64,000 nucleotides of DNA from Novosphingobium sp. ZN18A2 (GTDB lineage Bacteria; Pseudomonadota; Alphaproteobacteria; Sphingomonadales; Sphingomonadaceae), in the NCBI RefSeq assembly GCF_036784765.1, contig NZ_CP136651.1, positions 1,240,001-1,304,000 of the forward strand, read 5' to 3'. The translations under genes and the position numbers were made by a program. This document shows, piece by piece, positions 1 through 64,000 of this stretch. Numbering within the stretch: position 1 is the first letter of the stretch; each line of letters opens with the position of its first letter. The notes under the pieces were generated by a model. The model was not told where the DNA came from and did no database searches. It was given only the letters and a program-made list of their open reading frames with translations.

Positions 1-1
1 C

Positions 2-610
2 AGGATGTTCGGTGATCCCACCGCACACGAGCAGCGCCGCCTCAGCCTCAATCCCATTCGCCATGTCGATCCGGTGGGCACCTTGCTGGTGCCCGGCTTC
101 CTGTGGCTGACAACGCATACCGCGTTCGGCTGGGCAAAGCCGGTGCCGGTCGATGCGCGGCGCCTGCGCAATCCGCGGCGCGACATGATGTTCGTGGCCG
201 CCGCCGGGCCGGGTTCCAACATCGTGCTGGCGCTTGCCGGAGCGATCGGCCTTGGCCTGCTGGTGCGCGCCGTCGGCCCGGCCGATCCCGGCATGACGGC
301 GCTGTTCCTGCGCGACAACATGGCGAACTTCATCGCCATCAACCTGTTCCTCGCCTTCTTCAACCTGCTGCCGATCCCGCCGTTCGACGGGTCGCACATC
401 GTCGAGGGACTGCTGCCGCGCGATGCCGCGCGCGCCTATGCCCGCACGCGGCAGGCGGGCTTCGCGATCATCCTGATCCTGTTGTTCGTGGTGCCCTGGC
501 TGATACCCGGTTTCGACCTGATCGGCGCGGTCGTGATTCCGCCGGTGCAGTGGCTTTTCAACCACTTCCTGCAGGTAACGCAGGCGGTTTCGGGCGTCCG
601 GATCACCTGA
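2..610 (+). CDS. Site-2 protease family protein (M50), 5' end missing
   Basis: Intramembrane zinc metalloprotease of the M50B/rhomboid-independent site-2 protease family. The frame is open to the left window edge, so the N-terminus with the expected HExxH zinc motif lies outside. What is visible starts at the conserved FGDPTA segment, followed by SLNPIRHVDPVGT, a hydrophobic stretch with AAAGPGSN, and the second metal-site signature NLLPIPPFDGSH, where the Asp supplies the third zinc ligand. At least four hydrophobic segments are present, as expected for this family. The cellular substrate is not deducible. The next gene starts 104 bases downstream on the same strand. The ATG at position 5 is internal and should not be taken as the start. 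Confidence 0.9.
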   Translation, partial: RMFGDPTAHEQRRLSLNPIRHVDPVGTLLVPGFLWLTTHTAFGWAKPVPVDARRLRNPRRDMMFVAAAGPGSNIVLALAGAIGLGLLVRAVGPADPGMTALFLRDNMANFIAINLFLAFFNLLPIPPFDGSHIVEGLLPRDAARAYARTRQAGFAIILILLFVVPWLIPGFDLIGAVVIPPVQWLFNHFLQVTQAVSGVRIT

Positions 611-714
611 CTTCATGAGAATTGCGTAATGTTGCCGGGCTGCGGCTTGCAACGCGGATGACGCGATCCGATCTAGGGTGGTGAGGGGGAATGGACCCGT
701 AGAGGAAACATTCC

Positions 715-1209
715 ATGATAAATCCCACGCTAAATCCCGCGAGAAACCAACGCCGCAGGGCCGCCATGTGGCTGGCGCCGGTTGCCGCGCTGGTGCTTGC
801 TGCCCCCGCGACCGCGCTGGCACAGGCCGGACAGGAGCATTCCGGACAGGAGCAGGCCGCCCGGCAGCAATCCACCAAGCAGCAATCCGCACACGAACCT
901 GCTGCCAGCATTCCATTCGCCAATCACGGCGGAATCTGGGACTGGCGCAGCGAAGGCGACAGCACGGTCTATTTCCAGGACAGCCATCGCCAGTGGTATC
1001 GTGCGGAACTGTTCATGCCCGCGCTTGACCTGCCCTTTGTGGAGTTCATCGGCATCGATGCGGGGCCGACCGGCACGCTCGACAGGTTCGGCGCGGTTTA
1101 CATCCACGGGCAGCGTTATCCGTTCAAGTCGTTCGTGAAGGTCGATGGCCCGCCCAGGAAGGCTGACCACGGCGAAAAGGCCAGGGCCGAACACCAATCC
1201 CGGTCATAA
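715..1209 (+). CDS. Exported DUF6491-like protein
   Basis: Small exported protein of unknown function, 164 aa. A basic N-terminus (NQRRRAAM) followed by a hydrophobic core and a signal-peptidase-like ALAQA site near residue 37 indicates a Sec signal peptide. A Gln/Ser/Ala-rich low-complexity linker follows (about 38-65), then a compact domain beginning FANHGGIWDWR and containing YFQDSHRQWYRAELF and LDRFGAVYIHGQRYPFKSF. This pattern resembles the DUF6491 family, which I recall as common in sphingomonads. The cysteines usual in that family are absent here. It is transcribed in the same direction as truB but with a 38-bp gap. The function is unknown and the family assignment is by memory of the motif pattern. 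Confidence 0.65.
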   Translation: MINPTLNPARNQRRRAAMWLAPVAALVLAAPATALAQAGQEHSGQEQAARQQSTKQQSAHEPAASIPFANHGGIWDWRSEGDSTVYFQDSHRQWYRAELFMPALDLPFVEFIGIDAGPTGTLDRFGAVYIHGQRYPFKSFVKVDGPPRKADHGEKARAEHQSRS

Positions 1210-1247
1210 GGCCTGACAGCGGGGTATGGCCGCGCTAAGGCGCCGCC

Positions 1248-2240
1248 ATGCCTGCACATTCGCCAAACGGCTGGATCATCCTCGACAAACCCGTAGGACT
1301 TGGCTCGACCCAGGCGGTCGGCGCGGTGAAGCGCAACCTGCGCGAGGCGGGCTTTGGCAAGGTAAAGGTCGGTCACGGCGGCACGCTCGACCCGCTGGCG
1401 AGCGGCGTCCTGCCGATCGCGCTGGGCGAAGCGACCAAGCTGTGCGGCCGGATGCTCGATGCGAGCAAGGAATACGCGTTTACCGTGCAGTTCGGGGAAG
1501 AGACCGACACGCTGGACCTTGAAGGCAAGGTGGTCGCCACCAGCCCGCATCGCCCTCCCTTCGCGGCGGTCGCGGCGGTGCTTGAAGCCTTCACGGGCGA
1601 GATAGATCAGGTTCCGCCAGCCTATTCCGCGCTGATGGTCGATGGCCAGCGCGCGTATGACCGCGCGCGGGCGGGCGAAGACGTTGACCTGAAATCGCGC
1701 CGCGTCACGATCCATTCGCTGCGCCTTGCGGGTGAGCGGAGCGATGAGAGCATCGCCTCCAGCTTCGCCACCACGGGCGGGCGACCCGATCCCTACGATC
1801 CGCACGCGCCGCTGGAGCTGGCCGATGCGGTGACGCTGGTGGCAGAGGTTTCCAAGGGCACGTATATTCGCAGCCTTGCCCGCGATATTGCGCTGGCGCT
1901 TGGAACGCGCGGCCATGTTACCTATCTTCGCCGCACGCGCGCTGGTCCGTTCGACCTGGCTCGCGCGATTTCGCTGGACAAACTCAACGAAATCGGTAAG
2001 GGCGCGCCCCTTGAACAGGTACTCTTGCCGCTAGAGGCGGCGCTGGACGACATCCCGGCGCTTCCCCTCGATCCGGAGCAGGCAAGGGCGGTCCGCCAGG
2101 GCCGCGTTCTGGCCGGAGTGGCTCTTGAAGACGGGCTGTACTGGGCGAGACTGGGGACTGTCCCCGTCGCGCTGATGCAGCTTTTGGGCGGCGAAGCCCG
2201 CGTCGTCAGGGGTTTCAACCTTCCCGATGTCGCGGAGTGA
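1248..2240 (+). CDS. truB: tRNA pseudouridine(55) synthase TruB
   Basis: Converts U55 in the T-loop of tRNAs to pseudouridine in the cytoplasm. The catalytic signature [19 protein letters not shown] is intact with the nucleophilic Asp at about residue 47, and downstream family motifs [16 protein letters not shown] and [13 protein letters not shown] are present. At 330 aa it has the usual alphaproteobacterial length including a C-terminal PUA-like part. Its stop TGA overlaps the ribosome-binding region of rpsO, so truB and rpsO are translationally close-coupled, the classic truB-rpsO-pnp arrangement. The assigned ATG is preceded by only a weak Shine-Dalgarno sequence. Confidence 0.97.
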
Positions 2241-2245
2241 AGCAT

Positions 2246-2515
2246 ATGTCGGTTACCGCCGAGAAGAAGACCGAGATCATCGAAGACAATGGCCGCGTGA
2301 AGGGTGACACCGGTTCGCCGGAAGTGCAGGTCGCGATCCTGACCGAACGGATCCGCAACCTGACCGAGCACTTCAAGGAGCACCACAAGGACAACCATTC
2401 GCGTCGCGGCCTGCTGATGATGGTCAACAAGCGCCGCAGCCTCCTCGCCTATCTCAAGAAGAAAGACGTCGAGCGCTATAACGCACTGATCCAGAAGCTC
2501 GGTCTTCGTAAGTAA
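2246..2515 (+). CDS. rpsO: 30S ribosomal protein S15
   Basis: Primary-binding small-subunit protein that contacts 16S rRNA helices 20-22. The 89-aa product matches the family length exactly and carries the conserved [35 protein letters not shown] and the [11 protein letters not shown] segments. I chose the ATG at 2246 rather than the in-frame GTG at 2237, because GGAG (2234-2237) lies 8 bases before this ATG and the resulting protein begins MSVTAEKK as in relatives. The gene sits between truB and pnp. S15 commonly represses its own mRNA, but I see no specific pseudoknot here. Confidence 0.98.
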
Positions 2516-2521
2516 GTTTTC

Positions 2522-2549
2522 GAAGCGGCCCCCTGCGGGCCGCTTCTTG
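2522..2549 (+). terminator. Hairpin terminator or attenuator after rpsO
   Basis: A perfect 10-bp stem (2522-2531 with 2537-2546) closed by a 5-base loop begins 6 bases after the rpsO stop. The run of T after the stem is short (TTCTTG), so termination may be partial, allowing read-through into the roughly 170-base pnp leader. Confidence 0.75.
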
Positions 2550-2717
2550 CATGTGCCCTGCCGCGATCTTTGCGGGCAGGGCCGATGAAAAGGGGCAAGC
2601 TCTCGCAATCCGGCGAGGGCACGCCACGGGGCAAGCCAAGGCCCCACACCGGACCGGGACGGAATCCCCGGCAGCAAACCCCGCCGGCAATAGGGCCCGC
2701 GGGCTGAAGGAAATACA

Positions 2718-4994
2718 ATGTTCGACGTAAAAACCGTTTCGATGGAGTGGGGCGGAAAGACCCTCACCCTGGAAACCGGCCGCATCGCCCGTCAGGCTGA
2801 TGGCGCGGTCCTCGCCACGTATGGCGAAACAGTCGTGCTCTGCGCGGTCACGGCCGCCAAATCGGTCAAGGAAGGGCAGGACTTCTTCCCGCTGACCGTG
2901 CACTATCAGGAAAAGTTCTCGTCCGCCGGCCGCATTCCCGGCGGCTTTTTCAAGCGTGAGCGCGGCGCGACCGAAAAGGAAACGCTGACCAGCCGCCTGA
3001 TCGACCGCCCGGTTCGTCCGCTGTTCCCCGAAGGCTTCTATAACGAGATCAACGTCATCGCCCAGGTGATGAGCTATGACGGCGAGACCGAGCCTGACGT
3101 GCTGGCGATGATCGCCGCTTCGGCCGCGCTGACCATTTCGGGCGTGCCGTTCATGGGGCCGATCGGCGCCTGCCGCGTGGGCTTCGTCGATGGCGAATAC
3201 ACGCTCAACCCCAAGCAGTCCGCTGCCATCGAAGACGGCCGTCTCGACCTTGTCGTGGCCGCCACCGGCGAAGCCGTGATGATGGTGGAATCGGAAGCCA
3301 AGGAGCTGGCCGAGGACGAGATGCTCGGCGCCGTCATGTTCGCGCATGACGAATGCAAGAAGGTTGTCGACCTCATCATCCAGCTGGCCGAAAAGGCCGC
3401 CAAGGAGCCTTGGGAAATCGACATGTCGGACAACACCTCCGACATCAAGGCGAAGCTCAAGGATGTGATCGGCGCCGACGTTGCCGCCGCCTACAAGCTG
3501 ACCGACAAGTCGGCCCGTTCGGACGCGCTCAACGCCGCGCGCGCCAAGGCCAAGGAAGCCTTCGCCGACGCCGAGCCGCAGACCCAGATGGTCGCCATCA
3601 AGACCATGAAGAAGGTCGAGGCCGATATCGTTCGCGGTGCCATCCTCAAGGACGGCCAGCGCATCGACGGCCGCAAGCTCGACCAGGTCCGCCCGATCGA
3701 GGCGATGGTCGGCTTCCTGCCGCGCACGCACGGTTCGGCCCTGTTCACGCGCGGTGAAACGCAGACCATCTGCACCACCACGCTGGGCACCAAGGACAGC
3801 GAGCAGATGATCGACGGGCTGGAAGGCCTGTCGTACTCGGCGTTCATGCTGCACTATAACTTCCCGCCCTATTCGGTTGGCGAAGTGGGTCGCTTCGGCG
3901 CGCCGGGCCGCCGCGAAATCGGCCACGGCAAGCTGGCGTGGCGCGCGCTGCACCCGGTCCTGCCGAGCAAGGAAGACTTCCCCTACACGATCCGCGTGCT
4001 TTCCGACGTGACCGAATCCAACGGCTCCTCGTCGATGGCGACGGTATGTGGCGGCTGCCTTGCGATGATGGACGCCGGCGTTCCGATCGAGCGCCCGGTT
4101 TCGGGCATCGCCATGGGTCTGATCCTGGAAGGCGACGAATTCGCCGTCCTTTCGGACATCCTGGGTGACGAGGATCACCTTGGCGACATGGACTTCAAGG
4201 TGGCCGGCACCGAGAACGGCATCACCACGATGCAGATGGACATCAAGATCGCCGGCATCACCAAGGAGATCATGGGCAAGGCGCTTGAGCAGGCGAAGGC
4301 CGGACGCGCGCACATCCTGGGTGAAATGACCAAGGCCCTGGGTTCTGCCCGTACCGAGCTTTCGGCCCATGCGCCGCGCATCGAGACGATCCAGATCGAC
4401 AAGTCGAAGATCCGCGACGTCATCGGCACCGGCGGCAAGGTGATCCGCGAGATCGTGGCCGAAACCGGCGCCAAGGTGGATATCGACGACGAAGGCGTGA
4501 TCAAGATCAGCTCGTCCGACATCAACCAGATCGAGGCCGCCAAGGCCTGGATCCAGGGCATCGTGGAAGAGCCCGAGGTCGGCAAGATCTACACCGGCAA
4601 GGTCGTCAACATCGTCGACTTCGGTGCTTTCGTGAACTTCATGGGCGGCAAGGACGGTCTCGTCCACGTGTCGGAAATGAAGAACGAGCGCGTCGAAAAG
4701 CCGACCGACGTTGTTTCCGAAGGCCAGGAAGTGAAGGTCAAGGTGCTGGAGATCGATCCGCGCGGCAAGGTTCGCCTGTCGATGCGCGTCGTCGATCAGG
4801 AAACCGGCGAAGAGCTGGAAGATACCCGCCCGCCGCGCGAACCGCGTGGCGATCGCGGTGACCGTCGCGGCCCGCGCGGCGATCGCGGCGGCCGTGGCCG
4901 CGGCGGCGACCGTGATCGTGGCCCGCGTCGTGACCGTGGCGGCGAAGGTGGCGGCAACCCCGACCACATGCCGGCGTTCCTGAAGGACGATTGA
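2718..4994 (+). CDS. pnp: Polyribonucleotide nucleotidyltransferase (PNPase)
   Basis: Phosphorolytic 3'-5' exoribonuclease and core degradosome enzyme. Two RNase PH-like halves are followed by a KH domain with its GxxG loop in [11 protein letters not shown] (about residue 569), then an S1 domain from about 621 ([20 protein letters not shown]). The catalytic second half shows [14 protein letters not shown] and [18 protein letters not shown]. Beyond residue about 703 there is an Arg/Gly/Asp-rich tail with repeated RGDRG and RGGRGRG units ending [12 protein letters not shown], an extension typical of sphingomonad/alpha PNPases. AAGGA at 2707-2711 supports the ATG. The 758-aa length is slightly longer than E. 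coli PNPase because of the tail. Confidence 0.98.
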
Positions 4995-5017
4995 TCCGTC
5001 CTGACGGCACAGACAGG

Positions 5018-5050
5018 AAAAGGGCCGCGGAGCGATCCGCGGCCCTTTTT
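5018..5050 (+). terminator. Strong rho-independent terminator of pnp
   Basis: AAAAGGGCCGCGG (5018-5030) pairs perfectly with CCGCGGCCCTTTT (5037-5049) around a 6-base loop and is followed by further T residues. The A-tract before and the T-tract after make it potentially bidirectional, which suits the convergent diguanylate cyclase gene. Confidence 0.93.
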
Positions 5051-5127
5051 GTTTGCCTGCCCTTCTGGCTTGCCTCTCTGTCGATATGCCCATGCTTGCC
5101 GGGAAGGCGCGACGTGACCCCCGCTTC

Positions 5128-6246
5128 TCAGCCGTTCGGCAAGGGCGCCGCTGAAATCCTGTTCCGGCCCGCCTTTTTCGCCGCATAAAGCGCCTGGTCG
5201 GCCGCCTTCAACGCGGCGCGCCGGTCGCTCCAGGCAAGCGCGTCCGCGATGCCGGCGGAAAACGTGATCTGGCCAAACGGTTCGTCTGTGGTGCGGTTGA
5301 CGAGCCTGCGCTGTGCCAGTTCGCTGCGCGCGCCGTCCAGCCGGGTGCGCGCCTGCTCAAGCGTCTGGCCCCGGAACAGCACAGCAAATTCCTCTCCGCC
5401 GTGACGGGCGACATGACACTTGTCATCGGAAATCTTCGCAAGCAACGTCGCGACCGTGCGCAGAACCCTGTCGCCTGCCGCGTGGCCATGTGTGTCGTTG
5501 ATTTTCTTGAAGTGGTCGATGTCGCAAAATGCGATGCAAAGCGGGTCGTTCAGCGCGCGCGCCGAACGATACTGGTCTTCGTACAGCCTGTCGAAGGCGC
5601 GACGATTGGGCAGCTCGGTCAGGTGATCGACCTCGGCCGCGCGCCGGGCGGCTTCAAGATCGCCCTGGAGCTTCCTGGCGCGTTGCTCGCTGCGTTCCAG
5701 CCGCGTTTCGATCCGCAGCGTCCGGTTCAGCATCACCCGGCCGATGGAAAGCAGTTCGGCGATTACATCGTCCCCGTCGCTCGCCCGCTCCAGATCGTCG
5801 ACATGGCGGTTGAGCGCCTGTTTGTAATCGCGGGTCGCTTCGGTGTCGGTGCGCGCCTGGTTGCCGAATTCCTCAAGCCCCTTTTCCAGCCGTTCGGCAA
5901 GCGCGCTGACGGCGGCGGCCTGCCGGTCGTGCCCGGTTTCGCGGGCCACGCGCTCCAGCCATGACAGGCTGACGATGCGTCCCTGTTTACGCCGGCCCTC
6001 GACGCGGCGGGAAAGCTCGGGATTGGCCCCGGTCACGCAGTCGTGCGCAATCGCCAGTGCCGATCCGGACATTTCGATGTCGAAATCGTCCAGGAACCGT
6101 TCGATCTGCAACAGCACGCGATTGCGCGGCGGCAGGCTGGCGCCCGGCTGGACAGACGGCACGTCTGGCGCGGCGGCTCGCCCGAGACCGAACCAGCGGC
6201 GCAGGCGGTGCGAATGGCTTGTCAGGGCAGGGTCATGCGCGGTCAT
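5128..6246 (-). CDS. GGDEF-domain diguanylate cyclase
   Basis: Likely makes cyclic di-GMP from two GTP. The C-terminal GGDEF domain (about residues 205-365) has the metal/GTP loop FCDIDHFKKINDTHGHAAGD and an intact active-site GGEEF at about 283-287, so it should be catalytically competent. No RxxD product-inhibition site is visible at the expected place just before GGEEF. The N-terminal 200 residues have no transmembrane segments and no domain I recognise. They contain charged, probably coiled-coil sequence around 110-205 (RLERSEQRARKLQGDLEAARR), which could mediate dimerisation. It stands alone, convergent with pnp. Confidence 0.92.
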   Translation of the reverse strand: MTAHDPALTSHSHRLRRWFGLGRAAAPDVPSVQPGASLPPRNRVLLQIERFLDDFDIEMSGSALAIAHDCVTGANPELSRRVEGRRKQGRIVSLSWLERVARETGHDRQAAAVSALAERLEKGLEEFGNQARTDTEATRDYKQALNRHVDDLERASDGDDVIAELLSIGRVMLNRTLRIETRLERSEQRARKLQGDLEAARRAAEVDHLTELPNRRAFDRLYEDQYRSARALNDPLCIAFCDIDHFKKINDTHGHAAGDRVLRTVATLLAKISDDKCHVARHGGEEFAVLFRGQTLEQARTRLDGARSELAQRRLVNRTTDEPFGQITFSAGIADALAWSDRRAALKAADQALYAAKKAGRNRISAAPLPNG

Positions 6247-6350
6247 GCCCCATAGAACGGGGTGTGACCGCGAAAATTAACCAAACCCGGGAAGCGCGCC
6301 TGACCCGAAGGCGCGCCTGACGATCGCCAGCGACGCAGCGCGCCTTGGCG

Positions 6351-7049
6351 TCAGCGGACGCGCGGACCGCCGAACGGAAGCGGCGGAGGCGGGCGACGAT
6401 GGCCGCGCGGCAGCTGCGCCTGATAAGCGCGGCCGCAATGTTCCACGCAATAGGGGAAGCCGGGGTTCACCTTCTCTCCGCAAAAGTGGAAGTCGGGCTC
6501 GCCGGGGTGTCCCATCGGCCAGCGGCAGATCCGGTCGTTAAGGTCCAGCAGGCTGGTCTTGTCGGCGATTTCGGGGCTGGGGCGCGCAGGCACCAGGCGC
6601 CGGGGCGGCGCGGGCGGGATCGGAGCCTGCTGGTCACCCGGACCCTGGCGAAGAAAACCGCCCGGGCCGACCGAGACGACGCGCTGTTGCGGCGCCGGGG
6701 TATTGCCCGTGTCGGCCTTCTGCCCTGCCGGCGTCGCGCCGGGGGCGGCCGAAGGCGGCGGGGGCGGGGCCGGGCTTGCCGCCGGCGCGGGTCTGGCTGC
6801 CGGCTTCGCCATGCGCGGTTCGCTGGGCTTCGCGGCCGGTGCGGGGCGCGATGCCTTGGCCGGAGCTTCGGACTTTTCCTTTTCCCCCGCCTTTACGGGA
6901 GAGGGGCGCGCCTTCAGGCCAAGGCGATGCGCCTTGCCGATCACAGCATTGCGGCTGACCCCGCCAAGTTCTTCCGCGATCTGGCTGGCGGTGGAGCCGC
7001 CTTCCCACATCTTGGTCAGTTTCTCGATCCGCTCTTCGGTCCAGCTCAT
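6351..7049 (-). CDS. gcrA: GcrA cell cycle regulator
   Basis: GcrA-family transcription factor. In Caulobacter, GcrA works with sigma-70 RNA polymerase at promoters carrying CcrM-methylated GANTC. The N-terminus MSWTEERIEKLTKMWEGG with the HTH-like SASQIAEELGGVSRNAVIGKAHRLGL is diagnostic. The C-terminal part (ICRWPMGHPGEPDFHFCGE...PYCVEHC) contains the conserved Cys/His-like pattern. Between them is a long Pro/Ala-rich linker of roughly 100 residues. The ATG at 7049 was chosen because the family always starts MSWT; the longer in-frame ORF upstream is not conserved. The divergent ABC permease begins about 90 bases away. Confidence 0.95.
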   Translation of the reverse strand: MSWTEERIEKLTKMWEGGSTASQIAEELGGVSRNAVIGKAHRLGLKARPSPVKAGEKEKSEAPAKASRPAPAAKPSEPRMAKPAARPAPAASPAPPPPPSAAPGATPAGQKADTGNTPAPQQRVVSVGPGGFLRQGPGDQQAPIPPAPPRRLVPARPSPEIADKTSLLDLNDRICRWPMGHPGEPDFHFCGEKVNPGFPYCVEHCGRAYQAQLPRGHRRPPPPLPFGGPRVR

Positions 7050-7138
7050 CGCGTGCCCTTGTTCCTGTTTCGGGGATCGCACGGCTGCGAGCCCAGTGAA
7101 GTCTTGCCATGACCGTACCCGCGAAGTACCGCGCGGGC

Positions 7139-8008
7139 ATGGCCGATCAATCTTTGCCCGCACAGGGCGTCTCTACCCGTCGCTCCGGAGGGTTTGCTCC
7201 GCCCGGGCAACCGCATTTCCGCAGTTTCAACCGGCTCGGCATGTGGACTCTCTATATGAAGGAGGTCCGCCGGTTCTTCAAGGTGCAGACCCAGACGATC
7301 TGGGCGCCCGCCGTGTCGACGCTGCTTTTTCTGATGATCTTCACATTGGCGATGGGGCGGGGGGATCGGCAGATCCTGGGCGTCAACTTCGCCAGCTTCG
7401 TCGCGCCCGGCCTGATCGCCATGGGAATGCTCAACAATTCCTTTGCCAATGCGAGCTTCAGCCTGCTTGCCGGCAAGATCCAGGGCACCATCGTCGATTA
7501 CCTGATGCCGCCCCTGTCCGAGATCGAACTGTTGCTGGCGATGACAGCGGCGGCGGTGACGCGGGCCATCTGCGTCGGGCTTGCCGTTTATGGTGCGATG
7601 CTGCTCTGGCCGGGTGTGGAACTGACCATCCGGCATCCCTGGGCGATTGTCTGGTTTGGCCTTAACGGCGCGTTCCTGCTGGCGCTGGTCGGCCTGCTCA
7701 CCTCGCTATGGGCGGAAAAGTTCGATCATAACGCGGCGGTGACCAATTTCGTGATCATGCCGCTGTCGATGCTGTCGGGCACGTTCTATGTGATCAGCAA
7801 CCTTGCCCCGGCGTTCCAGGCGGTCAGCCGCGTGAACCCGATCTTCTACATCATTTCCGGATTCCGGTTCGGGTTTCTGGGGCAGAGCGACATTGGCGAC
7901 ACCAATGTCGCGGTGCTGCACGGTGCGATCTATCTGGGCGTGCTCAACCTGGTGGTTGCGGGCGTGGTCTATGCCCTGCTGAAAAGCGGCTGGAAGCTGA
8001 AGAGCTGA
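7139..8008 (+). CDS. ABC-2 type transporter permease
   Basis: Integral membrane subunit of an ABC-2 exporter. After a short hydrophilic N-terminus the sequence MWTLYMKEVRRFFKVQTQTI leads into six hydrophobic segments, with the family region FVIMPLSMLSGTFYVISNLAPAFQAVSRVNPIFY typical of polysaccharide/drug-type ABC-2 permeases. At 289 aa it is the normal length. No ATPase partner is adjacent in this window, so the cognate ATP-binding protein must be encoded elsewhere, as often seen for this orphan permease in sphingomonads. The start is uncertain: ATGs at 7109, 7139 and 7241 are in frame. I prefer 7139 (MADQSL) from recollected homologues. Confidence 0.85.
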   Translation: MADQSLPAQGVSTRRSGGFAPPGQPHFRSFNRLGMWTLYMKEVRRFFKVQTQTIWAPAVSTLLFLMIFTLAMGRGDRQILGVNFASFVAPGLIAMGMLNNSFANASFSLLAGKIQGTIVDYLMPPLSEIELLLAMTAAAVTRAICVGLAVYGAMLLWPGVELTIRHPWAIVWFGLNGAFLLALVGLLTSLWAEKFDHNAAVTNFVIMPLSMLSGTFYVISNLAPAFQAVSRVNPIFYIISGFRFGFLGQSDIGDTNVAVLHGAIYLGVLNLVVAGVVYALLKSGWKLKS

Positions 8009-8023
8009 GGCGGAAATTGCCCG

Positions 8024-8053
8024 GCGCAGGCGCGTGAAAACGCGCGCCTGCGC
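8024..8053. terminator. GC-rich hairpin between convergent genes
   Basis: An 11-bp perfect inverted repeat (8024-8034 with 8043-8053) lies between the ends of the ABC permease gene and the convergent hspQ. It is followed by TTAAA on the plus strand, and the loop holds an A-run, so it may end transcripts from both sides. The T-tract is weak. Confidence 0.55.
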
Positions 8054-8066
8054 TTAAACCTGCGCA

Positions 8067-8447
8067 TCAATGCGTCATCGAACGGTGCAGGCGATAACGC
8101 CCGCCGTGGAATCCTTCGAAGATGTCATCGAGAGAGGGATGTTCGACCGGGCCCGATTCCGCGTCGCACATCAGGTTCTGCTGGCTGACATAGGCGACAT
8201 AGCTGCTGTCGTCGTTTTCAGCGAGCAGGTGATAGAACGGCTGGTCGCGGTTCGGCCGCAGGTCTTCGGGAATCGATTCGTACCATTCCTCGCTGTTGGC
8301 GAAGACGGGATCGATATCGAAAATCACCCCGCGCACATCGAACATGCGATGGCGCACGATATCCCCGATGCCAAATCGGGCGGACGACACAGGCGGTGCA
8401 GTGACGTGGCGGCCAGCCTGCGGTGAAAAGAAGCTCGCTCGGTCCAT
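8067..8447 (-). CDS. hspQ: Heat shock protein HspQ
   Basis: YccV/HspQ-family protein. In E. coli HspQ is a hemimethylated-DNA-binding protein later shown to be a specificity factor for Lon. The 126-aa product carries the conserved FGIGDIVRHRMFDVRGVIFDIDP, EEWYESIPEDLRPNRDQPFYHLLAEN and YVAYVSQQNL blocks that define the family. The start at 8447 (MDRASFF) was chosen because a longer ORF would run through the tRNA-Ser gene on the opposite strand. It precedes the divergent tRNA gene by about 150 bases. Confidence 0.93.
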   Translation of the reverse strand: MDRASFFSPQAGRHVTAPPVSSARFGIGDIVRHRMFDVRGVIFDIDPVFANSEEWYESIPEDLRPNRDQPFYHLLAENDDSSYVAYVSQQNLMCDAESGPVEHPSLDDIFEGFHGGRYRLHRSMTH

Positions 8448-8594
8448 GCGGGCAATATAGGTTTTGCAGTGCACCCAAACAAGCGACCGCGCGATTTCTT
8501 CCGCAGCTTTCCTCTTGGCAAGCGCGCGCCCATGCGCTAACCGCGCGCTTCCCGACCCGGGGGCGAACCCTTTTCGCCCTTCCAGGCACTTCGT

Positions 8595-8684
8595 GGAGAG
8601 GTGGCAGAGAGGTCGAATGCGCCGCACTCGAAATGCGGTTTACGGGCAACCGTAACGTGGGTTCGAATCCCACCCTCTCCGCCA
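8595..8684 (+). tRNA. tRNA-Ser (CGA anticodon)
   Basis: A complete class II tRNA of 90 nt. The acceptor stem GGAGAGG (8595-8601) pairs with CCTCTCC (8674-8680), followed by discriminator G and an encoded CCA (8682-8684). The anticodon arm is CCGCA-CTCGAAA-TGCGG, giving anticodon CGA for UCG. A long variable arm (TTTACGGGCAACCGTAA) and a canonical T arm (GTGGG-TTCGAAT-CCCAC) identify it as tRNA-Ser. Its 3' end is a typical integration site, and an integrase stump follows downstream. Confidence 0.97.
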
Positions 8685-8868
8685 ATTCCCCATTCCTCAA
8701 CGTGTTCCGGTGTCGCTGTATATCCAATAAAGCGCGGAAGTATCACGTTTTTTGTCCCTCGTTGTGTTCTGGCGTGTTTGGGCGTTTCCTGACGTATGTG
8801 GGGTAGAGTGTGGGGTTGTGTGGGGTTGGGCCTCTTCATCTTCCACCAGATTCTGCTATGATCCGCGA

Positions 8869-8944
8869 ATGGGAAACTTGAGCAAGGACAAGGTCCGAGA
8901 GCTAAGCGAGCCCGGCCGCTATTCGGATGGCGATGGCTTGATTC
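8869..8944 (+). pseudogene. N-terminal stump of a tyrosine integrase
   Basis: The reading frame from 8869 encodes MGNLSKDKVRELSEPGRYSDGDGL, which matches the start of the Arm DNA-binding domain (DUF4102) of P4-type tyrosine recombinases that integrate into tRNA genes. After about 25 residues the match stops exactly at the left end of the IS6-type element. No catalytic domain remains in the window. Its position about 185 bases after the tRNA-Ser 3' end and its co-orientation fit the usual attL-int layout of a genomic island. Confidence 0.75.
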
Positions 8945-9762
8945 GGTGTTGTCAGGTTAGCGGCGCCGGCGCGCGCCAATCCGGAAAACTGAAACTTCAT
9001 CTCTGAGCGGCTGACGCGGCGTTCCACTCCGCCATGGCGGCGGCTCGGAAGATGCGCATGGTGTGTCGGGAGGCAAGGTGACGCTGGGTGTTGAATGTGT
9101 TGTAGACCGCAGAGTGGGTGGAAACGAACCGCTGTGCCTGACCGTGGGACTTGAACCTCTGCATCTTCCGCTCTCGTCGTCGGACGGGAAGGTGACTGTT
9201 CTCGACCCGGTTGTTGTCGCGCAGCCGGCCCGGCCTGTGGAGGTGGCTGCAGCCTAGCACCTTCATCGCGGCCGGATATGATTTCAGCCCGTCGGTCACG
9301 ATCTCGTCCGGCACATAGCCTTGGTTCTTCAGCAGTTTCCGCAGCAATTTCACTGCTGCCTTCTTGTTGCGACGCTTCTGTACGAGAACATCGAGAACTT
9401 CACCTTCGCGGTCGACGGCGCGCCACATGAACATCCTGACCCCGCTGATCCGCACCACCATCTCGTCGAGATGCCACACGCTATCGGCACGCGATCGGGC
9501 GCGCCGGATGTTCGCCGCGATCGCTGGCCCGAACTTGTTCGCCCAGCAACGGATCGTCTCGTAGGTGACGTCGATCCCGCGCTCGGCGAGCATCTCCTCG
9601 ACGTCGCGCAGGCTGGTCGTGAAGCGGAAGTAGAGCCAAACCGCCAGTCTGATCGTGTCCGGCGGGAACCGATGTCGCTTGTAGGAAATTGGAATCATCG
9701 CACTCCCTCTAGCCGAACCGAATCGCCGACTGGAGAGAAGTTAGCGTTTGCCTGACAGCACC
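8945..9762. mobile_element. IS6-family insertion sequence (about 818 bp)
   Basis: The element is bounded by imperfect inverted repeats: GGTGTTGTCAGG at 8945-8956 and the complement of GGTGCTGTCAGG at 9751-9762 (11 of 12 match). It contains one transposase gene, the usual IS6 design. The 8 bases flanking each end (CTTGATTC left, CATGAAGG right) do not match, so there is no target duplication. The left end sits inside an integrase gene and the right end inside a VOC-family gene. Confidence 0.85.
8997..9698 (-). CDS. IS6-family transposase
   Basis: DDE transposase of 233 aa, the normal IS6/IS26 length. It begins MIPISYKRHRFPPDTIRLAVWLYFRFTTSLRDVEEML and contains the HTH region ERGIDVTYETIRCWANKFGP, the first catalytic Asp in WHLDEMVV, the second in IVTDGLKSY and the Glu in NRVENSHLPVRRRERKMQRF. 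The C-terminal segment VSTHSAVYNTFNTQRHL is also family-typical. All three catalytic residues are present and the frame is uninterrupted, so it may be active. It is the only gene of the element. Confidence 0.95.
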   Translation of the reverse strand: MIPISYKRHRFPPDTIRLAVWLYFRFTTSLRDVEEMLAERGIDVTYETIRCWANKFGPAIAANIRRARSRADSVWHLDEMVVRISGVRMFMWRAVDREGEVLDVLVQKRRNKKAAVKLLRKLLKNQGYVPDEIVTDGLKSYPAAMKVLGCSHLHRPGRLRDNNRVENSHLPVRRRERKMQRFKSHGQAQRFVSTHSAVYNTFNTQRHLASRHTMRIFRAAAMAEWNAASAAQR

Positions 9763-10347
9763 CATGAAGGCGCCCAGCGGCACGTCCTTCGCCGCTTCGA
9801 CCTCGTCGGAGGTGAGGAAGCCGAAGCGTTCCTTGTACCAGGCTTCCGAGGTCCGAAAGTCACTGACGTTCAGCACCCCGTGCCCGATCCGCCTGACGTG
9901 CGCCGGCCCTGCGGTCAGCCGAACCGTCTCGCGCAGGCGATTGCGGTGCGCGGCGGTGTTGCGCGGCAGATCGACAGGTCCGCCCTCGCAAGGTGTCTGT
10001 GCCTGCCCCGCGACGACCTCGACGCGGAATCCGTCGGGATCAGTCAGCCGCACTACCCTTCCGCCGCCTGGCTCAAGCGTGTCCTCGACCGCCACCCCCT
10101 CGGCCTTCGCGAGAATGTCGAGGTCCTCGACGGACGCGGCGCGAAAACCGAAGGCGAGGAAACCTGGGTCACCCTGCTCAGTGACATGAACAAAAGGACG
10201 ACCGTCTCTGGCGCGCGCGTAGAGCCGGCCGTCCTGCTTGAAGGTCGTCAGCCCGAAGTCATCGAGGAAGCCCTGCATCTGCGCGAGATCAGGCGCGGAA
10301 AAACGAACATGGGCGATGTCCACAACCTTGATCAGGCTCATCACCAC
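9763..10347 (-). pseudogene. VOC-family (extradiol dioxygenase-like) protein, C-terminus cut by IS6
   Basis: Two-module vicinal-oxygen-chelate protein resembling ring-cleavage extradiol dioxygenases. The N-terminal module runs from IKVVDIAHVRFSAPDL to DPDGFRVEVV, and a second module begins RRIGHGVLNVSDFRTSEAWYKERFGF. Native sequence ends at about residue 195 (VPLGAF), where the IS6 end begins; the frame then reads 17 foreign residues to a stop at 9709. Full-length relatives are about 300 aa, so most of module two and its metal ligands are lost. The gene is divergent from a TetR regulator that probably controlled it, with paired operators between. Confidence 0.8.
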
Positions 10348-10362
10348 TCTCCCGATTCTTTA

Positions 10363-10404
10363 TTGACTATTTGGTCATCTAGAGAAAGTTGACTAGACGG
10401 TCAA
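10363..10404. promoter_or_regulatory. Two TetR-type operators between VOC gene and tetR
   Basis: Two copies of the inverted repeat TTGAC-N6-GTCA(A/T) lie in the 60-bp divergent region: 10363-10378 (TTGACTATTTGGTCAT) and 10389-10404 (TTGACTAGACGGTCAA). They start 26 bp apart and end 3 bases before the tetR ATG. Their position suggests that the TetR protein represses both itself and the VOC gene. Confidence 0.7.
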
Positions 10405-10407
10405 TCC

Positions 10408-11070
10408 ATGAATGTCACTGCTTCCTCGTCCCGCCCTGCCGCCAACCCTCGCGCTGCGCGGAGCCGTGCCGCCCTGATCGAGGCTGGGCTACGGTTGTTC
10501 GCCGCAAAGCCGGTCGATGCGGTATCGGTCGACGAAATCGTGGCTGCGGCCGGTGTCGCCAAAGGCACTTTCTTCAATCATTTCGACGACAAGCACGCGT
10601 TCGCGGCCTCTCTGGCCGCTGAAATCCGGTTGGAGATCGAGCGGCAGGTCGATGAAGCAAACTCCGGTGAGACGGACCCTGCGGTCCGGCTTGCAGGAGG
10701 AATGCGGGTCGCAGCCAGGTTCGCGCTGACAGACCGTGCCCGGACCTTGGTCATGCTTCGCGCCGATTCCGGAGCTACTGGCGCGAAACATCCACTCAAT
10801 GCCGGCGTGTCACGCGATCTGCTCGACGCGATTTCGGCGGGCGCGGCTCGTCCCGAAGCTGCCGAATGGGGGGTGCTCTATTGGATCGGGCTCTGCCAGG
10901 CTCTCATGACCGACATTGTCCGGCGGGGCCTTTCTTCGGCCGAGGCGGGGTCAGCGCTCACGGCAATGATCCTGATGGGGCTGAGCGGCATTGGCACGGA
11001 TCCGGTTTCGGCAGGCAAGGTCGCCGAACGGGAATTGCGCAGTTTCCAGAGCCAGGATGCGAGCGGCTGA
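10408..11070 (+). CDS. TetR family transcriptional regulator
   Basis: One-component DNA-binding regulator, 220 aa. The N-terminal HTH domain (about residues 12-60) shows the family layout: RAALIEAGLRLFAAK, then VSVDEIVAAAGVAKGTFFNHFDDKHAFAASL, where TFFNHF is the recognition-helix signature. The C-terminal ligand-binding half is variable and does not reveal the effector. The gene is divergent from the truncated VOC gene, and two palindromes in the shared upstream region are likely its operators. With its neighbour broken by an IS, its present regulon is unclear. Confidence 0.93.
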   Translation: MNVTASSSRPAANPRAARSRAALIEAGLRLFAAKPVDAVSVDEIVAAAGVAKGTFFNHFDDKHAFAASLAAEIRLEIERQVDEANSGETDPAVRLAGGMRVAARFALTDRARTLVMLRADSGATGAKHPLNAGVSRDLLDAISAGAARPEAAEWGVLYWIGLCQALMTDIVRRGLSSAEAGSALTAMILMGLSGIGTDPVSAGKVAERELRSFQSQDASG

Positions 11071-11629
11071 CGCGAGCTGATCGAGTAGCTGACTGGCTCC
11101 CTCCCTTCGGTATGGGCCGCCATCGAATAGTATTTCCAGCGTCTGCCCGGCGGGTTCTGCCCAAGCGCGTTTTAGACGATTAATTTCAGCATTGATGGAG
11201 CGATGACAGCTTTAAGGTTATGCAGACGAAGCTCGGGACGACGGCAATTGGGCGCTTGGCTGACGGACCGCTTCGGGACGTCTCATCGGCAGCTTTTATC
11301 AAGACTGGACGTTCGTCGGCGCGGATCTGAACGACCGGCTCTGGGTCGTCTGCTGTCGCCAACAAAGCGGTCGTACGCACGGCCAGCTTGGCTCCCTGTT
11401 AGCGGCCATCCGTTCATGCTTTCAGATCCGACAACGAAGGAGGGCTTCAGGCGGCCCTCGGGATGCCGTCAACGGCAGCAAAATTGGGGGTAGCGGACGT
11501 TCATGCGACGACGGAGATGTCAGAATGTGACGTCTGTTTCGCCCCGGCTTATGCCCTCCGCCTCAATTACGTATACTGGACAGCTAGCTGAATATAGAAA
11601 GGCTTCAATTGGTCGTTAATTTGGCCCGC
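11071..11629. other. 559-bp gap without a recognisable gene
   Basis: Both strands were inspected. Short ORFs exist (for example 11203-11493 plus and 11186-11380 minus), but none has a recognisable domain, ribosome-binding site or conserved start. The stretch is less GC-rich than core DNA and lies inside the IS-rich region, so it may be a decayed gene. Confidence 0.5.
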
Positions 11630-12436
11630 TCACCCTCTTTCCACGGTGAGGGGGTTCGACCATGGAGACAGGCTAGACCCATCAACTTCCTTACGAAGCA
11701 GGAAGAATAACCCGATCGATCCCCAATCATCGACACGGATGCAGTGGAAACGCTCGATCCCGGCCCGAGCGAACATCTCGATTATCCGTTCGGTGCGATA
11801 GAGATTCATCTCCATGGCGGGGAGATTCCAAGCGCGCCCTTTCGCCAAATTGCCCAAGACGCGGAGCGCTCGATTGCGCTTAATCAGATTGCGGAGATGT
11901 GCCCTGATCTGGCCGGTGGCCGGCAAAATAGTCATGTGCAGTGCGCCAATACCACCTGGCTTGACCGCCGCGATCAACTGCTCGATGATCTCTTCCCCTG
12001 TCGCGACGGGAATGTGTTGAAGTACAATGTAACTGTGCACGAGATCGTAGCTGGCGGGCCGAAAGTAGTTTGGATCAAGTGAGTCCGCATAAGTTAGGTT
12101 GGTCTGGCCGCTTGCCTGTGCATTGCGTCGAGCTTCGGCCAACATTCCCGGCGAGACGTCGAGGCCGACGACCGAGCCGTACTCCTCTGCCAGCGCCTGT
12201 GCGATGCGGCCGACGCCACAACCGAAATCCAATGCACTGCCCCTAGGGATGTGGCCGAAGCAATCTTCGAGGGCATCAATCAACAAGCGGACGTGATCGG
12301 CTCCAGAGCTAAAGAACTCCTCCAGCAATGGCTCAGTGAGCTTCCGACCCGTATACTTGGGATTCGACAATACACCGAAGTAGGGGTTGTCATCGCCGAA
12401 CGCTTTCCAATCCTGCGTCGCATCATGGTTGAACAT
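11630..12436 (-). CDS. Class I SAM-dependent methyltransferase
   Basis: Small-molecule type methyltransferase, 268 aa from the chosen start. SAM-binding motif I is clear as ALDFGCGVGRIAQAL, followed by the acidic end of beta-2 in VVGLDVSPGMLAEARRNA and motif IV-like YDLVHSYIVLQHI. The substrate cannot be inferred. The N-terminus MFNHDATQDWKAFGDDNPYFGVLSNPKY resembles methyltransferases of glycan or lipid modification clusters. I chose the ATG at 12436 over 12490 because AGGAAATGGGAAA precedes it. It is isolated between a gap and gene fragments, within the accessory region. Confidence 0.88.
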   Translation of the reverse strand: MFNHDATQDWKAFGDDNPYFGVLSNPKYTGRKLTEPLLEEFFSSGADHVRLLIDALEDCFGHIPRGSALDFGCGVGRIAQALAEEYGSVVGLDVSPGMLAEARRNAQASGQTNLTYADSLDPNYFRPASYDLVHSYIVLQHIPVATGEEIIEQLIAAVKPGGIGALHMTILPATGQIRAHLRNLIKRNRALRVLGNLAKGRAWNLPAMEMNLYRTERIIEMFARAGIERFHCIRVDDWGSIGLFFLLRKEVDGSSLSPWSNPLTVERG

Positions 12437-12563
12437 TTTCCCATTTCCTAACCGCTTTATTGGGATGACTAGCATAGCATCGACTGACATTCGTCAGCCG
12501 AAGAAAATGTTTGGGCGTGAACTATTTCGGATAAGTCTGCGAACCACGGGGATATGCCGCGTG

Positions 12564-12833
12564 GAGGCGCGCGATGACATCCAGTCCTCGGGCTATGTCG
12601 CGCATTCGCTCGAGGCGGCGCTGTGGTGCGTGGGGCGGACCGGCACCTTTGCCGACGCGGTGCTTCTTGCCGCCAACCTAGGAGATGACGCCGATACGAC
12701 CGCGGCGATCACCGGGCAGCTGGCAGGCGCGCTCTACGGGCTCTCGGGCATTCCCGCGCACTGGCTCTAGCGGCTCGCCTGGAACGATCTCCTGCTCTCT
12801 ACCGCCGACCTGCTGCGACATGACCGCGCGTGA
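12564..12833 (+). pseudogene. ADP-ribosylglycohydrolase C-terminal remnant
   Basis: The frame reads DDIQSSGYVAHSLEAALWCV, then AVLLAANLGDDADTTAAITG and GALYGLSGIPAHWL, the C-terminal metal-binding signature of ADP-ribosylglycohydrolases. The N-terminal part is missing and a TAG at 12768-12770 interrupts the frame. Matching sequence (RLAWNDLLLSTADLLRHDRA) continues to a TGA at 12831-12833. It abuts a truncated IS3 element, so it was probably cut and then decayed. Confidence 0.75.
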
Positions 12834-12847
12834 TGGGAAGGGGTGGT

Positions 12848-12989
12848 CGCGCTGGGCACGGGCCGACATCCGCGAGGGATCGCGCCGCTGCGTGACGCGA
12901 TCGTGGTAGGTGGATGGGGTGATCGGCAGAACCCGGCGGATCGGCTCGACCCCATGCTCCTTGCGGTGCTCGTCAATAAACGCCGTCAT
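12848..12989 (-). pseudogene. IS3-family OrfB fragment (N-terminus only)
   Basis: Begins [19 protein letters not shown] and continues ...TPSTYHDRV, the usual start of IS3-family OrfB (HTH_21-type region). Similarity stops around RMSARAQRD, after which the frame is foreign. The ATG overlaps the orfA stop by 4 bases, matching the programmed-frameshift organisation of IS3 elements. No DDE domain remains. Confidence 0.75.
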
Positions 12990-13312
12990 CGCTTCAGTGG
13001 GCGGTCGAGCTCCGCCTGGGCAAAATATGCGGAAGCATTGCGCAGGATCTCGTTGGCCTGGCGCAGCTCGCGGTTCTCGCGTTCCAGCGCCTTGAGCTTG
13101 TCAGCCAGCTCGGTCGGCACCCCGGCTCGCACTCCCTTGTCGACCTCGGCCTTCTTCACCCACTCGAGCAGCGTGTAGCCCGAACAGCCGAACTTGCCGG
13201 CTATCGATGTGACCGCCGCCCAGCGCGACGGATGATCCTTCTCGCTGTCCAGCACCATGCGGACTGCTCGCTCGCGAACCTCGCGTGAGAACTTGTTCGT
13301 CGTCTTGCTCAT
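12986..13312 (-). CDS. IS3-family transposase OrfA
   Basis: HTH/leucine-zipper protein of IS3 elements, 108 aa. [21 protein letters not shown] starts the HTH_Tnp_1 domain, followed by [22 protein letters not shown] and a heptad-like coiled coil [37 protein letters not shown]. It is complete and normally fuses to OrfB by -1 frameshifting, but OrfB here is truncated, so the protein is likely non-functional for transposition. Confidence 0.9.
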
Positions 13313-13342
13313 AGACCCTTCCTCTCAGGAGTTGCGGCCTCC

Positions 13343-13563
13343 GGCAATCTCGGGGCGGTTCAAAGCCTGAACAACGTGACGCCCTCCGACGCCTACTTCG
13401 GCAGGGTGCCGGCCATCATCAAACAGCGCGAAAGAATCAAGCGACAGACCATCGAAAATTGGCGCTTGCAGCACCGCAAGCTCGCCGCTTAAAACCAAAC
13501 TTCGGCGAGGCCCCACTCCCCTAATCTACGCCGCGAGTTGCGCCAAATGTGCTGACAACGGAC
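13343..13563 (+). pseudogene. IS3-family OrfB C-terminal fragment with IS end
   Basis: The frame ending at TAA 13490-13492 encodes [14 protein letters not shown] followed by IIKQRERIKRQTIENWRLQH, the C-terminus of an IS3-group integrase-type OrfB. The bases after the stop, ending ...GCTGACAACGGACA at about 13563, look like the terminal repeat (complement begins TGTCCGTTGTCAGC). It is on the opposite strand to the OrfA copy at 12986-13312, so it is a second relic or a rearranged piece. Confidence 0.6.
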
Positions 13564-13668
13564 AGGGGTGGAGTGCAGGTTTCAAACTGGCAATAGTCAC
13601 TGCCCAACCCCTTGCCCGGACTAGCCCGAAAGGCACTTCGGGGCGGCCAACGAAGAAGGAGTGGAGCA

Positions 13669-14241
13669 ATGCCTGGACATCCCGATGTGCGCCCGATCCT
13701 CGGCGTCCACCATGGTGCGTACCGCTGCCGCGACGCGGAGCAGACGATCTGGTTCTACAGCGAAGTCCTGGGGCTCGTCGACAGGACCGGCATCGTGATT
13801 GAGGAAGTGCCGGGGACTGGCGAGTCGGACCCCTATCTCCACATATTCTTCCGCATGGGCAACGGGGAATACATTGCCTTCTTCGACGCGCCGGGTTCCG
13901 CCGATCCCGACTGGTTCAAGCGGAAGCCGAGCTTCGACATGCACTGGGCATTTGAAGTAGGCTCCGAAGATGACTTGCTGGCGATGCAGCAGCGTATCAA
14001 CAGCTATGGGATCAGCGCGGTCGGGCCAATCGACCACGGCTTCGTCAAGTCGATCTACATGTACGATCCCAATGGCATCCAGGTGGAATTGACCTGTCGC
14101 GTCGAAGGACACGACAAGATGCTCGAAGCGGAGGCGGAAAGGCTCGATGCCGAGCTCGCCGGCTGGACAGCCCGGACGCGAGCGGCGAAGGTTGCAAAGT
14201 TCGGGGCGGAAGCGGTGGATCGACGAAGCCGCAACGCTTGA
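13669..14241 (+). CDS. VOC family protein
   Basis: Glyoxalase/extradiol-dioxygenase fold protein, 190 aa. It begins GHPDVRPILGVHHGAYRCRDAEQTIWFYSEVLGL, the typical first beta-alpha-beta unit with a metal-ligand His, and ends its core with SIYMYDPNGIQVELTCR, where the Glu completes the usual His/Glu metal site. HWAFEVGSEDDL supplies another His. A charged helical tail follows (DKMLEAEAERLDAELAG). AAGGAG at 13656-13661 supports the ATG at 13669 over the earlier in-frame ATG. It is followed closely by an alpha/beta hydrolase gene on the same strand, which suggests joint catabolic action on an oxygenated intermediate. The substrate is unknown. Confidence 0.88.
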   Translation: MPGHPDVRPILGVHHGAYRCRDAEQTIWFYSEVLGLVDRTGIVIEEVPGTGESDPYLHIFFRMGNGEYIAFFDAPGSADPDWFKRKPSFDMHWAFEVGSEDDLLAMQQRINSYGISAVGPIDHGFVKSIYMYDPNGIQVELTCRVEGHDKMLEAEAERLDAELAGWTARTRAAKVAKFGAEAVDRRSRNA

Positions 14242-14260
14242 GCATCCTGAGGAGAGTCCC

Positions 14261-15391
14261 TTGAAGTACGAGCGCATCCCCTATTTGATACTGTTCGACG
14301 AAGTCAGCGCCTTCAAGGATACTTACGCCGGCGAAATCGGCAAAGTGGTGATCGAATGTCAGTTGCTGAAGCCCGAAGAGGCATCAGACAGCGTGGTGAT
14401 ATTCTCACACCCGATTGGCGGTGGATCATACTTGCCGCTGGTTGGCACTCTGGCGAAGATGGGGGTGGACACGATCTACTGCAATCCGCGCTATCGCGGC
14501 AACGACACCGCGCTGATAATGGAGCGGGCGGCGATGGACCTGGGCGCTTGTGTGCGCGATGCAAAGGAGCGGTTGGGTTACAAGAAGGTCTATCTCGGCG
14601 GCTGGTCGGGCGGTGGCTCACTTTCCATGTTCTACCAAGCAGAAGCGCAGGATCCGCGCGTAACGCATACCCCGGCTGGCGATCCCTATGATTTGACCGC
14701 TGCAAAGTTCATCCCTGCTGATGGCGTCATGTTGCTCGCCGCGCATCTTTCGCGCAACCTCACGCTGACCGAATGGATGGACCCCTCGATCGAGGATGAG
14801 AGCCGCCCGTTCGAGCGTAATCCCGAATGGAACATTTATGCGCCAAACGGCCCCAAGCCGCCGTTCTCCGCCGAGTTCGTCGCCGAATTCCGCGAACGCC
14901 AGATCGCCCGCAACCGGCGCATCACCAAGTGGGTGAAGGAGCAACTGGCCGAACTCAAGGCGCAAAGGCTGGATAGTCACGAGCGCTGCTTCACCGTGCA
15001 GGGCACGATGGCCGATCCGCGTTGGGTCGATCCGCTGGTCGATCCCAACGACCGCTTGCCCAACCACTGCATGCTGGGCGATCCGTTCGTGGTGAACGAC
15101 GGGCCGGTAGGCCTCGCGCGCTTTACCACGCTGCGTTCGTGGCTGTCGCAGTGGTCATACGACGATTCCAACGCGGACGGAATCAAGTGTGCTGCGCGGA
15201 TCGATTGCCCGCTGCTTGTGATCGAAAACGGCGCCGACGACGCCTGTACGCCGAGCCACGCTGCCCGGCTGATGGCCGCAGCCGCCAATTGCCCGCAGGA
15301 ACACCATGTCATCAAGGGGGCCAACCACTATTATTTCGGTCAGCCCGAACTGGTGAAAGAGGCTGCGGTGTTGATTTCCGTTGAGAGTTGA
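14261..15391 (+). CDS. Alpha/beta hydrolase with C-terminus altered by IS21
   Basis: Serine hydrolase of about 376 aa. The nucleophile elbow is GGWSGGGS, the acid is probably in ENGADDACTPSHA and the catalytic His in IKGANHYYFGQ. The start is a TTG at 14261 with GAGGAGAG just upstream; in-frame ATGs further up lie inside the VOC gene. The product ends VLISVES, where the last seven residues come from the IS21 end. Removing the IS and one copy of the 7-bp duplication restores GAACTC...GCCTAA, giving the native ending ELVRDWIARQA (380 aa). All catalytic residues precede the break, so activity may survive. Its substrate is unknown. Confidence 0.85.
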   Translation: MKYERIPYLILFDEVSAFKDTYAGEIGKVVIECQLLKPEEASDSVVIFSHPIGGGSYLPLVGTLAKMGVDTIYCNPRYRGNDTALIMERAAMDLGACVRDAKERLGYKKVYLGGWSGGGSLSMFYQAEAQDPRVTHTPAGDPYDLTAAKFIPADGVMLLAAHLSRNLTLTEWMDPSIEDESRPFERNPEWNIYAPNGPKPPFSAEFVAEFRERQIARNRRITKWVKEQLAELKAQRLDSHERCFTVQGTMADPRWVDPLVDPNDRLPNHCMLGDPFVVNDGPVGLARFTTLRSWLSQWSYDDSNADGIKCAARIDCPLLVIENGADDACTPSHAARLMAAAANCPQEHHVIKGANHYYFGQPELVKEAAVLISVES

Positions 15392-15454
15392 CCCGGGATT
15401 TTCATCGAGAAGTGACCCGGTTGGATGTGTGTTTCCCGCGATGAGCGGGTAGGG

Positions 15455-16234
15455 TCAAGCGGGTGATTGTTCCTTTCTGGTTTTGGGAGCCGCGGAGCTG
15501 GCCCGGAACCGGAAGCTGTCGTTGCCGGTTTCCAGGATGTGGCAGTGGTGGGTGAGCCGGTCGAGCAGTGCGGTGGTCATCTTGGCATCGCCGAACACGC
15601 CAGCCCATTCGCTGAAGCTGAGGTTGGTGGTGATGATCACGCTGGTCTGCTCGTAGAGCTTGGAGAGGAGGTGGAACAGCAGCGCCCCGCCTGACGGGCT
15701 GAACGGCAGGTATCCGAGCTCGTCGAGGATTACGAGGTCGAGGCGCAGCAGGCGCTCGGCAAGCTGGCCAGCCTTGTTCATGGCCTTTTCCTGTTCAAGC
15801 ATGTTGACCAGGTCGACGGTGGAGAAGAACCGTGCCTTCCTGCGGTGATGTTCCACGGCCTGTATACCCAGGGCAGTGGCCATGTGAGTCTTGCCGGTTC
15901 CAGGGCCACCGATCAGTACGACATTGTCAGCGCCATCGATGAACTCGCCACGGTGCAGTTGGCGCACCAGGGCCTCGTTCACTTCGCTGGATGCGAAGTC
16001 GAACCCGGCCAGATCCTTGTAGGCGGGGAACCGGGCGGCCTTGATCTGGTAGGCAATGGACCGGACCTCGCGTTCTGCCATCTCGGCCTTGAGCAACTGC
16101 GAGAGGATCGGCACGGCGGCATCGAAGGCCGGGGCGCCCTGGGCGATGAGATCGCTCACCGCCTGGGCCATGCCGTACATCTTGAGGCCGCGCAGCATGA
16201 CCTCCACGGCAGCGCTGGCGGGATCATGACGCAT
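15455..16234 (-). CDS. istB: IS21-family helper ATPase IstB
   Basis: AAA+ ATPase that assembles on target DNA and recruits the IstA transposase. It is 259 aa, the normal length. Walker A is [19 protein letters not shown] and Walker B is [15 protein letters not shown], with sensor region [14 protein letters not shown]. The ATG at 16234 was chosen because it overlaps the istA stop (ATGCGTCATGA), the usual translational coupling of istAB. Upstream in-frame ATGs lie inside istA. Confidence 0.95.
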
Positions 16235-17744
16235 GGCGCAGCCCCCGCAGATTATCATAGCGGCCGACGTCGGCGAGCGGCTCCTGGGCAAGGCGCAGGG
16301 CTTGTGGCGCGTCGATGGGTGATGCTGGCGGCGCCTTGCCGTCGGTCAGCCGATGCAGGATGTTGAGCACATGGGTCTTGGTCGGAACACCGCCCTCCAG
16401 CGCCAGTTCGACGGCGCACAGCACTGCCTGTTCGTCATGGTGCAGGACCAGCGAGAGGATCTCGACCATCTCCCGGTCGCCGCCGGGCCGCTTGAGCAGA
16501 TATCCCTGCAACTGGCGGAACGCATCGGGCATCTCGGTAAACGGCGCGCCGTTGCGCAGAGCGCCAGGCTTGCGCTGGATCACCGCCAGATAGTGCCGCC
16601 AGTCATAGATGGTCCGCCCGGGAAGATGATGGCCCCGCTCGATGATCCGCTCGTGCTCACACAGGAACCGGCCCTCGGCGGCGATGACGATCCGGTCCGG
16701 GTAAACCCGCAGGCTCACCGGGCGGTTGGCGAAGGAGGCCGGCACCGAGTAACGGTTGCGCTCGAAGTTTACGAGGCAGGTCGGCGATACCCGCTTGGTA
16801 TGCTCGACGAAGCCGTCGAAGGGCCGCCCCAGCGGCATCAGGCTGGCGACCTCCGCGGCATGCACATCGGCGATGCTGCCGGGCAACGCGCCATGTGCGA
16901 TCTGCCCCCATTGCGCGATGCAGCGTTCTTCGAGCCAGGCATTGAGCGCATCGAGATCGGGGAAGCTGGGCATCGGCTGCCATAGCCGGCGGCGGGCATC
17001 CTGGACGTTCTTCTCGACCTGCCCCTTCTCCCACCCCGAAGCCGGATTACAGAACTCGGGCTCGAACAGGTAATGGCTGGCCATGGCCGCGAACCGGGCG
17101 TTGACCTGTCGCGCCTTGCCACTGCCGATCCGATCCACCGCGGTCTTCATGTTATCGAAGATCCCGCGCTGCGGCACACCGCCGAGCACCCGGAAGGCCT
17201 GGGTCAGCGCATCGAACAGCATCTCGTGGGTCTGGAGCAGATAGGCCCTGACGATGAACGCCCGGCTGTGCGACAGCTTGGTGTGCGCCACCTGCAGCTT
17301 GGTCTGCTTGCCGGCAATGATCGCCCAGTCCTCGCTCCAGTCGAACTGGAACGCTTCGCCTGGCTGGAACACCAGCGGCACGAAGGTCCCGCGCCCGCTG
17401 GTCTGGGAATCACGCTGCCGGTCGGCCTTCCAGTTGCGCGCAAAGGCCGCAACACGGCCGTAGGAACCATCGAAGCCCAGGGCGACGAGATCGGCGTGCA
17501 TCTGCTTCACCGTGCGCCGTTGCTTGCGCGAGCGGCCAGCCTCGATCCGCAACCATCCCGCCAGCTTCTCGGCAAACGGGTCCAGCTTGCTTGGCCGGTC
17601 GGGCACCTTGAACCTGGGCTCAACCGCACCGCTGCGAAGATACTTGCGGATCGTATTACGCGAGAGACCGGTCCGTCGCTCAATCTCCCGGATCGGCATC
17701 CCATCACGGAAATGCCAGCGCCGGATTACGCTCAGTAACGCCAT
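16224..17744 (-). CDS. istA: IS21-family transposase IstA
   Basis: DDE transposase of IS21, 506 aa from the chosen start. It starts [25 protein letters not shown] followed by the [16 protein letters not shown]. The DDE core shows [12 protein letters not shown] (first Asp), the second Asp in [12 protein letters not shown], and the Glu in [23 protein letters not shown] 8 bases before the ATG at 17744 favours this start over 17804. It is uninterrupted and overlaps istB by 11 bases. Confidence 0.94.
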
Positions 17745-17856
17745 GTCGATCACTCCATAATCCCCCGACGCCAAAGCCAGGGGAAAGGTCAGAACATGGG
17801 TCACTTCTCAGTGGAAATTTATGCCTCTCCCGGGTCAACTCTCAACGGAAATCAAC

Positions 17857-17898
17857 AGCTGCGGAACTCGTCCGCGACTGGATTGCAAGGCAGGCCTA
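17857..17898 (+). pseudogene. Displaced 3' end of the alpha/beta hydrolase gene
   Basis: After the second copy of GCTGCGG, the sequence continues in the frame of the hydrolase gene and encodes ELVRDWIARQA followed by TAA at 17896-17898. This is the original gene end, separated from its body by the IS21 element. Confidence 0.85.
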
Positions 17899-17938
17899 AG
17901 CGGGGTTGTCGCCGCTACCCGCGACTTGCCTACGCCTC

Positions 17939-18583
17939 CTAGGCGCTACTGGTGGAATCCGCTTTTGCCGAGGCAATGACGGCGAGCATTGTCATTGCTT
18001 CCATGGAGTCGATCACTTCGGCATACTTGGCTTGAAGGTCTTCGAGATTTGCCTCATGCGCGGAAGGGCGTGTGTCGGCGCAACCGTCGCTGACGACGAA
18101 CGGTATGAAGCCATACTGCAGGGCATCCAGCGCGCTTGCACGCACGCAACCCGAAGTCGAAAATCCCGTCACAATCACGGTATCCACGCCGCGTTCGCGC
18201 AAGTCATCGGCAAGTCCGGTGTCGAAGAATGCCGAGGGGTACTGCTTGGTGATGACTACATCGCCTGGCGACGGCTGCAGATCGTCGGGAAACCGGGCAA
18301 GAGGGGAGCCCTCGACAAAAGCTTGCAGCGCGGGAACCTTGCGGAAGAAGTGTCCGCCATCGGACCCGTCCGGTTTGTAGGTTACGCCCGTGAAGACCAC
18401 AGGCGCACCCGCGCTTCGCGCTGCCGCCACCAGTTTCTTCGTAACGTCCAGGGCATGCGCGGCACTGTCTGCGAACAGCGGCGAGGACGGATCGAGATAG
18501 GCCTGCACCATATCCACGATCAGAAGGGCAGGGCGCTCTCCGGGCTGCAGATGACCCGAAAACGGCGCATCGTCCAAGGACAT
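17939..18583 (-). CDS. Isochorismatase-family cysteine hydrolase
   Basis: Cytoplasmic hydrolase of 214 aa in the isochorismatase/nicotinamidase/N-carbamoylsarcosine amidase superfamily. The catalytic triad is visible: Asp24 in LLIVDMVQAYL, Lys113 in ITKQYPSAFF and Cys146 in GFSTSGCVRAS, with the expected cis-peptide region before the Cys. TSGCVRAS and KQYPSAFFDT resemble N-carbamoylsarcosine amidohydrolases more than true isochorismatases. It is the last gene of the gntR-hmgL-hyuAB-caiB operon and its start overlaps the upstream stop by one base (TGATG). Next to hyuAB, an amide or carbamoyl hydrolysis is plausible, but the substrate is inferred only. Confidence 0.9.
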   Translation of the reverse strand: MSLDDAPFSGHLQPGERPALLIVDMVQAYLDPSSPLFADSAAHALDVTKKLVAAARSAGAPVVFTGVTYKPDGSDGGHFFRKVPALQAFVEGSPLARFPDDLQPSPGDVVITKQYPSAFFDTGLADDLRERGVDTVIVTGFSTSGCVRASALDALQYGFIPFVVSDGCADTRPSAHEANLEDLQAKYAEVIDSMEAMTMLAVIASAKADSTSSA

Positions 18584-19782
18584 CAGATGGCGCCTTGCGC
18601 GGCAAGTTCCGCCAGTTTGCCGGCGTCGTAGTTCAAGAGCCGTCCGTAGACTTCTGCATTGTCCTGTCCGATCGAGGACGGGGCAGGGCGACGTACTTTG
18701 CTGGGCGTGTCCGAGAACTTCGGAAAGGCGTTCTGCATCTTCAGCGGACCCCAGCGTTCGGTCTCTACTTCGACGATGGCATCACGTGCGGCGAAATGCG
18801 GATCTTCGAGCATTTCAGGTGCGCGGTACATCTTTCCCGCCGGAACCGAATGTTCGATCATCAGCGCCTCGACTTCGGCGACGGTAAGCGTTGCCGTCCA
18901 GTTCTCTATCAACTGGTCCAGCTCGACCTGGTTGCGGCCACGCGAAACGTGATCGTGATAGCGTTCGTCCTTTGCCAGCTCGGGCCGCCCCATCGCCGCG
19001 CAAAGCCGCGTGAACACGGCGTCCTGGTTCGCGCCGATCAGGAACTCGCCATCCTTGCAACGATAAACGTTGGAGGGCGCGATGCCGGGAAGGACGGAGC
19101 CCGATCGCTCGCGGATGTACCCCGAGCGATCGTATTCCGGGACCACGCTTTCCATGACCTGCAGGACGGCTTCATACAGCGCGCTGTCCACGACCTGACC
19201 GCGTCCGGTTCGGTCGCGCGCCTGCAGCGCTGCAAGAGCGCCCATGCAGCCATAGGTTGCCGCCAGCGTGTCGCCGATCGAAATACCCATCCTGCTTGGT
19301 GCCCGGTCGGGGTCGCCCACTATATAGCGCCAGCCTCCCATTGCCTCGCCGATGCCGCCGAAACCTGCGCGAGCCGAATAGGGGCCGGTCTGACCATATC
19401 CGGAGACACGGACGATGATCAGCCGTGGATTGATCGCGTGAAGCGCTTCCGGGGACAGACCCCATTTTTCCATCGTTCCGGGCTTGAAGTTCTCGATCAG
19501 GATATCCGCTTTCGACGCAAGCTCGCGCGCGATCTGCTGTCCTTCGGAAATACGCAGGTTGGCGGTGACGCAGAGCTTGTTGCGGGAAACTACTTCCCAC
19601 CACAGCTTGTCTTCGCCGCGCCCCCAGTTGCGCATGGGATCGCCGATCTCCGGCGGTTCGACCTTGATGACCTCGGCGCCCATGTCTCCCATAAGCTGTC
19701 CGCAGAACGGCCCGGCGATGAGCTGGCCCAGTTCGATGACTCTGAGGCCTTGCAGGGCGCCCTCGTCCATCGGGCTGGTCAT
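18583..19782 (-). CDS. Family III (CaiB/BaiF) CoA transferase
   Basis: Transfers CoA between a CoA thioester donor and a carboxylic acid. It shows the family N-terminus LRVIELGQLIAGPFCGQLMGDMGAEVIKVEPP, the NKLCVTANLR and NPRLIIVRVSGYGQTGPY motifs, and the region GISIGDTLAATYG with the likely catalytic Asp that forms the acyl anhydride. The length from MTSPMDEGALQGL is 399 aa, as usual. This ATG forms an ATGA overlap with the hyuB stop, which is why I prefer it to 19848. The position in the operon suggests activation of the acid produced or consumed by HyuAB, possibly ahead of the HMG-CoA lyase-like enzyme. Confidence 0.94.
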   Translation of the reverse strand: MTSPMDEGALQGLRVIELGQLIAGPFCGQLMGDMGAEVIKVEPPEIGDPMRNWGRGEDKLWWEVVSRNKLCVTANLRISEGQQIARELASKADILIENFKPGTMEKWGLSPEALHAINPRLIIVRVSGYGQTGPYSARAGFGGIGEAMGGWRYIVGDPDRAPSRMGISIGDTLAATYGCMGALAALQARDRTGRGQVVDSALYEAVLQVMESVVPEYDRSGYIRERSGSVLPGIAPSNVYRCKDGEFLIGANQDAVFTRLCAAMGRPELAKDERYHDHVSRGRNQVELDQLIENWTATLTVAEVEALMIEHSVPAGKMYRAPEMLEDPHFAARDAIVEVETERWGPLKMQNAFPKFSDTPSKVRRPAPSSIGQDNAEVYGRLLNYDAGKLAELAAQGAI

Positions 19783-21653
19783 CGGGTCGTCTCCGTCTGA
19801 TGCCATTTCGGCTGGACCGGTGCCGGCAATCCGGTTTCCTGCTGGCAACGGGTTCGCAGAACCGCGATGCCCGGACCGAAGTCGAACAGCGGAAGGTCGG
19901 CGCGGCTGGCTTTCATTTCAGCTCTCAATTTCTTTGTTTCATCTTCGTTTACAAGTCCTTCGGAGGTCACGCTCACGCCATACGCGCGGGAACCTTCGGC
20001 CGTGCACAGCCCTTCGCGTACTTCGCGGGCGACGAGAGCCGGATCGCGTTCGAGTGGATCGCCCCAGCCGCCGCCACCCCAGGTAATGAAGTGCAACTGG
20101 TCACCAGCGCGCACTTCGACGTCCTCGACCTTGTTGCCGACGATTTCGGTCGAACCATCCGCACGTTCCATGATCTTGCGAGCGCGCATGCCGGGATGGC
20201 CGCCATTAACCCCCCAGGGCGGTACGAACCAGCGATCATCGTGGATGGCAATGCGCCCATCGGCAAGGAAGCGATAGGTCATGTGGATGCCGTTGCCGCC
20301 GCGGTGAAGCCCCGCGCCGCCGCTGTCAGGTTCGGTTTCGTAGCGTTCTATGCGAAGCGGAAAGTATCGCTCGAGAAATTCGTTGGGAACATTGGTGAAG
20401 CCGGGCCACAGCGAATGACCGTCCGGTCCATCGCCAAGCGGCCGGCCCGGAATGCCGCCAAATCCAATCTGGAACAGCTGGAACCAGTCGCCCTTGGCGT
20501 CGAGGCCGGAATAGAAGAGGTGCGGGGAAGAACTGAAGCCTGCGGCGTTGAGGAACTCGGGCGTCTTCTGGCCGAGCAATCCGCCAAGAATGTCGAATAT
20601 CCTTCCCAAAGCATGTGTGCGGCCCGACAAGGCAGCCGGGAACTTGGGCTTCAGAAGCGATCCATCGGGAATGCGAACGTCGATCAGATCGTAGAAGCCG
20701 TCATTGAACAGGATCTGCGGATCGAAGACCATGATCATGTAAATCCCGAAGAACATCTTGAACATGTTCTCGTTGAGATAAAAATTGATCGAGGCCGCGC
20801 TTTGCGGATCGGTCCCTTCGAAATCGAGAATGACCCGATCCCCGTCGCGCCACATCGTGCACTTGATCCGGTACGGGCCGAACCCCATGCCATCGTCGCA
20901 GATGTAGTCTTCGAAGCTGACCGGCTCCTCGGCAACGGCCATGGCTATGAGAGACTTCATCGCGCGGTGGTTGCGAGCCAGCAATTCCTGCGTCGCGGAA
21001 ACATAGACGTCATCTCCGAAGCGTTCCGCCATCTCGATCACGCGGCGCGCTGCGACACGGCAGGAAGCCACCAGCGCATTCAGGTCGGCAAGGCACCAGT
21101 CGGGCTTGCGCGTCTGGTGGAGGACCAGTTTCATCAGGTCTTCGTTGTATTCTCCCTTTTTCCAGAGCTTGACCGGCGGAATCCTGACACCTTCCTCGAA
21201 GATCGAGTGCGCGTTGATCGGCATCGAGCCCACGACCTTGCCGCCTATGTCGCTCTGGTGGCCGAACATGGCGGTGTAGGCCAGCAAGCGTCCGTCCTTG
21301 AAAACCGGCAGCAGCACCAGCCAGTCGTTGGAATGACTGATCGCCCCTTCGCAGCTGTATGGGTCGGAGAGGAAGATCATGTCTCCATCCTCGATCGTGC
21401 CTTCGAAGGAATCGAGGAAGCCGCCGATGAAGCTGCCGAACTGGCCTACGATCATCTTGCCGGACGGATCGGCGATCAGGGGAAAGGCGTCGCCCTGTTC
21501 GCGGATGCCGGGCGACATGGCCGTCCTGACCAGAGTCGCGTCCATCTCTATGCGTGCGTTCCGCAAGGCGTTCTCGATGATGTCGAGCGTTACCGGGTCG
21601 ATCTCGACACGACCGAACGGCGCGGGATTGGTTTCAACGATCCGAGCGGGCAT
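19779..21653 (-). CDS. hyuB: Hydantoinase B/oxoprolinase family protein
   Basis: Beta-type subunit of ATP-dependent hydantoinase, oxoprolinase or ketone-carboxylase complexes. The 624-aa protein starts with the family segment DPVTLDIIENALRNARIEMDATLVRTAMSPGIREQGDAFPLI and carries ISHSNDWLVLLPVF, DLNALVASCR, and GGAGLHRGGNGIHMTYRF. HITWGGGGWGDPLERDP near the end is highly typical. It normally works with HyuA, whose gene lies 3 bases upstream. Whether the complex hydrolyses a cyclic imide or carboxylates a ketone cannot be decided from the sequence. Confidence 0.94.
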   Translation of the reverse strand: MPARIVETNPAPFGRVEIDPVTLDIIENALRNARIEMDATLVRTAMSPGIREQGDAFPLIADPSGKMIVGQFGSFIGGFLDSFEGTIEDGDMIFLSDPYSCEGAISHSNDWLVLLPVFKDGRLLAYTAMFGHQSDIGGKVVGSMPINAHSIFEEGVRIPPVKLWKKGEYNEDLMKLVLHQTRKPDWCLADLNALVASCRVAARRVIEMAERFGDDVYVSATQELLARNHRAMKSLIAMAVAEEPVSFEDYICDDGMGFGPYRIKCTMWRDGDRVILDFEGTDPQSAASINFYLNENMFKMFFGIYMIMVFDPQILFNDGFYDLIDVRIPDGSLLKPKFPAALSGRTHALGRIFDILGGLLGQKTPEFLNAAGFSSSPHLFYSGLDAKGDWFQLFQIGFGGIPGRPLGDGPDGHSLWPGFTNVPNEFLERYFPLRIERYETEPDSGGAGLHRGGNGIHMTYRFLADGRIAIHDDRWFVPPWGVNGGHPGMRARKIMERADGSTEIVGNKVEDVEVRAGDQLHFITWGGGGWGDPLERDPALVAREVREGLCTAEGSRAYGVSVTSEGLVNEDETKKLRAEMKASRADLPLFDFGPGIAVLRTRCQQETGLPAPVQPKWHQTETTR

Positions 21654-21656
21654 CGT

Positions 21657-23714
21657 TCAGGCTCCTTCGACCGGGTTGATCAGGATGTTGCCGACAGCGT
21701 CGACTGTCGCAACGCAACCGGCTTCGACCAGGGTGGTGGAATCCATTTCGGTGACGATGGCCGGTCCGGGAATGACGTCTCCAGCACGAAGCTTCGCCCG
21801 GTCATATATGACCGCCTGCTGTTCGCGGCCATCCATCCACAACGCATGATCGCGGATCTTTGCCGCGGCAGGATCGCCGTTTCCGCGCTCCAGCGCCGCA
21901 GCCGATAGCTCGGGCGCCTGGCCGAGGGCCACGGCTCGCAAGTTCACGATTTCGTGCGGCGTATTCATGTTGAACGTGAACAGCCGCAAATGTTCCGCAT
22001 CAAAACGTTCGACGATGGCCTCAATGCCGCCTTCGCGCAGCGTGGCCTGGTCGATCGTCAACGGCACTTCAAAAGCCTGGCCTGCATAGCGCACATCGAC
22101 TTCAAACAGGCTGGTCATGGCGTCTTCGGCGATTCCGTCAGCTGCGAGTTCGGCCCTTGTCTGGGCCGACATTTCGTCAAGCAGGGCAACAAGTTCTTCC
22201 GCTTCGGTATCTTGCGCCAGGCGGCTGAAGCTGCGCGCCGTTTCGGTGCGCATCCGCGTGGTTGCGTCGCCCAGAGCGCAAAGCACGCCGGGCGAGACTG
22301 GCGATATGGCCGGCCAACTGCCCATCAGCCTGGCAACGGCGTTGACGTGAAGGGGGCCGGCGCCGCCGAAGCCCATCAGCGCGAAATGTCGCGGATCGTA
22401 GCCCTGTTGCACGGAAATCATGCGCAGGGCGCCGAACATGTTTTCGTTGACGATGTCGATGATGCCTCTGGCGGCCGCCATCAGGTCGACGCCCAACGCA
22501 TCGGCGACGGTCTGGACCGCCTTCTTCGCGCCTTCGCGATCAAGTTTGAACGAACCGCCCAACAGGTCTTCGGGAAGATAGCCGAGCACCACATTCGCGT
22601 CGGTCACGGTTGGTTCGGTCCCTCCCTTGCCGTAGGCGACCGGGCCGGGCACCGCGCCGGCCGATTGCGGGCCAACCCGCAATGCCCCGGTAAGTTCGGG
22701 GACGTAGGCGATCGAACCGCCGCCCGCGCCAACCGTCTTAACATCCAGGGCTGAGGCCCGCACCGAAAGGTGGCCGACTTCTGTGGTCCGCTGCCTGCGC
22801 GGCTCAAGGTTCTCGATGAGCGCGACGTCAGTGGACGTACCGCCGACGTCCAGTGTCAGGATGTTGCGCAGGCCTGCGTTCCTGGCCACCCAAAGTGCAC
22901 CGGTCACGCCGCCGGCTGGTCCTGACATCAAGATGTTGACCGGATGTTCCTCGGCCTTTTCCGCAGACATCAGGCCGCCGTCCGATCTCAGCAGCGACAG
23001 CTTTCCGGTTATGCCTTCGTCCTGAAGACGGTTGCGCAGATTCGCCACGTATTTGCCAACCACGGGCCTGACCGCCGCATTTGCGACCGTCGACAAGGTC
23101 CGCTCATATTCCTGCATCTCGGGGAGCACCTGATGGCTCAGCGAAATGGGCACACCGGGCAGTTCTTCAGCCGCGATTTCTCCGATCCGGCTCTCGTGCG
23201 CGCCGTTTACATAGGCGTTGATCAGGCTGATCGTGATGGCTTCAACACCATTGTCGCGCAGCTTGCGCAATGCGGACCGGACATCGTCTTCGTCGATCGG
23301 GCGGACCTCCGATCCGTCGGCCGCGATCCTGCCCTTGACGGCTACCGTGTCTTCAAGCGCTGCTAGTGGTTGCGGCTTGGGCCAGATGATCCATGCCGCC
23401 AAACCGCCCGGCACGTAACTGCGCGCAATCTGCATGATGTGACGGTAACCTTCGGTGGTGACTAGGCCGACACGCGCACCTTTGCCTTCAAGTACCGCAT
23501 TCGTGGCGACGGTCGTGCCGTGCAGGAAGTATTCGATTTCCGACGGGTTGATCCCCGCCTTCGCCGTGATCGCGCCGACGCCCTCGAGGATGCCCTCGGA
23601 ACTGTCATGCGGCGTCGATGGCGTCTTGTGGCGCCAGAAAGCGCCGGTTTCGTCGTCGAAAAGCAGCAGGTCGGTAAATGTCCCGCCGACGTCAACACCG
23701 AGCCGGTAACGCAT
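21657..23714 (-). CDS. hyuA: Hydantoinase/oxoprolinase A family protein
   Basis: ATP-binding subunit of the hydantoinase/oxoprolinase/acetone-carboxylase family, 685 aa. The ASKHA-type phosphate motif opens the protein (RLGVDVGGTFTDLLLFDDE), and the second nucleotide motif is ILTLDVGGTSTDVALIE. Further signatures are FLHGTTVATNAVLEGKGARVGLVTTEG, MSGPAGGVTGALWVA, and LMGFGGAGPLHVNAVARLMG. It couples ATP hydrolysis to ring opening or to carboxyphosphate chemistry. The start overlaps the upstream lyase stop by one base (TGATG). Confidence 0.95.
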   Translation of the reverse strand: MRYRLGVDVGGTFTDLLLFDDETGAFWRHKTPSTPHDSSEGILEGVGAITAKAGINPSEIEYFLHGTTVATNAVLEGKGARVGLVTTEGYRHIMQIARSYVPGGLAAWIIWPKPQPLAALEDTVAVKGRIAADGSEVRPIDEDDVRSALRKLRDNGVEAITISLINAYVNGAHESRIGEIAAEELPGVPISLSHQVLPEMQEYERTLSTVANAAVRPVVGKYVANLRNRLQDEGITGKLSLLRSDGGLMSAEKAEEHPVNILMSGPAGGVTGALWVARNAGLRNILTLDVGGTSTDVALIENLEPRRQRTTEVGHLSVRASALDVKTVGAGGGSIAYVPELTGALRVGPQSAGAVPGPVAYGKGGTEPTVTDANVVLGYLPEDLLGGSFKLDREGAKKAVQTVADALGVDLMAAARGIIDIVNENMFGALRMISVQQGYDPRHFALMGFGGAGPLHVNAVARLMGSWPAISPVSPGVLCALGDATTRMRTETARSFSRLAQDTEAEELVALLDEMSAQTRAELAADGIAEDAMTSLFEVDVRYAGQAFEVPLTIDQATLREGGIEAIVERFDAEHLRLFTFNMNTPHEIVNLRAVALGQAPELSAAALERGNGDPAAAKIRDHALWMDGREQQAVIYDRAKLRAGDVIPGPAIVTEMDSTTLVEAGCVATVDAVGNILINPVEGA

Positions 23715-24643
23715 CAGGCAATTTCCTTTCCATGTTCCATCCGTGGCGGGAAGGGGCGAGCCCGGGAAACCATTGCTGGCAGATCCTTGCCCATGATTTG
23801 GCCGAGCCAGCCGTTGATCTCGATTAGCGCATCGAGGTCCAGGCCAGTCGAAATTCCTGCTCTTTCAAGCATGTAGACAACATCTTCGGTTGCGACGTTG
23901 CCGGCCGCGCCCGGGGCGAAAGGGCACCCGCCAAGGCCGCCGATCGAGGCATCCACGATGCTTGCACCGGCACCTGTCGCCGCCCAGACGTTGGCAAGCC
24001 CGGTGCCCCTGGTATTGTGGAAATGAACCCGTACCGGGATCGGAGCGATTGCGCGGCCAACGCGTTCTACCAATCGTGAGACATGGGCAGGGTTTGCAAC
24101 GCCGATCGTATCCGCCAGGCCGATCTCGACGGGACCGGACCGCGCGATGGCTGTTGCCATTGCCAGGATGCGGTCTTCTGCCACTTCTCCTTCGAACGGA
24201 CAGCCGAAGCTTGCACCGATCGTGACCTGCCCGGTGAGGCCAGCCGCCTTCGCGCGCTGGACGATCTCGCAGCTTGCTTCGACTGAGCCGTCGCTGGTTT
24301 GCCCCTGGTTCGCCATGGCGAACTTGTCGGTAGCCACTGCCACTGCGCCAAGCTGGTCGATCCGGCCGGTGGCGACGGCACGTTCCGCGCCGCGCAAGTT
24401 CATGACGAGACCAATGAAAGTCACGTCATCGCGTTCGGGCAGGTCTTCGCAAACGGCTTCTGCATCGGCCATCTGCGGAACCGCTCGCGGATTGACGAAG
24501 CTGGTCACCTCGATCCGCCGAGAGCCGGCGGCAATGGCCCGTTCGATAAGCGACAGCTTCGCGGAAGTGGAGATCACGGCCTTTTCGTTCTGTAAGCCGT
24601 CGCGTGGGCTTACTTCGACCATCTCGATGTATTTTGTATACAT
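23714..24643 (-). CDS. Hydroxymethylglutaryl-CoA lyase-like protein
   Basis: TIM-barrel acyl-CoA lyase of the HMG-CoA lyase/DRE-TIM group, 309 aa. It has the active-site loop VEVSPRDGLQNEKA with the catalytic Arg-Asp pair, the metal-binding pair in VHFHNTRGTGLANV, and the catalytic-Cys loop GGLGGCPFAPGAAGN. All key residues of true HMG-CoA lyases are present, so it could cleave HMG-CoA or a related 3-hydroxy-3-methylacyl-CoA to acetyl-CoA plus a keto acid. Its operon partners (CoA transferase, HyuAB) are not those of leucine degradation, so the substrate is probably different. Its ATG overlaps the gntR stop (TAATG). Confidence 0.92.
   Translation of the reverse strand: MYTKYIEMVEVSPRDGLQNEKAVISTSAKLSLIERAIAAGSRRIEVTSFVNPRAVPQMADAEAVCEDLPERDDVTFIGLVMNLRGAERAVATGRIDQLGAVAVATDKFAMANQGQTSDGSVEASCEIVQRAKAAGLTGQVTIGASFGCPFEGEVAEDRILAMATAIARSGPVEIGLADTIGVANPAHVSRLVERVGRAIAPIPVRVHFHNTRGTGLANVWAATGAGASIVDASIGGLGGCPFAPGAAGNVATEDVVYMLERAGISTGLDLDALIEINGWLGQIMGKDLPAMVSRARPFPPRMEHGKEIA
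24635..24642. promoter_or_regulatory. TGTATACA palindrome at the hmgL start codon
   Basis: TGTATACA, flanked to read AATGTATACAAAA on the minus strand, covers codons 1-3 of the lyase gene. It repeats the core of the palindrome upstream of gntR at 25351-25362. It could be an internal operator or simply the coding consequence of Met-Tyr-Thr. Confidence 0.3.
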
Positions 24644-25320
24644 TATTCAGCGACCTCGCTGATCGGCTCAAATGCAGGGCGGGACTGATGCGCATCGGCA
24701 TAGGCATGAAAGGCGCGCCGGATGTGCGCAGCCATGACGGCCTCTGCCCAGGCGCCGTCCCGGCGTGAAAATGCGGCTATCAGTTCCTCATGCTCGCTAT
24801 ACGAGCGCAAGAGCTCTTCTCGCCCGTAGTGGTAGGCTGTGCGCCACACGACAGGCTGTTCGACGAGGGTGTTCAGCAAAGCCTCGAGTCTGCGCGATCC
24901 GGCGGCCGCCAGGATGATGGCATGGAATTCCCTGTTGCCGTCGAGGAAGCCCAGGGTGTCCGGTTCGGGCTGGTTTATGGCTTCGCGGATAGCCGAGTTA
25001 CAGGCGCGCAGCCTTTCAAGCGTGCCGTCATCCATCGCCATTGCTGCGCGCCTTGCCGCAAGCGATTCGACCATGGCTCTCAACTCGAATGTGTCGGCGA
25101 CGTCCTCCAGGGTCCAGTCGGCAACGAAGGTTCTTTGCGCTTCGTTGCGCTTTACGAAAAGTTCTGCCTCCAGCCTTCGGAGTGCTTCGCGCACCGGGGT
25201 GCGGGAAACGCCGCAGCGTTCGGCCAGCGCCTCTTCGCCAAGCTGGGAACCTGGCTGGAGCTCTCCGGACAGGATCAGTGCGCGGATCAGTTCATAAGCC
25301 CTTTCGGATGCGCGCGACAC
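24643..25320 (-). CDS. GntR family regulator (FCD/FadR type)
   Basis: Ligand-responsive repressor/activator, 225 aa. The winged HTH shows SERAYELIRALILSGELQPGSQLGEEALAERCGVSRTPVREALRRLE, and the C-terminal FCD domain contains FELRAMVESLAARRAA, FHAIILAAAGSRRL and the metal-ligand-like EHEELIAAF and HIRRAFHAY. The start is GTG at 25320, preceded by GGAGAGGACC; the much longer ATG-initiated frame upstream crosses the promoter and is not conserved-looking. It heads the catabolic operon and is divergent from a TonB receptor, so it likely controls both through the palindrome between them. Confidence 0.93.
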   Translation of the reverse strand: MSRASERAYELIRALILSGELQPGSQLGEEALAERCGVSRTPVREALRRLEAELFVKRNEAQRTFVADWTLEDVADTFELRAMVESLAARRAAMAMDDGTLERLRACNSAIREAINQPEPDTLGFLDGNREFHAIILAAAGSRRLEALLNTLVEQPVVWRTAYHYGREELLRSYSEHEELIAAFSRRDGAWAEAVMAAHIRRAFHAYADAHQSRPAFEPISEVAE

Positions 25321-25350
25321 GGTCCTCTCCAAAATCCTTGACCAAACCGG

Positions 25351-25362
25351 ATTGTATACAAT
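25351..25362. promoter_or_regulatory. ATTGTATACAAT palindrome, probable GntR operator
   Basis: A perfect 12-bp palindrome lies 31 bases upstream of the gntR GTG and about 100 bases upstream of the divergent TonB receptor gene. FCD-type GntR regulators often bind TTGTATACAA-like sites. It is well placed to regulate both directions. Confidence 0.65.
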
Positions 25363-25458
25363 AGGCTGCGATTCTAGCAAGCCGCAACAGGCAATCCGGA
25401 CAGCTTTCAGGGGAGAAGCTGCGGCGGGCATGCACTCAAGACCAACAGGGGGTCTTTC

Positions 25459-27975
25459 ATGCGTTCCACTAATTGGTTGATCTCGGCGTCGGTTGCCGTT
25501 TTTGCAATGACCGGTTCTCCGGCGATGGCGCAGGATGCAGGCGCTGCGGCGACGAATGATGGCGATCCTTCGGCAATCATCGTAACTGCGCGGCGGCTTA
25601 GCGAGCGTTTGCAGGACGTGCCGGCCTCGGTTTCCGTCCTGACGGCGGCCGACCTCCAGACCACGGGGGCAGAACGGGCGCAGGACTTCGTCCAATTGAC
25701 GCCCGGCGTCACCATCGTGACGGGAACCGCCGAAGCGGGCGATACCCAGATCAACATTCGCGGCATCAACGGCGCGCGCGATGCGGAAAGTTCGGTCGCC
25801 CTTGTGGTGGACGGAATTCTAAAGACCAATACTGCTCAGCTGAACCAGCAGCAGGGTACGTTGCAGCAGGTTGAAATTCTCAAGGGACCGCAAGGTGCGA
25901 TCTATGGCCGCAATGCGGCTGCTGGCGCGATCGTGGTTCAGACGTTGAAGCCTGGATCGGAATTCGAAGGCGCCGCCCGCGCTTCATATGGCGAAAACAA
26001 TACCTTCATGGGAACCGCTTACGTCGCGGGTCCGCTTGCCGACAATGTGGGCGCCGTTCTGTCGGGTTACTATTCTTCGACCGACGGATTCTTCAAGAAC
26101 ATCTATCTCAATGATTCCAGCACGGTAGACCAGAAGAAGGACTGGTCTGTCGACGGTCGGGTGATGGTAGGCCGCGACACCGCGACGCAGCTGGATATCA
26201 AGGCTCGTTACGGCGAGTTTCACGGTGCATCCCTGCCGTTTAACGCCGCGTTCCATTTACCGGGGTTCGCTGCGGTGAACCCTGCCTTCAACGAGAATGT
26301 GAACGCTCATCCGTTTCATTTCTACAACAACATTCCGGCGACCAACGACCAGACGAGTTTCGATGTGTCGGCCAAGCTCGATCAACAACTGGGCGGGATG
26401 AAGCTGGTTGCCTGGCTGCTCTATTCCAACGTCAAACAGGATCTTGTTGCAGATGGAACCTCGGCGGACTTCGGCCGCTACATTAGCGCAGTAGATCCAG
26501 CAGTTGATTCATCGGTGAACGCTTGTTTCAATTCGACTGCGGCGCTGACCGGATTTCCGGTCAATCAACCCGCCTTCATCGGTCAGATTCCGGTGCCGTT
26601 CCTGTTCGCGCCGGCGAATGGATCGACCTTCGGTCCTTACAGTCCGACGACATGCGACGGTACACAATACCAGGTTCGTAATCAGGAGGACATAAGCGGC
26701 GAAATCCGGCTGATGTCCGATCACGGCGGCCCCCTGCAATGGCAAGTGGGAGCCTATTACCTGCACATCAACCGCAAGGTCGGTGTGAGCCTTGGCGCCG
26801 ATAGCGGGCAGGGCGTAATCAAGCAGCTCTACAATCCGCCCACCTCGGTGAATCCGACCTCGCTGCTACTTGCGGACAATTTCAAGACCGACGTTTACGC
26901 AGGCTTCGGTTCGCTTGAATGGAAGCCTTCTGCGCAGTTTCGCGCGGGTCTTGCGCTGCGTTATGACATCGAAGACAGGAAATCGGCATCGCTCGTGCCG
27001 ACTGCGACGGATCCCTTCACCGGCGGCCCTATCAATCCGGGGCAGGCATTCGGCCCGCTTACGCCGAAATCGGCTCGGTTTGAACAGTTCGAACCCAAGA
27101 TCACTTTGAATTGGGAGCCTTCACCCAACGTGAACCTCTATGCCAACTGGGGCATCGGCTTCAAATCCGGCGGGTTCAACAACCAGGGTTCCGCTGCGTT
27201 GATCGATGCGAACTTCAACCAGTTTATCAATGCGGGCGTGACGATAAACGACCAGTACAAGAAGGAGTGGTCGAGCGCCTGGGAGGCGGGCATCAAGGGC
27301 AGCATGCTCGACGACCATCTGACTTTCGATCTTGCAGGATATTATACCCGCGTTCACGATATGCAGTTCTTCGAGTTCTTCGTCGGAAGTTTCGGCCTGC
27401 TGCGCGTCGTTTCGAATATTGACCTTGTCGACATCAAAGGCGCGGAGGCGAACGTAACCGCCAGGCTTATTCGTAACTGGAAGGTGTACGGCTCACTCAA
27501 CGTTACCGACAGCAAGATCCTGAAGAACAGCTCGCGGCCCTATACGGTTGGCAACAAATCACCCTATACCGCCGACTACACGATCAACCTGGGCACGGAA
27601 CTCGATCCTGATCTGACCGATACGATCAAGCTGGTCGTGCGAGCGGATTACCGGATCACCGGGCCGACCTGGTTCCATACGGTTCAGAACCAGACGCGGC
27701 CGACACTGTTTTCCGGACTTCTGCCCATTTCCGCTCTGGCCCTGCCTTCGTCCGTAGGCGATGCGAACTTCGCGGCGGCCCGCAGGGATGCCTTCGGTGT
27801 CCTGAACCTTCGCGCCGGCCTGAAAACCGATCACTTCACCATAACGGTATTCGCCGACAATGCTCTCGACCGGAAATACATTGCCGAGGCCATTCCGGCG
27901 ATCGAGTTCGGCGGATCGTTCATCTCTCCGGGAGCGCGCCGCACCATCGGTGTGGAAATCGGAGCAAAGTTTTGA
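25459..27975 (+). CDS. TonB-dependent outer membrane receptor
   Basis: Outer-membrane 22-strand barrel for energised uptake, 838 aa. It has a Sec signal peptide (MRSTNWLISASVAVFAMTGSPAMAQ, cleavage after residue 25), a TonB-box-like IIVTARR, and a plug domain from ERLQDVPASVSVLTAADL through QINIRGINGARD to LKGPQGAIYGRNAAAGAI. The barrel ends in the typical aromatic residue (IGAKF). GGGG before the ATG supports the start. In sphingomonads such receptors often import aromatic or plant-derived compounds rather than siderophores. The divergent catabolic operon suggests that it imports the substrate of that pathway. Confidence 0.96.
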   Translation: MRSTNWLISASVAVFAMTGSPAMAQDAGAAATNDGDPSAIIVTARRLSERLQDVPASVSVLTAADLQTTGAERAQDFVQLTPGVTIVTGTAEAGDTQINIRGINGARDAESSVALVVDGILKTNTAQLNQQQGTLQQVEILKGPQGAIYGRNAAAGAIVVQTLKPGSEFEGAARASYGENNTFMGTAYVAGPLADNVGAVLSGYYSSTDGFFKNIYLNDSSTVDQKKDWSVDGRVMVGRDTATQLDIKARYGEFHGASLPFNAAFHLPGFAAVNPAFNENVNAHPFHFYNNIPATNDQTSFDVSAKLDQQLGGMKLVAWLLYSNVKQDLVADGTSADFGRYISAVDPAVDSSVNACFNSTAALTGFPVNQPAFIGQIPVPFLFAPANGSTFGPYSPTTCDGTQYQVRNQEDISGEIRLMSDHGGPLQWQVGAYYLHINRKVGVSLGADSGQGVIKQLYNPPTSVNPTSLLLADNFKTDVYAGFGSLEWKPSAQFRAGLALRYDIEDRKSASLVPTATDPFTGGPINPGQAFGPLTPKSARFEQFEPKITLNWEPSPNVNLYANWGIGFKSGGFNNQGSAALIDANFNQFINAGVTINDQYKKEWSSAWEAGIKGSMLDDHLTFDLAGYYTRVHDMQFFEFFVGSFGLLRVVSNIDLVDIKGAEANVTARLIRNWKVYGSLNVTDSKILKNSSRPYTVGNKSPYTADYTINLGTELDPDLTDTIKLVVRADYRITGPTWFHTVQNQTRPTLFSGLLPISALALPSSVGDANFAAARRDAFGVLNLRAGLKTDHFTITVFADNALDRKYIAEAIPAIEFGGSFISPGARRTIGVEIGAKF

Positions 27976-28176
27976 GAAACCAAGCTGAATGAGCCCTAGG
28001 TAGCACTTGCAAAGGGCGCTCCCTCAACCTCGATCAGACAAACATCGTATCTGACGTTAATGGCATTTGCGATGCATCTGATCGAGGATGGGGGCGCAAG
28101 GGTAGGGGGCATTGCACTTAGGGGGCGTGTCAGAAGAATTTCACCCGGGTGCACAAAGGGTAGGGCTGGGCCATGC

Positions 28177-28398
28177 CCCGTCGTCGAACGCGGGATTGAT
28201 ATCTGCCACCAAACCGTGCGCTATTGGTGGACCAGATTAGGGCCGATGTTTGCCGTTGACCCCAATGCGATGCAGTGCTTCCGGTGGATGAAGACGCTGC
28301 AGAAATTCGCTTCTGTTCACGCATCGATCCTCAACCACTTTTCACAGGAACGCCATCTCGTCAGCAGGCCGCTTTCCGGGAGCCTTGCGTTCGGTTGA
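28177..28398 (+). pseudogene. IS6-family transposase relic
   Basis: The frame reads ERGIDICHQTVRYWWTRLGPMFAVD, corresponding to the N-terminal HTH region of IS6 transposases, and then jumps to TLQKFASVHASILNHFSQERHLVSR, the C-terminal region. The whole DDE domain between them is missing. It is a deleted, dead copy and differs in sequence from the intact IS6 at 8945. The surrounding stretch 27976-28624 contains nothing else recognisable. Confidence 0.7.
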
Positions 28399-28600
28399 GC
28401 GCAGTTTTCATCCGACCGACACCTCCCGCCGGAGGATACTGCCCTCGGGATGTCCCCTTAGAAGCGGACGACAGGTCAGCATATTCATGTTTCCGTCCCC
28501 TGTTCGACCTTCCGGCGGTTCGTGCAAAGTCGCCGTTTTATTACACAAGTGTTTGTTAAAAAGCAAAAAAACATCTTTAGGCCAGATCAATAAGCTCGCA

Positions 28601-28621
28601 ATCGTCCCAAATTTGGACGAT
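28601..28621 (-). terminator. Inverted repeat just after atpG
   Basis: ATCGTCC-CAAATTT-GGACGAT forms a stem 4 bases beyond the atpG stop on the minus strand. No strong T-tract follows, so its role in ending the ATPase operon is uncertain. Confidence 0.35.
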
Positions 28622-28624
28622 GCC

Positions 28625-29491
28625 TTAATGCCGGCCGGCTTGCGATCCGGCCGCCAGTTCCACGACTTCTTCGGTAATCTGCTCCTGCCGCAGGCGGCGG
28701 GCCTCTGCGATCAGCGTGTCGTGCCTTTGCGCGATGTTGTTCCGGGCAGCCGCCATGGCGAGCATCCGCGCTTCGTTTTCGGCGGCGAACGACATCACCG
28801 CCGCTTCGCCAAGTTCTGCAAAGACATATTCGTCCACCAGCCGGGCGAGCAGGTCGGGCGCGGAAATCTGGATCAGCGGAGGGGCGCTGCTGCGCACTTC
28901 GTGAAAGCGCAAGAAATCGAATGGCAACAGGCGACGGTTGACCGTTCGTTGCGCCTCTCCACTTTCCGCAGGCAGCTGGTGGACGATGTAGAGTTCGGTT
29001 CCCGGACGCCCCGAAAGGCGGTTGAACAGGTTGTCTGCCAGCCGGTTGGCCAGCGTCGAGGTTTCGTCGATATGGGCGGCCATCGGCAACGACCAGGCGG
29101 GATCGAATGCACGTTCGCGGGCTGCGGCAAGCGCGCGGTCGCCCACTATGACCAGTTCAGTGTGGCGGTCACCCGGCGCCTCCAATAGGGCGGTAGCGGC
29201 GTTCAGTACCTTCGTGTTGAACGCGCCGACAAAACCGTGTTCCGATCCGAAAGCGATAACGGTGCGCGATTGCGCTTCGTCCTCTCCAGCAAGCCGGGGC
29301 GCCGTCGGGAGCAGGGCGAGTGCCTGCGCTATGGCGGCACCGACCGTACCAGCATAGGACTGGACGCCTGCCAGCCGCCCCGCGGCTTCCTGCAACCGCG
29401 TGGCAGCGATCGCGCGCATCGCGCCGACGACCGATGAAAGCTGGCCGACGCTTTTGATCCGCGCCTCTATCGCGTCCAGCCGCTCAGCCAT
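28625..29491 (-). CDS. atpG: N-type ATPase gamma subunit
   Basis: Central stalk subunit linking F1 catalysis to c-ring rotation, 288 aa. The N-terminal helix [36 protein letters not shown] and the C-terminal helix around [45 protein letters not shown] are the coiled-coil parts of gamma. The middle is divergent from standard AtpG, typical for N-ATPases. It is the last gene of the operon and overlaps atpA by 8 bases. Confidence 0.88.
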
Positions 29492-31022
29492 CGGCCAGTT
29501 CCGTCACCAGCGCGGCGAGCGCGGAGAGCGTCTGGTCGTCCAGCTTTTCGCCGCCCTCGATCCTTGCGGCAAGGCCCGGCATCCGGGTTGGCAGCGTTGC
29601 GGCAATCCGTTCGCGCAGGACGGGAATTGCGTCGGGCGCAACGGGGTCGAGCGCGCCTTGTCCAAGCGCGGCGAGAAGCGCGACTTCGGCCTCTACCGGC
29701 ATGGCCGCGAAACGGCTTTGCACCAGCACTGCGCGAATGCGCTCTCCGCGCGTCAGGACAGGGCGGAAGCGCGTATCGGTTATGCCACCGAAGCGCGTGA
29801 ACATTTCAAGTTCCTGGAATTGCGCGTAATCCAGCCTTACGCGCCCGGAAACCTGGCGAAGCGCGGGGCGCTGCGCCTTGCCGCCGACTCGGCTGACGCT
29901 GAGCCCGACATCGACCGCCGGGCGCCGGTTCGCCGCGAACAGCTTTGAATCCATCACGATCTGGCCATCGGTGATGGAGATGAGGTTGGTGGGAATATAG
30001 GCGGAAAGGTTGCCGGCATCGGTCTCCGCGATCGGCAGTGCGGTCAGCGAACCGCCACCCAGTTCGGGCGCAAGCCGTGCCGCGCGTTCAAGCAGGCGGG
30101 CGTGGAGGTAGAAGATGTCGCCCGGATAGGCTTCACGCCCCGGCGGTTCGCGCGTCAGCAACGCCAGTTCGCGGTGCGTTGCCGCGTGCTTGGTCAGGTC
30201 GTCGATCACGATCAGCGCATGCCCGCCCTTGTCGCGCACGTGCTCTGCCATGGTGAATCCGGCAAAGGGCGCGATCCATTGGAGGCCCGGTGCCGAGGCG
30301 GCGGGGGCGATGACGAAGATGCAGCGTTCGAACGCCCCGTGGGTGCGCACCGCTTCGATGGCGCGTTCGATCGCCGAGGCTCGCTGCCCTACCGCGACGT
30401 AGACGCAGACCATGTCCGAATGCTTCTGGTTGATGATCGCGTCTAGCGCGAGCGATGTCTTGCCCGTTGCGCGGTCGCCGATGATCAGCTCTCGCTGTCC
30501 GCGTCCGAGCGCGAACAACGCGTCGACTACCAAAACACCGGTTTCCACCGGTTCACTTACCAGCGCGCGCTCGATGATCGCGGGGGCGGCGCGTTCCACC
30601 GGCATCCAGCCGTCGGGCCTGATCGGGTCGCCTTCGTCCAGCTGTCGGCCCAGCGGATCGACCACGCGGCCAAGCAGCCCGTCGCCAACCGGCACCTGCA
30701 CGACTTCGCCGGTTCCGGACACGCGCGTACCCGCTTCGATCGCGTCGGCTTCATCGAGGATGATCGCACTGATCGTTTCCTCGTCGAGCGCGAGGGCAAG
30801 TCCGGTCTTGCCGCCTTCGAAGTGCAGCAGCTCGTTCAGCCGGACGTCCGGCAGGCCGGAAATATGCGCGATGCCATCGCCCACCTGCACCACGGTTCCG
30901 AACGAGCGGGCCTGCGGCGCAAGGTCAACCGTGGCGAGGGCGCGGCGTCCCTGCGCAAGCCAGCGCGCGTCTTCCGCCGCGGCTGGCGCGCCGCCTTCTG
31001 CGCGTTCCTTATCCCCCTTCAT
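29484..31022 (-). CDS. atpA: N-type ATPase alpha subunit
   Basis: Non-catalytic nucleotide-binding F1 subunit, 512 aa. The P-loop is [19 protein letters not shown]. Other alpha hallmarks are [47 protein letters not shown], and [45 protein letters not shown]. It starts 14 bases inside the end of atpF. The short N-terminus lacks the long membrane-targeting helix of some alphas. Confidence 0.95.
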
Positions 31023-31767
31023 CGGATTGCTCCGGTTCCGCCGCGAGGCCGGCCGCTATGCGACCGAGCCCATCGCGCAGGCTGGCATCGATCTCCACGC
31101 CGCCCCCGGCCAGGCGCAGGCCCGCAATCAGCGCCGGATCGACACGCGGGGTAAAGCTTGCCTGCTTGCCAAGGTTCCGCTTTATCATCGCGTCAAGCAT
31201 GGCGCCCTCCGCCTTGTCGAGCGGCCTTGCCACGGTAAGCTCCGCCCGTGCCGGATCGCCCGAGATGGCATCGCGCGACGGTTGCGGAAGTGCCTTCAAT
31301 GCCTTCTCGAAGCCATTGAAAAATGAAGAAACTGGCAAACCCCTTGCCGGGCCTTCCAGCAGCTTATGCGCGATGTCGATAGCCAGCGCATTGGCGCGGT
31401 GTCCGACGCGTGCATTCTCCGTGTGCTTCAGCCGGGTGATCTGCTCTGCCGCTTCCGACCTTTGCCGGGCGATCTCCGCCTCGGTATCGCGGAGCAGAGC
31501 CGCGCGCTGCTTTTCGGCTTCCTTGCGCGCATCCTCGACTATCGCCTTGCGGTCTATCACTACGGAATCGCGGCGCGCCTGTGCCTCGCGGTCTGCCTGT
31601 TGAGCCGCGTCTCTGGCGCTGGCCGCATCATCGAGCAGCCTCTGCGCCTCTGCCTGCCGCTCTTCCACGATCCGGGCCATCGGACGGAACAGGAAGCGCC
31701 CGAGGATGGCCACCAGCACAAGCAGGTTGACCGCCTGCAGCACCAGTGTCCACCAGTCGATTTGCAT
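31009..31767 (-). CDS. atpF: N-type ATPase b subunit with delta-like C-terminus
   Basis: Peripheral stalk subunit, 252 aa, longer than a usual b subunit (about 160). One N-terminal transmembrane helix ([19 protein letters not shown]) is followed by a long charged coiled coil ([26 protein letters not shown]...). The C-terminal segment [33 protein letters not shown] resembles the C-terminus of delta/OSCP (DPSLIGG...DGSLR). Since the operon has no separate delta gene, b and delta functions are probably fused. The ATG at 31767 gives the usual [11 protein letters not shown] start. Confidence 0.9.
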
Positions 31768-31781
31768 GACTGCCGTGCCCC

Positions 31782-32024
31782 TTACTTGATGTAGGGATTG
31801 GCGAAGAGCAGAAGCAGCGCGACGACCAGGCAATAGATCGCCATGGTTTCAATCATGGCGAGGCCGACGAAGAGCGTGCGCGCGATGGTGCCGTCGGATT
31901 CTGGTTGCCTTGCGATGGCGTCCATTGCCGCGGCAACGGCGCGCCCTTCGGCCAGTGCGGGGCCGATTGCCCCGAACGAAACGGCCAGCGCAGCGCCGAT
32001 AATGCTGATTTCCTCGGTGGTCAT
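31782..32024 (-). CDS. atpE: N-type ATPase c subunit
   Basis: Proteolipid that forms the rotating ion-carrying ring, 80 aa, two transmembrane helices joined by the polar loop AIARQPESDGT. The essential carboxylate in helix 2 is Glu59 (MIETMAIY), with Thr60 and Tyr64 next to it. Helix 1 carries an additional Glu26 (GPALAEGRA). The ES/T..Y pattern was the basis for predicting sodium coupling in N-ATPases, while two facing carboxylates have been reported for a proton-coupled N-type ring. The start ATG at 32024 overlaps the atpB stop by ATGA. Confidence 0.93.
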   Translation of the reverse strand: MTTEEISIIGAALAVSFGAIGPALAEGRAVAAAMDAIARQPESDGTIARTLFVGLAMIETMAIYCLVVALLLLFANPYIK

Positions 32025-32722
32025 GCCTCGGTTTCCTCTTGCGGGTCTTCTGTCTGTTGGGACGTGTCGCGCACCGCCGCGGCGATGAACACGGTTGAAA
32101 GAATGGCGAAGATGTAGGCCTGAACCGCGCCGGTCAGCAGTTCCAGCGCCATGAGCGGGATCGGTACGAGAAGTCCGGCCAGCGACAGGACGATGCCCAC
32201 CACGAACACCCCGCTCATCACGTTGCCGAACAGGCGCACCAGCAATGAGAATGTGCGCGTCACCTGCTCCACCAGGTTGAGCGGGGCCATGATCCAGCTC
32301 GGCTCTGCAAACGTGCGCAGGTATCCCAGCGGGCCGTTTGCGCGGATGCCGTGCCAGATGGTTGCGAAGAACACGATCAGCGCCAGCGCGGCGTCTGTCT
32401 CGATCCGCGATGTCGGCGGGTGAACGCCGGGTATCAGCGAAGACCAGTTGGCAGCGAGGATGAACAGGAAGATCGTGCCGATCAGCGCGCGATAAGGTGC
32501 CGGATCGGCCTGAACGATGTCGGCGATCTGGCGGTCGAGGGCGCGCGTCACCAGTTCGAACGCCGCCTGTGCCTTGCCGGGGCGCAGCTTCAGCCGCCGC
32601 GTGACAAGAAGCGAGCCAAGCATCATCGCCGCCATGATGCCCCATGTCGCGATCACCGGCGCGGTGATGGGCACGGGGCCGGCATGGAACAGCGGCTCCA
32701 TGACAAGGGGTGAACCCTTCAT
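32021..32722 (-). CDS. atpB: N-type ATPase a subunit
   Basis: Fo stator subunit forming the ion half-channels, 233 aa, about five transmembrane segments. The key helix contains the essential Arg in LLVRLFGNVMSGVFVVGI, and the last helix is MALELLTGAVQAYIFAILSTVF. The region FLFILAANWSSLIPGVHPPTSRIETDAALALIVFF is characteristic. The ATG at 32722 forms an ATGA overlap with atpR; ATG 32701 is an alternative. The longer ORF upstream is a frame extension through atpR. Confidence 0.93.
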   Translation of the reverse strand: MKGSPLVMEPLFHAGPVPITAPVIATWGIMAAMMLGSLLVTRRLKLRPGKAQAAFELVTRALDRQIADIVQADPAPYRALIGTIFLFILAANWSSLIPGVHPPTSRIETDAALALIVFFATIWHGIRANGPLGYLRTFAEPSWIMAPLNLVEQVTRTFSLLVRLFGNVMSGVFVVGIVLSLAGLLVPIPLMALELLTGAVQAYIFAILSTVFIAAAVRDTSQQTEDPQEETEA

Positions 32723-32994
32723 GGATCGCGCCTCGCCTTGCGCAGGACTGCTGCGCGTGCGGCGAAAAGGCCGACGGACCCGGCCAGCAGCGGCCACGCG
32801 CCAAGCCGTGCAAGCAGGAACAGGCCGCCGGCGAGAATCGCAAGCCGACCGAATTGAAGCAGGACGGCGCGCGGTGCGCGGCCTTGCGCATAGTCCTGCG
32901 TGACTGTGTGCAGCGATGAGAAATGAATCCATCCCAGCAATGCCCCGCCCAACAGTGCGGCGGCGATGGTCAGGGCGGGGGTGAGCGCGATCAT
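32719..32994 (-). CDS. atpR: N-type ATPase subunit AtpR
   Basis: Small membrane protein found only in N-ATPase operons, 91 aa. Three hydrophobic segments are visible (LTIAAALLGGALLGWIHF, AILAGGLFLLARLG, PLLAGSVGLFAARAAVL). The SSLHTVTQDY turn with conserved polar residues is family-like. In published analyses AtpR was proposed to help c-ring assembly or stability, but this is not proven. Both ends overlap neighbouring genes by ATGA. Confidence 0.85.
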   Translation of the reverse strand: MIALTPALTIAAALLGGALLGWIHFSSLHTVTQDYAQGRAPRAVLLQFGRLAILAGGLFLLARLGAWPLLAGSVGLFAARAAVLRKARRDP

Positions 32995-33310
32995 AGCCGC
33001 CTCTGCATCCAGCGCCATGCCGACCACATGCCCAGCCCGGCGCCGATCATGAAGAAGGGGGGCGTAAGCGAAAGGCCGGTGCCGAAATACCAGTCGAGCC
33101 AGCGTCCGGCCACAAGGCCCAGCAGCATAGGCGAAACGGTTATCCAGCCGAGCACGCCGATCTGCCCCAGCCACGTGCCCATGGAGGGGCCGGGATCGGC
33201 GCGGTGGCGCCTGTCCCGGCTGCTGGCCTTGTGCACGGCGCGCGTCATCGGGTCGCCGGGGGGCGGTGTCGACGAAGACGGAGGCGTCGACGATGGCGGG
33301 GGCTCGGCCG

Positions 33311-33314
<4 letters not shown>
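32991..33314 (-). CDS. atpQ: N-type ATPase AtpQ (AtpI-like) protein
   Basis: 107-aa membrane protein of the F0F1 AtpI/AtpQ type. A Pro/Ser-rich hydrophilic N-terminus is followed by GQIGVLGWITVSPMLLGLVAGRWLDWYFGTG and FFMIGAGLGMWSAWRWMQRR, two transmembrane helices with the GRWLD motif shared with AtpI. AtpI-type proteins have been linked to c-ring assembly or Mg transport. The start overlaps the atpC stop by ATGA; an internal Met at residue 23 is a possible alternative start. Confidence 0.87.
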
Positions 33315-35605
<2,291 letters not shown>

Positions 35606-35896
35606 ATGAACCAGATTTTGAAATGGACCCTCCTGCCGCTCGCCTCCACGGCCATTCTGCTTTCCGGCGCGGCGAATGCGGCGCCCGCGCCCAAGGTGTC
35701 CAAGGCAAGGGCGCAAGTCATTGCGCTGAAGGCGGCGCCAGGCAAGATCGTCGAGTCCGATTATGAAAAGGAAGACGGTATCTGGCGTTGGTCTTTCGAT
35801 ATCCGGCAAGGCAAGCGCATTCACGAAATCGGGATCGATGTCATGACCGGCAAGATCGTCGAAAGCAGCTTTGAAACCCCTGGCGACAAGGACTGA
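35606..35896 (+). CDS. PepSY domain periplasmic protein
   Basis: Small exported protein, 96 aa. A signal peptide (MNQILKWTLLPLASTAILLSGAANAAP, cleavage about residue 25) precedes a single PepSY domain: VSKARAQVIALKAAPGKIVESDYEKEDGIWRWSFDI and KRIHEIGIDVMTGKIVESS. PepSY proteins are often small periplasmic inhibitors or sensors next to two-component systems. GGAG lies 13 bases before the ATG. The gene is first in the cassette and 9 bases before the response regulator gene, so it probably modulates the kinase or is its output. Confidence 0.92.
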   Translation: MNQILKWTLLPLASTAILLSGAANAAPAPKVSKARAQVIALKAAPGKIVESDYEKEDGIWRWSFDIRQGKRIHEIGIDVMTGKIVESSFETPGDKD

Positions 35897-35905
35897 TCGG
35901 AGGCC

Positions 35906-36580
35906 GTGCGTATCCTGGTGGCCGAAGACGAGCCGGAAACCGCGCAGTTCGTGGCAAACGGCCTCCGGGAACACGGGCACAACGTGCTGCTTGCGAGTAG
36001 CGGCCCCGATGCGCTGCACTTCGGTCTTACCGAAGATCTGGACCTGATGATCCTTGACCGCATGCTGCCGGAACTGGACGGGCTATCCGTCCTGCGCCGG
36101 CTGCGGGCGGCGGAGATCATGGCACCGGCGATCATGCTGACGGCCCTCGGCCGGATAGAGGACCGCATCGAAGGACTGGATGCCGGTGCCGACGATTATC
36201 TGGTCAAACCGTTTGCCTTTGGCGAACTGTTCGCGCGGGTTAATGCCCTCAGCCGCCGCGCCGCGCCGCAAGAGGCGGTTACGCGGCTGGTGGCAGGCCC
36301 GATCGAGATGGACCTGCTGCGGCGTGAAGTGCGGCGCGATGGCGCGCCTGTCACGCTTCAGCCGCGCGAATTTCGCGTGCTGGAAGAGTTGATGCGCCAT
36401 CCGGGCGAATTCGTGACGCGCACGATGCTGCTCGAAAGGGTTTGGGATTTCCACTTCGACCCGCAGACCAAGATCGTGGAAACGCACATCAGCCGGTTGC
36501 GTTCGAAGCTGAACGAAGGCGGGTTGCCGGACGTCATAGAAACCGTGCGCGGTGTCGGTTACCGGATGCGCGAACAATGA
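35906..36580 (+). CDS. OmpR/PhoB family response regulator
   Basis: Two-component DNA-binding regulator, 224 aa. The receiver domain has acidic residues in VAEDEPETAQFV, the phosphoacceptor in LMILDRMLPELDG, and the conserved Lys in GADDYLVKPFAFGELFARV. The winged-helix domain shows LQPREFRVLEELMRHPGEFVTRTMLLERVW and VETHISRLRSKLNE...IETVRGVGYRM. The start is GTG at 35906 with GGAGG just before. Its stop overlaps the kinase ATG (ATGA). It probably controls the RND pump genes downstream. Confidence 0.96.
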   Translation: MRILVAEDEPETAQFVANGLREHGHNVLLASSGPDALHFGLTEDLDLMILDRMLPELDGLSVLRRLRAAEIMAPAIMLTALGRIEDRIEGLDAGADDYLVKPFAFGELFARVNALSRRAAPQEAVTRLVAGPIEMDLLRREVRRDGAPVTLQPREFRVLEELMRHPGEFVTRTMLLERVWDFHFDPQTKIVETHISRLRSKLNEGGLPDVIETVRGVGYRMREQ

Positions 36581-37926
36581 AAGTGTTGTTCAGGAGCGCT
36601 GCATACCGGATTGCCTTCATCTCGTCGCTGGCCTTTGCGCTGGCAACGGTGTGCCTGGGCGCGGCGGTCTATCTTGCTGCGCACGAGGCGTTTTCTCGCC
36701 AGTTGGACGCAAGTATCGAACAGGCGACCGGCGCGCTCCTCACCGAAATGCATGACGACGGAATAGGCGGCCTGCGCGAGGCCGTGGCCCAGCGCGATGC
36801 GACGGGGCCCGATGCCCTGGGCTATGCCCTGTTCGATCCGGCTGGGCGCAGGGTCGCGGGGCAGATGAACACGCAACCGACGCCGCCCGGCTGGCACCGG
36901 ATCACTTTTATCGATCCTAAGGAAGGGGCCGACCCGGCCCGCGCGCTGGTGACCGATCTTTCGGACGGCTATCGCCTCGTCGTCGCGGCGGATCTTGAAC
37001 CGCTGGAGGAGATCGACCGCACGATCCTGACCATCTTCGGTGTCGCCTGTGTGGCACTGGTGGGGATCGGTGCGCTCGGCACGTTCTTGCTGGGCGGCTA
37101 TTTGCGCCGACGATTGTCGAGGATCGAGGATACCGCCTCGGCCATCGTCGCCGGCGATCTGACACCGCGCATGGAGATCGGGCCCGCGGACGACGAATTC
37201 GACCGCGTCGCCGCCTCGCTCAACGCCATGCTGGACCGGATAGAGGGGCTGGTGGCCAACCTGCGGCAGGTTACCGGCGACCTGGCGCATGACATGCGCA
37301 CACCGCTTGCCCGCCTGCGCAATCGGCTCGAGCTTCTGCTTGATCGCTCGAACGATCCGGAATGCCGCGAGATCGCGGAGGATGCGGTCGACCGCGCGGA
37401 CGATGTACTCCGGTTGTTCGAAGCGATCCTGCGCATATCGGAACTGGACGGAAGCGATCTGCGGCATCGCTTCACGCCGGTCGATCTTGGCGGGCTGGTG
37501 ACGGAACTGGGTGAGATCCACGCCCCTATCGCAGAGGACGCGGGACGGTCGCTGGTTTGGGCGGGCGCACCGGGCTGCGTCGTCAGTGGCGACCGCGAAC
37601 TGATCGCGCAGGCGCTTATCAACCTGATCGAGAACGCCTTGCGCCACACGCCGCCGGGCAGCCGGATCCGTCTGGCCGCATCGTGCGACGAACGAGCCGT
37701 GACGGTGAGCGTTTGCGACAACGGGCCGGGCATTCCGCAGGCAGATCGCCGTCGCGCGTTCGAACGCTTCGTGCGCCTTGAGGCGTCGCGTTCGACGCCG
37801 GGGCACGGCCTGGGTCTCAGCCTCGTGCAGGCCATTGCCCATGCCCACGATGCCACCATCGCCTTGCACGACGCGACGCCCGGACTGGACGTTACGCTGC
37901 ACTTCAAGCGGAGGCGGGACACATGA
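36577..37926 (+). CDS. Sensor histidine kinase
   Basis: Membrane-bound kinase partner of the preceding regulator, 449 aa. TM1 is about residues 10-32 (IAFISSLAFALATVCLGAAVYLA), a periplasmic sensor domain of roughly 110 residues follows, TM2 is IFGVACVALVGIGALGTFLLG, then HAMP. HisKA has the phosphoacceptor in VTGDLAHDMRTPLARLRNRL, and HATPase has LINLIENALRHTPPGS (N box), CDNGPGIPQADR (G1) and GHGLGLSLVQAI (G2). The start overlaps the regulator stop, and its own stop overlaps the tolC-like ATG. Confidence 0.96.
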   Translation: MKVLFRSAAYRIAFISSLAFALATVCLGAAVYLAAHEAFSRQLDASIEQATGALLTEMHDDGIGGLREAVAQRDATGPDALGYALFDPAGRRVAGQMNTQPTPPGWHRITFIDPKEGADPARALVTDLSDGYRLVVAADLEPLEEIDRTILTIFGVACVALVGIGALGTFLLGGYLRRRLSRIEDTASAIVAGDLTPRMEIGPADDEFDRVAASLNAMLDRIEGLVANLRQVTGDLAHDMRTPLARLRNRLELLLDRSNDPECREIAEDAVDRADDVLRLFEAILRISELDGSDLRHRFTPVDLGGLVTELGEIHAPIAEDAGRSLVWAGAPGCVVSGDRELIAQALINLIENALRHTPPGSRIRLAASCDERAVTVSVCDNGPGIPQADRRRAFERFVRLEASRSTPGHGLGLSLVQAIAHAHDATIALHDATPGLDVTLHFKRRRDT

Positions 37927-39257
37927 AACGATACGCTCTGCTTGCCCTGCTGTTGATCGGCGGCTGCGCACACTATCGGCCAGTGCCGCTCGATCCGGGG
38001 CAGGAAGCGCTCACGCCGCCGGTTGCATCGGTGCTGGAGGAAAAGGCGGACAGGATCAGCCGGCCCTGGCTTGCGCCGGTCAAGCTGGACTTGTCGGCGC
38101 CGCTCACACCCGATGCGGTTGCGACGCTGGCGGTTGTCAACAACCCCGATCTCAGGGCCGCGCGAGTCCGCGCGCGCGTTTCGGACGCGCAGGTATTCGC
38201 GGCGGGGCTGCTGCCCGACCCCTCCATCAGCCTTGGCGCAAGCAAGGTGCTGCACGGGCCGGACCCGATGATGGACCTGGCCAGCGCCTTCGCGCTCGAT
38301 ATCGACGCGCTGCGCACCCACGGCGTGACGCGCGAGAAAGCGAAGGCCGAAGCGCGGCAGGTGCGGCTCGATCTGGCGTGGCAGGAATGGCAGACGGCCG
38401 GTCTGGCGCGGATCGAGGCGGTACGCACGCAGGCGTTGGACCGGCAGGCGACGCTGGCTCGCAAGTCGGCCGAAGCGTCGCAATGGCTGCTCGAACGCAC
38501 GCAGAAGGCCGCGGCGCGTGGCGACGTTTCGGGTGGCCGCCTGCAGGCCGCGCGGGTCGCGGCGCTGGATGCTTCCACCAGGCTGCGCACGGCGGAGCAG
38601 GATCTGTCCACAGCCCGCAGTGCCCTGGCGAGGCTGCTGGGATTGCCGCCGGGGACCGTGCCGGAACTGGCCGCCGCGCCGTTGCCGGATGCACCGCCCG
38701 GTGCCGATGCACTGTTCGCTCTCGCGCGTCGCAACCGTACCGACCTGCAGGCGCTTCAGGCCGGCTATGCCGCGCAGGAAGCGGCGGTCCACAAGGCAGT
38801 GCTCGACCAGTTTCCGACGCTCAACCTTACGTTCAATGCCAACCGCGATTCGGCAGGCAACACGCTGGTCGGCCCGGCGATCGATTTCACCCTGCCGCTG
38901 TGGAACCGCAACCGCGGAGGAATAGCTGTCGCGCGGGCAACAAGGGCGGCGCTCAAGGCCGAATACGGTGCGCGCCTGTTCCAGACGCGGTCCGATATCG
39001 CTGCCGCCGAAAAGGGCATCGCGCTCGCCTTTCGCCAGCGCGCCGAGGCCGAAAAGGGGCTCGCAACCTTGCGCGCCTATGCAGAGGCGTCAGGCCATGC
39101 CGCCAGTCGCGGCGATATCAGCGGGGAAACCGCCATCGTCGCGCAACAGGCCTTGCGCGACCGGCTGACGCAAATCGACCAGAGCGAGCAGGCGATCCGT
39201 GAACAGATGATCGCGCTAGAACTGCTGACGGGAACCCCAAGGAAGGCATGGAAGTGA
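37923..39257 (+). CDS. TolC family outer membrane efflux lipoprotein
   Basis: Outer-membrane channel of a tripartite pump, 444 aa. The N-terminus MKRYALLALLLIGGCAHYRP is a lipoprotein signal with lipobox IGGC, so the mature protein is acylated at Cys15, as in OprM/NodT types. Two OEP repeats are visible: LTPDAVATLAVVNNPDLRAARVRARVSDAQVFAAGLLPDPSISLG, and LFALARRNRTDLQALQAGYAAQEAAVHKAVLDQFPTLNL. Long Ala/Arg-rich helices form the periplasmic tunnel. It overlaps the kinase gene by 4 bases and the next gene by one. Confidence 0.93.
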   Translation: MKRYALLALLLIGGCAHYRPVPLDPGQEALTPPVASVLEEKADRISRPWLAPVKLDLSAPLTPDAVATLAVVNNPDLRAARVRARVSDAQVFAAGLLPDPSISLGASKVLHGPDPMMDLASAFALDIDALRTHGVTREKAKAEARQVRLDLAWQEWQTAGLARIEAVRTQALDRQATLARKSAEASQWLLERTQKAAARGDVSGGRLQAARVAALDASTRLRTAEQDLSTARSALARLLGLPPGTVPELAAAPLPDAPPGADALFALARRNRTDLQALQAGYAAQEAAVHKAVLDQFPTLNLTFNANRDSAGNTLVGPAIDFTLPLWNRNRGGIAVARATRAALKAEYGARLFQTRSDIAAAEKGIALAFRQRAEAEKGLATLRAYAEASGHAASRGDISGETAIVAQQALRDRLTQIDQSEQAIREQMIALELLTGTPRKAWK

Positions 39258-40279
39258 TGATCCGCCGCTATACTCTGTCACTATTGCTTCTTCTGGCCGC
39301 CTGCTCAGGCAGCGCGGACGGCGGCAACAGTCAGGCGAAGCCGGTGGCGCTGGTTTCGCTCGCCACTGCGACCAGGGACAACGTCGAGCAGACGCTTACG
39401 CTCTACGGCGCGGTTCAGAAGGACAGCACCGCCCAATACGCTTTGTCCACGCCTTTGGAGGCGATCGTGGGCGAGATTGCCCGGCCCGTCGGCAGCACGG
39501 TCAGGCAGGGTGACGTCGTGGCGCGGCTCAAGCCCAGCCCGCAAAGCCGGGCCGCGATGGCCAAGGCCGCCGCCGACGCCCGCACGGCAAACCAGGCCTA
39601 TGCCCGTGCCCGGCGCCTGCGGGCGGACGACCTGGCGAGCGATGCCGACGTAGAAAGCGCACGCAGTGCCGCCGTCGCCGCGAAAGCGCAGCAAGACGCC
39701 ATGATGCTGGGCGCGCGCGATCTTACGCTGCGGGCCCGGGCTGCGGGCACCGTGGAATCGGTGCCGGTCAATCCCGGCGATCTGATCGCGGCGGGCAGCA
39801 CGGTCGCGACGCTTGTCCGTTCGGGGGCAGGGCGGGCCGGCTTCGGCATCGATCCTGCGGCCGCGATCCGGATCAGGCCCGGAACGCACATACGCGTGGG
39901 TGCGGCTTCCGGTCGGCCCACGCTGACGGTCCCGGTCGAAAGCATCGATTTGACCGCCGATCCGCAGACCCGGCTGGCATCGCTCTATGCGCGCATCCCC
40001 GCACAGGCAGGGTTGGGGGCGGGCCAGCCGCTGACGGCGCAAGTGCCGCTCGCCACAAGCACCGATGCGATTACCGTTCCTTATGCGGCGCTGCTGGACG
40101 ATGGCGGGCAGCCCTATGTCTATGTGGTCAAGGGCGGCGTTGCACACCGGCATGATGTCGTCACCGGCCCTTCGAATGGCCAGCGCATCGCCATAGAGAA
40201 AGGGGTGGCGCCGGGCGAAAAGGTCGTCACGGCAGGTGGCACCGCGCTTGAGGATGGCATGAAGGTGCGCACCAAATGA
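39257..40279 (+). CDS. RND pump periplasmic adaptor (membrane fusion) lipoprotein
   Basis: HlyD/AcrA-type adaptor bridging the inner-membrane pump and the TolC-like channel, 340 aa. MIRRYTLSLLLLLAACSGSADG is a lipoprotein signal with lipobox LAAC. The lipoyl/barrel half-motifs are LSTPLEAIVGEIARPVGSTVRQGDVVARLKP and LTLRARAAGTVESVPVNPGDLIAAGSTVATLV, with a short alpha-hairpin between them. The C-terminal membrane-proximal part is VPYAALLDDGGQPYVYVVKGGVAHRHDVVTG. I chose the ATG at 39257 (GGAAGG 10 bases before) over 39248. Confidence 0.92.
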   Translation: MIRRYTLSLLLLLAACSGSADGGNSQAKPVALVSLATATRDNVEQTLTLYGAVQKDSTAQYALSTPLEAIVGEIARPVGSTVRQGDVVARLKPSPQSRAAMAKAAADARTANQAYARARRLRADDLASDADVESARSAAVAAKAQQDAMMLGARDLTLRARAAGTVESVPVNPGDLIAAGSTVATLVRSGAGRAGFGIDPAAAIRIRPGTHIRVGAASGRPTLTVPVESIDLTADPQTRLASLYARIPAQAGLGAGQPLTAQVPLATSTDAITVPYAALLDDGGQPYVYVVKGGVAHRHDVVTGPSNGQRIAIEKGVAPGEKVVTAGGTALEDGMKVRTK

Positions 40280-43200
40280 GCACCGGACTGGCCCGGCACG
40301 CCCGCGCGCTCTGGCTGGCGATGATCCTGCTTACGCTGGGCGGGGCCATCGGCGCGCTGAATCTGCCGGTCAGCCTGTTTCCGCAGATCGATTACCCGCG
40401 CGTCGTCGTGTCGATCGACGCCGGAGAGCGCGATGCCGCGCAAATGGAAGCGCAGATTACCCGGCCCATGGAAATCGCCTTGCGCGGCGTGCCGGGCGTT
40501 ACCCGCGTCCGCTCGACGACAAGCCGGGGTTCGGCGGAGATCCAGCTCAATTTCTCGTGGGGTGAGAACATGGCCCGCGCCCTGCTGGCAACGCAGGGCG
40601 CGCTGTCCACTATCCAGCCCGACTTGCCCGCCGGGACGCGCTACAGCGCGTGGCGTGCCGACCCGACCGTATTCCCGGTTTACGGCATCGCGCTGACATC
40701 CAGATCGCTCGACCAGGAAGCCTTGCGCCAGCTTGCCGAACTGAAGATCCGGCCTGCGCTGACCGGCATTACGGGGGTCGCGGCAGTGGACGTGCTCGGC
40801 GGCTCGCCGCGCACCTTCGAAGTCGATGTCAACCCTTCGCGGTTGACGGCTCTGGGGCTGAGTCCAACGGACGTGGCGACCGCGCTCGGCAAGGCCAACG
40901 TCGTGCGCGGCGCGGGGCGGATCGAGGATCGGCACCGGCTCTATCTGGTGCTGGTAGAAAACCGGCTTGCCAATGCCGCGGACATTGCCGCGACGCCGAT
41001 CAAGGCGGGGAGCGGGGGAAGCGCGGGGCTTGTGACGGTAGGCGATGTCGCGACGGTCCAGTCCTCCGTCACGCCCAACTACACGCTGGTGACGAGCAAC
41101 GGCCAGAATGCCGTGCTGGTCAATGTCCGTCAGACGTTCAGCGGCGATACGGTCCAGGTCGTAAGGGACGTTTCTGCCAAGATGAAAGCGCTGGGCCTGC
41201 CGCCCAGCGTGAAGGTGTCGCCATTCTATGACCAGTCCGAACTGGTGACGGGGGCCGCCAATGCGGTGCGCGACGCGATCCTGTTCGGCGCGGTACTGGC
41301 AGGCCTGGTCCTTTTCGTGTTCCTGCGCTCGGCCAGGCTGATGGCAATCACGGCGGCGGTCCTGCCCGCGGTGCTGGCGGGCACATGCCTTATTCTGTTC
41401 GCCATGGGCATGCACTTTGACATGATGACCCTTGGTGGCATGGCCGCTGCCGTGGGCCTTATCATAGACGATGCCGTTGTCATGCTCGAACACATGATGC
41501 GGCGCATGCAGGAAGGCGCGGCCAGTGATCCGCCGGGGTTGCTTGCCGCCGCCGCCGAAATGGGAAAACCGCTTTTCGGTTCGACCGGCGCGACAATCGT
41601 GGTTTTCCTGCCGCTGGCCTTTATCTCCGGGGTCACGGGCGGCTTTTTCAAGGCGCTGGCGGTGACCATGGTGGCGGCTCTCGCCATTTCGTTGATCTTT
41701 GCGCGCTTTCTCATCCCTCTGGCTGCCGCCTACTGGTTGCGTGAAAAGGACGCGGAGGCGGCGGAAAGCGCCGGGGGGCTGCTGGGGCATATGATCACGG
41801 TCTATGATCGCGCCGCACACCGCCTTCTTGCACGGCCGGGGCTGCTCGTCATCGCCTTGCTCGTGGGGCTGTCGGCAGCGGGCTTCTATTCCTATCGCCA
41901 CGTCCCGTCCGGTTTCATGCCGCATATGGACGAAGGCGGATTCATTCTGGATTACAAGGCCCAGCCGGGCGCGGCATTGAGCGACACCAACCGTCTGTTG
42001 AAGCAGATAGAACAGATCATCCAGTCGACGCCCGAGGTGACCAGCTATTCGCGGCGAACCGGGGCGCAACTCGGCGGCGGGCTGACCGAATCTGACGAGG
42101 GCGATTACTTCGTCCGCCTGAAGGGCGGATCGCGCCGTCCGATCGACGAAGTGATGGCCGAGATCCGCCGGAAGATCCAGACAAGGGTTCCGGGTGTCGA
42201 AATAGAGACGGCGCAGTTGATGGAGGACCTGATCGGTGACCTCACCGCCGTTCCCCAGCCAATCGAGATCAAGCTGTTCGGTGACGATCCCGCGGCGCTG
42301 GCAAAAGCGGCGAAGCAGGTCGGCACGGCGATCGGCAAGGTCCTGGGCGTTGTGGAAGTCGTCGATGGCTTGCGCGTTGCCGGCGACGCGATTTCCGTCA
42401 AGGTCGATCCGGGTGCCGCGCTGCAGCAGAATCTCGATCCCGATGCGGTTGCCAAACAGCTCGAGGCGCTGGTCGGCGGCGCATCGGCCACGCAGGTCCG
42501 CGTTGGGGAGCAACTGGTGGATGTGCGGGTGCGCGGACCGGGATCGCTGCGACAGCGCGCCGACGAGATTGCGCAAATGCCGATCACCGCGCCCGATGGT
42601 CACACGGTCCGTGTCCGCCAGATCGCGAAAGTATCGATCCTGGCCGGCCAGAAGCAGCTTACGCGTGAGGATCTGGCGCCCTTCATCGACGTGACCGCGC
42701 GACTGGAGGGGCGCGATCTCGGGTCTGCCATGAAGGAGATTCGCAAGACCGTCTCCGCGCTTTCCCTGCCGCCTTCGATCCGTGTCGATTATGGCGGGCT
42801 CTATGCCCAGCAGCAGAAGAGCTTCAGGGATCTTGCCATGGTCTTCGCCGCAGCCCTGCTGCTTTCGGCCTTGCTGCTGACCGTGCTGTACGAACGGATC
42901 GCGTGGACGCTTGCCGCGATGACGACCGTGCTGCTTTCTGCCGCCTGCGTTTTGTGCGGGCTGTGGATCACCGGCATCGAACTCGATATCTCGGCGCTCA
43001 TGGGGCTAACCATGGTGGTCGGCATGGTTAGCGAACTGATCGTCTTCTTCTTTGCAGAGCTGGACACGGACAAGCCGGTAGATCTGGCCGCCCTGCAGGA
43101 AGCGGGCCGCAAGCGCCTGCGGCCGATCCTGATGTCCGCACTGATCGCGATTCTCACGCTCAGTCCACTGGCGCTGGGGTTCAACCGGGGTGCGGGCCTT

Positions 43201-43317
43201 CAGCGTCCGCTGGCCACCGCGATCATCTTCGGCCTTACCGCCGCCGTGCCGCTGGTTCTGCTGTTCCTGCCCGCTCTTGTCGCGGTTCTGACCCGCCGTC
43301 CGCAAGCGAACGGCTGA
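40276..43317 (+). CDS. RND family efflux transporter permease
   Basis: Proton-driven inner-membrane pump, 1013 aa, about 12 transmembrane segments with two large periplasmic loops. TM4 carries the proton-relay pair in GGMAAAVGLIIDDAVVMLEHMMRR (Asp-Asp as in hydrophobic/amphiphilic exporters; metal exporters of the CzcA type usually have a single Asp). It starts LPVSLFPQIDYPRVVVSIDAGERDAAQMEAQITRPMEIALRGVPGV, a well-conserved first porter domain. Its ATG overlaps the adaptor stop (ATGA). The regulator, kinase and PepSY genes upstream suggest inducible expression; the exported compound is unknown. Confidence 0.95.
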   Translation: MSTGLARHARALWLAMILLTLGGAIGALNLPVSLFPQIDYPRVVVSIDAGERDAAQMEAQITRPMEIALRGVPGVTRVRSTTSRGSAEIQLNFSWGENMARALLATQGALSTIQPDLPAGTRYSAWRADPTVFPVYGIALTSRSLDQEALRQLAELKIRPALTGITGVAAVDVLGGSPRTFEVDVNPSRLTALGLSPTDVATALGKANVVRGAGRIEDRHRLYLVLVENRLANAADIAATPIKAGSGGSAGLVTVGDVATVQSSVTPNYTLVTSNGQNAVLVNVRQTFSGDTVQVVRDVSAKMKALGLPPSVKVSPFYDQSELVTGAANAVRDAILFGAVLAGLVLFVFLRSARLMAITAAVLPAVLAGTCLILFAMGMHFDMMTLGGMAAAVGLIIDDAVVMLEHMMRRMQEGAASDPPGLLAAAAEMGKPLFGSTGATIVVFLPLAFISGVTGGFFKALAVTMVAALAISLIFARFLIPLAAAYWLREKDAEAAESAGGLLGHMITVYDRAAHRLLARPGLLVIALLVGLSAAGFYSYRHVPSGFMPHMDEGGFILDYKAQPGAALSDTNRLLKQIEQIIQSTPEVTSYSRRTGAQLGGGLTESDEGDYFVRLKGGSRRPIDEVMAEIRRKIQTRVPGVEIETAQLMEDLIGDLTAVPQPIEIKLFGDDPAALAKAAKQVGTAIGKVLGVVEVVDGLRVAGDAISVKVDPGAALQQNLDPDAVAKQLEALVGGASATQVRVGEQLVDVRVRGPGSLRQRADEIAQMPITAPDGHTVRVRQIAKVSILAGQKQLTREDLAPFIDVTARLEGRDLGSAMKEIRKTVSALSLPPSIRVDYGGLYAQQQKSFRDLAMVFAAALLLSALLLTVLYERIAWTLAAMTTVLLSAACVLCGLWITGIELDISALMGLTMVVGMVSELIVFFFAELDTDKPVDLAALQEAGRKRLRPILMSALIAILTLSPLALGFNRGAGLQRPLATAIIFGLTAAVPLVLLFLPALVAVLTRRPQANG

Positions 43318-43426
43318 TATTCGGGGCAAGGCGCAGTCGGTCCGGCCATTGTCCCTGGCCGGATCGCGGCCGCGGATGCCGTGCTGTCGGGGGCTATGGC
43401 ATCCGGTTTATGATTGATCCGAACGG

Positions 43427-44146
43427 TCAGCGCAGACGGCGCACGTAGAGGTGCTTGTCGGCGCGGCGTTCCACCTTGAAGAAGTCGCTGGCCGCCTCCA
43501 TCAGCTCCGACAGGCGTTTGTAGCCATAGTTGCGCACGTCGAAGCTGGACCGGTTGCCCGCGATCTGGCCGACCTCGGACAGCCTTGCATATCCTTTATC
43601 GTCACGCCTCGCGGCCTTCCACGCGGCGCCAAGCAGATCGATCAGTTCCTGGTTGATCGGCGAAGCGCCATTGGTTTCAACCGGTGAATCGGGTTCGCGC
43701 CGGTCTGCGGCGATCAGCTTTTCGACTTCAAGGAAGCGGGTGCAGGCGGTCTGGAAGGCGGCCGGAGTCCGGGCATTGCCGAAACCGTAAACCACCAGCC
43801 CGTCCTGCCGCAGGCGCGTGGCGAGCGGCGTGAAGTCGCTGTCGCTGGACATGATGCCATAGCCATCGACCTTGCCCTGGTACAGCAGGTCGACCGCGTC
43901 GATGGTCATCGCCATGTCGGTGGCGTTCTTGCCCTTGGTCAGGTCGAACTGCTGCTGCGCGGAAAGCCCGTATTCGTTGACGATCTTCGTCCAGCCGCCC
44001 AGCGAGCGCTTGGCCCAGTTGCCATAGATGCGGCGGATGTTGACCTGCCCCAGTTCGGCAAGCACGGTCAGCACGGGGTCGATCCCGTCCGGAGACGCAT
44101 TGTCTGCGTCGATCAGGAGGGCGATGTTCTTGAGTGGTTGATCCAT
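43427..44146 (-). CDS. NYN-domain (PIN-like) protein with LOTUS/OST-HTH C-terminus
   Basis: Probable RNA-acting nuclease, 239 aa. The NYN/LabA-like domain is NIALLIDADNASPDGIDPVLTVLAELG, RRIYGNWAKRSLGGW, KNATDMAMTIDAVDLLYQGKVDGYGIMSSDSDFTPLATRLRQDG, with four conserved acidic residues expected to bind metal. The C-terminal about 75 residues (ELIDLLGAAWKAA...YARLSEVGQIAGNRSSFDVRNYGYKRLSELMEAASDFFKVE) fit an OST-HTH/LOTUS RNA-binding domain. It is monocistronic, convergent with the RND gene. The cellular target is unknown. Confidence 0.9.
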   Translation of the reverse strand: MDQPLKNIALLIDADNASPDGIDPVLTVLAELGQVNIRRIYGNWAKRSLGGWTKIVNEYGLSAQQQFDLTKGKNATDMAMTIDAVDLLYQGKVDGYGIMSSDSDFTPLATRLRQDGLVVYGFGNARTPAAFQTACTRFLEVEKLIAADRREPDSPVETNGASPINQELIDLLGAAWKAARRDDKGYARLSEVGQIAGNRSSFDVRNYGYKRLSELMEAASDFFKVERRADKHLYVRRLR

Positions 44147-44206
44147 ATGCGCCCCGATGTGGGTGTTCGGGGCGCGTCTGGCAACCGTCAGGATTAGGGT
44201 CTGACC

Positions 44207-44860
44207 CTAGTCGACCGCGTGGAACTCGCCGCTTTCCTCGTCCAGCAGGTGCAGAATACCATCCGAAATGGCAAAGAACGCGCCGCGCAGCGTCAGCTCG
44301 CCGTCGCGTTCCTTGCGCCGCACACAGGGAAATGTGCGCAGGTTGTCGAGGCTGACCTTCACGCCCGCCAGTTCCATCGCCTTTTCCGCTGTGCGTCCTT
44401 CTGTGCCCAGTTGCGCGGCAATGGGCGCGCGCGCATCGTCCAACAGGGCGATCCAGTCCGCGATGAAACCGCCTTCGCCGGGTTCCGTGCCGTGCAGTTC
44501 CTGTGTCAGCGCCGCCTTGCAGCCGCCGCACATGCCGTGGCCCATCACCACGATTTCCTTCACCTTCAGCACCTGCACCGCAAATTCGAGCGCGGCGGAA
44601 ACGCCGTGGCGACCCGGATTGGTTTCGAACGGAGGAACCATCGCGGCAACATTGCGCACCACGAACATTTCGCCCGGCGCGGTATCGAAAATCTGCGCGG
44701 GCTCTACCCGGCTGTCCGAACAGGCGATGATCATCACCTGGGGCTGCTGCCCTTCGCTCAGTTCGGCCCAGCGTTCACGACGTTCGCTCCAGTCGCCCTT
44801 GCGGAAGCGGCGGTAGCCTTCGACGAGGCGTTCGAGGTCGGGAGATTCGTATTCGCTCAT
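44207..44860 (-). CDS. Beta-class carbonic anhydrase
   Basis: Zinc enzyme interconverting CO2 and bicarbonate, 217 aa. The zinc and active-site motifs are [16 protein letters not shown] (Cys and Asp-Arg dyad) and [12 protein letters not shown] (His and Cys), the usual Cys-His-Cys set of plant-type beta enzymes. [27 protein letters not shown] between them is also conserved. [20 protein letters not shown] is the natural start; the longer frame runs into the divergent lipA leader. It lies between the NYN gene and the divergent lipA. Confidence 0.96.
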
Positions 44861-44927
44861 GATCGGACCTAATGGCGGGGCTTGCCGGGGCTGGCAAGTG
44901 GCGCTTGTTGGTCCTATGTGCGCCCTT

Positions 44928-45890
44928 ATGAACGACCTCTCCACCAATCCGCTCCCTCCGTCACGCGAGCCCCGGCCCAATGAGCCCCGGCAGCGCAAGC
45001 CGGACTGGATCCGGGTGAAAGCGCCCACCAGCAAGGGTTATGGCGAAACGCGAAAGCTGATGCGCGACCTTGGCCTCAACACCGTGTGCGAGGAAGCGGC
45101 CTGTCCGAACATCGGCGAATGCTGGACGAAGAAGCACGCGACCGTGATGATTCTGGGAGACGTTTGCACGCGCGCCTGCGCGTTCTGCAACGTGAAGACG
45201 GGCATGCCGCGCAAGGTCGACCCGCTTGAGCCGGAACACGTGGCGACCGCCGCCGCAAAGATGGGGCTTGAGCACATCGTGATCACCAGCGTGGACCGTG
45301 ACGACCTGCCCGATGGCGGCGCGGGCCAGTTCGTGAAGGTGATCGAGGCGCTGCGCCGCAACACGCCGGACACCACGATAGAAATCCTGACGCCCGATTT
45401 CCGCGGCAAGATGCGCCCGGCGATTGAAGCGATCGTTGCGGCCGGGCCGGATGTGTTCAACCACAACCTTGAAACGGTGCCGCGACTTTATCCCACCATC
45501 CGTCCCGGCGCGCGCTATTACGCGTCGCTGCGCCTGCTGGAGGAAGTGAAGGCGCACGATCCGATGATTTTCACCAAGTCGGGCATCATGCTGGGGCTTG
45601 GGGAAGAGCGGCTGGAGGTCCACCAGGTGATGGACGACATGCGCTCTGCCGGGATCGATTTCCTGACCATGGGCCAGTATCTGCAGCCGACGCCGAAGCA
45701 CGCCAAAGTGATCGATTTCGTTACGCCGCAGGCGTTCGACGCTTTCGGCGCTATCGCGCGGGCCAAGGGCTTTCTGCAGGTCGCTTCCAGCCCGCTGACG
45801 CGCTCCAGCTATCACGCGGGCGAGGATTTCGCTGAAATGCGTGCCGCGCGTGAAGCCAGGCTGGCGAAGGCGGCGGCAAAAGCAGGCTGA
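44928..45890 (+). CDS. lipA: Lipoyl synthase
   Basis: Radical SAM enzyme inserting sulfur into octanoyl groups of E2 and GcvH proteins, 320 aa. The auxiliary cluster cysteines are in [12 protein letters not shown] and the radical SAM triad is CTRACAFC. Other markers are [39 protein letters not shown] and TRSSYHAGE, including the C-terminal RSSYHA motif that ligates the auxiliary cluster. The start MNDLSTNPL was chosen; ATG 44916 is four codons upstream. Confidence 0.97.
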
Positions 45891-45895
45891 CCTAA

Positions 45896-46357
45896 TTGAC
45901 GCACCGGATCACCGAAACGCGGGCAATGCCGTGGTCGGCGCAGCAGATGTTCGACCTGGTGGCCGACGTGCGCCGCTATCCCGAATTCCTGCCATGGGTC
46001 GTCGCTACGCGGATCAGGTCCGACAGCGAGACCGAGATGGTGGCCGACATGCTGGTGGGCTTTTCCGCGTTCAAGGAGAAGTTCACCTCTCGCGTGGCAA
46101 AGCACCGGCCCGACCGGATCATGGTGGAATACCTTGAAGGCCCGCTGAAGAAGCTGGAAAACGGCTGGACGTTCGCGCCCGGAGAGGATGGCGGGTGCAC
46201 GATCGAGTTTCGCGTGGAGTTCGAATTTCGCAGCGCGATCCTGGAAAAGCTGGCGGGGCAATACATGGACCGCGCGTTCCGCAAGATGGTGGCCGCCTTC
46301 GAAAAACGCGCGGCGGAGCTTTACGGACAACCGGCGAAGGCGCGGGGGAAAACGTGA
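45896..46357 (+). CDS. RatA/COQ10-like START-domain protein
   Basis: SRPBCC-fold protein of 153 aa related to mitochondrial COQ10 and E. coli RatA (YfjG). It shows MPWSAQQMFDLVADVRRYPEFLPWVVATRI, VGFSAFKEKFTSRVAKHRPDRIMVEYLEGPLKKLENGWTF, and IEFRVEFEFRSAILEKLAG, the complete family pattern. COQ10 proteins bind ubiquinone and support respiration. The 'toxin' label of RatA-type annotation is not supported by anything here. The start is TTG at 45896, only 5 bases after the lipA stop, so coupling with lipA is likely. Confidence 0.9.
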   Translation: MTHRITETRAMPWSAQQMFDLVADVRRYPEFLPWVVATRIRSDSETEMVADMLVGFSAFKEKFTSRVAKHRPDRIMVEYLEGPLKKLENGWTFAPGEDGGCTIEFRVEFEFRSAILEKLAGQYMDRAFRKMVAAFEKRAAELYGQPAKARGKT

Positions 46358-46433
46358 AGGCCCGTTGACGGCTTCGGACACGCCGGATGGGATGCCGGAA
46401 TGGCCGTAGTTGAGGGGAGCGGACATTGCACCA

Positions 46434-46515
46434 GCCCACCCCCAACCCCTCCCGCAAGCGGGAGGGGAGCGAGACTTGCGCCGCTGAAGGCGGCGCTAGT
46501 CGCAGCGGGGTGGGC
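46434..46515. repeat. Intergenic repeat with nested hairpins
   Basis: An 82-bp element with an outer stem GCCCACCCC (46434-46442) / GGGGTGGGC (46507-46515) enclosing two hairpins: CCCCTCCCGC/GCGGGAGGGG (46446-46455 with 46458-46467) and GCGCCGC/GCGGCGC (46478-46484 with 46490-46496). The predicted fold is a three-way junction. It lies between convergent genes. I see only one copy in the window. Confidence 0.8.
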
Positions 46516-46621
46516 AAATGCGCAACGTCCGCAATGTTAGCGTATCCGGAAGGTCGGCTTTCGCACAGGATCACCAGGAGGCGGATATTCTCCAGGTGTC
46601 TCGCGGCTTCCTCGGCCTGCC

Positions 46622-47146
46622 CTATTCCTCGCCCGCCTTCGGCAGCAGCAGTTCCAGCGCGATCAGCGTCGCCTGCCGGCGCACCTCGGCGCGGCTGCCG
46701 TTGCAATCGAAATGCTTCATCTCGGCGGTCACGTCTTCAGGGTCGCCGCCGCGCTCCGCCAATGCGAAAACCACCGTGCCCACCGGCTTTTGCGGACTGC
46801 CGCCATCCGGTCCGGCAACGCCCGTGATCGCGACGGCCACGTCCGCGCCGGAATGGGCCAGCGCGCCCTGCGCCATCGACCATGCGACCGCGACGGAGAC
46901 CGCGCCGAATGTGTCGATCAGGTCCGCCGGCACGTCGAGCATTTCGCGCTTGGCTTCGTTCGAATAGGTGACGAAACCGCGGTCCAGCACCGCCGAGCTG
47001 CCCGGCACTTCCGTCAGCGCGCCGGCCACAAGGCCGCCGGTGCAGCTTTCCGCCAGTGCCACCTTCCGGCCTGTCGCGGCGTTTTCGGCCACGACGCGCT
47101 TTGCCAGCTCTGCGATGTCGGGCGGAAGAAGGTTGCCGGTATCCAT
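46622..47146 (-). CDS. CinA family protein (nicotinamide-nucleotide amidase type)
   Basis: 174-aa C-terminal CinA domain protein, related to PncC, which hydrolyses NMN to nicotinate mononucleotide in pyridine nucleotide recycling. Motifs are KVALAESCTGGLVAGALTEVPGSSAVLDRGFVTYSNEAKREML and AVAITGVAGPDGGSPQKPVGTVVFAL, with the likely nucleophile Ser in AESCTGG. The N-terminal MoCF-like half of full CinA is absent, as in YgaD/PncC. The ATG at 47146 overlaps the preceding stop by one base (TGATG). Confidence 0.93.
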   Translation of the reverse strand: MDTGNLLPPDIAELAKRVVAENAATGRKVALAESCTGGLVAGALTEVPGSSAVLDRGFVTYSNEAKREMLDVPADLIDTFGAVSVAVAWSMAQGALAHSGADVAVAITGVAGPDGGSPQKPVGTVVFALAERGGDPEDVTAEMKHFDCNGSRAEVRRQATLIALELLLPKAGEE

Positions 47147-47694
47147 CACGCGGTGGCCTTGCAGACGGGCATCTTCACCTTTTCGCCGGCCTTGTCGCGC
47201 GACACCAGGACCATGATGAAGGCCACCAGGTCCGCCGTGTTCTGCGCGGGCAGCGGTGCGATCAGGCTGGTCCCGCGTTCGATGTCGCTGCAACTGGACG
47301 GCTTGATCCGGTCACCCACGAGTTGCTGCATCATGCCCTCCACGAACGGCTTCAATGCCTCGTCGGGCAACTGGCCGATCTGCTCCATCGTTTCCGGGTT
47401 CTTGCCCGCGCCGAATTTCAGGAACGCTTCTTTCGCCATCGGCCAGGCCGCGTCCTTGCCGGCAGCATAACGGGCAACAAGGTCGGCGCCTCTGGTGGCG
47501 AAGAAGCCGTTTGCCGAAAGGTGCGCGCGGCAGCTTTTCATCACGCCGCGCAGGACGGACGGCATGGAGAATGCAGCCATGCCCGAAACTTCCGCTTCGG
47601 TAAGGCACGGCGCAGGAGCGGCGGCGCTGGCGGCCTGCGCCTGAAGCAGCGCGGCACCGGCAAGCACGGCGAACGCGGGACGGGCAAGGGTCAT
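47146..47694 (-). CDS. Exported protein of unknown function
   Basis: 182-aa protein with an N-terminal signal peptide (MTLARPAFAVLAGAALLQAQAASAAAP). The mature part contains four cysteines (CLTEAEV, KSCRAHL, SSCSDIERG, PVCKATA) spread across a helical-looking domain, possibly forming two disulfides. I recognise no family. It sits between ispDF (26 bases upstream) and the CinA-family gene (1-base overlap), an arrangement I recall as common in sphingomonads, so it is expressed with housekeeping genes. Confidence 0.75.
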   Translation of the reverse strand: MTLARPAFAVLAGAALLQAQAASAAAPAPCLTEAEVSGMAAFSMPSVLRGVMKSCRAHLSANGFFATRGADLVARYAAGKDAAWPMAKEAFLKFGAGKNPETMEQIGQLPDEALKPFVEGMMQQLVGDRIKPSSCSDIERGTSLIAPLPAQNTADLVAFIMVLVSRDKAGEKVKMPVCKATA

Positions 47695-47720
47695 CGGTCG
47701 TAACGCTCCAATGCGAATCC

Positions 47721-48905
47721 TCAAGGCGCGGGGAATACCGTGGCGATGGCCTGGGCTGCAATGCCTTCGCCGCGCCCGGCGAATCCCAGCTTCTCCGTCG
47801 TCGTCGCCTTTACGCTGACAGTATCGGGCGCAAGCGCAAGGATTTCCGCCAGTCTCGCGCGCATCGCGTGCTTGTGCGGGCCGATCTTCGGCGCTTCGCA
47901 GACGATCGTCACGTCGACATTGCCGATCACATAGCCCGCTTCGCGAACCAGCGCGGCGGCATGGGCCAGGAACCGGTCGGACGCGGCGCCGCGCCATTGC
48001 GGGTCGTTTGGCGGGAAATGCTCACCGATGTCGCCCGCGCCCACGCTGCCGAGCAGGGCATCGACGAGCGCATGGATCGCAACGTCGGCATCCGAATGCC
48101 CGGCAAGTCCGCGCGGATGGTCTATCTTCACGCCGCACAGCCACAAGTCCACTCCATCGGCCAGGCGATGCACGTCAAAGCCGGTGCCGGTGCGGGGGTA
48201 AAGCTGTGTCATGGACTGTTCCTCGCCTGCCTCCGATGTGCCGAAATCTGAAGCAAAGGTGATCTTCTTCAGCGCCTCGTCGCCTTCGACCAGCGCCACG
48301 GCCAGTCCGGCGGCCTGCGCCACCTGCGCATCGTCCCCCGCGTCCGGCGCGCCGTCCCATGCGCGATGCGCGGCAAGGATATCGGCATAGCGGAACGCCT
48401 GGGGCGTCTGCACCCGGCGCAGCGCCTCTCTCCGGGCGGGCGCGCCCATCAAGGCCCCTTCGGCATGGCACAGGCTGTCCACCACCGGCAGGACGGGGAT
48501 TGCCCCTGGCCATTGGCCAAGCGCCGCGACCAGCGCGTCCATTACGCGGCGGGGCAGGCCGGGGCGGGCGGCGTCGTGGATCAGCACCCGCGCGGGGGCA
48601 TCCGCCTCGAGTGCGTCCAGCGCCCGGCTGACAGAAGCCTGCCGCGTTTCGCCGCCGGTCACGAAGCGAATGCGATCCAGCCCCTGTGCCGCGCTTCGGG
48701 CTATCGCTTCCGCCCCTTCGGGAATCGCCACGACGATGGGAGCGACGCCCGCGCCGGCCAGCGCTTCCAGCGAATGGCGCAGCAGCGGCTTGCCGCGCCA
48801 CGGCGCGAACTGCTTGGGCACCTCTCCGCCCGCGCGCAGGCCCTTGCCCGCGGCGACGACGATGCCCGCGGTTCCGGGGGCAAGGGGAGGGACGCTGTCC
48901 TGCAT
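47721..48905 (-). CDS. ispDF: Bifunctional IspD/IspF isoprenoid enzyme
   Basis: Fusion of MEP cytidylyltransferase and MECDP synthase in the non-mevalonate isoprenoid pathway, 394 aa. The IspD half has [36 protein letters not shown] and [12 protein letters not shown]. The IspF half from about residue 235 has [49 protein letters not shown] with the zinc-binding DxH and His, and [24 protein letters not shown] at the end. Both active sites look complete. The fusion is known in alpha- and epsilonproteobacteria. Confidence 0.97.
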
Positions 48906-48986
48906 GACCGGCGGCCTCTATCAGCCTTGCCGGACTTGCCGCAATGCACTATGCGCTGCCTGTTTTTTAGGCAGACCCGTTTTCAG

Positions 48987-50003
48987 ATGACCGAAGCTCC
49001 CGTTCCGCCCACTCTCGCGCCGATCAGCGTCGGACCCGTGCAGATCGACTGCCCGGTGATCCTCGCGCCGATGACCGGCGTGACCGACAGGCCGTTCCGC
49101 ACGATGGTGCGGCGCTATGGCTCGGGCCTCAACGTGACGGAGATGATCGCCAGCGAAGCGGCGATCCGCGAAACGCGCCAGTCGATCCAGAAGGCCGAAT
49201 GGGACCGCATCGAGGAACCCGTGTCGATGCAGCTTGTCGGCTGCGATCCCGCCAGCATGGCCGAAGCGGCAAAGTTGCAGGAAGGCAATGGCGCGGCGAT
49301 CATCGACATCAATTTCGGGTGTCCGGTGCGCAAGGTTGTGGGGCAGCTCGCCGGTTCGGCGCTGATGCGCGAAGTGCCGCTGGCAACGAAGCTGATGGAA
49401 GCGACCGTCAAGGCGGTGAACGTGCCGGTCACTGTCAAGATGCGCATGGGCTGGGACCACGGCGACCTGAACGCGCCTGAACTTGCGAAGATTGCCGAAG
49501 ACCTGGGCGTGAAGATGGTCACCGTCCACGGCCGCACCCGCAACCAGATGTACAAGGGCAGTGCCGACTGGGCCTTTGTGCGCAATGTAAAGCAGGCGGT
49601 TTCCATCCCCGTGGTTGTCAACGGCGACGTGTGCAGCATAGACGATGCCGCGCAGGCGCTGGAACAGTCTGGCGCGGACGGCGTGATGATCGGGCGCGGC
49701 GCCTATGGCCGCCCCTGGCTGCTGGGGCAGGTGATGCACTGGCTGCGCACCGGCCAGCGGCTGGACGATCCGGGCATCGAGGAACAATATCGCACGATCG
49801 TAGAGCATTACGAGGCGATGCTTGACCATTATGGCAGCTTCACCGGCGTTCGCATGGCGCGCAAGCACCTGGGCTGGTACACCAAGGGGCTGCCCGGTTC
49901 GGCGGAATTCCGCAACAAGGTGAACTTCATCGAAGACCCGCGCGAAGTGCTGGACCGGCTGGAAGGATTCTACGCCCCCGCAGAACGCCGCGCGGCGGCT
50001 TGA
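48987..50003 (+). CDS. dusB: tRNA-dihydrouridine synthase DusB
   Basis: FMN enzyme reducing specific uridines in tRNA D-loops, 338 aa. It shows [57 protein letters not shown] (with the catalytic Cys in FGCP), [22 protein letters not shown] and [27 protein letters not shown]. The start MTEAPVPP was chosen; an ATG at 48951 is possible. The gene lies immediately before ntrB, the classic dusB(nifR3)-ntrBC arrangement. Confidence 0.96.
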
Positions 50004-50047
50004 GTGGTTCGCCATGATGGTTCCGGATCGATGAACGGGCCGGGGCA

Positions 50048-51153
50048 ATGAGCGGGCCTGGCGATTGGCGGCGGCCCGATCCGCAGCGCATCGTTGCAAG
50101 CCTTCCGCTCGCGGTGCTGATGCTGGCGCCGGACCTGACGATCGCATCCGCCAACCCCGCGGCCGAACAGCTTATCGGGCAGGGCGCGCGCCGCCTTTCG
50201 GGCAAGCCGGTGGCGTCCATGTTCGAATTCGAGGAACCGCTGATCCTGCAGCGGCTGGTGGAAGGCGATGCGCAACTGTTCGCGCGCGGGTGCAAGGTTT
50301 CGATCAAGGGCCAGCGCCCGCGCCGGCTGGACGTGATGACCGCGCCCGTCACCCATGCGCCGGGCTGGCAATTGCTGGCGCTGCATGAAATCATGGGGGT
50401 AGAGGCGCTGACCGGAGACGGCAGCGGCGCGGGCGGCGGCGATGGCGTTGTGCTGCGCGCGCCCGAAGTTCTGGCGCATGAAATCAAGAACCCGCTTGCC
50501 GCAATCCGCGGTGCCGCGCAGTTGATCGACCGAAAGCTGGAAGGCCATGACAAGGCGCTGCCGGGGCTGATCACGGCGGAAGTGGACCGCATTGCCAAGC
50601 TGATAGACCAGATGCAGTCGCTTTCGCGCCGCAGCCAGGAACCTGCCGTAAACTGCAACCTGCACGAAGCCGTGCGCCGCGCCCAGGCAGTGATCGCAGC
50701 GGGCCGGCCGGATGCGGTTACGATAGAGGAAGAGTTTGATCCGTCTCTTCCGGCGGTATCGTGCAATCCCGATGCACTGGTGCAGGTGGTGCTCAACCTG
50801 CTGACCAATGCCTTCGAAGCGAACGAGGGAAGCGAGAAGCCGCGCGTTGCCGTGCGCACACGATTTGCCAGCGGCATCGCGCTTCATGCCGGGCCGGGCG
50901 GCAAGCCGTTGCGCCTGCCGATCGAACTGCGGGTGACCGATAACGGGCCGGGCATCGATCCGGCGCTGCGCGACCACATCTTCGAACCGTTCGTCAGCGC
51001 CAAGAAAAGCGGGCAGGGGCTGGGGCTGGCGCTGGTCCAGAAACTGGTGCGCGAGATGAACGGACGCATCACCCACGATCGCGACGACGCGCGCGGCCTT
51101 ACGCACTTCAGGCTGCACCTGCCCGTCGCCGAAACCGGAAAGGAAACCGGCCG

Positions 51154-51157
<4 letters not shown>
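50048..51157 (+). CDS. ntrB: Nitrogen regulation sensor kinase NtrB
   Basis: Cytoplasmic kinase that phosphorylates NtrC in response to PII, 369 aa. A PAS domain (LPLAVLMLAPDLTIASANPAAEQLIG) precedes HisKA with the phosphoacceptor in [21 protein letters not shown] and a HATPase domain (NLLTNAFEANEG, VTDNGPGIDP, GQGLGLALVQKL). No transmembrane segment is present. The stop overlaps the ntrC ATG by 4 bases. Confidence 0.95.
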
Positions 51158-52611
<1,454 letters not shown>

Positions 52612-52669
52612 TGCCGTTACAAAAAATGGCTTGCATTCCTGCAACAGCAGGTGTTGTTTCCGCGCAACT

Positions 52670-54919
52670 ATGGCACGGTCGCCTTCCGCAAGATCAAACC
52701 GCTCGCCGCGCTGGTGGCGCCGGACGCTGGTGGCGTTGCGGCGTGCCAATATATTCCTGCTTCTTGAATTGCTTTCTGCCGCCGCGCTGGCGGTGATGGT
52801 CGTGGTCAGCTGGATGGCGCTGACCAACACCGATACATCGGGAACGCTTCTGCCTTCGCGCCTGTCCAGCAGCCTGCTGATCGGCACGCTGGTGCCCGCG
52901 ATGGCGCTGATCGTGCTGATCGGGCGGCGCATGGCGCTTCGCCGCGCGGCAAAGAGCGTTGCGGGCACTAACGGGCGCTTTCACGTCCGGCTGGTCTGGC
53001 TCTTCTCGCTGATCGCCGCGGTTCCGACCCTGCTTGTGGTGGTCTTCGCCTCGCTTCTGTTCCAGTCGGGCGTGGACTTCTGGTTTTCGGACAATTCGCG
53101 CAGCATCCTGCAAAACGCGAACCAGCTTGCGCGCGGCTATTACCAGCAGAACCTGCGCGAGGTGGAGAACGAAGCGATCGCCATGGCCGGCGACATGCGC
53201 AGCTATCTGAACCAGGCCCCGATCACGAGTCCCGATTTCGCAGAGGGCTATTCGTGGCAGGTGGTAACCCGCAAGTTGAGCGAATCCGCGATCGTGAAGC
53301 GGTCGAAGGACAATTCGTTCATCACGCTGGCAATCGTTGATCCGCAGAAGAACGATAACCGCCAGCGCATCACGCCGGAAGAGTTGAAGAAGCTCGACGC
53401 AGGCGAGGCGGCCGTGGTGCAGGTCCATGACGGACGGATAGAGGCGGTGACGCCGATCGACGCATCGCAGGGCCTGTTCCTCTATGTCGCGCGGTCCGAC
53501 TACAACCCGCTGATGCTGCAACAGTCGCAGCGCGCGCAAAGCGTGGTGAAGGCCTATAACACGCTGGCCGAGCAGGCGCGCACGATCCAGCTTCGCTTCA
53601 ACATTGCCCTGTTCACGATCAGCCTTGCGCTTGTGGGGCTGGCGGTATGGGCGGCGCTGCGCTTCGCGGACCGGCAGGTGGCACCGCTTGCCGAACTGCT
53701 GTCCGCCGCGCGCGACGTGGGATCGGGCAACTTCGCGGTGCGCGTGCCCTATCAGGGTGGCGCGGATGAGATCGGCCTGCTCAGCCGCGCGTTCAACCGC
53801 ATGACCGCGCAGATCGAAGGCCAGACCAAGGCGCTGGTGGGGGCCAATTCCGAACTGGAAGAGCGCCGCGCCTTTATCGAGGCGGTGGTGGAATCGATGA
53901 CCGCGGGCATCGTTTCGGTCGATCAGCACGGCACGGTGCAATTGATGAACAGTTCCGCGCAGAAGCTGTTGCTTGACGACGGCATGGCCGGAACGGCGCA
54001 GGGCATGAAGCTGGCCGAGGTTGCGCCGCAGTTCGATCAGTTGGTGCGTAATGCGCAGCGCAGCGGCGTTATCCAGTACGCCAAGGATGGCGACCTGCTG
54101 ACTCTCGCCGTGAAGGTGGTTGCCGATCCCGAAGGCCACGTGATCACGTTCGAGGATATCACGCGCCAGTTGCTCGACCAGCGCCGCGCCGCATGGTCGG
54201 ACGTTGCGCGGCGCATCGCGCACGAGATCAAGAACCCGCTCACGCCGATCCAGCTTGCGACGGAACGGCTGCGCCGCCGCTATGGCAAGCAGATCACCGC
54301 CGATCCCGAACTGTTCGAGGAACTGACCAGCACCATCGTGCGTCAGGTGGGCGACCTGCGGAAGATGGTTGATGAATTCTCATCCTTCGCGCGCTTGCCC
54401 AAGCCGGTGTTTCGCGGAGAGGACGTGGCCGACCTGGTCCGCCAGGCGCTGTTCCTTCAGGAAGTCGCGCATTCCGACATCGCCTATGCGTATGAAAGCG
54501 ACGAGACGAACGTGCCGGTGCAGTGCGACCGCCATCAGATCGGCCAGGCGATGACCAACGTCCTGAAGAACGCGGCCGAAGCGATCGAGGCCCGCGCCGC
54601 GCGCGCGGAAGTGGATTATCGCGGCCGTATCGCCGTTTCCATCGCCAGCGACGAGGACACCGTGACCGTGACGATCGAGGACAACGGCGTGGGCCTTCCG
54701 GCAGAGCGCGACCGTATCCACGAACCCTATGTGACGACACGCGAAAAGGGCACGGGGCTTGGCCTCGCCATCGTCAGCAAGATCGTTGAGGAACACGGCG
54801 GCGAAATGACGTTCTCGCCCGCGCCGGGCGGTGGCACGCGCGTTACCATGCATCTGGCGCGCGATCCGGTTCACGTATTGGCCGAGCGCGGGGAGGGCGC
54901 GGCCGAGGCTGCCGAATAG
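52670..54919 (+). CDS. ntrY: Nitrogen regulation sensor kinase NtrY
   Basis: Membrane sensor kinase, 749 aa. Several N-terminal transmembrane helices ([66 protein letters not shown]), a periplasmic region, a further TM ([23 protein letters not shown]), then HAMP, PAS and HisKA with [27 protein letters not shown]. The HATPase part has [25 protein letters not shown] and [13 protein letters not shown]. The ATG at 52670 was chosen because the longer frame overlaps ntrC. NtrY pairs with NtrX in redox/nitrogen and envelope control. Confidence 0.95.
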
Positions 54920-54947
54920 ACAGATATAGCTTGCGGAAGACCAATAG

Positions 54948-56327
54948 ATGTCCCTTGATATCCTGATCGTCGACGATGAACGCGACATTCGCGAACTGGT
55001 GGCTGGTGTGCTCAGCGACGAGGGGTACGAATGCCGTCTGGCGGCAGACAGCACGTCGGCCCTGGCCGCGGTGGACGAGCGCCGGCCGAGCCTGGTGCTG
55101 CTGGACGTGTGGCTCCACGGCAGTCCGATGGACGGGCTGGAGGTGCTTGACGAGATCAAGAAGCGCGAGCCCGAATTGCCGGTGATTATCTTCTCCGGCC
55201 ACGGCAATATCGATACTGCCGTCTCCGCGATCAGCCGCGGGGCGATGGATTTCCTGGAAAAGCCCTTCGAAGCGGAGCGCCTGCTCCTGCTGGTCGGCCG
55301 CGCGACAGAGACGGAGCGGTTGCGGCGCGAAAACGCGCAACTGCGCCAGGGCGTGACGATTTCTGACGAATTCACCGGGTCGAGCGGCGCGATCAACACG
55401 GTGCGCGCGACGTTGAAGCGCGTCGCCAATACCGGCAGCCGCGTGCTGATTACCGGGCCGGCCGGATCGGGCAAGGAAGTGGCCGCGCGCCTGCTGCACA
55501 GCTGGAGCCCGCGCGCCAACAGTGCCTTCGTCACGGTCAATTCGGCGCGCATCACGCCCGAACGCTTCGAACAGGAACTGTTCGGTGAAGAGGCTGACGG
55601 CAAGCTGGTGCGCGCAGGGCTGCTGGAAATGGCCGATGGCGGCACGCTGTTCCTTGACGAAGTGGCCGAAATGCCGGCGTCCAGCCAGGCGCGCATCCTT
55701 CGCGTGTTGACCGAACAGACCTTTGCCCGCGTTGGTGGGCACCGGCAGATTCGCGTGGACGTGCGCGTGGTCTCGTCATCGTCCCGCCCACTGGAAAAGG
55801 AGATCGAGGAGCGCCGCTTCCGCGAAGACCTGTTCTACCGGCTCAACGTTGTGCCGGTAGCGATCCCCTCGCTTACCGAACGGCGTGACGATATTCCGGC
55901 ATTGGTCGATCATTTCTTCGCGCGCTATGCGGCCGACCAGGGCGTTTCGCCGCCGGCGATCGCTTCGGAAGCGATGGCGGCGCTGCAAAGTTATGACTGG
56001 CCGGGTAACGTGCGCCAGCTTCGCAACGTCGTCGAACGCACGGTGATCCTTGCTCCGCAAGAGCGGCTGGGGCGCATCGAAGCCGATATGCTTCCGTCCG
56101 AAATCGTGTCCGGCCCGCTGGGCGATTCGAACGGCGCGTCCGCGTTGATGGGCGTGCCGCTGCGCGAGGCGCGCGAGAATTTCGAGCGGGAATACCTGCG
56201 CGTCCAGATCCGGCGCTTTTCGGGAAACATCTCGAAAACCGCCAATTTTATCGGGATGGAACGCTCTGCCCTGCATCGTAAGCTGAAGCTGCTGGGAATG
56301 GCAGACCGGAAGGAAGACGACGACTGA
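54948..56327 (+). CDS. ntrX: Response regulator NtrX
   Basis: NtrC-like regulator, partner of NtrY, 459 aa. The receiver is LIVDDERDIRELVAGVLSDEGYE with phospho-Asp in LVLLDVWLHGSPMDG. The AAA+ domain has ITGPAGSGKEVAARLLHSW and GGTLFLDEVAEMPASSQARILRVL. In place of GAFTGA the loop reads LFGEEADGKLVRAGLLEM, so it should not contact sigma-54 in the usual way. The C-terminal HTH is GNISKTANFIGMERSALHRKLKLLG. It follows ntrY by 28 bases. Confidence 0.95.
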   Translation: MSLDILIVDDERDIRELVAGVLSDEGYECRLAADSTSALAAVDERRPSLVLLDVWLHGSPMDGLEVLDEIKKREPELPVIIFSGHGNIDTAVSAISRGAMDFLEKPFEAERLLLLVGRATETERLRRENAQLRQGVTISDEFTGSSGAINTVRATLKRVANTGSRVLITGPAGSGKEVAARLLHSWSPRANSAFVTVNSARITPERFEQELFGEEADGKLVRAGLLEMADGGTLFLDEVAEMPASSQARILRVLTEQTFARVGGHRQIRVDVRVVSSSSRPLEKEIEERRFREDLFYRLNVVPVAIPSLTERRDDIPALVDHFFARYAADQGVSPPAIASEAMAALQSYDWPGNVRQLRNVVERTVILAPQERLGRIEADMLPSEIVSGPLGDSNGASALMGVPLREARENFEREYLRVQIRRFSGNISKTANFIGMERSALHRKLKLLGMADRKEDDD

Positions 56328-56508
56328 TCGTATCTTTTCTACCAATTGATGATAAAAAATCGGAACGCCGGGTTGTTTTCCAAGTTTACGCGAAGGCAAT
56401 CCGCCAATAGAATTGCATCCGAACCCGGTTTGTCGCGATGGAGACATCGTGACGGGCCAGATTGCGGGACCAGCGACCGGCCCCGCCAAAAGCATGGAGT
56501 CACGAGAA

Positions 56509-57111
56509 ATGACCGGCAAGACACTATCCGCACGCCCCCGGCCCAAGTCCGAGCCGGCGGTTGAAGAGACACCTTCGGCCCCCCGCGCATCGTCGCGAGC
56601 GGCCACGGCCAATGGCCACGCATCCGGCAAGGCCGGGCAGAACCTTCAGGACGCTTTCCTCAACTTGCTGCGCAAGAACAAGGTGCCCGTCACCATGTTC
56701 CTGGTGAAGGGCGTGAAGCTTCAGGGCATCGTCACCTGGTTCGACAACTTCTCGATCCTGCTTCGGCGCGACGGTCAATCGCAGCTGGTTTACAAGCACG
56801 CGATCTCCACCATCATGCCGGGCTCGCAGATCTCTATCGAGCAGTTCATGGGCGGTGGCGAGGATTCGGGCAGGAAGAACCGCCTGTTGCAGGACGTGTT
56901 CCTGTCCAGCGTGCGCGATGCCGGCGTGCAGGTCACCATGTTCCTGGTGAACGGCGTGATGCTGCAGGGCAAGGTCGCCGCATACGACCTGTTCTGCATG
57001 CTGCTTGAGCGCGAGGGATATGTGCAGCTTGCCTACAAGCACGCGGTATCCACGATCCAGCCGGCCAGCCATGTCGACCTTTCGGGCGACTGGGACGGCG
57101 AGGAAAGCTGA
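56509..57111 (+). CDS. hfq: RNA chaperone Hfq with two tandem Sm domains
   Basis: Hfq normally is about 80 aa with one Sm domain acting as a hexamer for sRNA-mRNA pairing. This 200-aa protein holds two: residues about 44-104 ([32 protein letters not shown]...[10 protein letters not shown]) and about 124-185 ([33 protein letters not shown]...[10 protein letters not shown]). Both keep the Sm2 YKHA-ST signature; the copies are clearly diverged. A disordered 40-residue N-terminus precedes them. A trimer would build the six-Sm ring. The start ATG 56509 has GGAG 9 bases before; ATG 56494 is an alternative. It lies between ntrX and hflX. Confidence 0.94.
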
Positions 57112-57189
57112 TTAGGGACGCCTGAGCTGAGCGGACGCAACCCCGAAGACGACACGCGCACGCGCGATTCGGATGAGCTGATCGGTGAA

Positions 57190-58503
57190 GTGACCCGCGG
57201 CGCGCGGGCGCTTGTGGTCGTGCCCGATATCCGCATCCGCGGCGCGGGTCTGGGGGAAGACGCGGACGCTCGGCTGGAGGAAGGCAAGGGGCTTGCCCTT
57301 GCCATCGGCATCGAAGTGGTTGAGGGTTTTGTCCTGCCGATCCGGCAGGTGAAGCCGGCCACGCTGTTCGGTGAAGGTCAGGTCCAGAACATCGGAATCG
57401 CCGCCAACCAGTCCGACGCGGAACTGGTTATCGTCGATGGTGCGCTGTCGGCGATCCAGCAACGCAACCTTGAGGAAAAGCTGGGGCGCAAGGTCATAGA
57501 CCGGACCGGGCTGATCCTGGAAATCTTCGGGGAACGTGCCGCCACCGCCGAAGGGCGGCTGCAGGTGGAACTTGCGCACCTCGATTACCAGGCCGGGCGG
57601 CTGGTGCGGTCATGGACGCACCTTGAGCGTCAGCGCGGCGGCTTCGGATTCCTTGGCGGACCGGGCGAAACCCAGATCGAGGCGGACCGGCGCATGATCC
57701 GCGACCGGATGGCCCGCATCCGGCGCGAACTGGAGCAGGTGCGCCGCACGCGCGGCCTCCACCGCGAAAGGCGCCAGCGCGCGCCGTGGCCGGTGGTGGC
57801 GCTGGTCGGCTATACCAACGCGGGAAAGTCCACGCTGTTCAACCGCCTGACCGGCGCGGGCGTGATGGCGGAAGACCTGCTTTTCGCAACGCTTGACCCC
57901 ACCATGCGCGCGATCCGCATGCCCGGCGTGGAAAAGGCGATCCTGTCCGATACCGTGGGCTTCATTTCCGACCTTCCGACCCAGCTTGTCGCGGCGTTTC
58001 GCGCCACGCTGGAGGAAGTGACGGCGGCCGACGTGATCGTGCACGTGCGCGACATTTCCAACCCCGCCAGTGCCGCGCAGAAAAAGCAGGTCGAGGACGT
58101 ACTGGAAGACCTGGGCGTGCTGGGCGGCGAAGAGGGAGAGCCGGGCGAGCAGATTCCCATCGTCGAGGCGTGGAACAAGTGGGATCTGCTTTCGCCCGAC
58201 GAACGGGAAACAAGGCGAGACATCATCGCCGCGAACGTGGCGGACGTGCCGGTGGTGCCCATTTCCGCGCTGACCGGCGAAGGCACGGATGACCTGTTGC
58301 AACTTGTCGGCAGCCTGCTGACCGGCGAGGCTGAAACGATCGAGGTGTCGCTGCCGGTCAGCGACGGGCAGAAGATCGCGTGGCTCCACGCGCATGGCGA
58401 AGTGCTGGACGAGCATGAGCGTGAGAATGCGGGCGGCGTGCCGGAACTGTGCATGAAAGTGCGGCTGGCGAAAAGGGACGTGGGCCGCTTTTACAGCCTG
58501 TAA
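57190..58503 (+). CDS. hflX: GTPase HflX
   Basis: Ribosome-associated GTPase that can split stalled 70S ribosomes, 437 aa. The N-terminal HflX domain includes [43 protein letters not shown] and [21 protein letters not shown]. The G domain has [19 protein letters not shown] (G1), DPTMRA (G2), [26 protein letters not shown] (G3) and NKWDLL (G4). The start is unclear: GTG at 57190 is the first standard initiator, but the frame is open from 57112, right after the hfq stop, and the upstream codons look protein-like (NPEDDTRTRDSDELIGE). Confidence 0.94.
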
Positions 58504-58654
58504 GGCGCCAGGCCCGCTGCAATCCTCCCCGTCCGGCGCCGGGCATTGACGGACCGGCTTTGAATCACCACCCTAAAGGGGAACTGGCGCGCGACGATGC
58601 GCCGATCGAGCGGCGCCGCGCGCGCCGGAACCGAACAATCCAAAAGGAATATCC

Positions 58655-59092
58655 ATGCAGACGGCCAAGAACGGCGATACCGTCGTTATCGATTTCGTGG
58701 TGCGCACCGCCGACGGACGCATTGTGGGCAGCACAGAGCAGGAAGGCCCGCAGACCGTGACGCTGGGTGAATCGCAGATCTTCCCGCAGGTCGAATCCGC
58801 GCTGAACGGCATGGAAGTCGGCAGCGAACAGGAGGTGACGGTTGCTTCCGACGACGCGTTCGGTCCGCGGCGCGAAGAACTGGTGATCCAGATCCCGCGT
58901 GCGAACCTGCCGCAGGAAACCGAACCGCAGCCCGGCATGGGGCTTTCGGCGCAGCAGCCGGACGGTTCCACAATCGACATGATCATCACCCAGGTGAGCG
59001 ATGCAGACGTTACGGCCGACGGCAACCACCCGCTTGCCGGGGAAGACCTGCATTTCGGCCTGACGCTGGTCGAGATCAAGCCCGCTGCATAA
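58655..59092 (+). CDS. FKBP-type peptidyl-prolyl isomerase (SlyD-like)
   Basis: Proline isomerase/chaperone, 145 aa. It begins AKNGDTVVIDFVVRTADGRIVGSTEQEGPQTVTLGES, the SlyD-type FKBP half, then EVTVASDDAFGPRREELVIQIPRANLP, marking the insert-in-flap domain, and closes with HPLAGEDLHFGLTLVEI. SlyD's His/Cys-rich metal tail is missing. AAAGGA before the ATG supports the start. It follows hflX by about 150 bases and ends at a clear terminator. Confidence 0.93.
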   Translation: MQTAKNGDTVVIDFVVRTADGRIVGSTEQEGPQTVTLGESQIFPQVESALNGMEVGSEQEVTVASDDAFGPRREELVIQIPRANLPQETEPQPGMGLSAQQPDGSTIDMIITQVSDADVTADGNHPLAGEDLHFGLTLVEIKPAA

Positions 59093-59103
59093 TCGGCGGG
59101 CAT

Positions 59104-59133
59104 AGCGGCGGAGTGGTTATTCCGCCGCTTTTA
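59104..59133 (+). terminator. Rho-independent terminator of the FKBP gene
   Basis: AGCGGCGGA (59104-59112) pairs with TCCGCCGCT (59121-59129) and is followed by TTTTA. The stem overlaps the last codons of the convergent mazG gene. Confidence 0.85.
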
Positions 59134-59893
59134 CCCGCTGCCAGAGGACTTCCTGTTCGTCGAGCGAAAGCTCGGCGAACGTCCCTGGCGCGAGCGCTTC
59201 CATCGCCCGAAATCGGCGTTCGAACTTGGCGTTGGCAGCGCGCAGCGCGTCTTCGGGTGCTATGCCGTTGGCGCGGACAAGGTTGACCGCGGCGAACAGC
59301 AGGTCGCCCGCTTCCAGCAGGCGCTCTTCATCGGTTGTTGCGGCGGCAAGCTCGTCCATTTCTTCGGCCACCTTCGCCGCCGGGCCTTCAGTGTCGGGCC
59401 AGTCGAATCCCTGCCGCGCCGCACGTTTTTGCAGTTTTTCCGCGCGCATCAGTGCGGGAAGGGCCAGCGCCACGCCGTCCATGGCGCTGGTCGCGCCCTT
59501 TGCCTCGCGCTCTTTCGCTTTCAACGCTTCCCAGCGTTCCTCGCGCCCAGTGGGTTCGTGATCGCCTTCATCGAAGATGTGCGGGTGGCGCGCTTCCATC
59601 TTTTCGGAGATCGCATCGGCAACCGATCCGAAATCGAACTGTCCCGCTTCCTCGGCCATGCGCGCATGGAACACGACTTGCAGCAGAAGGTCGCCCAGTT
59701 CCTCGCGCAGCAGGGCCATGTCGGACCGCTCGATCGCGTCGGCCACTTCATAGGCTTCCTCGATCGTGTAGGGCGCGATGGTAGAAAAATCCTGCGCCAG
59801 GTCCCATTCACATCCGCCGCGCGGATCGCGCAGGCGCGCCATGATCGCCAGAAGGCGCTGCATCGGGGCAAGGTCGGGCAGGCGGTCGGTCAT
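59117..59893 (-). CDS. mazG: Nucleoside triphosphate pyrophosphohydrolase MazG
   Basis: Hydrolyses (d)NTPs to NMPs plus pyrophosphate, 258 aa with two MazG repeats. Repeat one has LRDPRGGCEWDLAQDFSTIAPYTIEEAYEVADAIE, ELGDLLLQVVFHARMAEE with the ExxE...ExxD metal site. Repeat two has VAEEMDELAA and DEERLLEAGDLLFAAVNLVR. RHPHIFDE between them is typical. It is co-directional with the SixA and helicase genes, 11 bases after sixA. Confidence 0.95.
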   Translation of the reverse strand: MTDRLPDLAPMQRLLAIMARLRDPRGGCEWDLAQDFSTIAPYTIEEAYEVADAIERSDMALLREELGDLLLQVVFHARMAEEAGQFDFGSVADAISEKMEARHPHIFDEGDHEPTGREERWEALKAKEREAKGATSAMDGVALALPALMRAEKLQKRAARQGFDWPDTEGPAAKVAEEMDELAAATTDEERLLEAGDLLFAAVNLVRANGIAPEDALRAANAKFERRFRAMEALAPGTFAELSLDEQEVLWQRVKAAE

Positions 59894-59904
59894 TCCGGTG
59901 ATGC

Positions 59905-60450
59905 TCAGTCCACCATCTGCGGGCCAAGCGAAGGATCGAGATCGCGCGGGCGCGTCATCGCCACGAGTTTCGCGCTGCGTTCCGCCACGTCGGCCCAGCG
60001 GTCCACCGGGATTTCCAGCACGGCGAAGGTCGCCGTGGGGAACTTCATCTCCACTTCGTCACGCAGCGGGCTCGATCCGTCGTCGGGCACAAGGTCGAAG
60101 ATCAGGTCTTCAAGGCCGGGGTTGTGGCCCACCATCATCACGCTGGCCGGATCGCCAGAGATGCCGTGGAGCAGGTCCAGCAGGGTCGCCGAACTGGCAA
60201 GGTAGATGCGCCGGTCCCATTCGACCGGAAAGCTTTGACCGAACGCCTTGGTCGCTTCCTCGATCGTTTCGGCCACGCGCACCGCGGGCGAGGCGATCAC
60301 GCGGTCGAAATGGAAGCCCGAATCGCGCACATGCTCGCCCATCAACCGCGCGCCCTTGCGTCCGCGCGCGTTCAGCGGCCGGTCGAAATCGCGCGCGCGC
60401 GCATCCGACCAGTCGGACTTGGCGTGACGGAAAAGGCCAAGGGTCTTCAA
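59905..60450 (-). CDS. SixA-like histidine phosphatase
   Basis: Histidine phosphatase superfamily branch 1, 181 aa. The catalytic RHAK motif is near the start (LGLFRHAKSDWSD), followed by DRPLNARGRKGARLMGEHV, VIASPAVRVAETI and the second catalytic His in VMMVGHNPGLEDL. SixA in E. coli dephosphorylates the phospho-His of PTS/ArcB-type proteins. The substrate here is not known. It lies 3 bases after the helicase stop. Confidence 0.92.
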   Translation of the reverse strand: MKTLGLFRHAKSDWSDARARDFDRPLNARGRKGARLMGEHVRDSGFHFDRVIASPAVRVAETIEEATKAFGQSFPVEWDRRIYLASSATLLDLLHGISGDPASVMMVGHNPGLEDLIFDLVPDDGSSPLRDEVEMKFPTATFAVLEIPVDRWADVAERSAKLVAMTRPRDLDPSLGPQMVD

Positions 60451-60453
60451 GCG

Positions 60454-64000
<3,547 letters not shown>

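Follow-up and report, generated by a model that had tools for sequence, protein, structure and literature searches.

A conserved hyuAB gene set in Novosphingobium with a predicted role in cyclic imide assimilation

What does a sphingomonad break down with a hydantoinase-like HyuAB pair, a CoA-transferase, a lyase and an amidase that are encoded in one run of genes? We addressed this question for a locus in a 64,000-nucleotide stretch of Novosphingobium sp. ZN18A2 DNA (the window). A first-pass annotation had described six minus-strand genes, with overlaps of 1-4 bp or gaps of 3 bp, that face a TonB receptor gene, and it knew of no described pathway with exactly this set. All seven genes were located with the domains named there, and the open-licence literature that we searched on the gene set, maleimide degradation, imidases and plasmid pJE1 likewise contained nothing on such a pathway.

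17939..18583, minus strand: NicF-like cysteine amidohydrolase of the isochorismatase fold, predicted half-amide (maleamate-type) amidase (Pfam, PDB, alignment)
18583..19782, minus strand: class III (CaiB/BaiF) CoA-transferase (Pfam, NCBIfam)
19779..21653, minus strand: HyuB, metal subunit of an ATP-dependent cyclic amidohydrolase (domain, metal-ligand motif match)
21657..23714, minus strand: HyuA, ATP-binding subunit (motifs DVGGTFTD, DVGGTSTD, GAVPGP)
23714..24643, minus strand: HMG-CoA-lyase-like enzyme (HMGL), predicted alkylmalyl-CoA lyase (NCBIfam PRK05692, motifs)
24634..24643, no strand: second operator-like site TTGTATACAT, a near-copy of TTGTATACAA, over the HMGL start codon
24643..25320, minus strand: GntR/FCD-family regulator, predicted ligand-responsive repressor (domains)
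25352..25361, no strand: perfect palindromic operator-like site TTGTATACAA, between gntR and the receptor gene (palindrome)
25459..27975, plus strand: TonB-dependent outer-membrane receptor, predicted substrate importer (domain)

Gene arrangement and operator-like sites

The Pfam domains at the locus are Isochorismatase, CoA_transf_3, Hydantoinase_B, Hydantoinase_A, HMGL-like, GntR with FCD, and the TonB receptor domain. The amidase and CoA-transferase genes overlap by 1 bp at 18583, hyuB and hyuA are separated by 3 bp, and single-base overlaps join hyuA to the lyase gene and the lyase gene to gntR. The CoA-transferase and hyuB genes overlap by 4 bp, given a CoA-transferase start at the ATG at 19782 (M23 of the longer open reading frame); starts at the TTG of that frame or at 19788 were judged unlikely. 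For gntR, the GTG at 25320 is the most likely start codon. Together with the receptor gene opposite, the six genes probably constitute a single catabolic unit under GntR control.

The shared operator region that had been proposed for this arrangement is supported by the palindrome between gntR and the receptor gene, the only exact copy of TTGTATACAA in the 3.30-Mb genome, together with conservation in related loci. The number of similar sites in the window is not unusual (7 with at most two mismatches against a shuffle mean of 3.8, with 10 of 100 shuffles reaching as many), and genome-wide there is no enrichment outside the locus (11 with no more than one mismatch, compared with 16 for a reversed control pattern). 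Support for an operator comes instead from the conservation of the palindrome across the 100 clade loci described below, in which TGTATACA occurs 70 times; the median for 64 palindromes of the same composition is 9, and TGTATACA ranks third highest among them. Sixty of its 70 copies fall in the interval from 5.5 kb upstream to 0.2 kb downstream of the HyuA start. Two or more sites of this type are present in 26 of the 100 loci, with one site in a further 7.

The gene set in relatives and the exchange of lyase modules

The phylogeny of HyuA against the oxoprolinase and acetone carboxylase clades, which the first-pass annotation had suggested as a check, places the window protein in a supported clade with 100 members that includes neither acetone carboxylase nor the genome's own oxoprolinase-like protein, a 1227-aa frame 32% identical to HyuA (the one representative used, placed elsewhere in the tree on a long branch). 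Membership of the 5-oxoprolinase clade, which had been named, together with unrelated expression, as evidence against the unit, was not found: the oxoprolinase-type protein tested groups elsewhere in the tree, and PDB entry 6yra scores lower against HyuA than the N-methylhydantoinase 7hk5, its best match (475 bits). The tree retained 105 of 107 HyuA rows, two of fewer than 600 or more than 900 residues having been dropped; L070 and L071 contributed none, and five rows (L056, L134, L136, L138, L139) fell outside the clade and were left out of the 100. One match list in the survey of relatives comprised the best 80 of at least 587 matches.

The idea of one catabolic unit is borne out by this gene-neighbourhood survey, in which the set recurs; the unit is conserved and probably co-regulated. 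HyuA is present in 110 of 397 genomes of the family, and 99 of these have the HMGL and 99 the amidase (Fisher p 2e-53 and 5e-75, among the matches listed). Around the 102 HyuA matches of at least 65% identity, the HMGL lies within 12 kb in 84 cases and the amidase in 79. The link is not exclusive: among the matches listed for the family, 46 of 133 HMGL and 24 of 107 amidase matches have no HyuA within 12 kb, and 29 of 128 HMGL-bearing genomes have no HyuA match. These counts, with distances in whole kb, left out 10 HMGL rows at 42-44% identity and amidase rows weaker than about 1e-40, and kept 128 of at least 137 HMGL genomes and 103 of 121 amidase genomes. A hydantoin/allantoin-racemase-like gene is also present in eleven sphingomonad loci, a hint that the substrate is chiral and not a flat maleimide.

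With exchangeable parts, the gene set was found in Pseudomonadota, Actinomycetota, Chloroflexota and Acidobacteriota, on a Geobacillus plasmid and in haloarchaea. Among the 100 clade loci, a CoA-transferase lies no more than 10 kb from HyuA in 74, an HMGL in 66 and an amidase in 66 (58, 51 and 51 for the 76 full loci, those with 8 kb or more of sequence to each side). By comparison, a CoA-transferase, HMGL, LeuCD or isocitrate-lyase (ICL)-type lyase was found in none of 8 control HyuAB loci outside the clade, and an isochorismatase in one, in a nicotinate-type cluster; the gene tables of these controls, from a plasmid collection, are incomplete.

The clade HyuAB is coupled to alternative modules for C-C cleavage, namely a CoA-transferase with HMGL (or a LeuA-type lyase), an ICL-type lyase or a CitE-type lyase, the latter two replacing or joining HMGL. 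The 32 haloarchaeal loci (31 distinct) share the HyuA-HyuB core and mostly the amidase (29 of 32). Fifteen of them (14 distinct) have an ICL-type lyase, always with KRCGH, 11 have a CoA-transferase with a LeuA-type lyase and 6 have other arrangements, while no locus among the 32 has both modules. For this sample 28 of 29 matches were fetched, the 29th being L096, and L208 duplicates L058. The haloarchaeal ICL-type lyase matches PDB 3fa3, and outside haloarchaea KKCGH or KRCGH is present in 14 of 14 ICL-type members. A CitE-type representative scored 214 bits against citE and 152 bits against the itaconate RipC model, both below cut-off. Malates and alkylmalates or their CoA esters are the common substrates of these lyase families. 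One CitE-like enzyme is reported to split both citramalyl-CoA and HMG-CoA (PMC6689899).

Hydratase families that act on alkylmaleates were found within 10 kb in 16 of the 76 full loci (LeuC in 11, PrpD-type in 5). That every gene set has its own hydratase is ruled out, since 44 of 53 full loci with a CoA-transferase and an HMGL/LeuA-type lyase have none within that distance. Given that 19 of the 76 have no recognised lyase within 10 kb, the clade HyuAB may also serve other substrates.

A predicted imide route and its competitors

We consider it moderately probable, judging from the gene products, the conservation of the set and the exchange of lyase modules, that in this GntR-controlled unit HyuAB opens a cyclic imide, the amidase frees ammonia, and the CoA-transferase and HMGL cleave an alkylmalic acid. 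The receptor would import the substrate, and the GntR protein would repress the unit until a ligand relieves repression. HyuAB would spend ATP in opening the imide to a half-amide, the NicF-like amidase would release the nitrogen of the half-amide as ammonia to give a dicarboxylate, the CoA-transferase would activate the alkylmalic acid to alkylmalyl-CoA, and HMGL would split this into an acyl-CoA and a 2-oxo acid. The window operon has no hydratase gene. With a maleimide-type imide, the diacid would need hydration, for which the genome's general LeuCD, taken to be one of its two aconitase-family genes, would have to serve; a malimide-type imide already carries the hydroxyl and would require no hydratase. 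In relatives with LeuCD or a PrpD-type protein beside the set, those proteins would perform the hydration.

The amidase (Isochorismatase, 141 bits) had been likened to N-carbamoylsarcosine amidase. Its top PDB match, 26st, does carry that label (146 bits; 253 bits with a profile), and 1nba matches it more weakly than 3ot4 and 3uao; its relatives in nicotinate clusters and the alkylmalate modules, however, disfavour carbamoyl hydrolysis. An Asp-Lys-Cys triad, D24-K113-C146, is conserved in 11 of 11 aligned proteins, and identity to enzymes of three nic-type clusters is 48%, 48% and 38%. Three of the four relatives examined with context outside the HyuAB clade loci lie in nicotinate-type clusters, and two of these relatives themselves bear the public annotation N-carbamoylsarcosine amidohydrolase; the fourth adjoins another CoA-transferase-HMGL pair. 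The window gene does not lie within a nicotinate cluster, as seen from the locus genes examined; going by the context of its relatives, its product resembles the NicF-type maleamate amidases.

In a ureide route, HyuAB would open a hydantoin or cyclic ureide, an N-carbamoyl amidase would yield an amino acid along with CO2 and ammonia, and a side chain would be left for the CoA-transferase and lyase to process. We regard this route as unlikely: 7hk5 and 26st as best PDB relatives and the racemase-like gene of relatives agree with it, but malate-type lyase modules and LeuCD/PrpD require a dicarboxylic acid rather than an amino acid, the outside relatives of the amidase argue against it, and the window operon has no sarcosine- or amino-acid-processing domain. 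Of the earlier suggestion of imide or ureide opening followed by carbamoyl hydrolysis, the ring opening and amide hydrolysis are retained and the carbamoyl step is not.

The hydantoinase/oxoprolinase (Hyd) branch is defined by adjacent hydA-hydB genes with no gamma or epsilon subunit (PMC5214803), and hyuA and hyuB have this layout, with no gamma or epsilon gene in the operon. The pair carries the ATP motifs and the Asp-His-Asp-His metal site of this branch and is predicted to carry out ATP-dependent ring hydrolysis. D55-H107-D110-H132 of HyuB match the metal ligands of caprolactamase CapB by motif and spacing; in 3 of 3 aligned haloarchaeal HyuB proteins the fourth ligand is Asn. Caprolactamase alpha is also the best NCBIfam model for HyuA, which would suit a lactam route, with HyuAB as a lactamase of the caprolactamase or pyrrolidone type and the amidase attacking, ahead of the cleavage step, another amide elsewhere in the molecule. 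However, the two CapAB models give 555 (HyuA) and 211 bits against the 1000 required per subunit, and HyuB has no neighbouring cysteines and hence no vicinal disulfide like that reported for caprolactamase, a feature that hydantoinases are also reported to lack (PMC8453981). An imide is favoured over a lactam because two linked C-N hydrolases are found in 66 of the 100 clade loci, and we think a lactam distinctly improbable.

Of the two remaining enzymes, the CoA-transferase belongs to class III (CoA_transf_3, 418 bits); all seven NCBIfam matches are below cut-off, the nearest, succinate-glutarate and succinyl-CoA:mesaconate CoA-transferase, far below. The HMGL has the catalytic motifs PRDGLQ, HFHNTRG and GLGGCP and scores 292 bits against PRK05692, above the curated HMG-CoA lyase cut-off of 246, and given this score ordinary HMG-CoA is a possible substrate. 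A further reading is a housekeeping role in leucine or HMG metabolism, in which the lyase would be no more than the HMG-CoA lyase of this genome and HyuAB would be a hydrolase that shares the operon without being related in function. No second place in the genome matches the HMGL at E up to 1e-60, two further HMGL-domain matches sit in frames of 588 and 561 aa, the genome has three large carboxyltransferase-domain genes, and the 29 family genomes with an HMGL and no HyuA match point the same way. Against this, 99 of the 110 HyuA-bearing genomes listed have the HMGL, and haloarchaea have LeuA- or ICL-type lyases that would not serve leucine. The locus shows no leucine-catabolic (liu) gene context, and we hold such a housekeeping role to be very unlikely.

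The other earlier suggestion was ketone carboxylation followed by CoA activation and aldol-type cleavage; its last two steps are kept in the imide route, while carboxylation by HyuAB is scarcely credible, since the pair is distantly related to acetone/acetophenone carboxylases but the operon lacks the gamma (or epsilon) gene, the acetone carboxylase control has gamma and lies far outside the HyuA clade on a long branch, and the known enzymes have three or more subunits (PMC5214803).

Related systems and possible substrates

Several known pathways resemble parts of the proposed imide route. NicF of the bacterial nicotinate pathway hydrolyses maleic half-amide that arises from oxidative pyridine cleavage and deformylation; NicF-type enzymes are the closest amidases identifiable by context, in a pathway that is not known to include HyuAB or a C-C lyase. 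Itaconate degradation uses a CoA-transferase, a hydratase and a citramalyl-CoA lyase to activate a C5 diacid and split it as citramalyl-CoA; CoA-transferase activation is alike, whereas the operon has an HMGL-type lyase and a predicted imide-derived diacid. Anaerobic nicotinate fermentation employs 2,3-dimethylmaleate hydratase and dimethylmalate lyase, LeuCD-type and ICL-type enzymes acting on an alkylmaleate and an alkylmalate. The LeuCD hydratase and ICL-type lyase of relatives, the haloarchaeal lyase with its 3fa3 match among them, resemble this system, but the system is not known to have a HyuAB-amidase front end.

Among ATP-dependent ring hydrolases, the window HyuAB shares ATP motifs and the D-H-D-H site with CapAB (PMC8453981) and with 7hk5; it differs from CapAB in its score below the curated level, the missing disulfide and its other partners, and from 7hk5 in that the latter is a fused 1288-aa chain. 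The fungal nicotinate enzymes HxnM and HxnN convert a cyclic imide via a half-amide to a hydroxy-dicarboxylate, an imidase step followed by an amidase step as predicted here. Unlike the operon, they comprise a CE4/PuuE-related imidase and a FAAH-like amidase acting on a six-membered ring, and the part of the report consulted describes no CoA-transferase or C-C lyase alongside (PMC9304392).

If the imide route is correct, it would be a new route for the use of natural imides and a candidate fate of natural maleimides, with an unusual design in which a single ATP-driven front end is combined with exchangeable back ends for C-C cleavage. Genes annotated in many genomes as 'hydantoinase', 'HMG-CoA lyase', 'CoA transferase' and 'N-carbamoylsarcosine amidohydrolase' would belong to one imide-assimilation pathway, which would correct their annotation and offer a substrate class open to direct testing.

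A narrower and rather improbable version is that the unit supplies the missing end of tetrapyrrole recycling, taking up substituted maleimides and succinimides from chlorophyll or haem breakdown and converting them to central metabolites. Substrates would be hematinic acid and methylethylmaleimide, together with the dihydro forms of both. Ring opening of hematinic acid formally yields 2-methyl-cis-homoaconitate, which would call for LeuCD- or PrpD-type hydration and for cleavage by a PrpB-like (ICL) enzyme or by a CoA-transferase with HMGL/LeuA, giving pyruvate and glutarate or glutaryl-CoA, or propionyl-CoA and 2-oxoglutarate. The enzyme families required are exactly those found beside HyuAB.

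Loci L164-L173 and L186-L213 are not among the 100 clade loci counted. Two of them from one genus, L164 and L166, have a neighbouring second operon, LeuC-LeuD-HMGL-CoA-transferase. In L164 this operon also has an FAD enzyme, and in L166 another amidase together with a protein of the CE4/PuuE type; some cyclic imide hydrolases are CE4-type proteins (PMC9304392). Separately, the proteins c12 (methyltransferase-like), c21 and c36 recur in the loci of relatives.

Gene unit, operator-like sites and genomic setting

The genome carrying the window is a single contig of 3.30 Mb. Gene calls and domain matches recovered all seven genes of the unit described in the first-pass annotation, with the tight minus-strand spacing claimed there. 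The features of the region are as follows.

8595–28400, island-like stretch: low GC (0.60–0.61 vs 0.65), tRNA start, mobile-element remnants
8595–8684, tRNA-Ser, followed by an integrase-like N-terminal remnant
15369–17857, IS21-type element with 30-bp perfect inverted repeats
17939–25320, minus strand, operon: gntR, HMG-CoA-lyase-like gene (HMGL), hyuA, hyuB, CoA-transferase, amidase
25459–27975, plus strand, TonB receptor gene
about 28190–28395, transposase-like C-terminal remnant
28625–35265, ATP synthase-type genes (gamma, alpha/beta, B and c domains, from domain matches)

GC content is 0.604–0.606 at 8685–15368 and 17858–28100, compared with 0.646–0.656 outside. This low GC, together with the IS21-type element and the transposase- and integrase-like remnants around the unit, indicates that the operon probably sits in an acquired island. 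The ATP synthase-type gene set resembles the N-ATPase arrangement.

The gntR gene starts with GTG at 25320 and the receptor gene with ATG at 25459. Between them, at 25352, lies TTGTATACAA, the sole exact copy genome-wide, and TTGTATACAT at 24634 overlies the lyase start codon. At least two TGTATACA sites occur near and upstream of hyuA in 26 of the 100 loci of the HyuA clade, mostly in sphingomonads, and the two-site layout was also found in two MAGs, one of Roseiflexus (L063) and one proteobacterial (L069). Its recurrence in relatives supports the shared operator region that had been proposed, and we predict that GntR, acting at both sites, represses the two divergent units.

Predicted pathway and identity of the enzymes

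In the pathway that we propose, the receptor would import a cyclic imide, HyuAB with ATP would open it to a half-amide, and the amidase would convert the half-amide to a diacid and ammonia. A diacid that is unsaturated would first be hydrated, in some loci by their own LeuCD or PrpD and elsewhere by a general LeuCD; two aconitase-family genes are present in the window genome. CoA-transferase would then act, and HMGL would yield an acyl-CoA and a 2-oxo acid.

The window amidase (P0001) is 48% identical to the amidases of two nicotinate-type clusters, where an FAD monooxygenase, an alpha/beta hydrolase and an Asp/Glu racemase adjoin the amidase, and 38% identical to that of a third. From context, we take the amidases of these three clusters to be NicF, maleamate amidases. 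Two nicotinate-cluster amidases (L180 9914–10603 and L181 9944–10582) are publicly annotated as N-carbamoylsarcosine amidohydrolase, which is likely a misnomer. The top structure match of the window amidase, 26st, also bears that label, which counts against our model. Because it tops the matches, similarity is compatible with the opening of a cyclic ureide followed by an N-carbamoyl amidase, a reading that we consider unlikely. A hydantoin/allantoin-racemase-like gene in eleven sphingomonad loci (e.g. L037 5878–6636) likewise counts against the imide model; it lies to the receptor side of gntR, is accompanied in 10 of the 11 loci by one or two SnoaL-like genes, and is absent from the window operon.

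A Tistrella plasmid (L179 6003–10615) carries an arylmalonate-decarboxylase-like gene, gntR, CoA-transferase, HMGL, NIPSNAP and the amidase (58%). As no HyuAB is listed within 10 kb, this set ties the amidase directly to the CoA-transferase and HMGL pair.

HyuA scored 555 bits against the caprolactamase alpha model (cut-off 1000) and 338 bits against the acetophenone carboxylase gamma model; among solved structures it matched N-methylhydantoinase (475 bits) better than 5-oxoprolinase (405) and acetone carboxylase (229). In the HyuA phylogeny that had been suggested as a check (114 rows, quick method, long control branches), 100 rows form one clade containing the window (SH-aLRT 100, stem 0.9), with Erythrobacter and other sphingomonads as the nearest named relatives. 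Outside it fall the oxoprolinase-like protein encoded by the window genome and the eight HyuA fetched as controls, of which one is an acetone carboxylase subunit, so that the window protein groups with neither this subunit nor the oxoprolinase-like protein in this quick tree. The ATP motifs and four metal ligands are retained in window HyuA and HyuB, and mutation of caprolactamase showed the need for these four ligands (PMC8453981). The fourth, a His of HyuB, is replaced by Asn in all three haloarchaeal proteins aligned (L057, L058, L059). The subunit number and gene order of HyuAB match those given for hydrolases in section 7 of PMC5214803, and by these criteria HyuAB is a Hyd-type hydrolase of predicted activity; the ketone carboxylase offered as an alternative in the first-pass annotation is disfavoured on the same two points.

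Conservation of the gene set and exchange of lyase modules

HyuA (E up to 1e-150) is present in 110 of the 397 genomes of the window genome's family. Among the 102 matches there of at least 65% identity, HMGL lies within 12 kb in 84 and the amidase in 79, with both near in 72 and neither in 11. HMGL and amidase relatives also occur apart from HyuA, which counts against the model; within the family the converse association is looser, 46 of the 133 HMGL matches listed and 24 of 107 amidase matches not being near HyuA. A genome-collection scan gave at least 80 named HyuA loci in several phyla. Within 10 kb, the 100 clade loci hold CoA-transferase (74), HMGL (66) and amidase (66), and the incomplete gene tables list no CoA-transferase, HMGL, LeuCD or ICL-type lyase at eight HyuAB loci outside the clade. 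One HyuA piece (L132), 68% identical to an Acidiphilium plasmid protein, is on a contig possibly mis-binned in a MAG labelled Klebsiella pneumoniae.

Modules were counted in those 76 clade loci that have 8 kb or more of flanking sequence on each side, genes being scored within 10 kb. CoA-transferase with HMGL (or a LeuA-type lyase) occurs in 53, an ICL/PEPM-type lyase in 7, three of which also have the former module, and a CitE-type lyase in 2, both alongside that module. The K[KR]CGH motif is present in 14 of 14 ICL-type members. The remaining 19 have none of these, which counts against the model, as does the lack of any hydratase within 10 kb in 44 of the 53; LeuC is found in 11 of the 76 and a PrpD-type protein in 5.

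Halobacteria are the cleanest case of module exchange. HyuA at least 71% identical to that of Haladaptatus is found in 29 of 292 genomes, and 32 loci (31 distinct) have the hyuA-hyuB core, 29 of them with the amidase. The core is accompanied by an ICL-type lyase in 15 loci (14 distinct) and by CoA-transferase with a LeuA-type lyase in 11, and by both in none of the 32; the other six have a CoA-transferase gene upstream (3), a LeuA-type gene upstream (2) or neither (1). The ICL-type lyase taken as haloarchaeal representative is similar to methylisocitrate and dimethylmalate lyases but scores below the PrpB cut-off. (Alkyl)malates are the substrate class that these lyase families share. The pairing of one front end with two unrelated molecule-splitting modules suggests a common product. 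The component families are all known; no description of the combination with its exchangeable back end was found in the literature searched.

Candidate substrates and other gene contexts

In one genus of the family, a LeuC-LeuD-HMGL-CoA-transferase set neighbours the operon (L164, L166). In L164 this set also has an FAD enzyme, and in L166 a CE4/PuuE-type protein together with a further amidase; the stretch fetched for L165 has the FAD enzyme and not the rest. CE4 relatives include cyclic imide hydrolases, among them Pseudomonas putida enzymes and fungal HxnM, as described in PMC9304392. An Acidiphilium plasmid carries LeuCD, an FAD enzyme and two polysaccharide-deacetylase-family genes near HyuAB, amidase, CoA-transferase and HMGL; the one deacetylase-family gene tested scored 95 bits against the PuuE model, far below cut-off.

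Maleimides do occur in nature. Hematinic acid is a chlorophyll product found in leaves according to PMC7318184, a leaf study that did not detect simple maleimides itself but cites older reports of their presence in lake sediments and in leaves undergoing senescence. Given this record, tetrapyrrole-derived imides are a bold case rather than our main claim and seem distinctly improbable as the substrate; among the genes seen at the window and relative loci, none ties the operon to tetrapyrroles.

A second context of this HyuAB (L033, L041, L045, L082, L114, L121, L126, L169–L171) variously holds a methyltransferase-like protein (c12), FAD enzymes, a PrpD-type protein and aldehyde dehydrogenase. 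Another recurring protein group, c21, whose representative matched nothing in Pfam or the PDB, adjoins or lies near the set in L076, L078, L085, L088, L091 and L122; its members are 275–341 aa long, with a 129-aa piece in L078.
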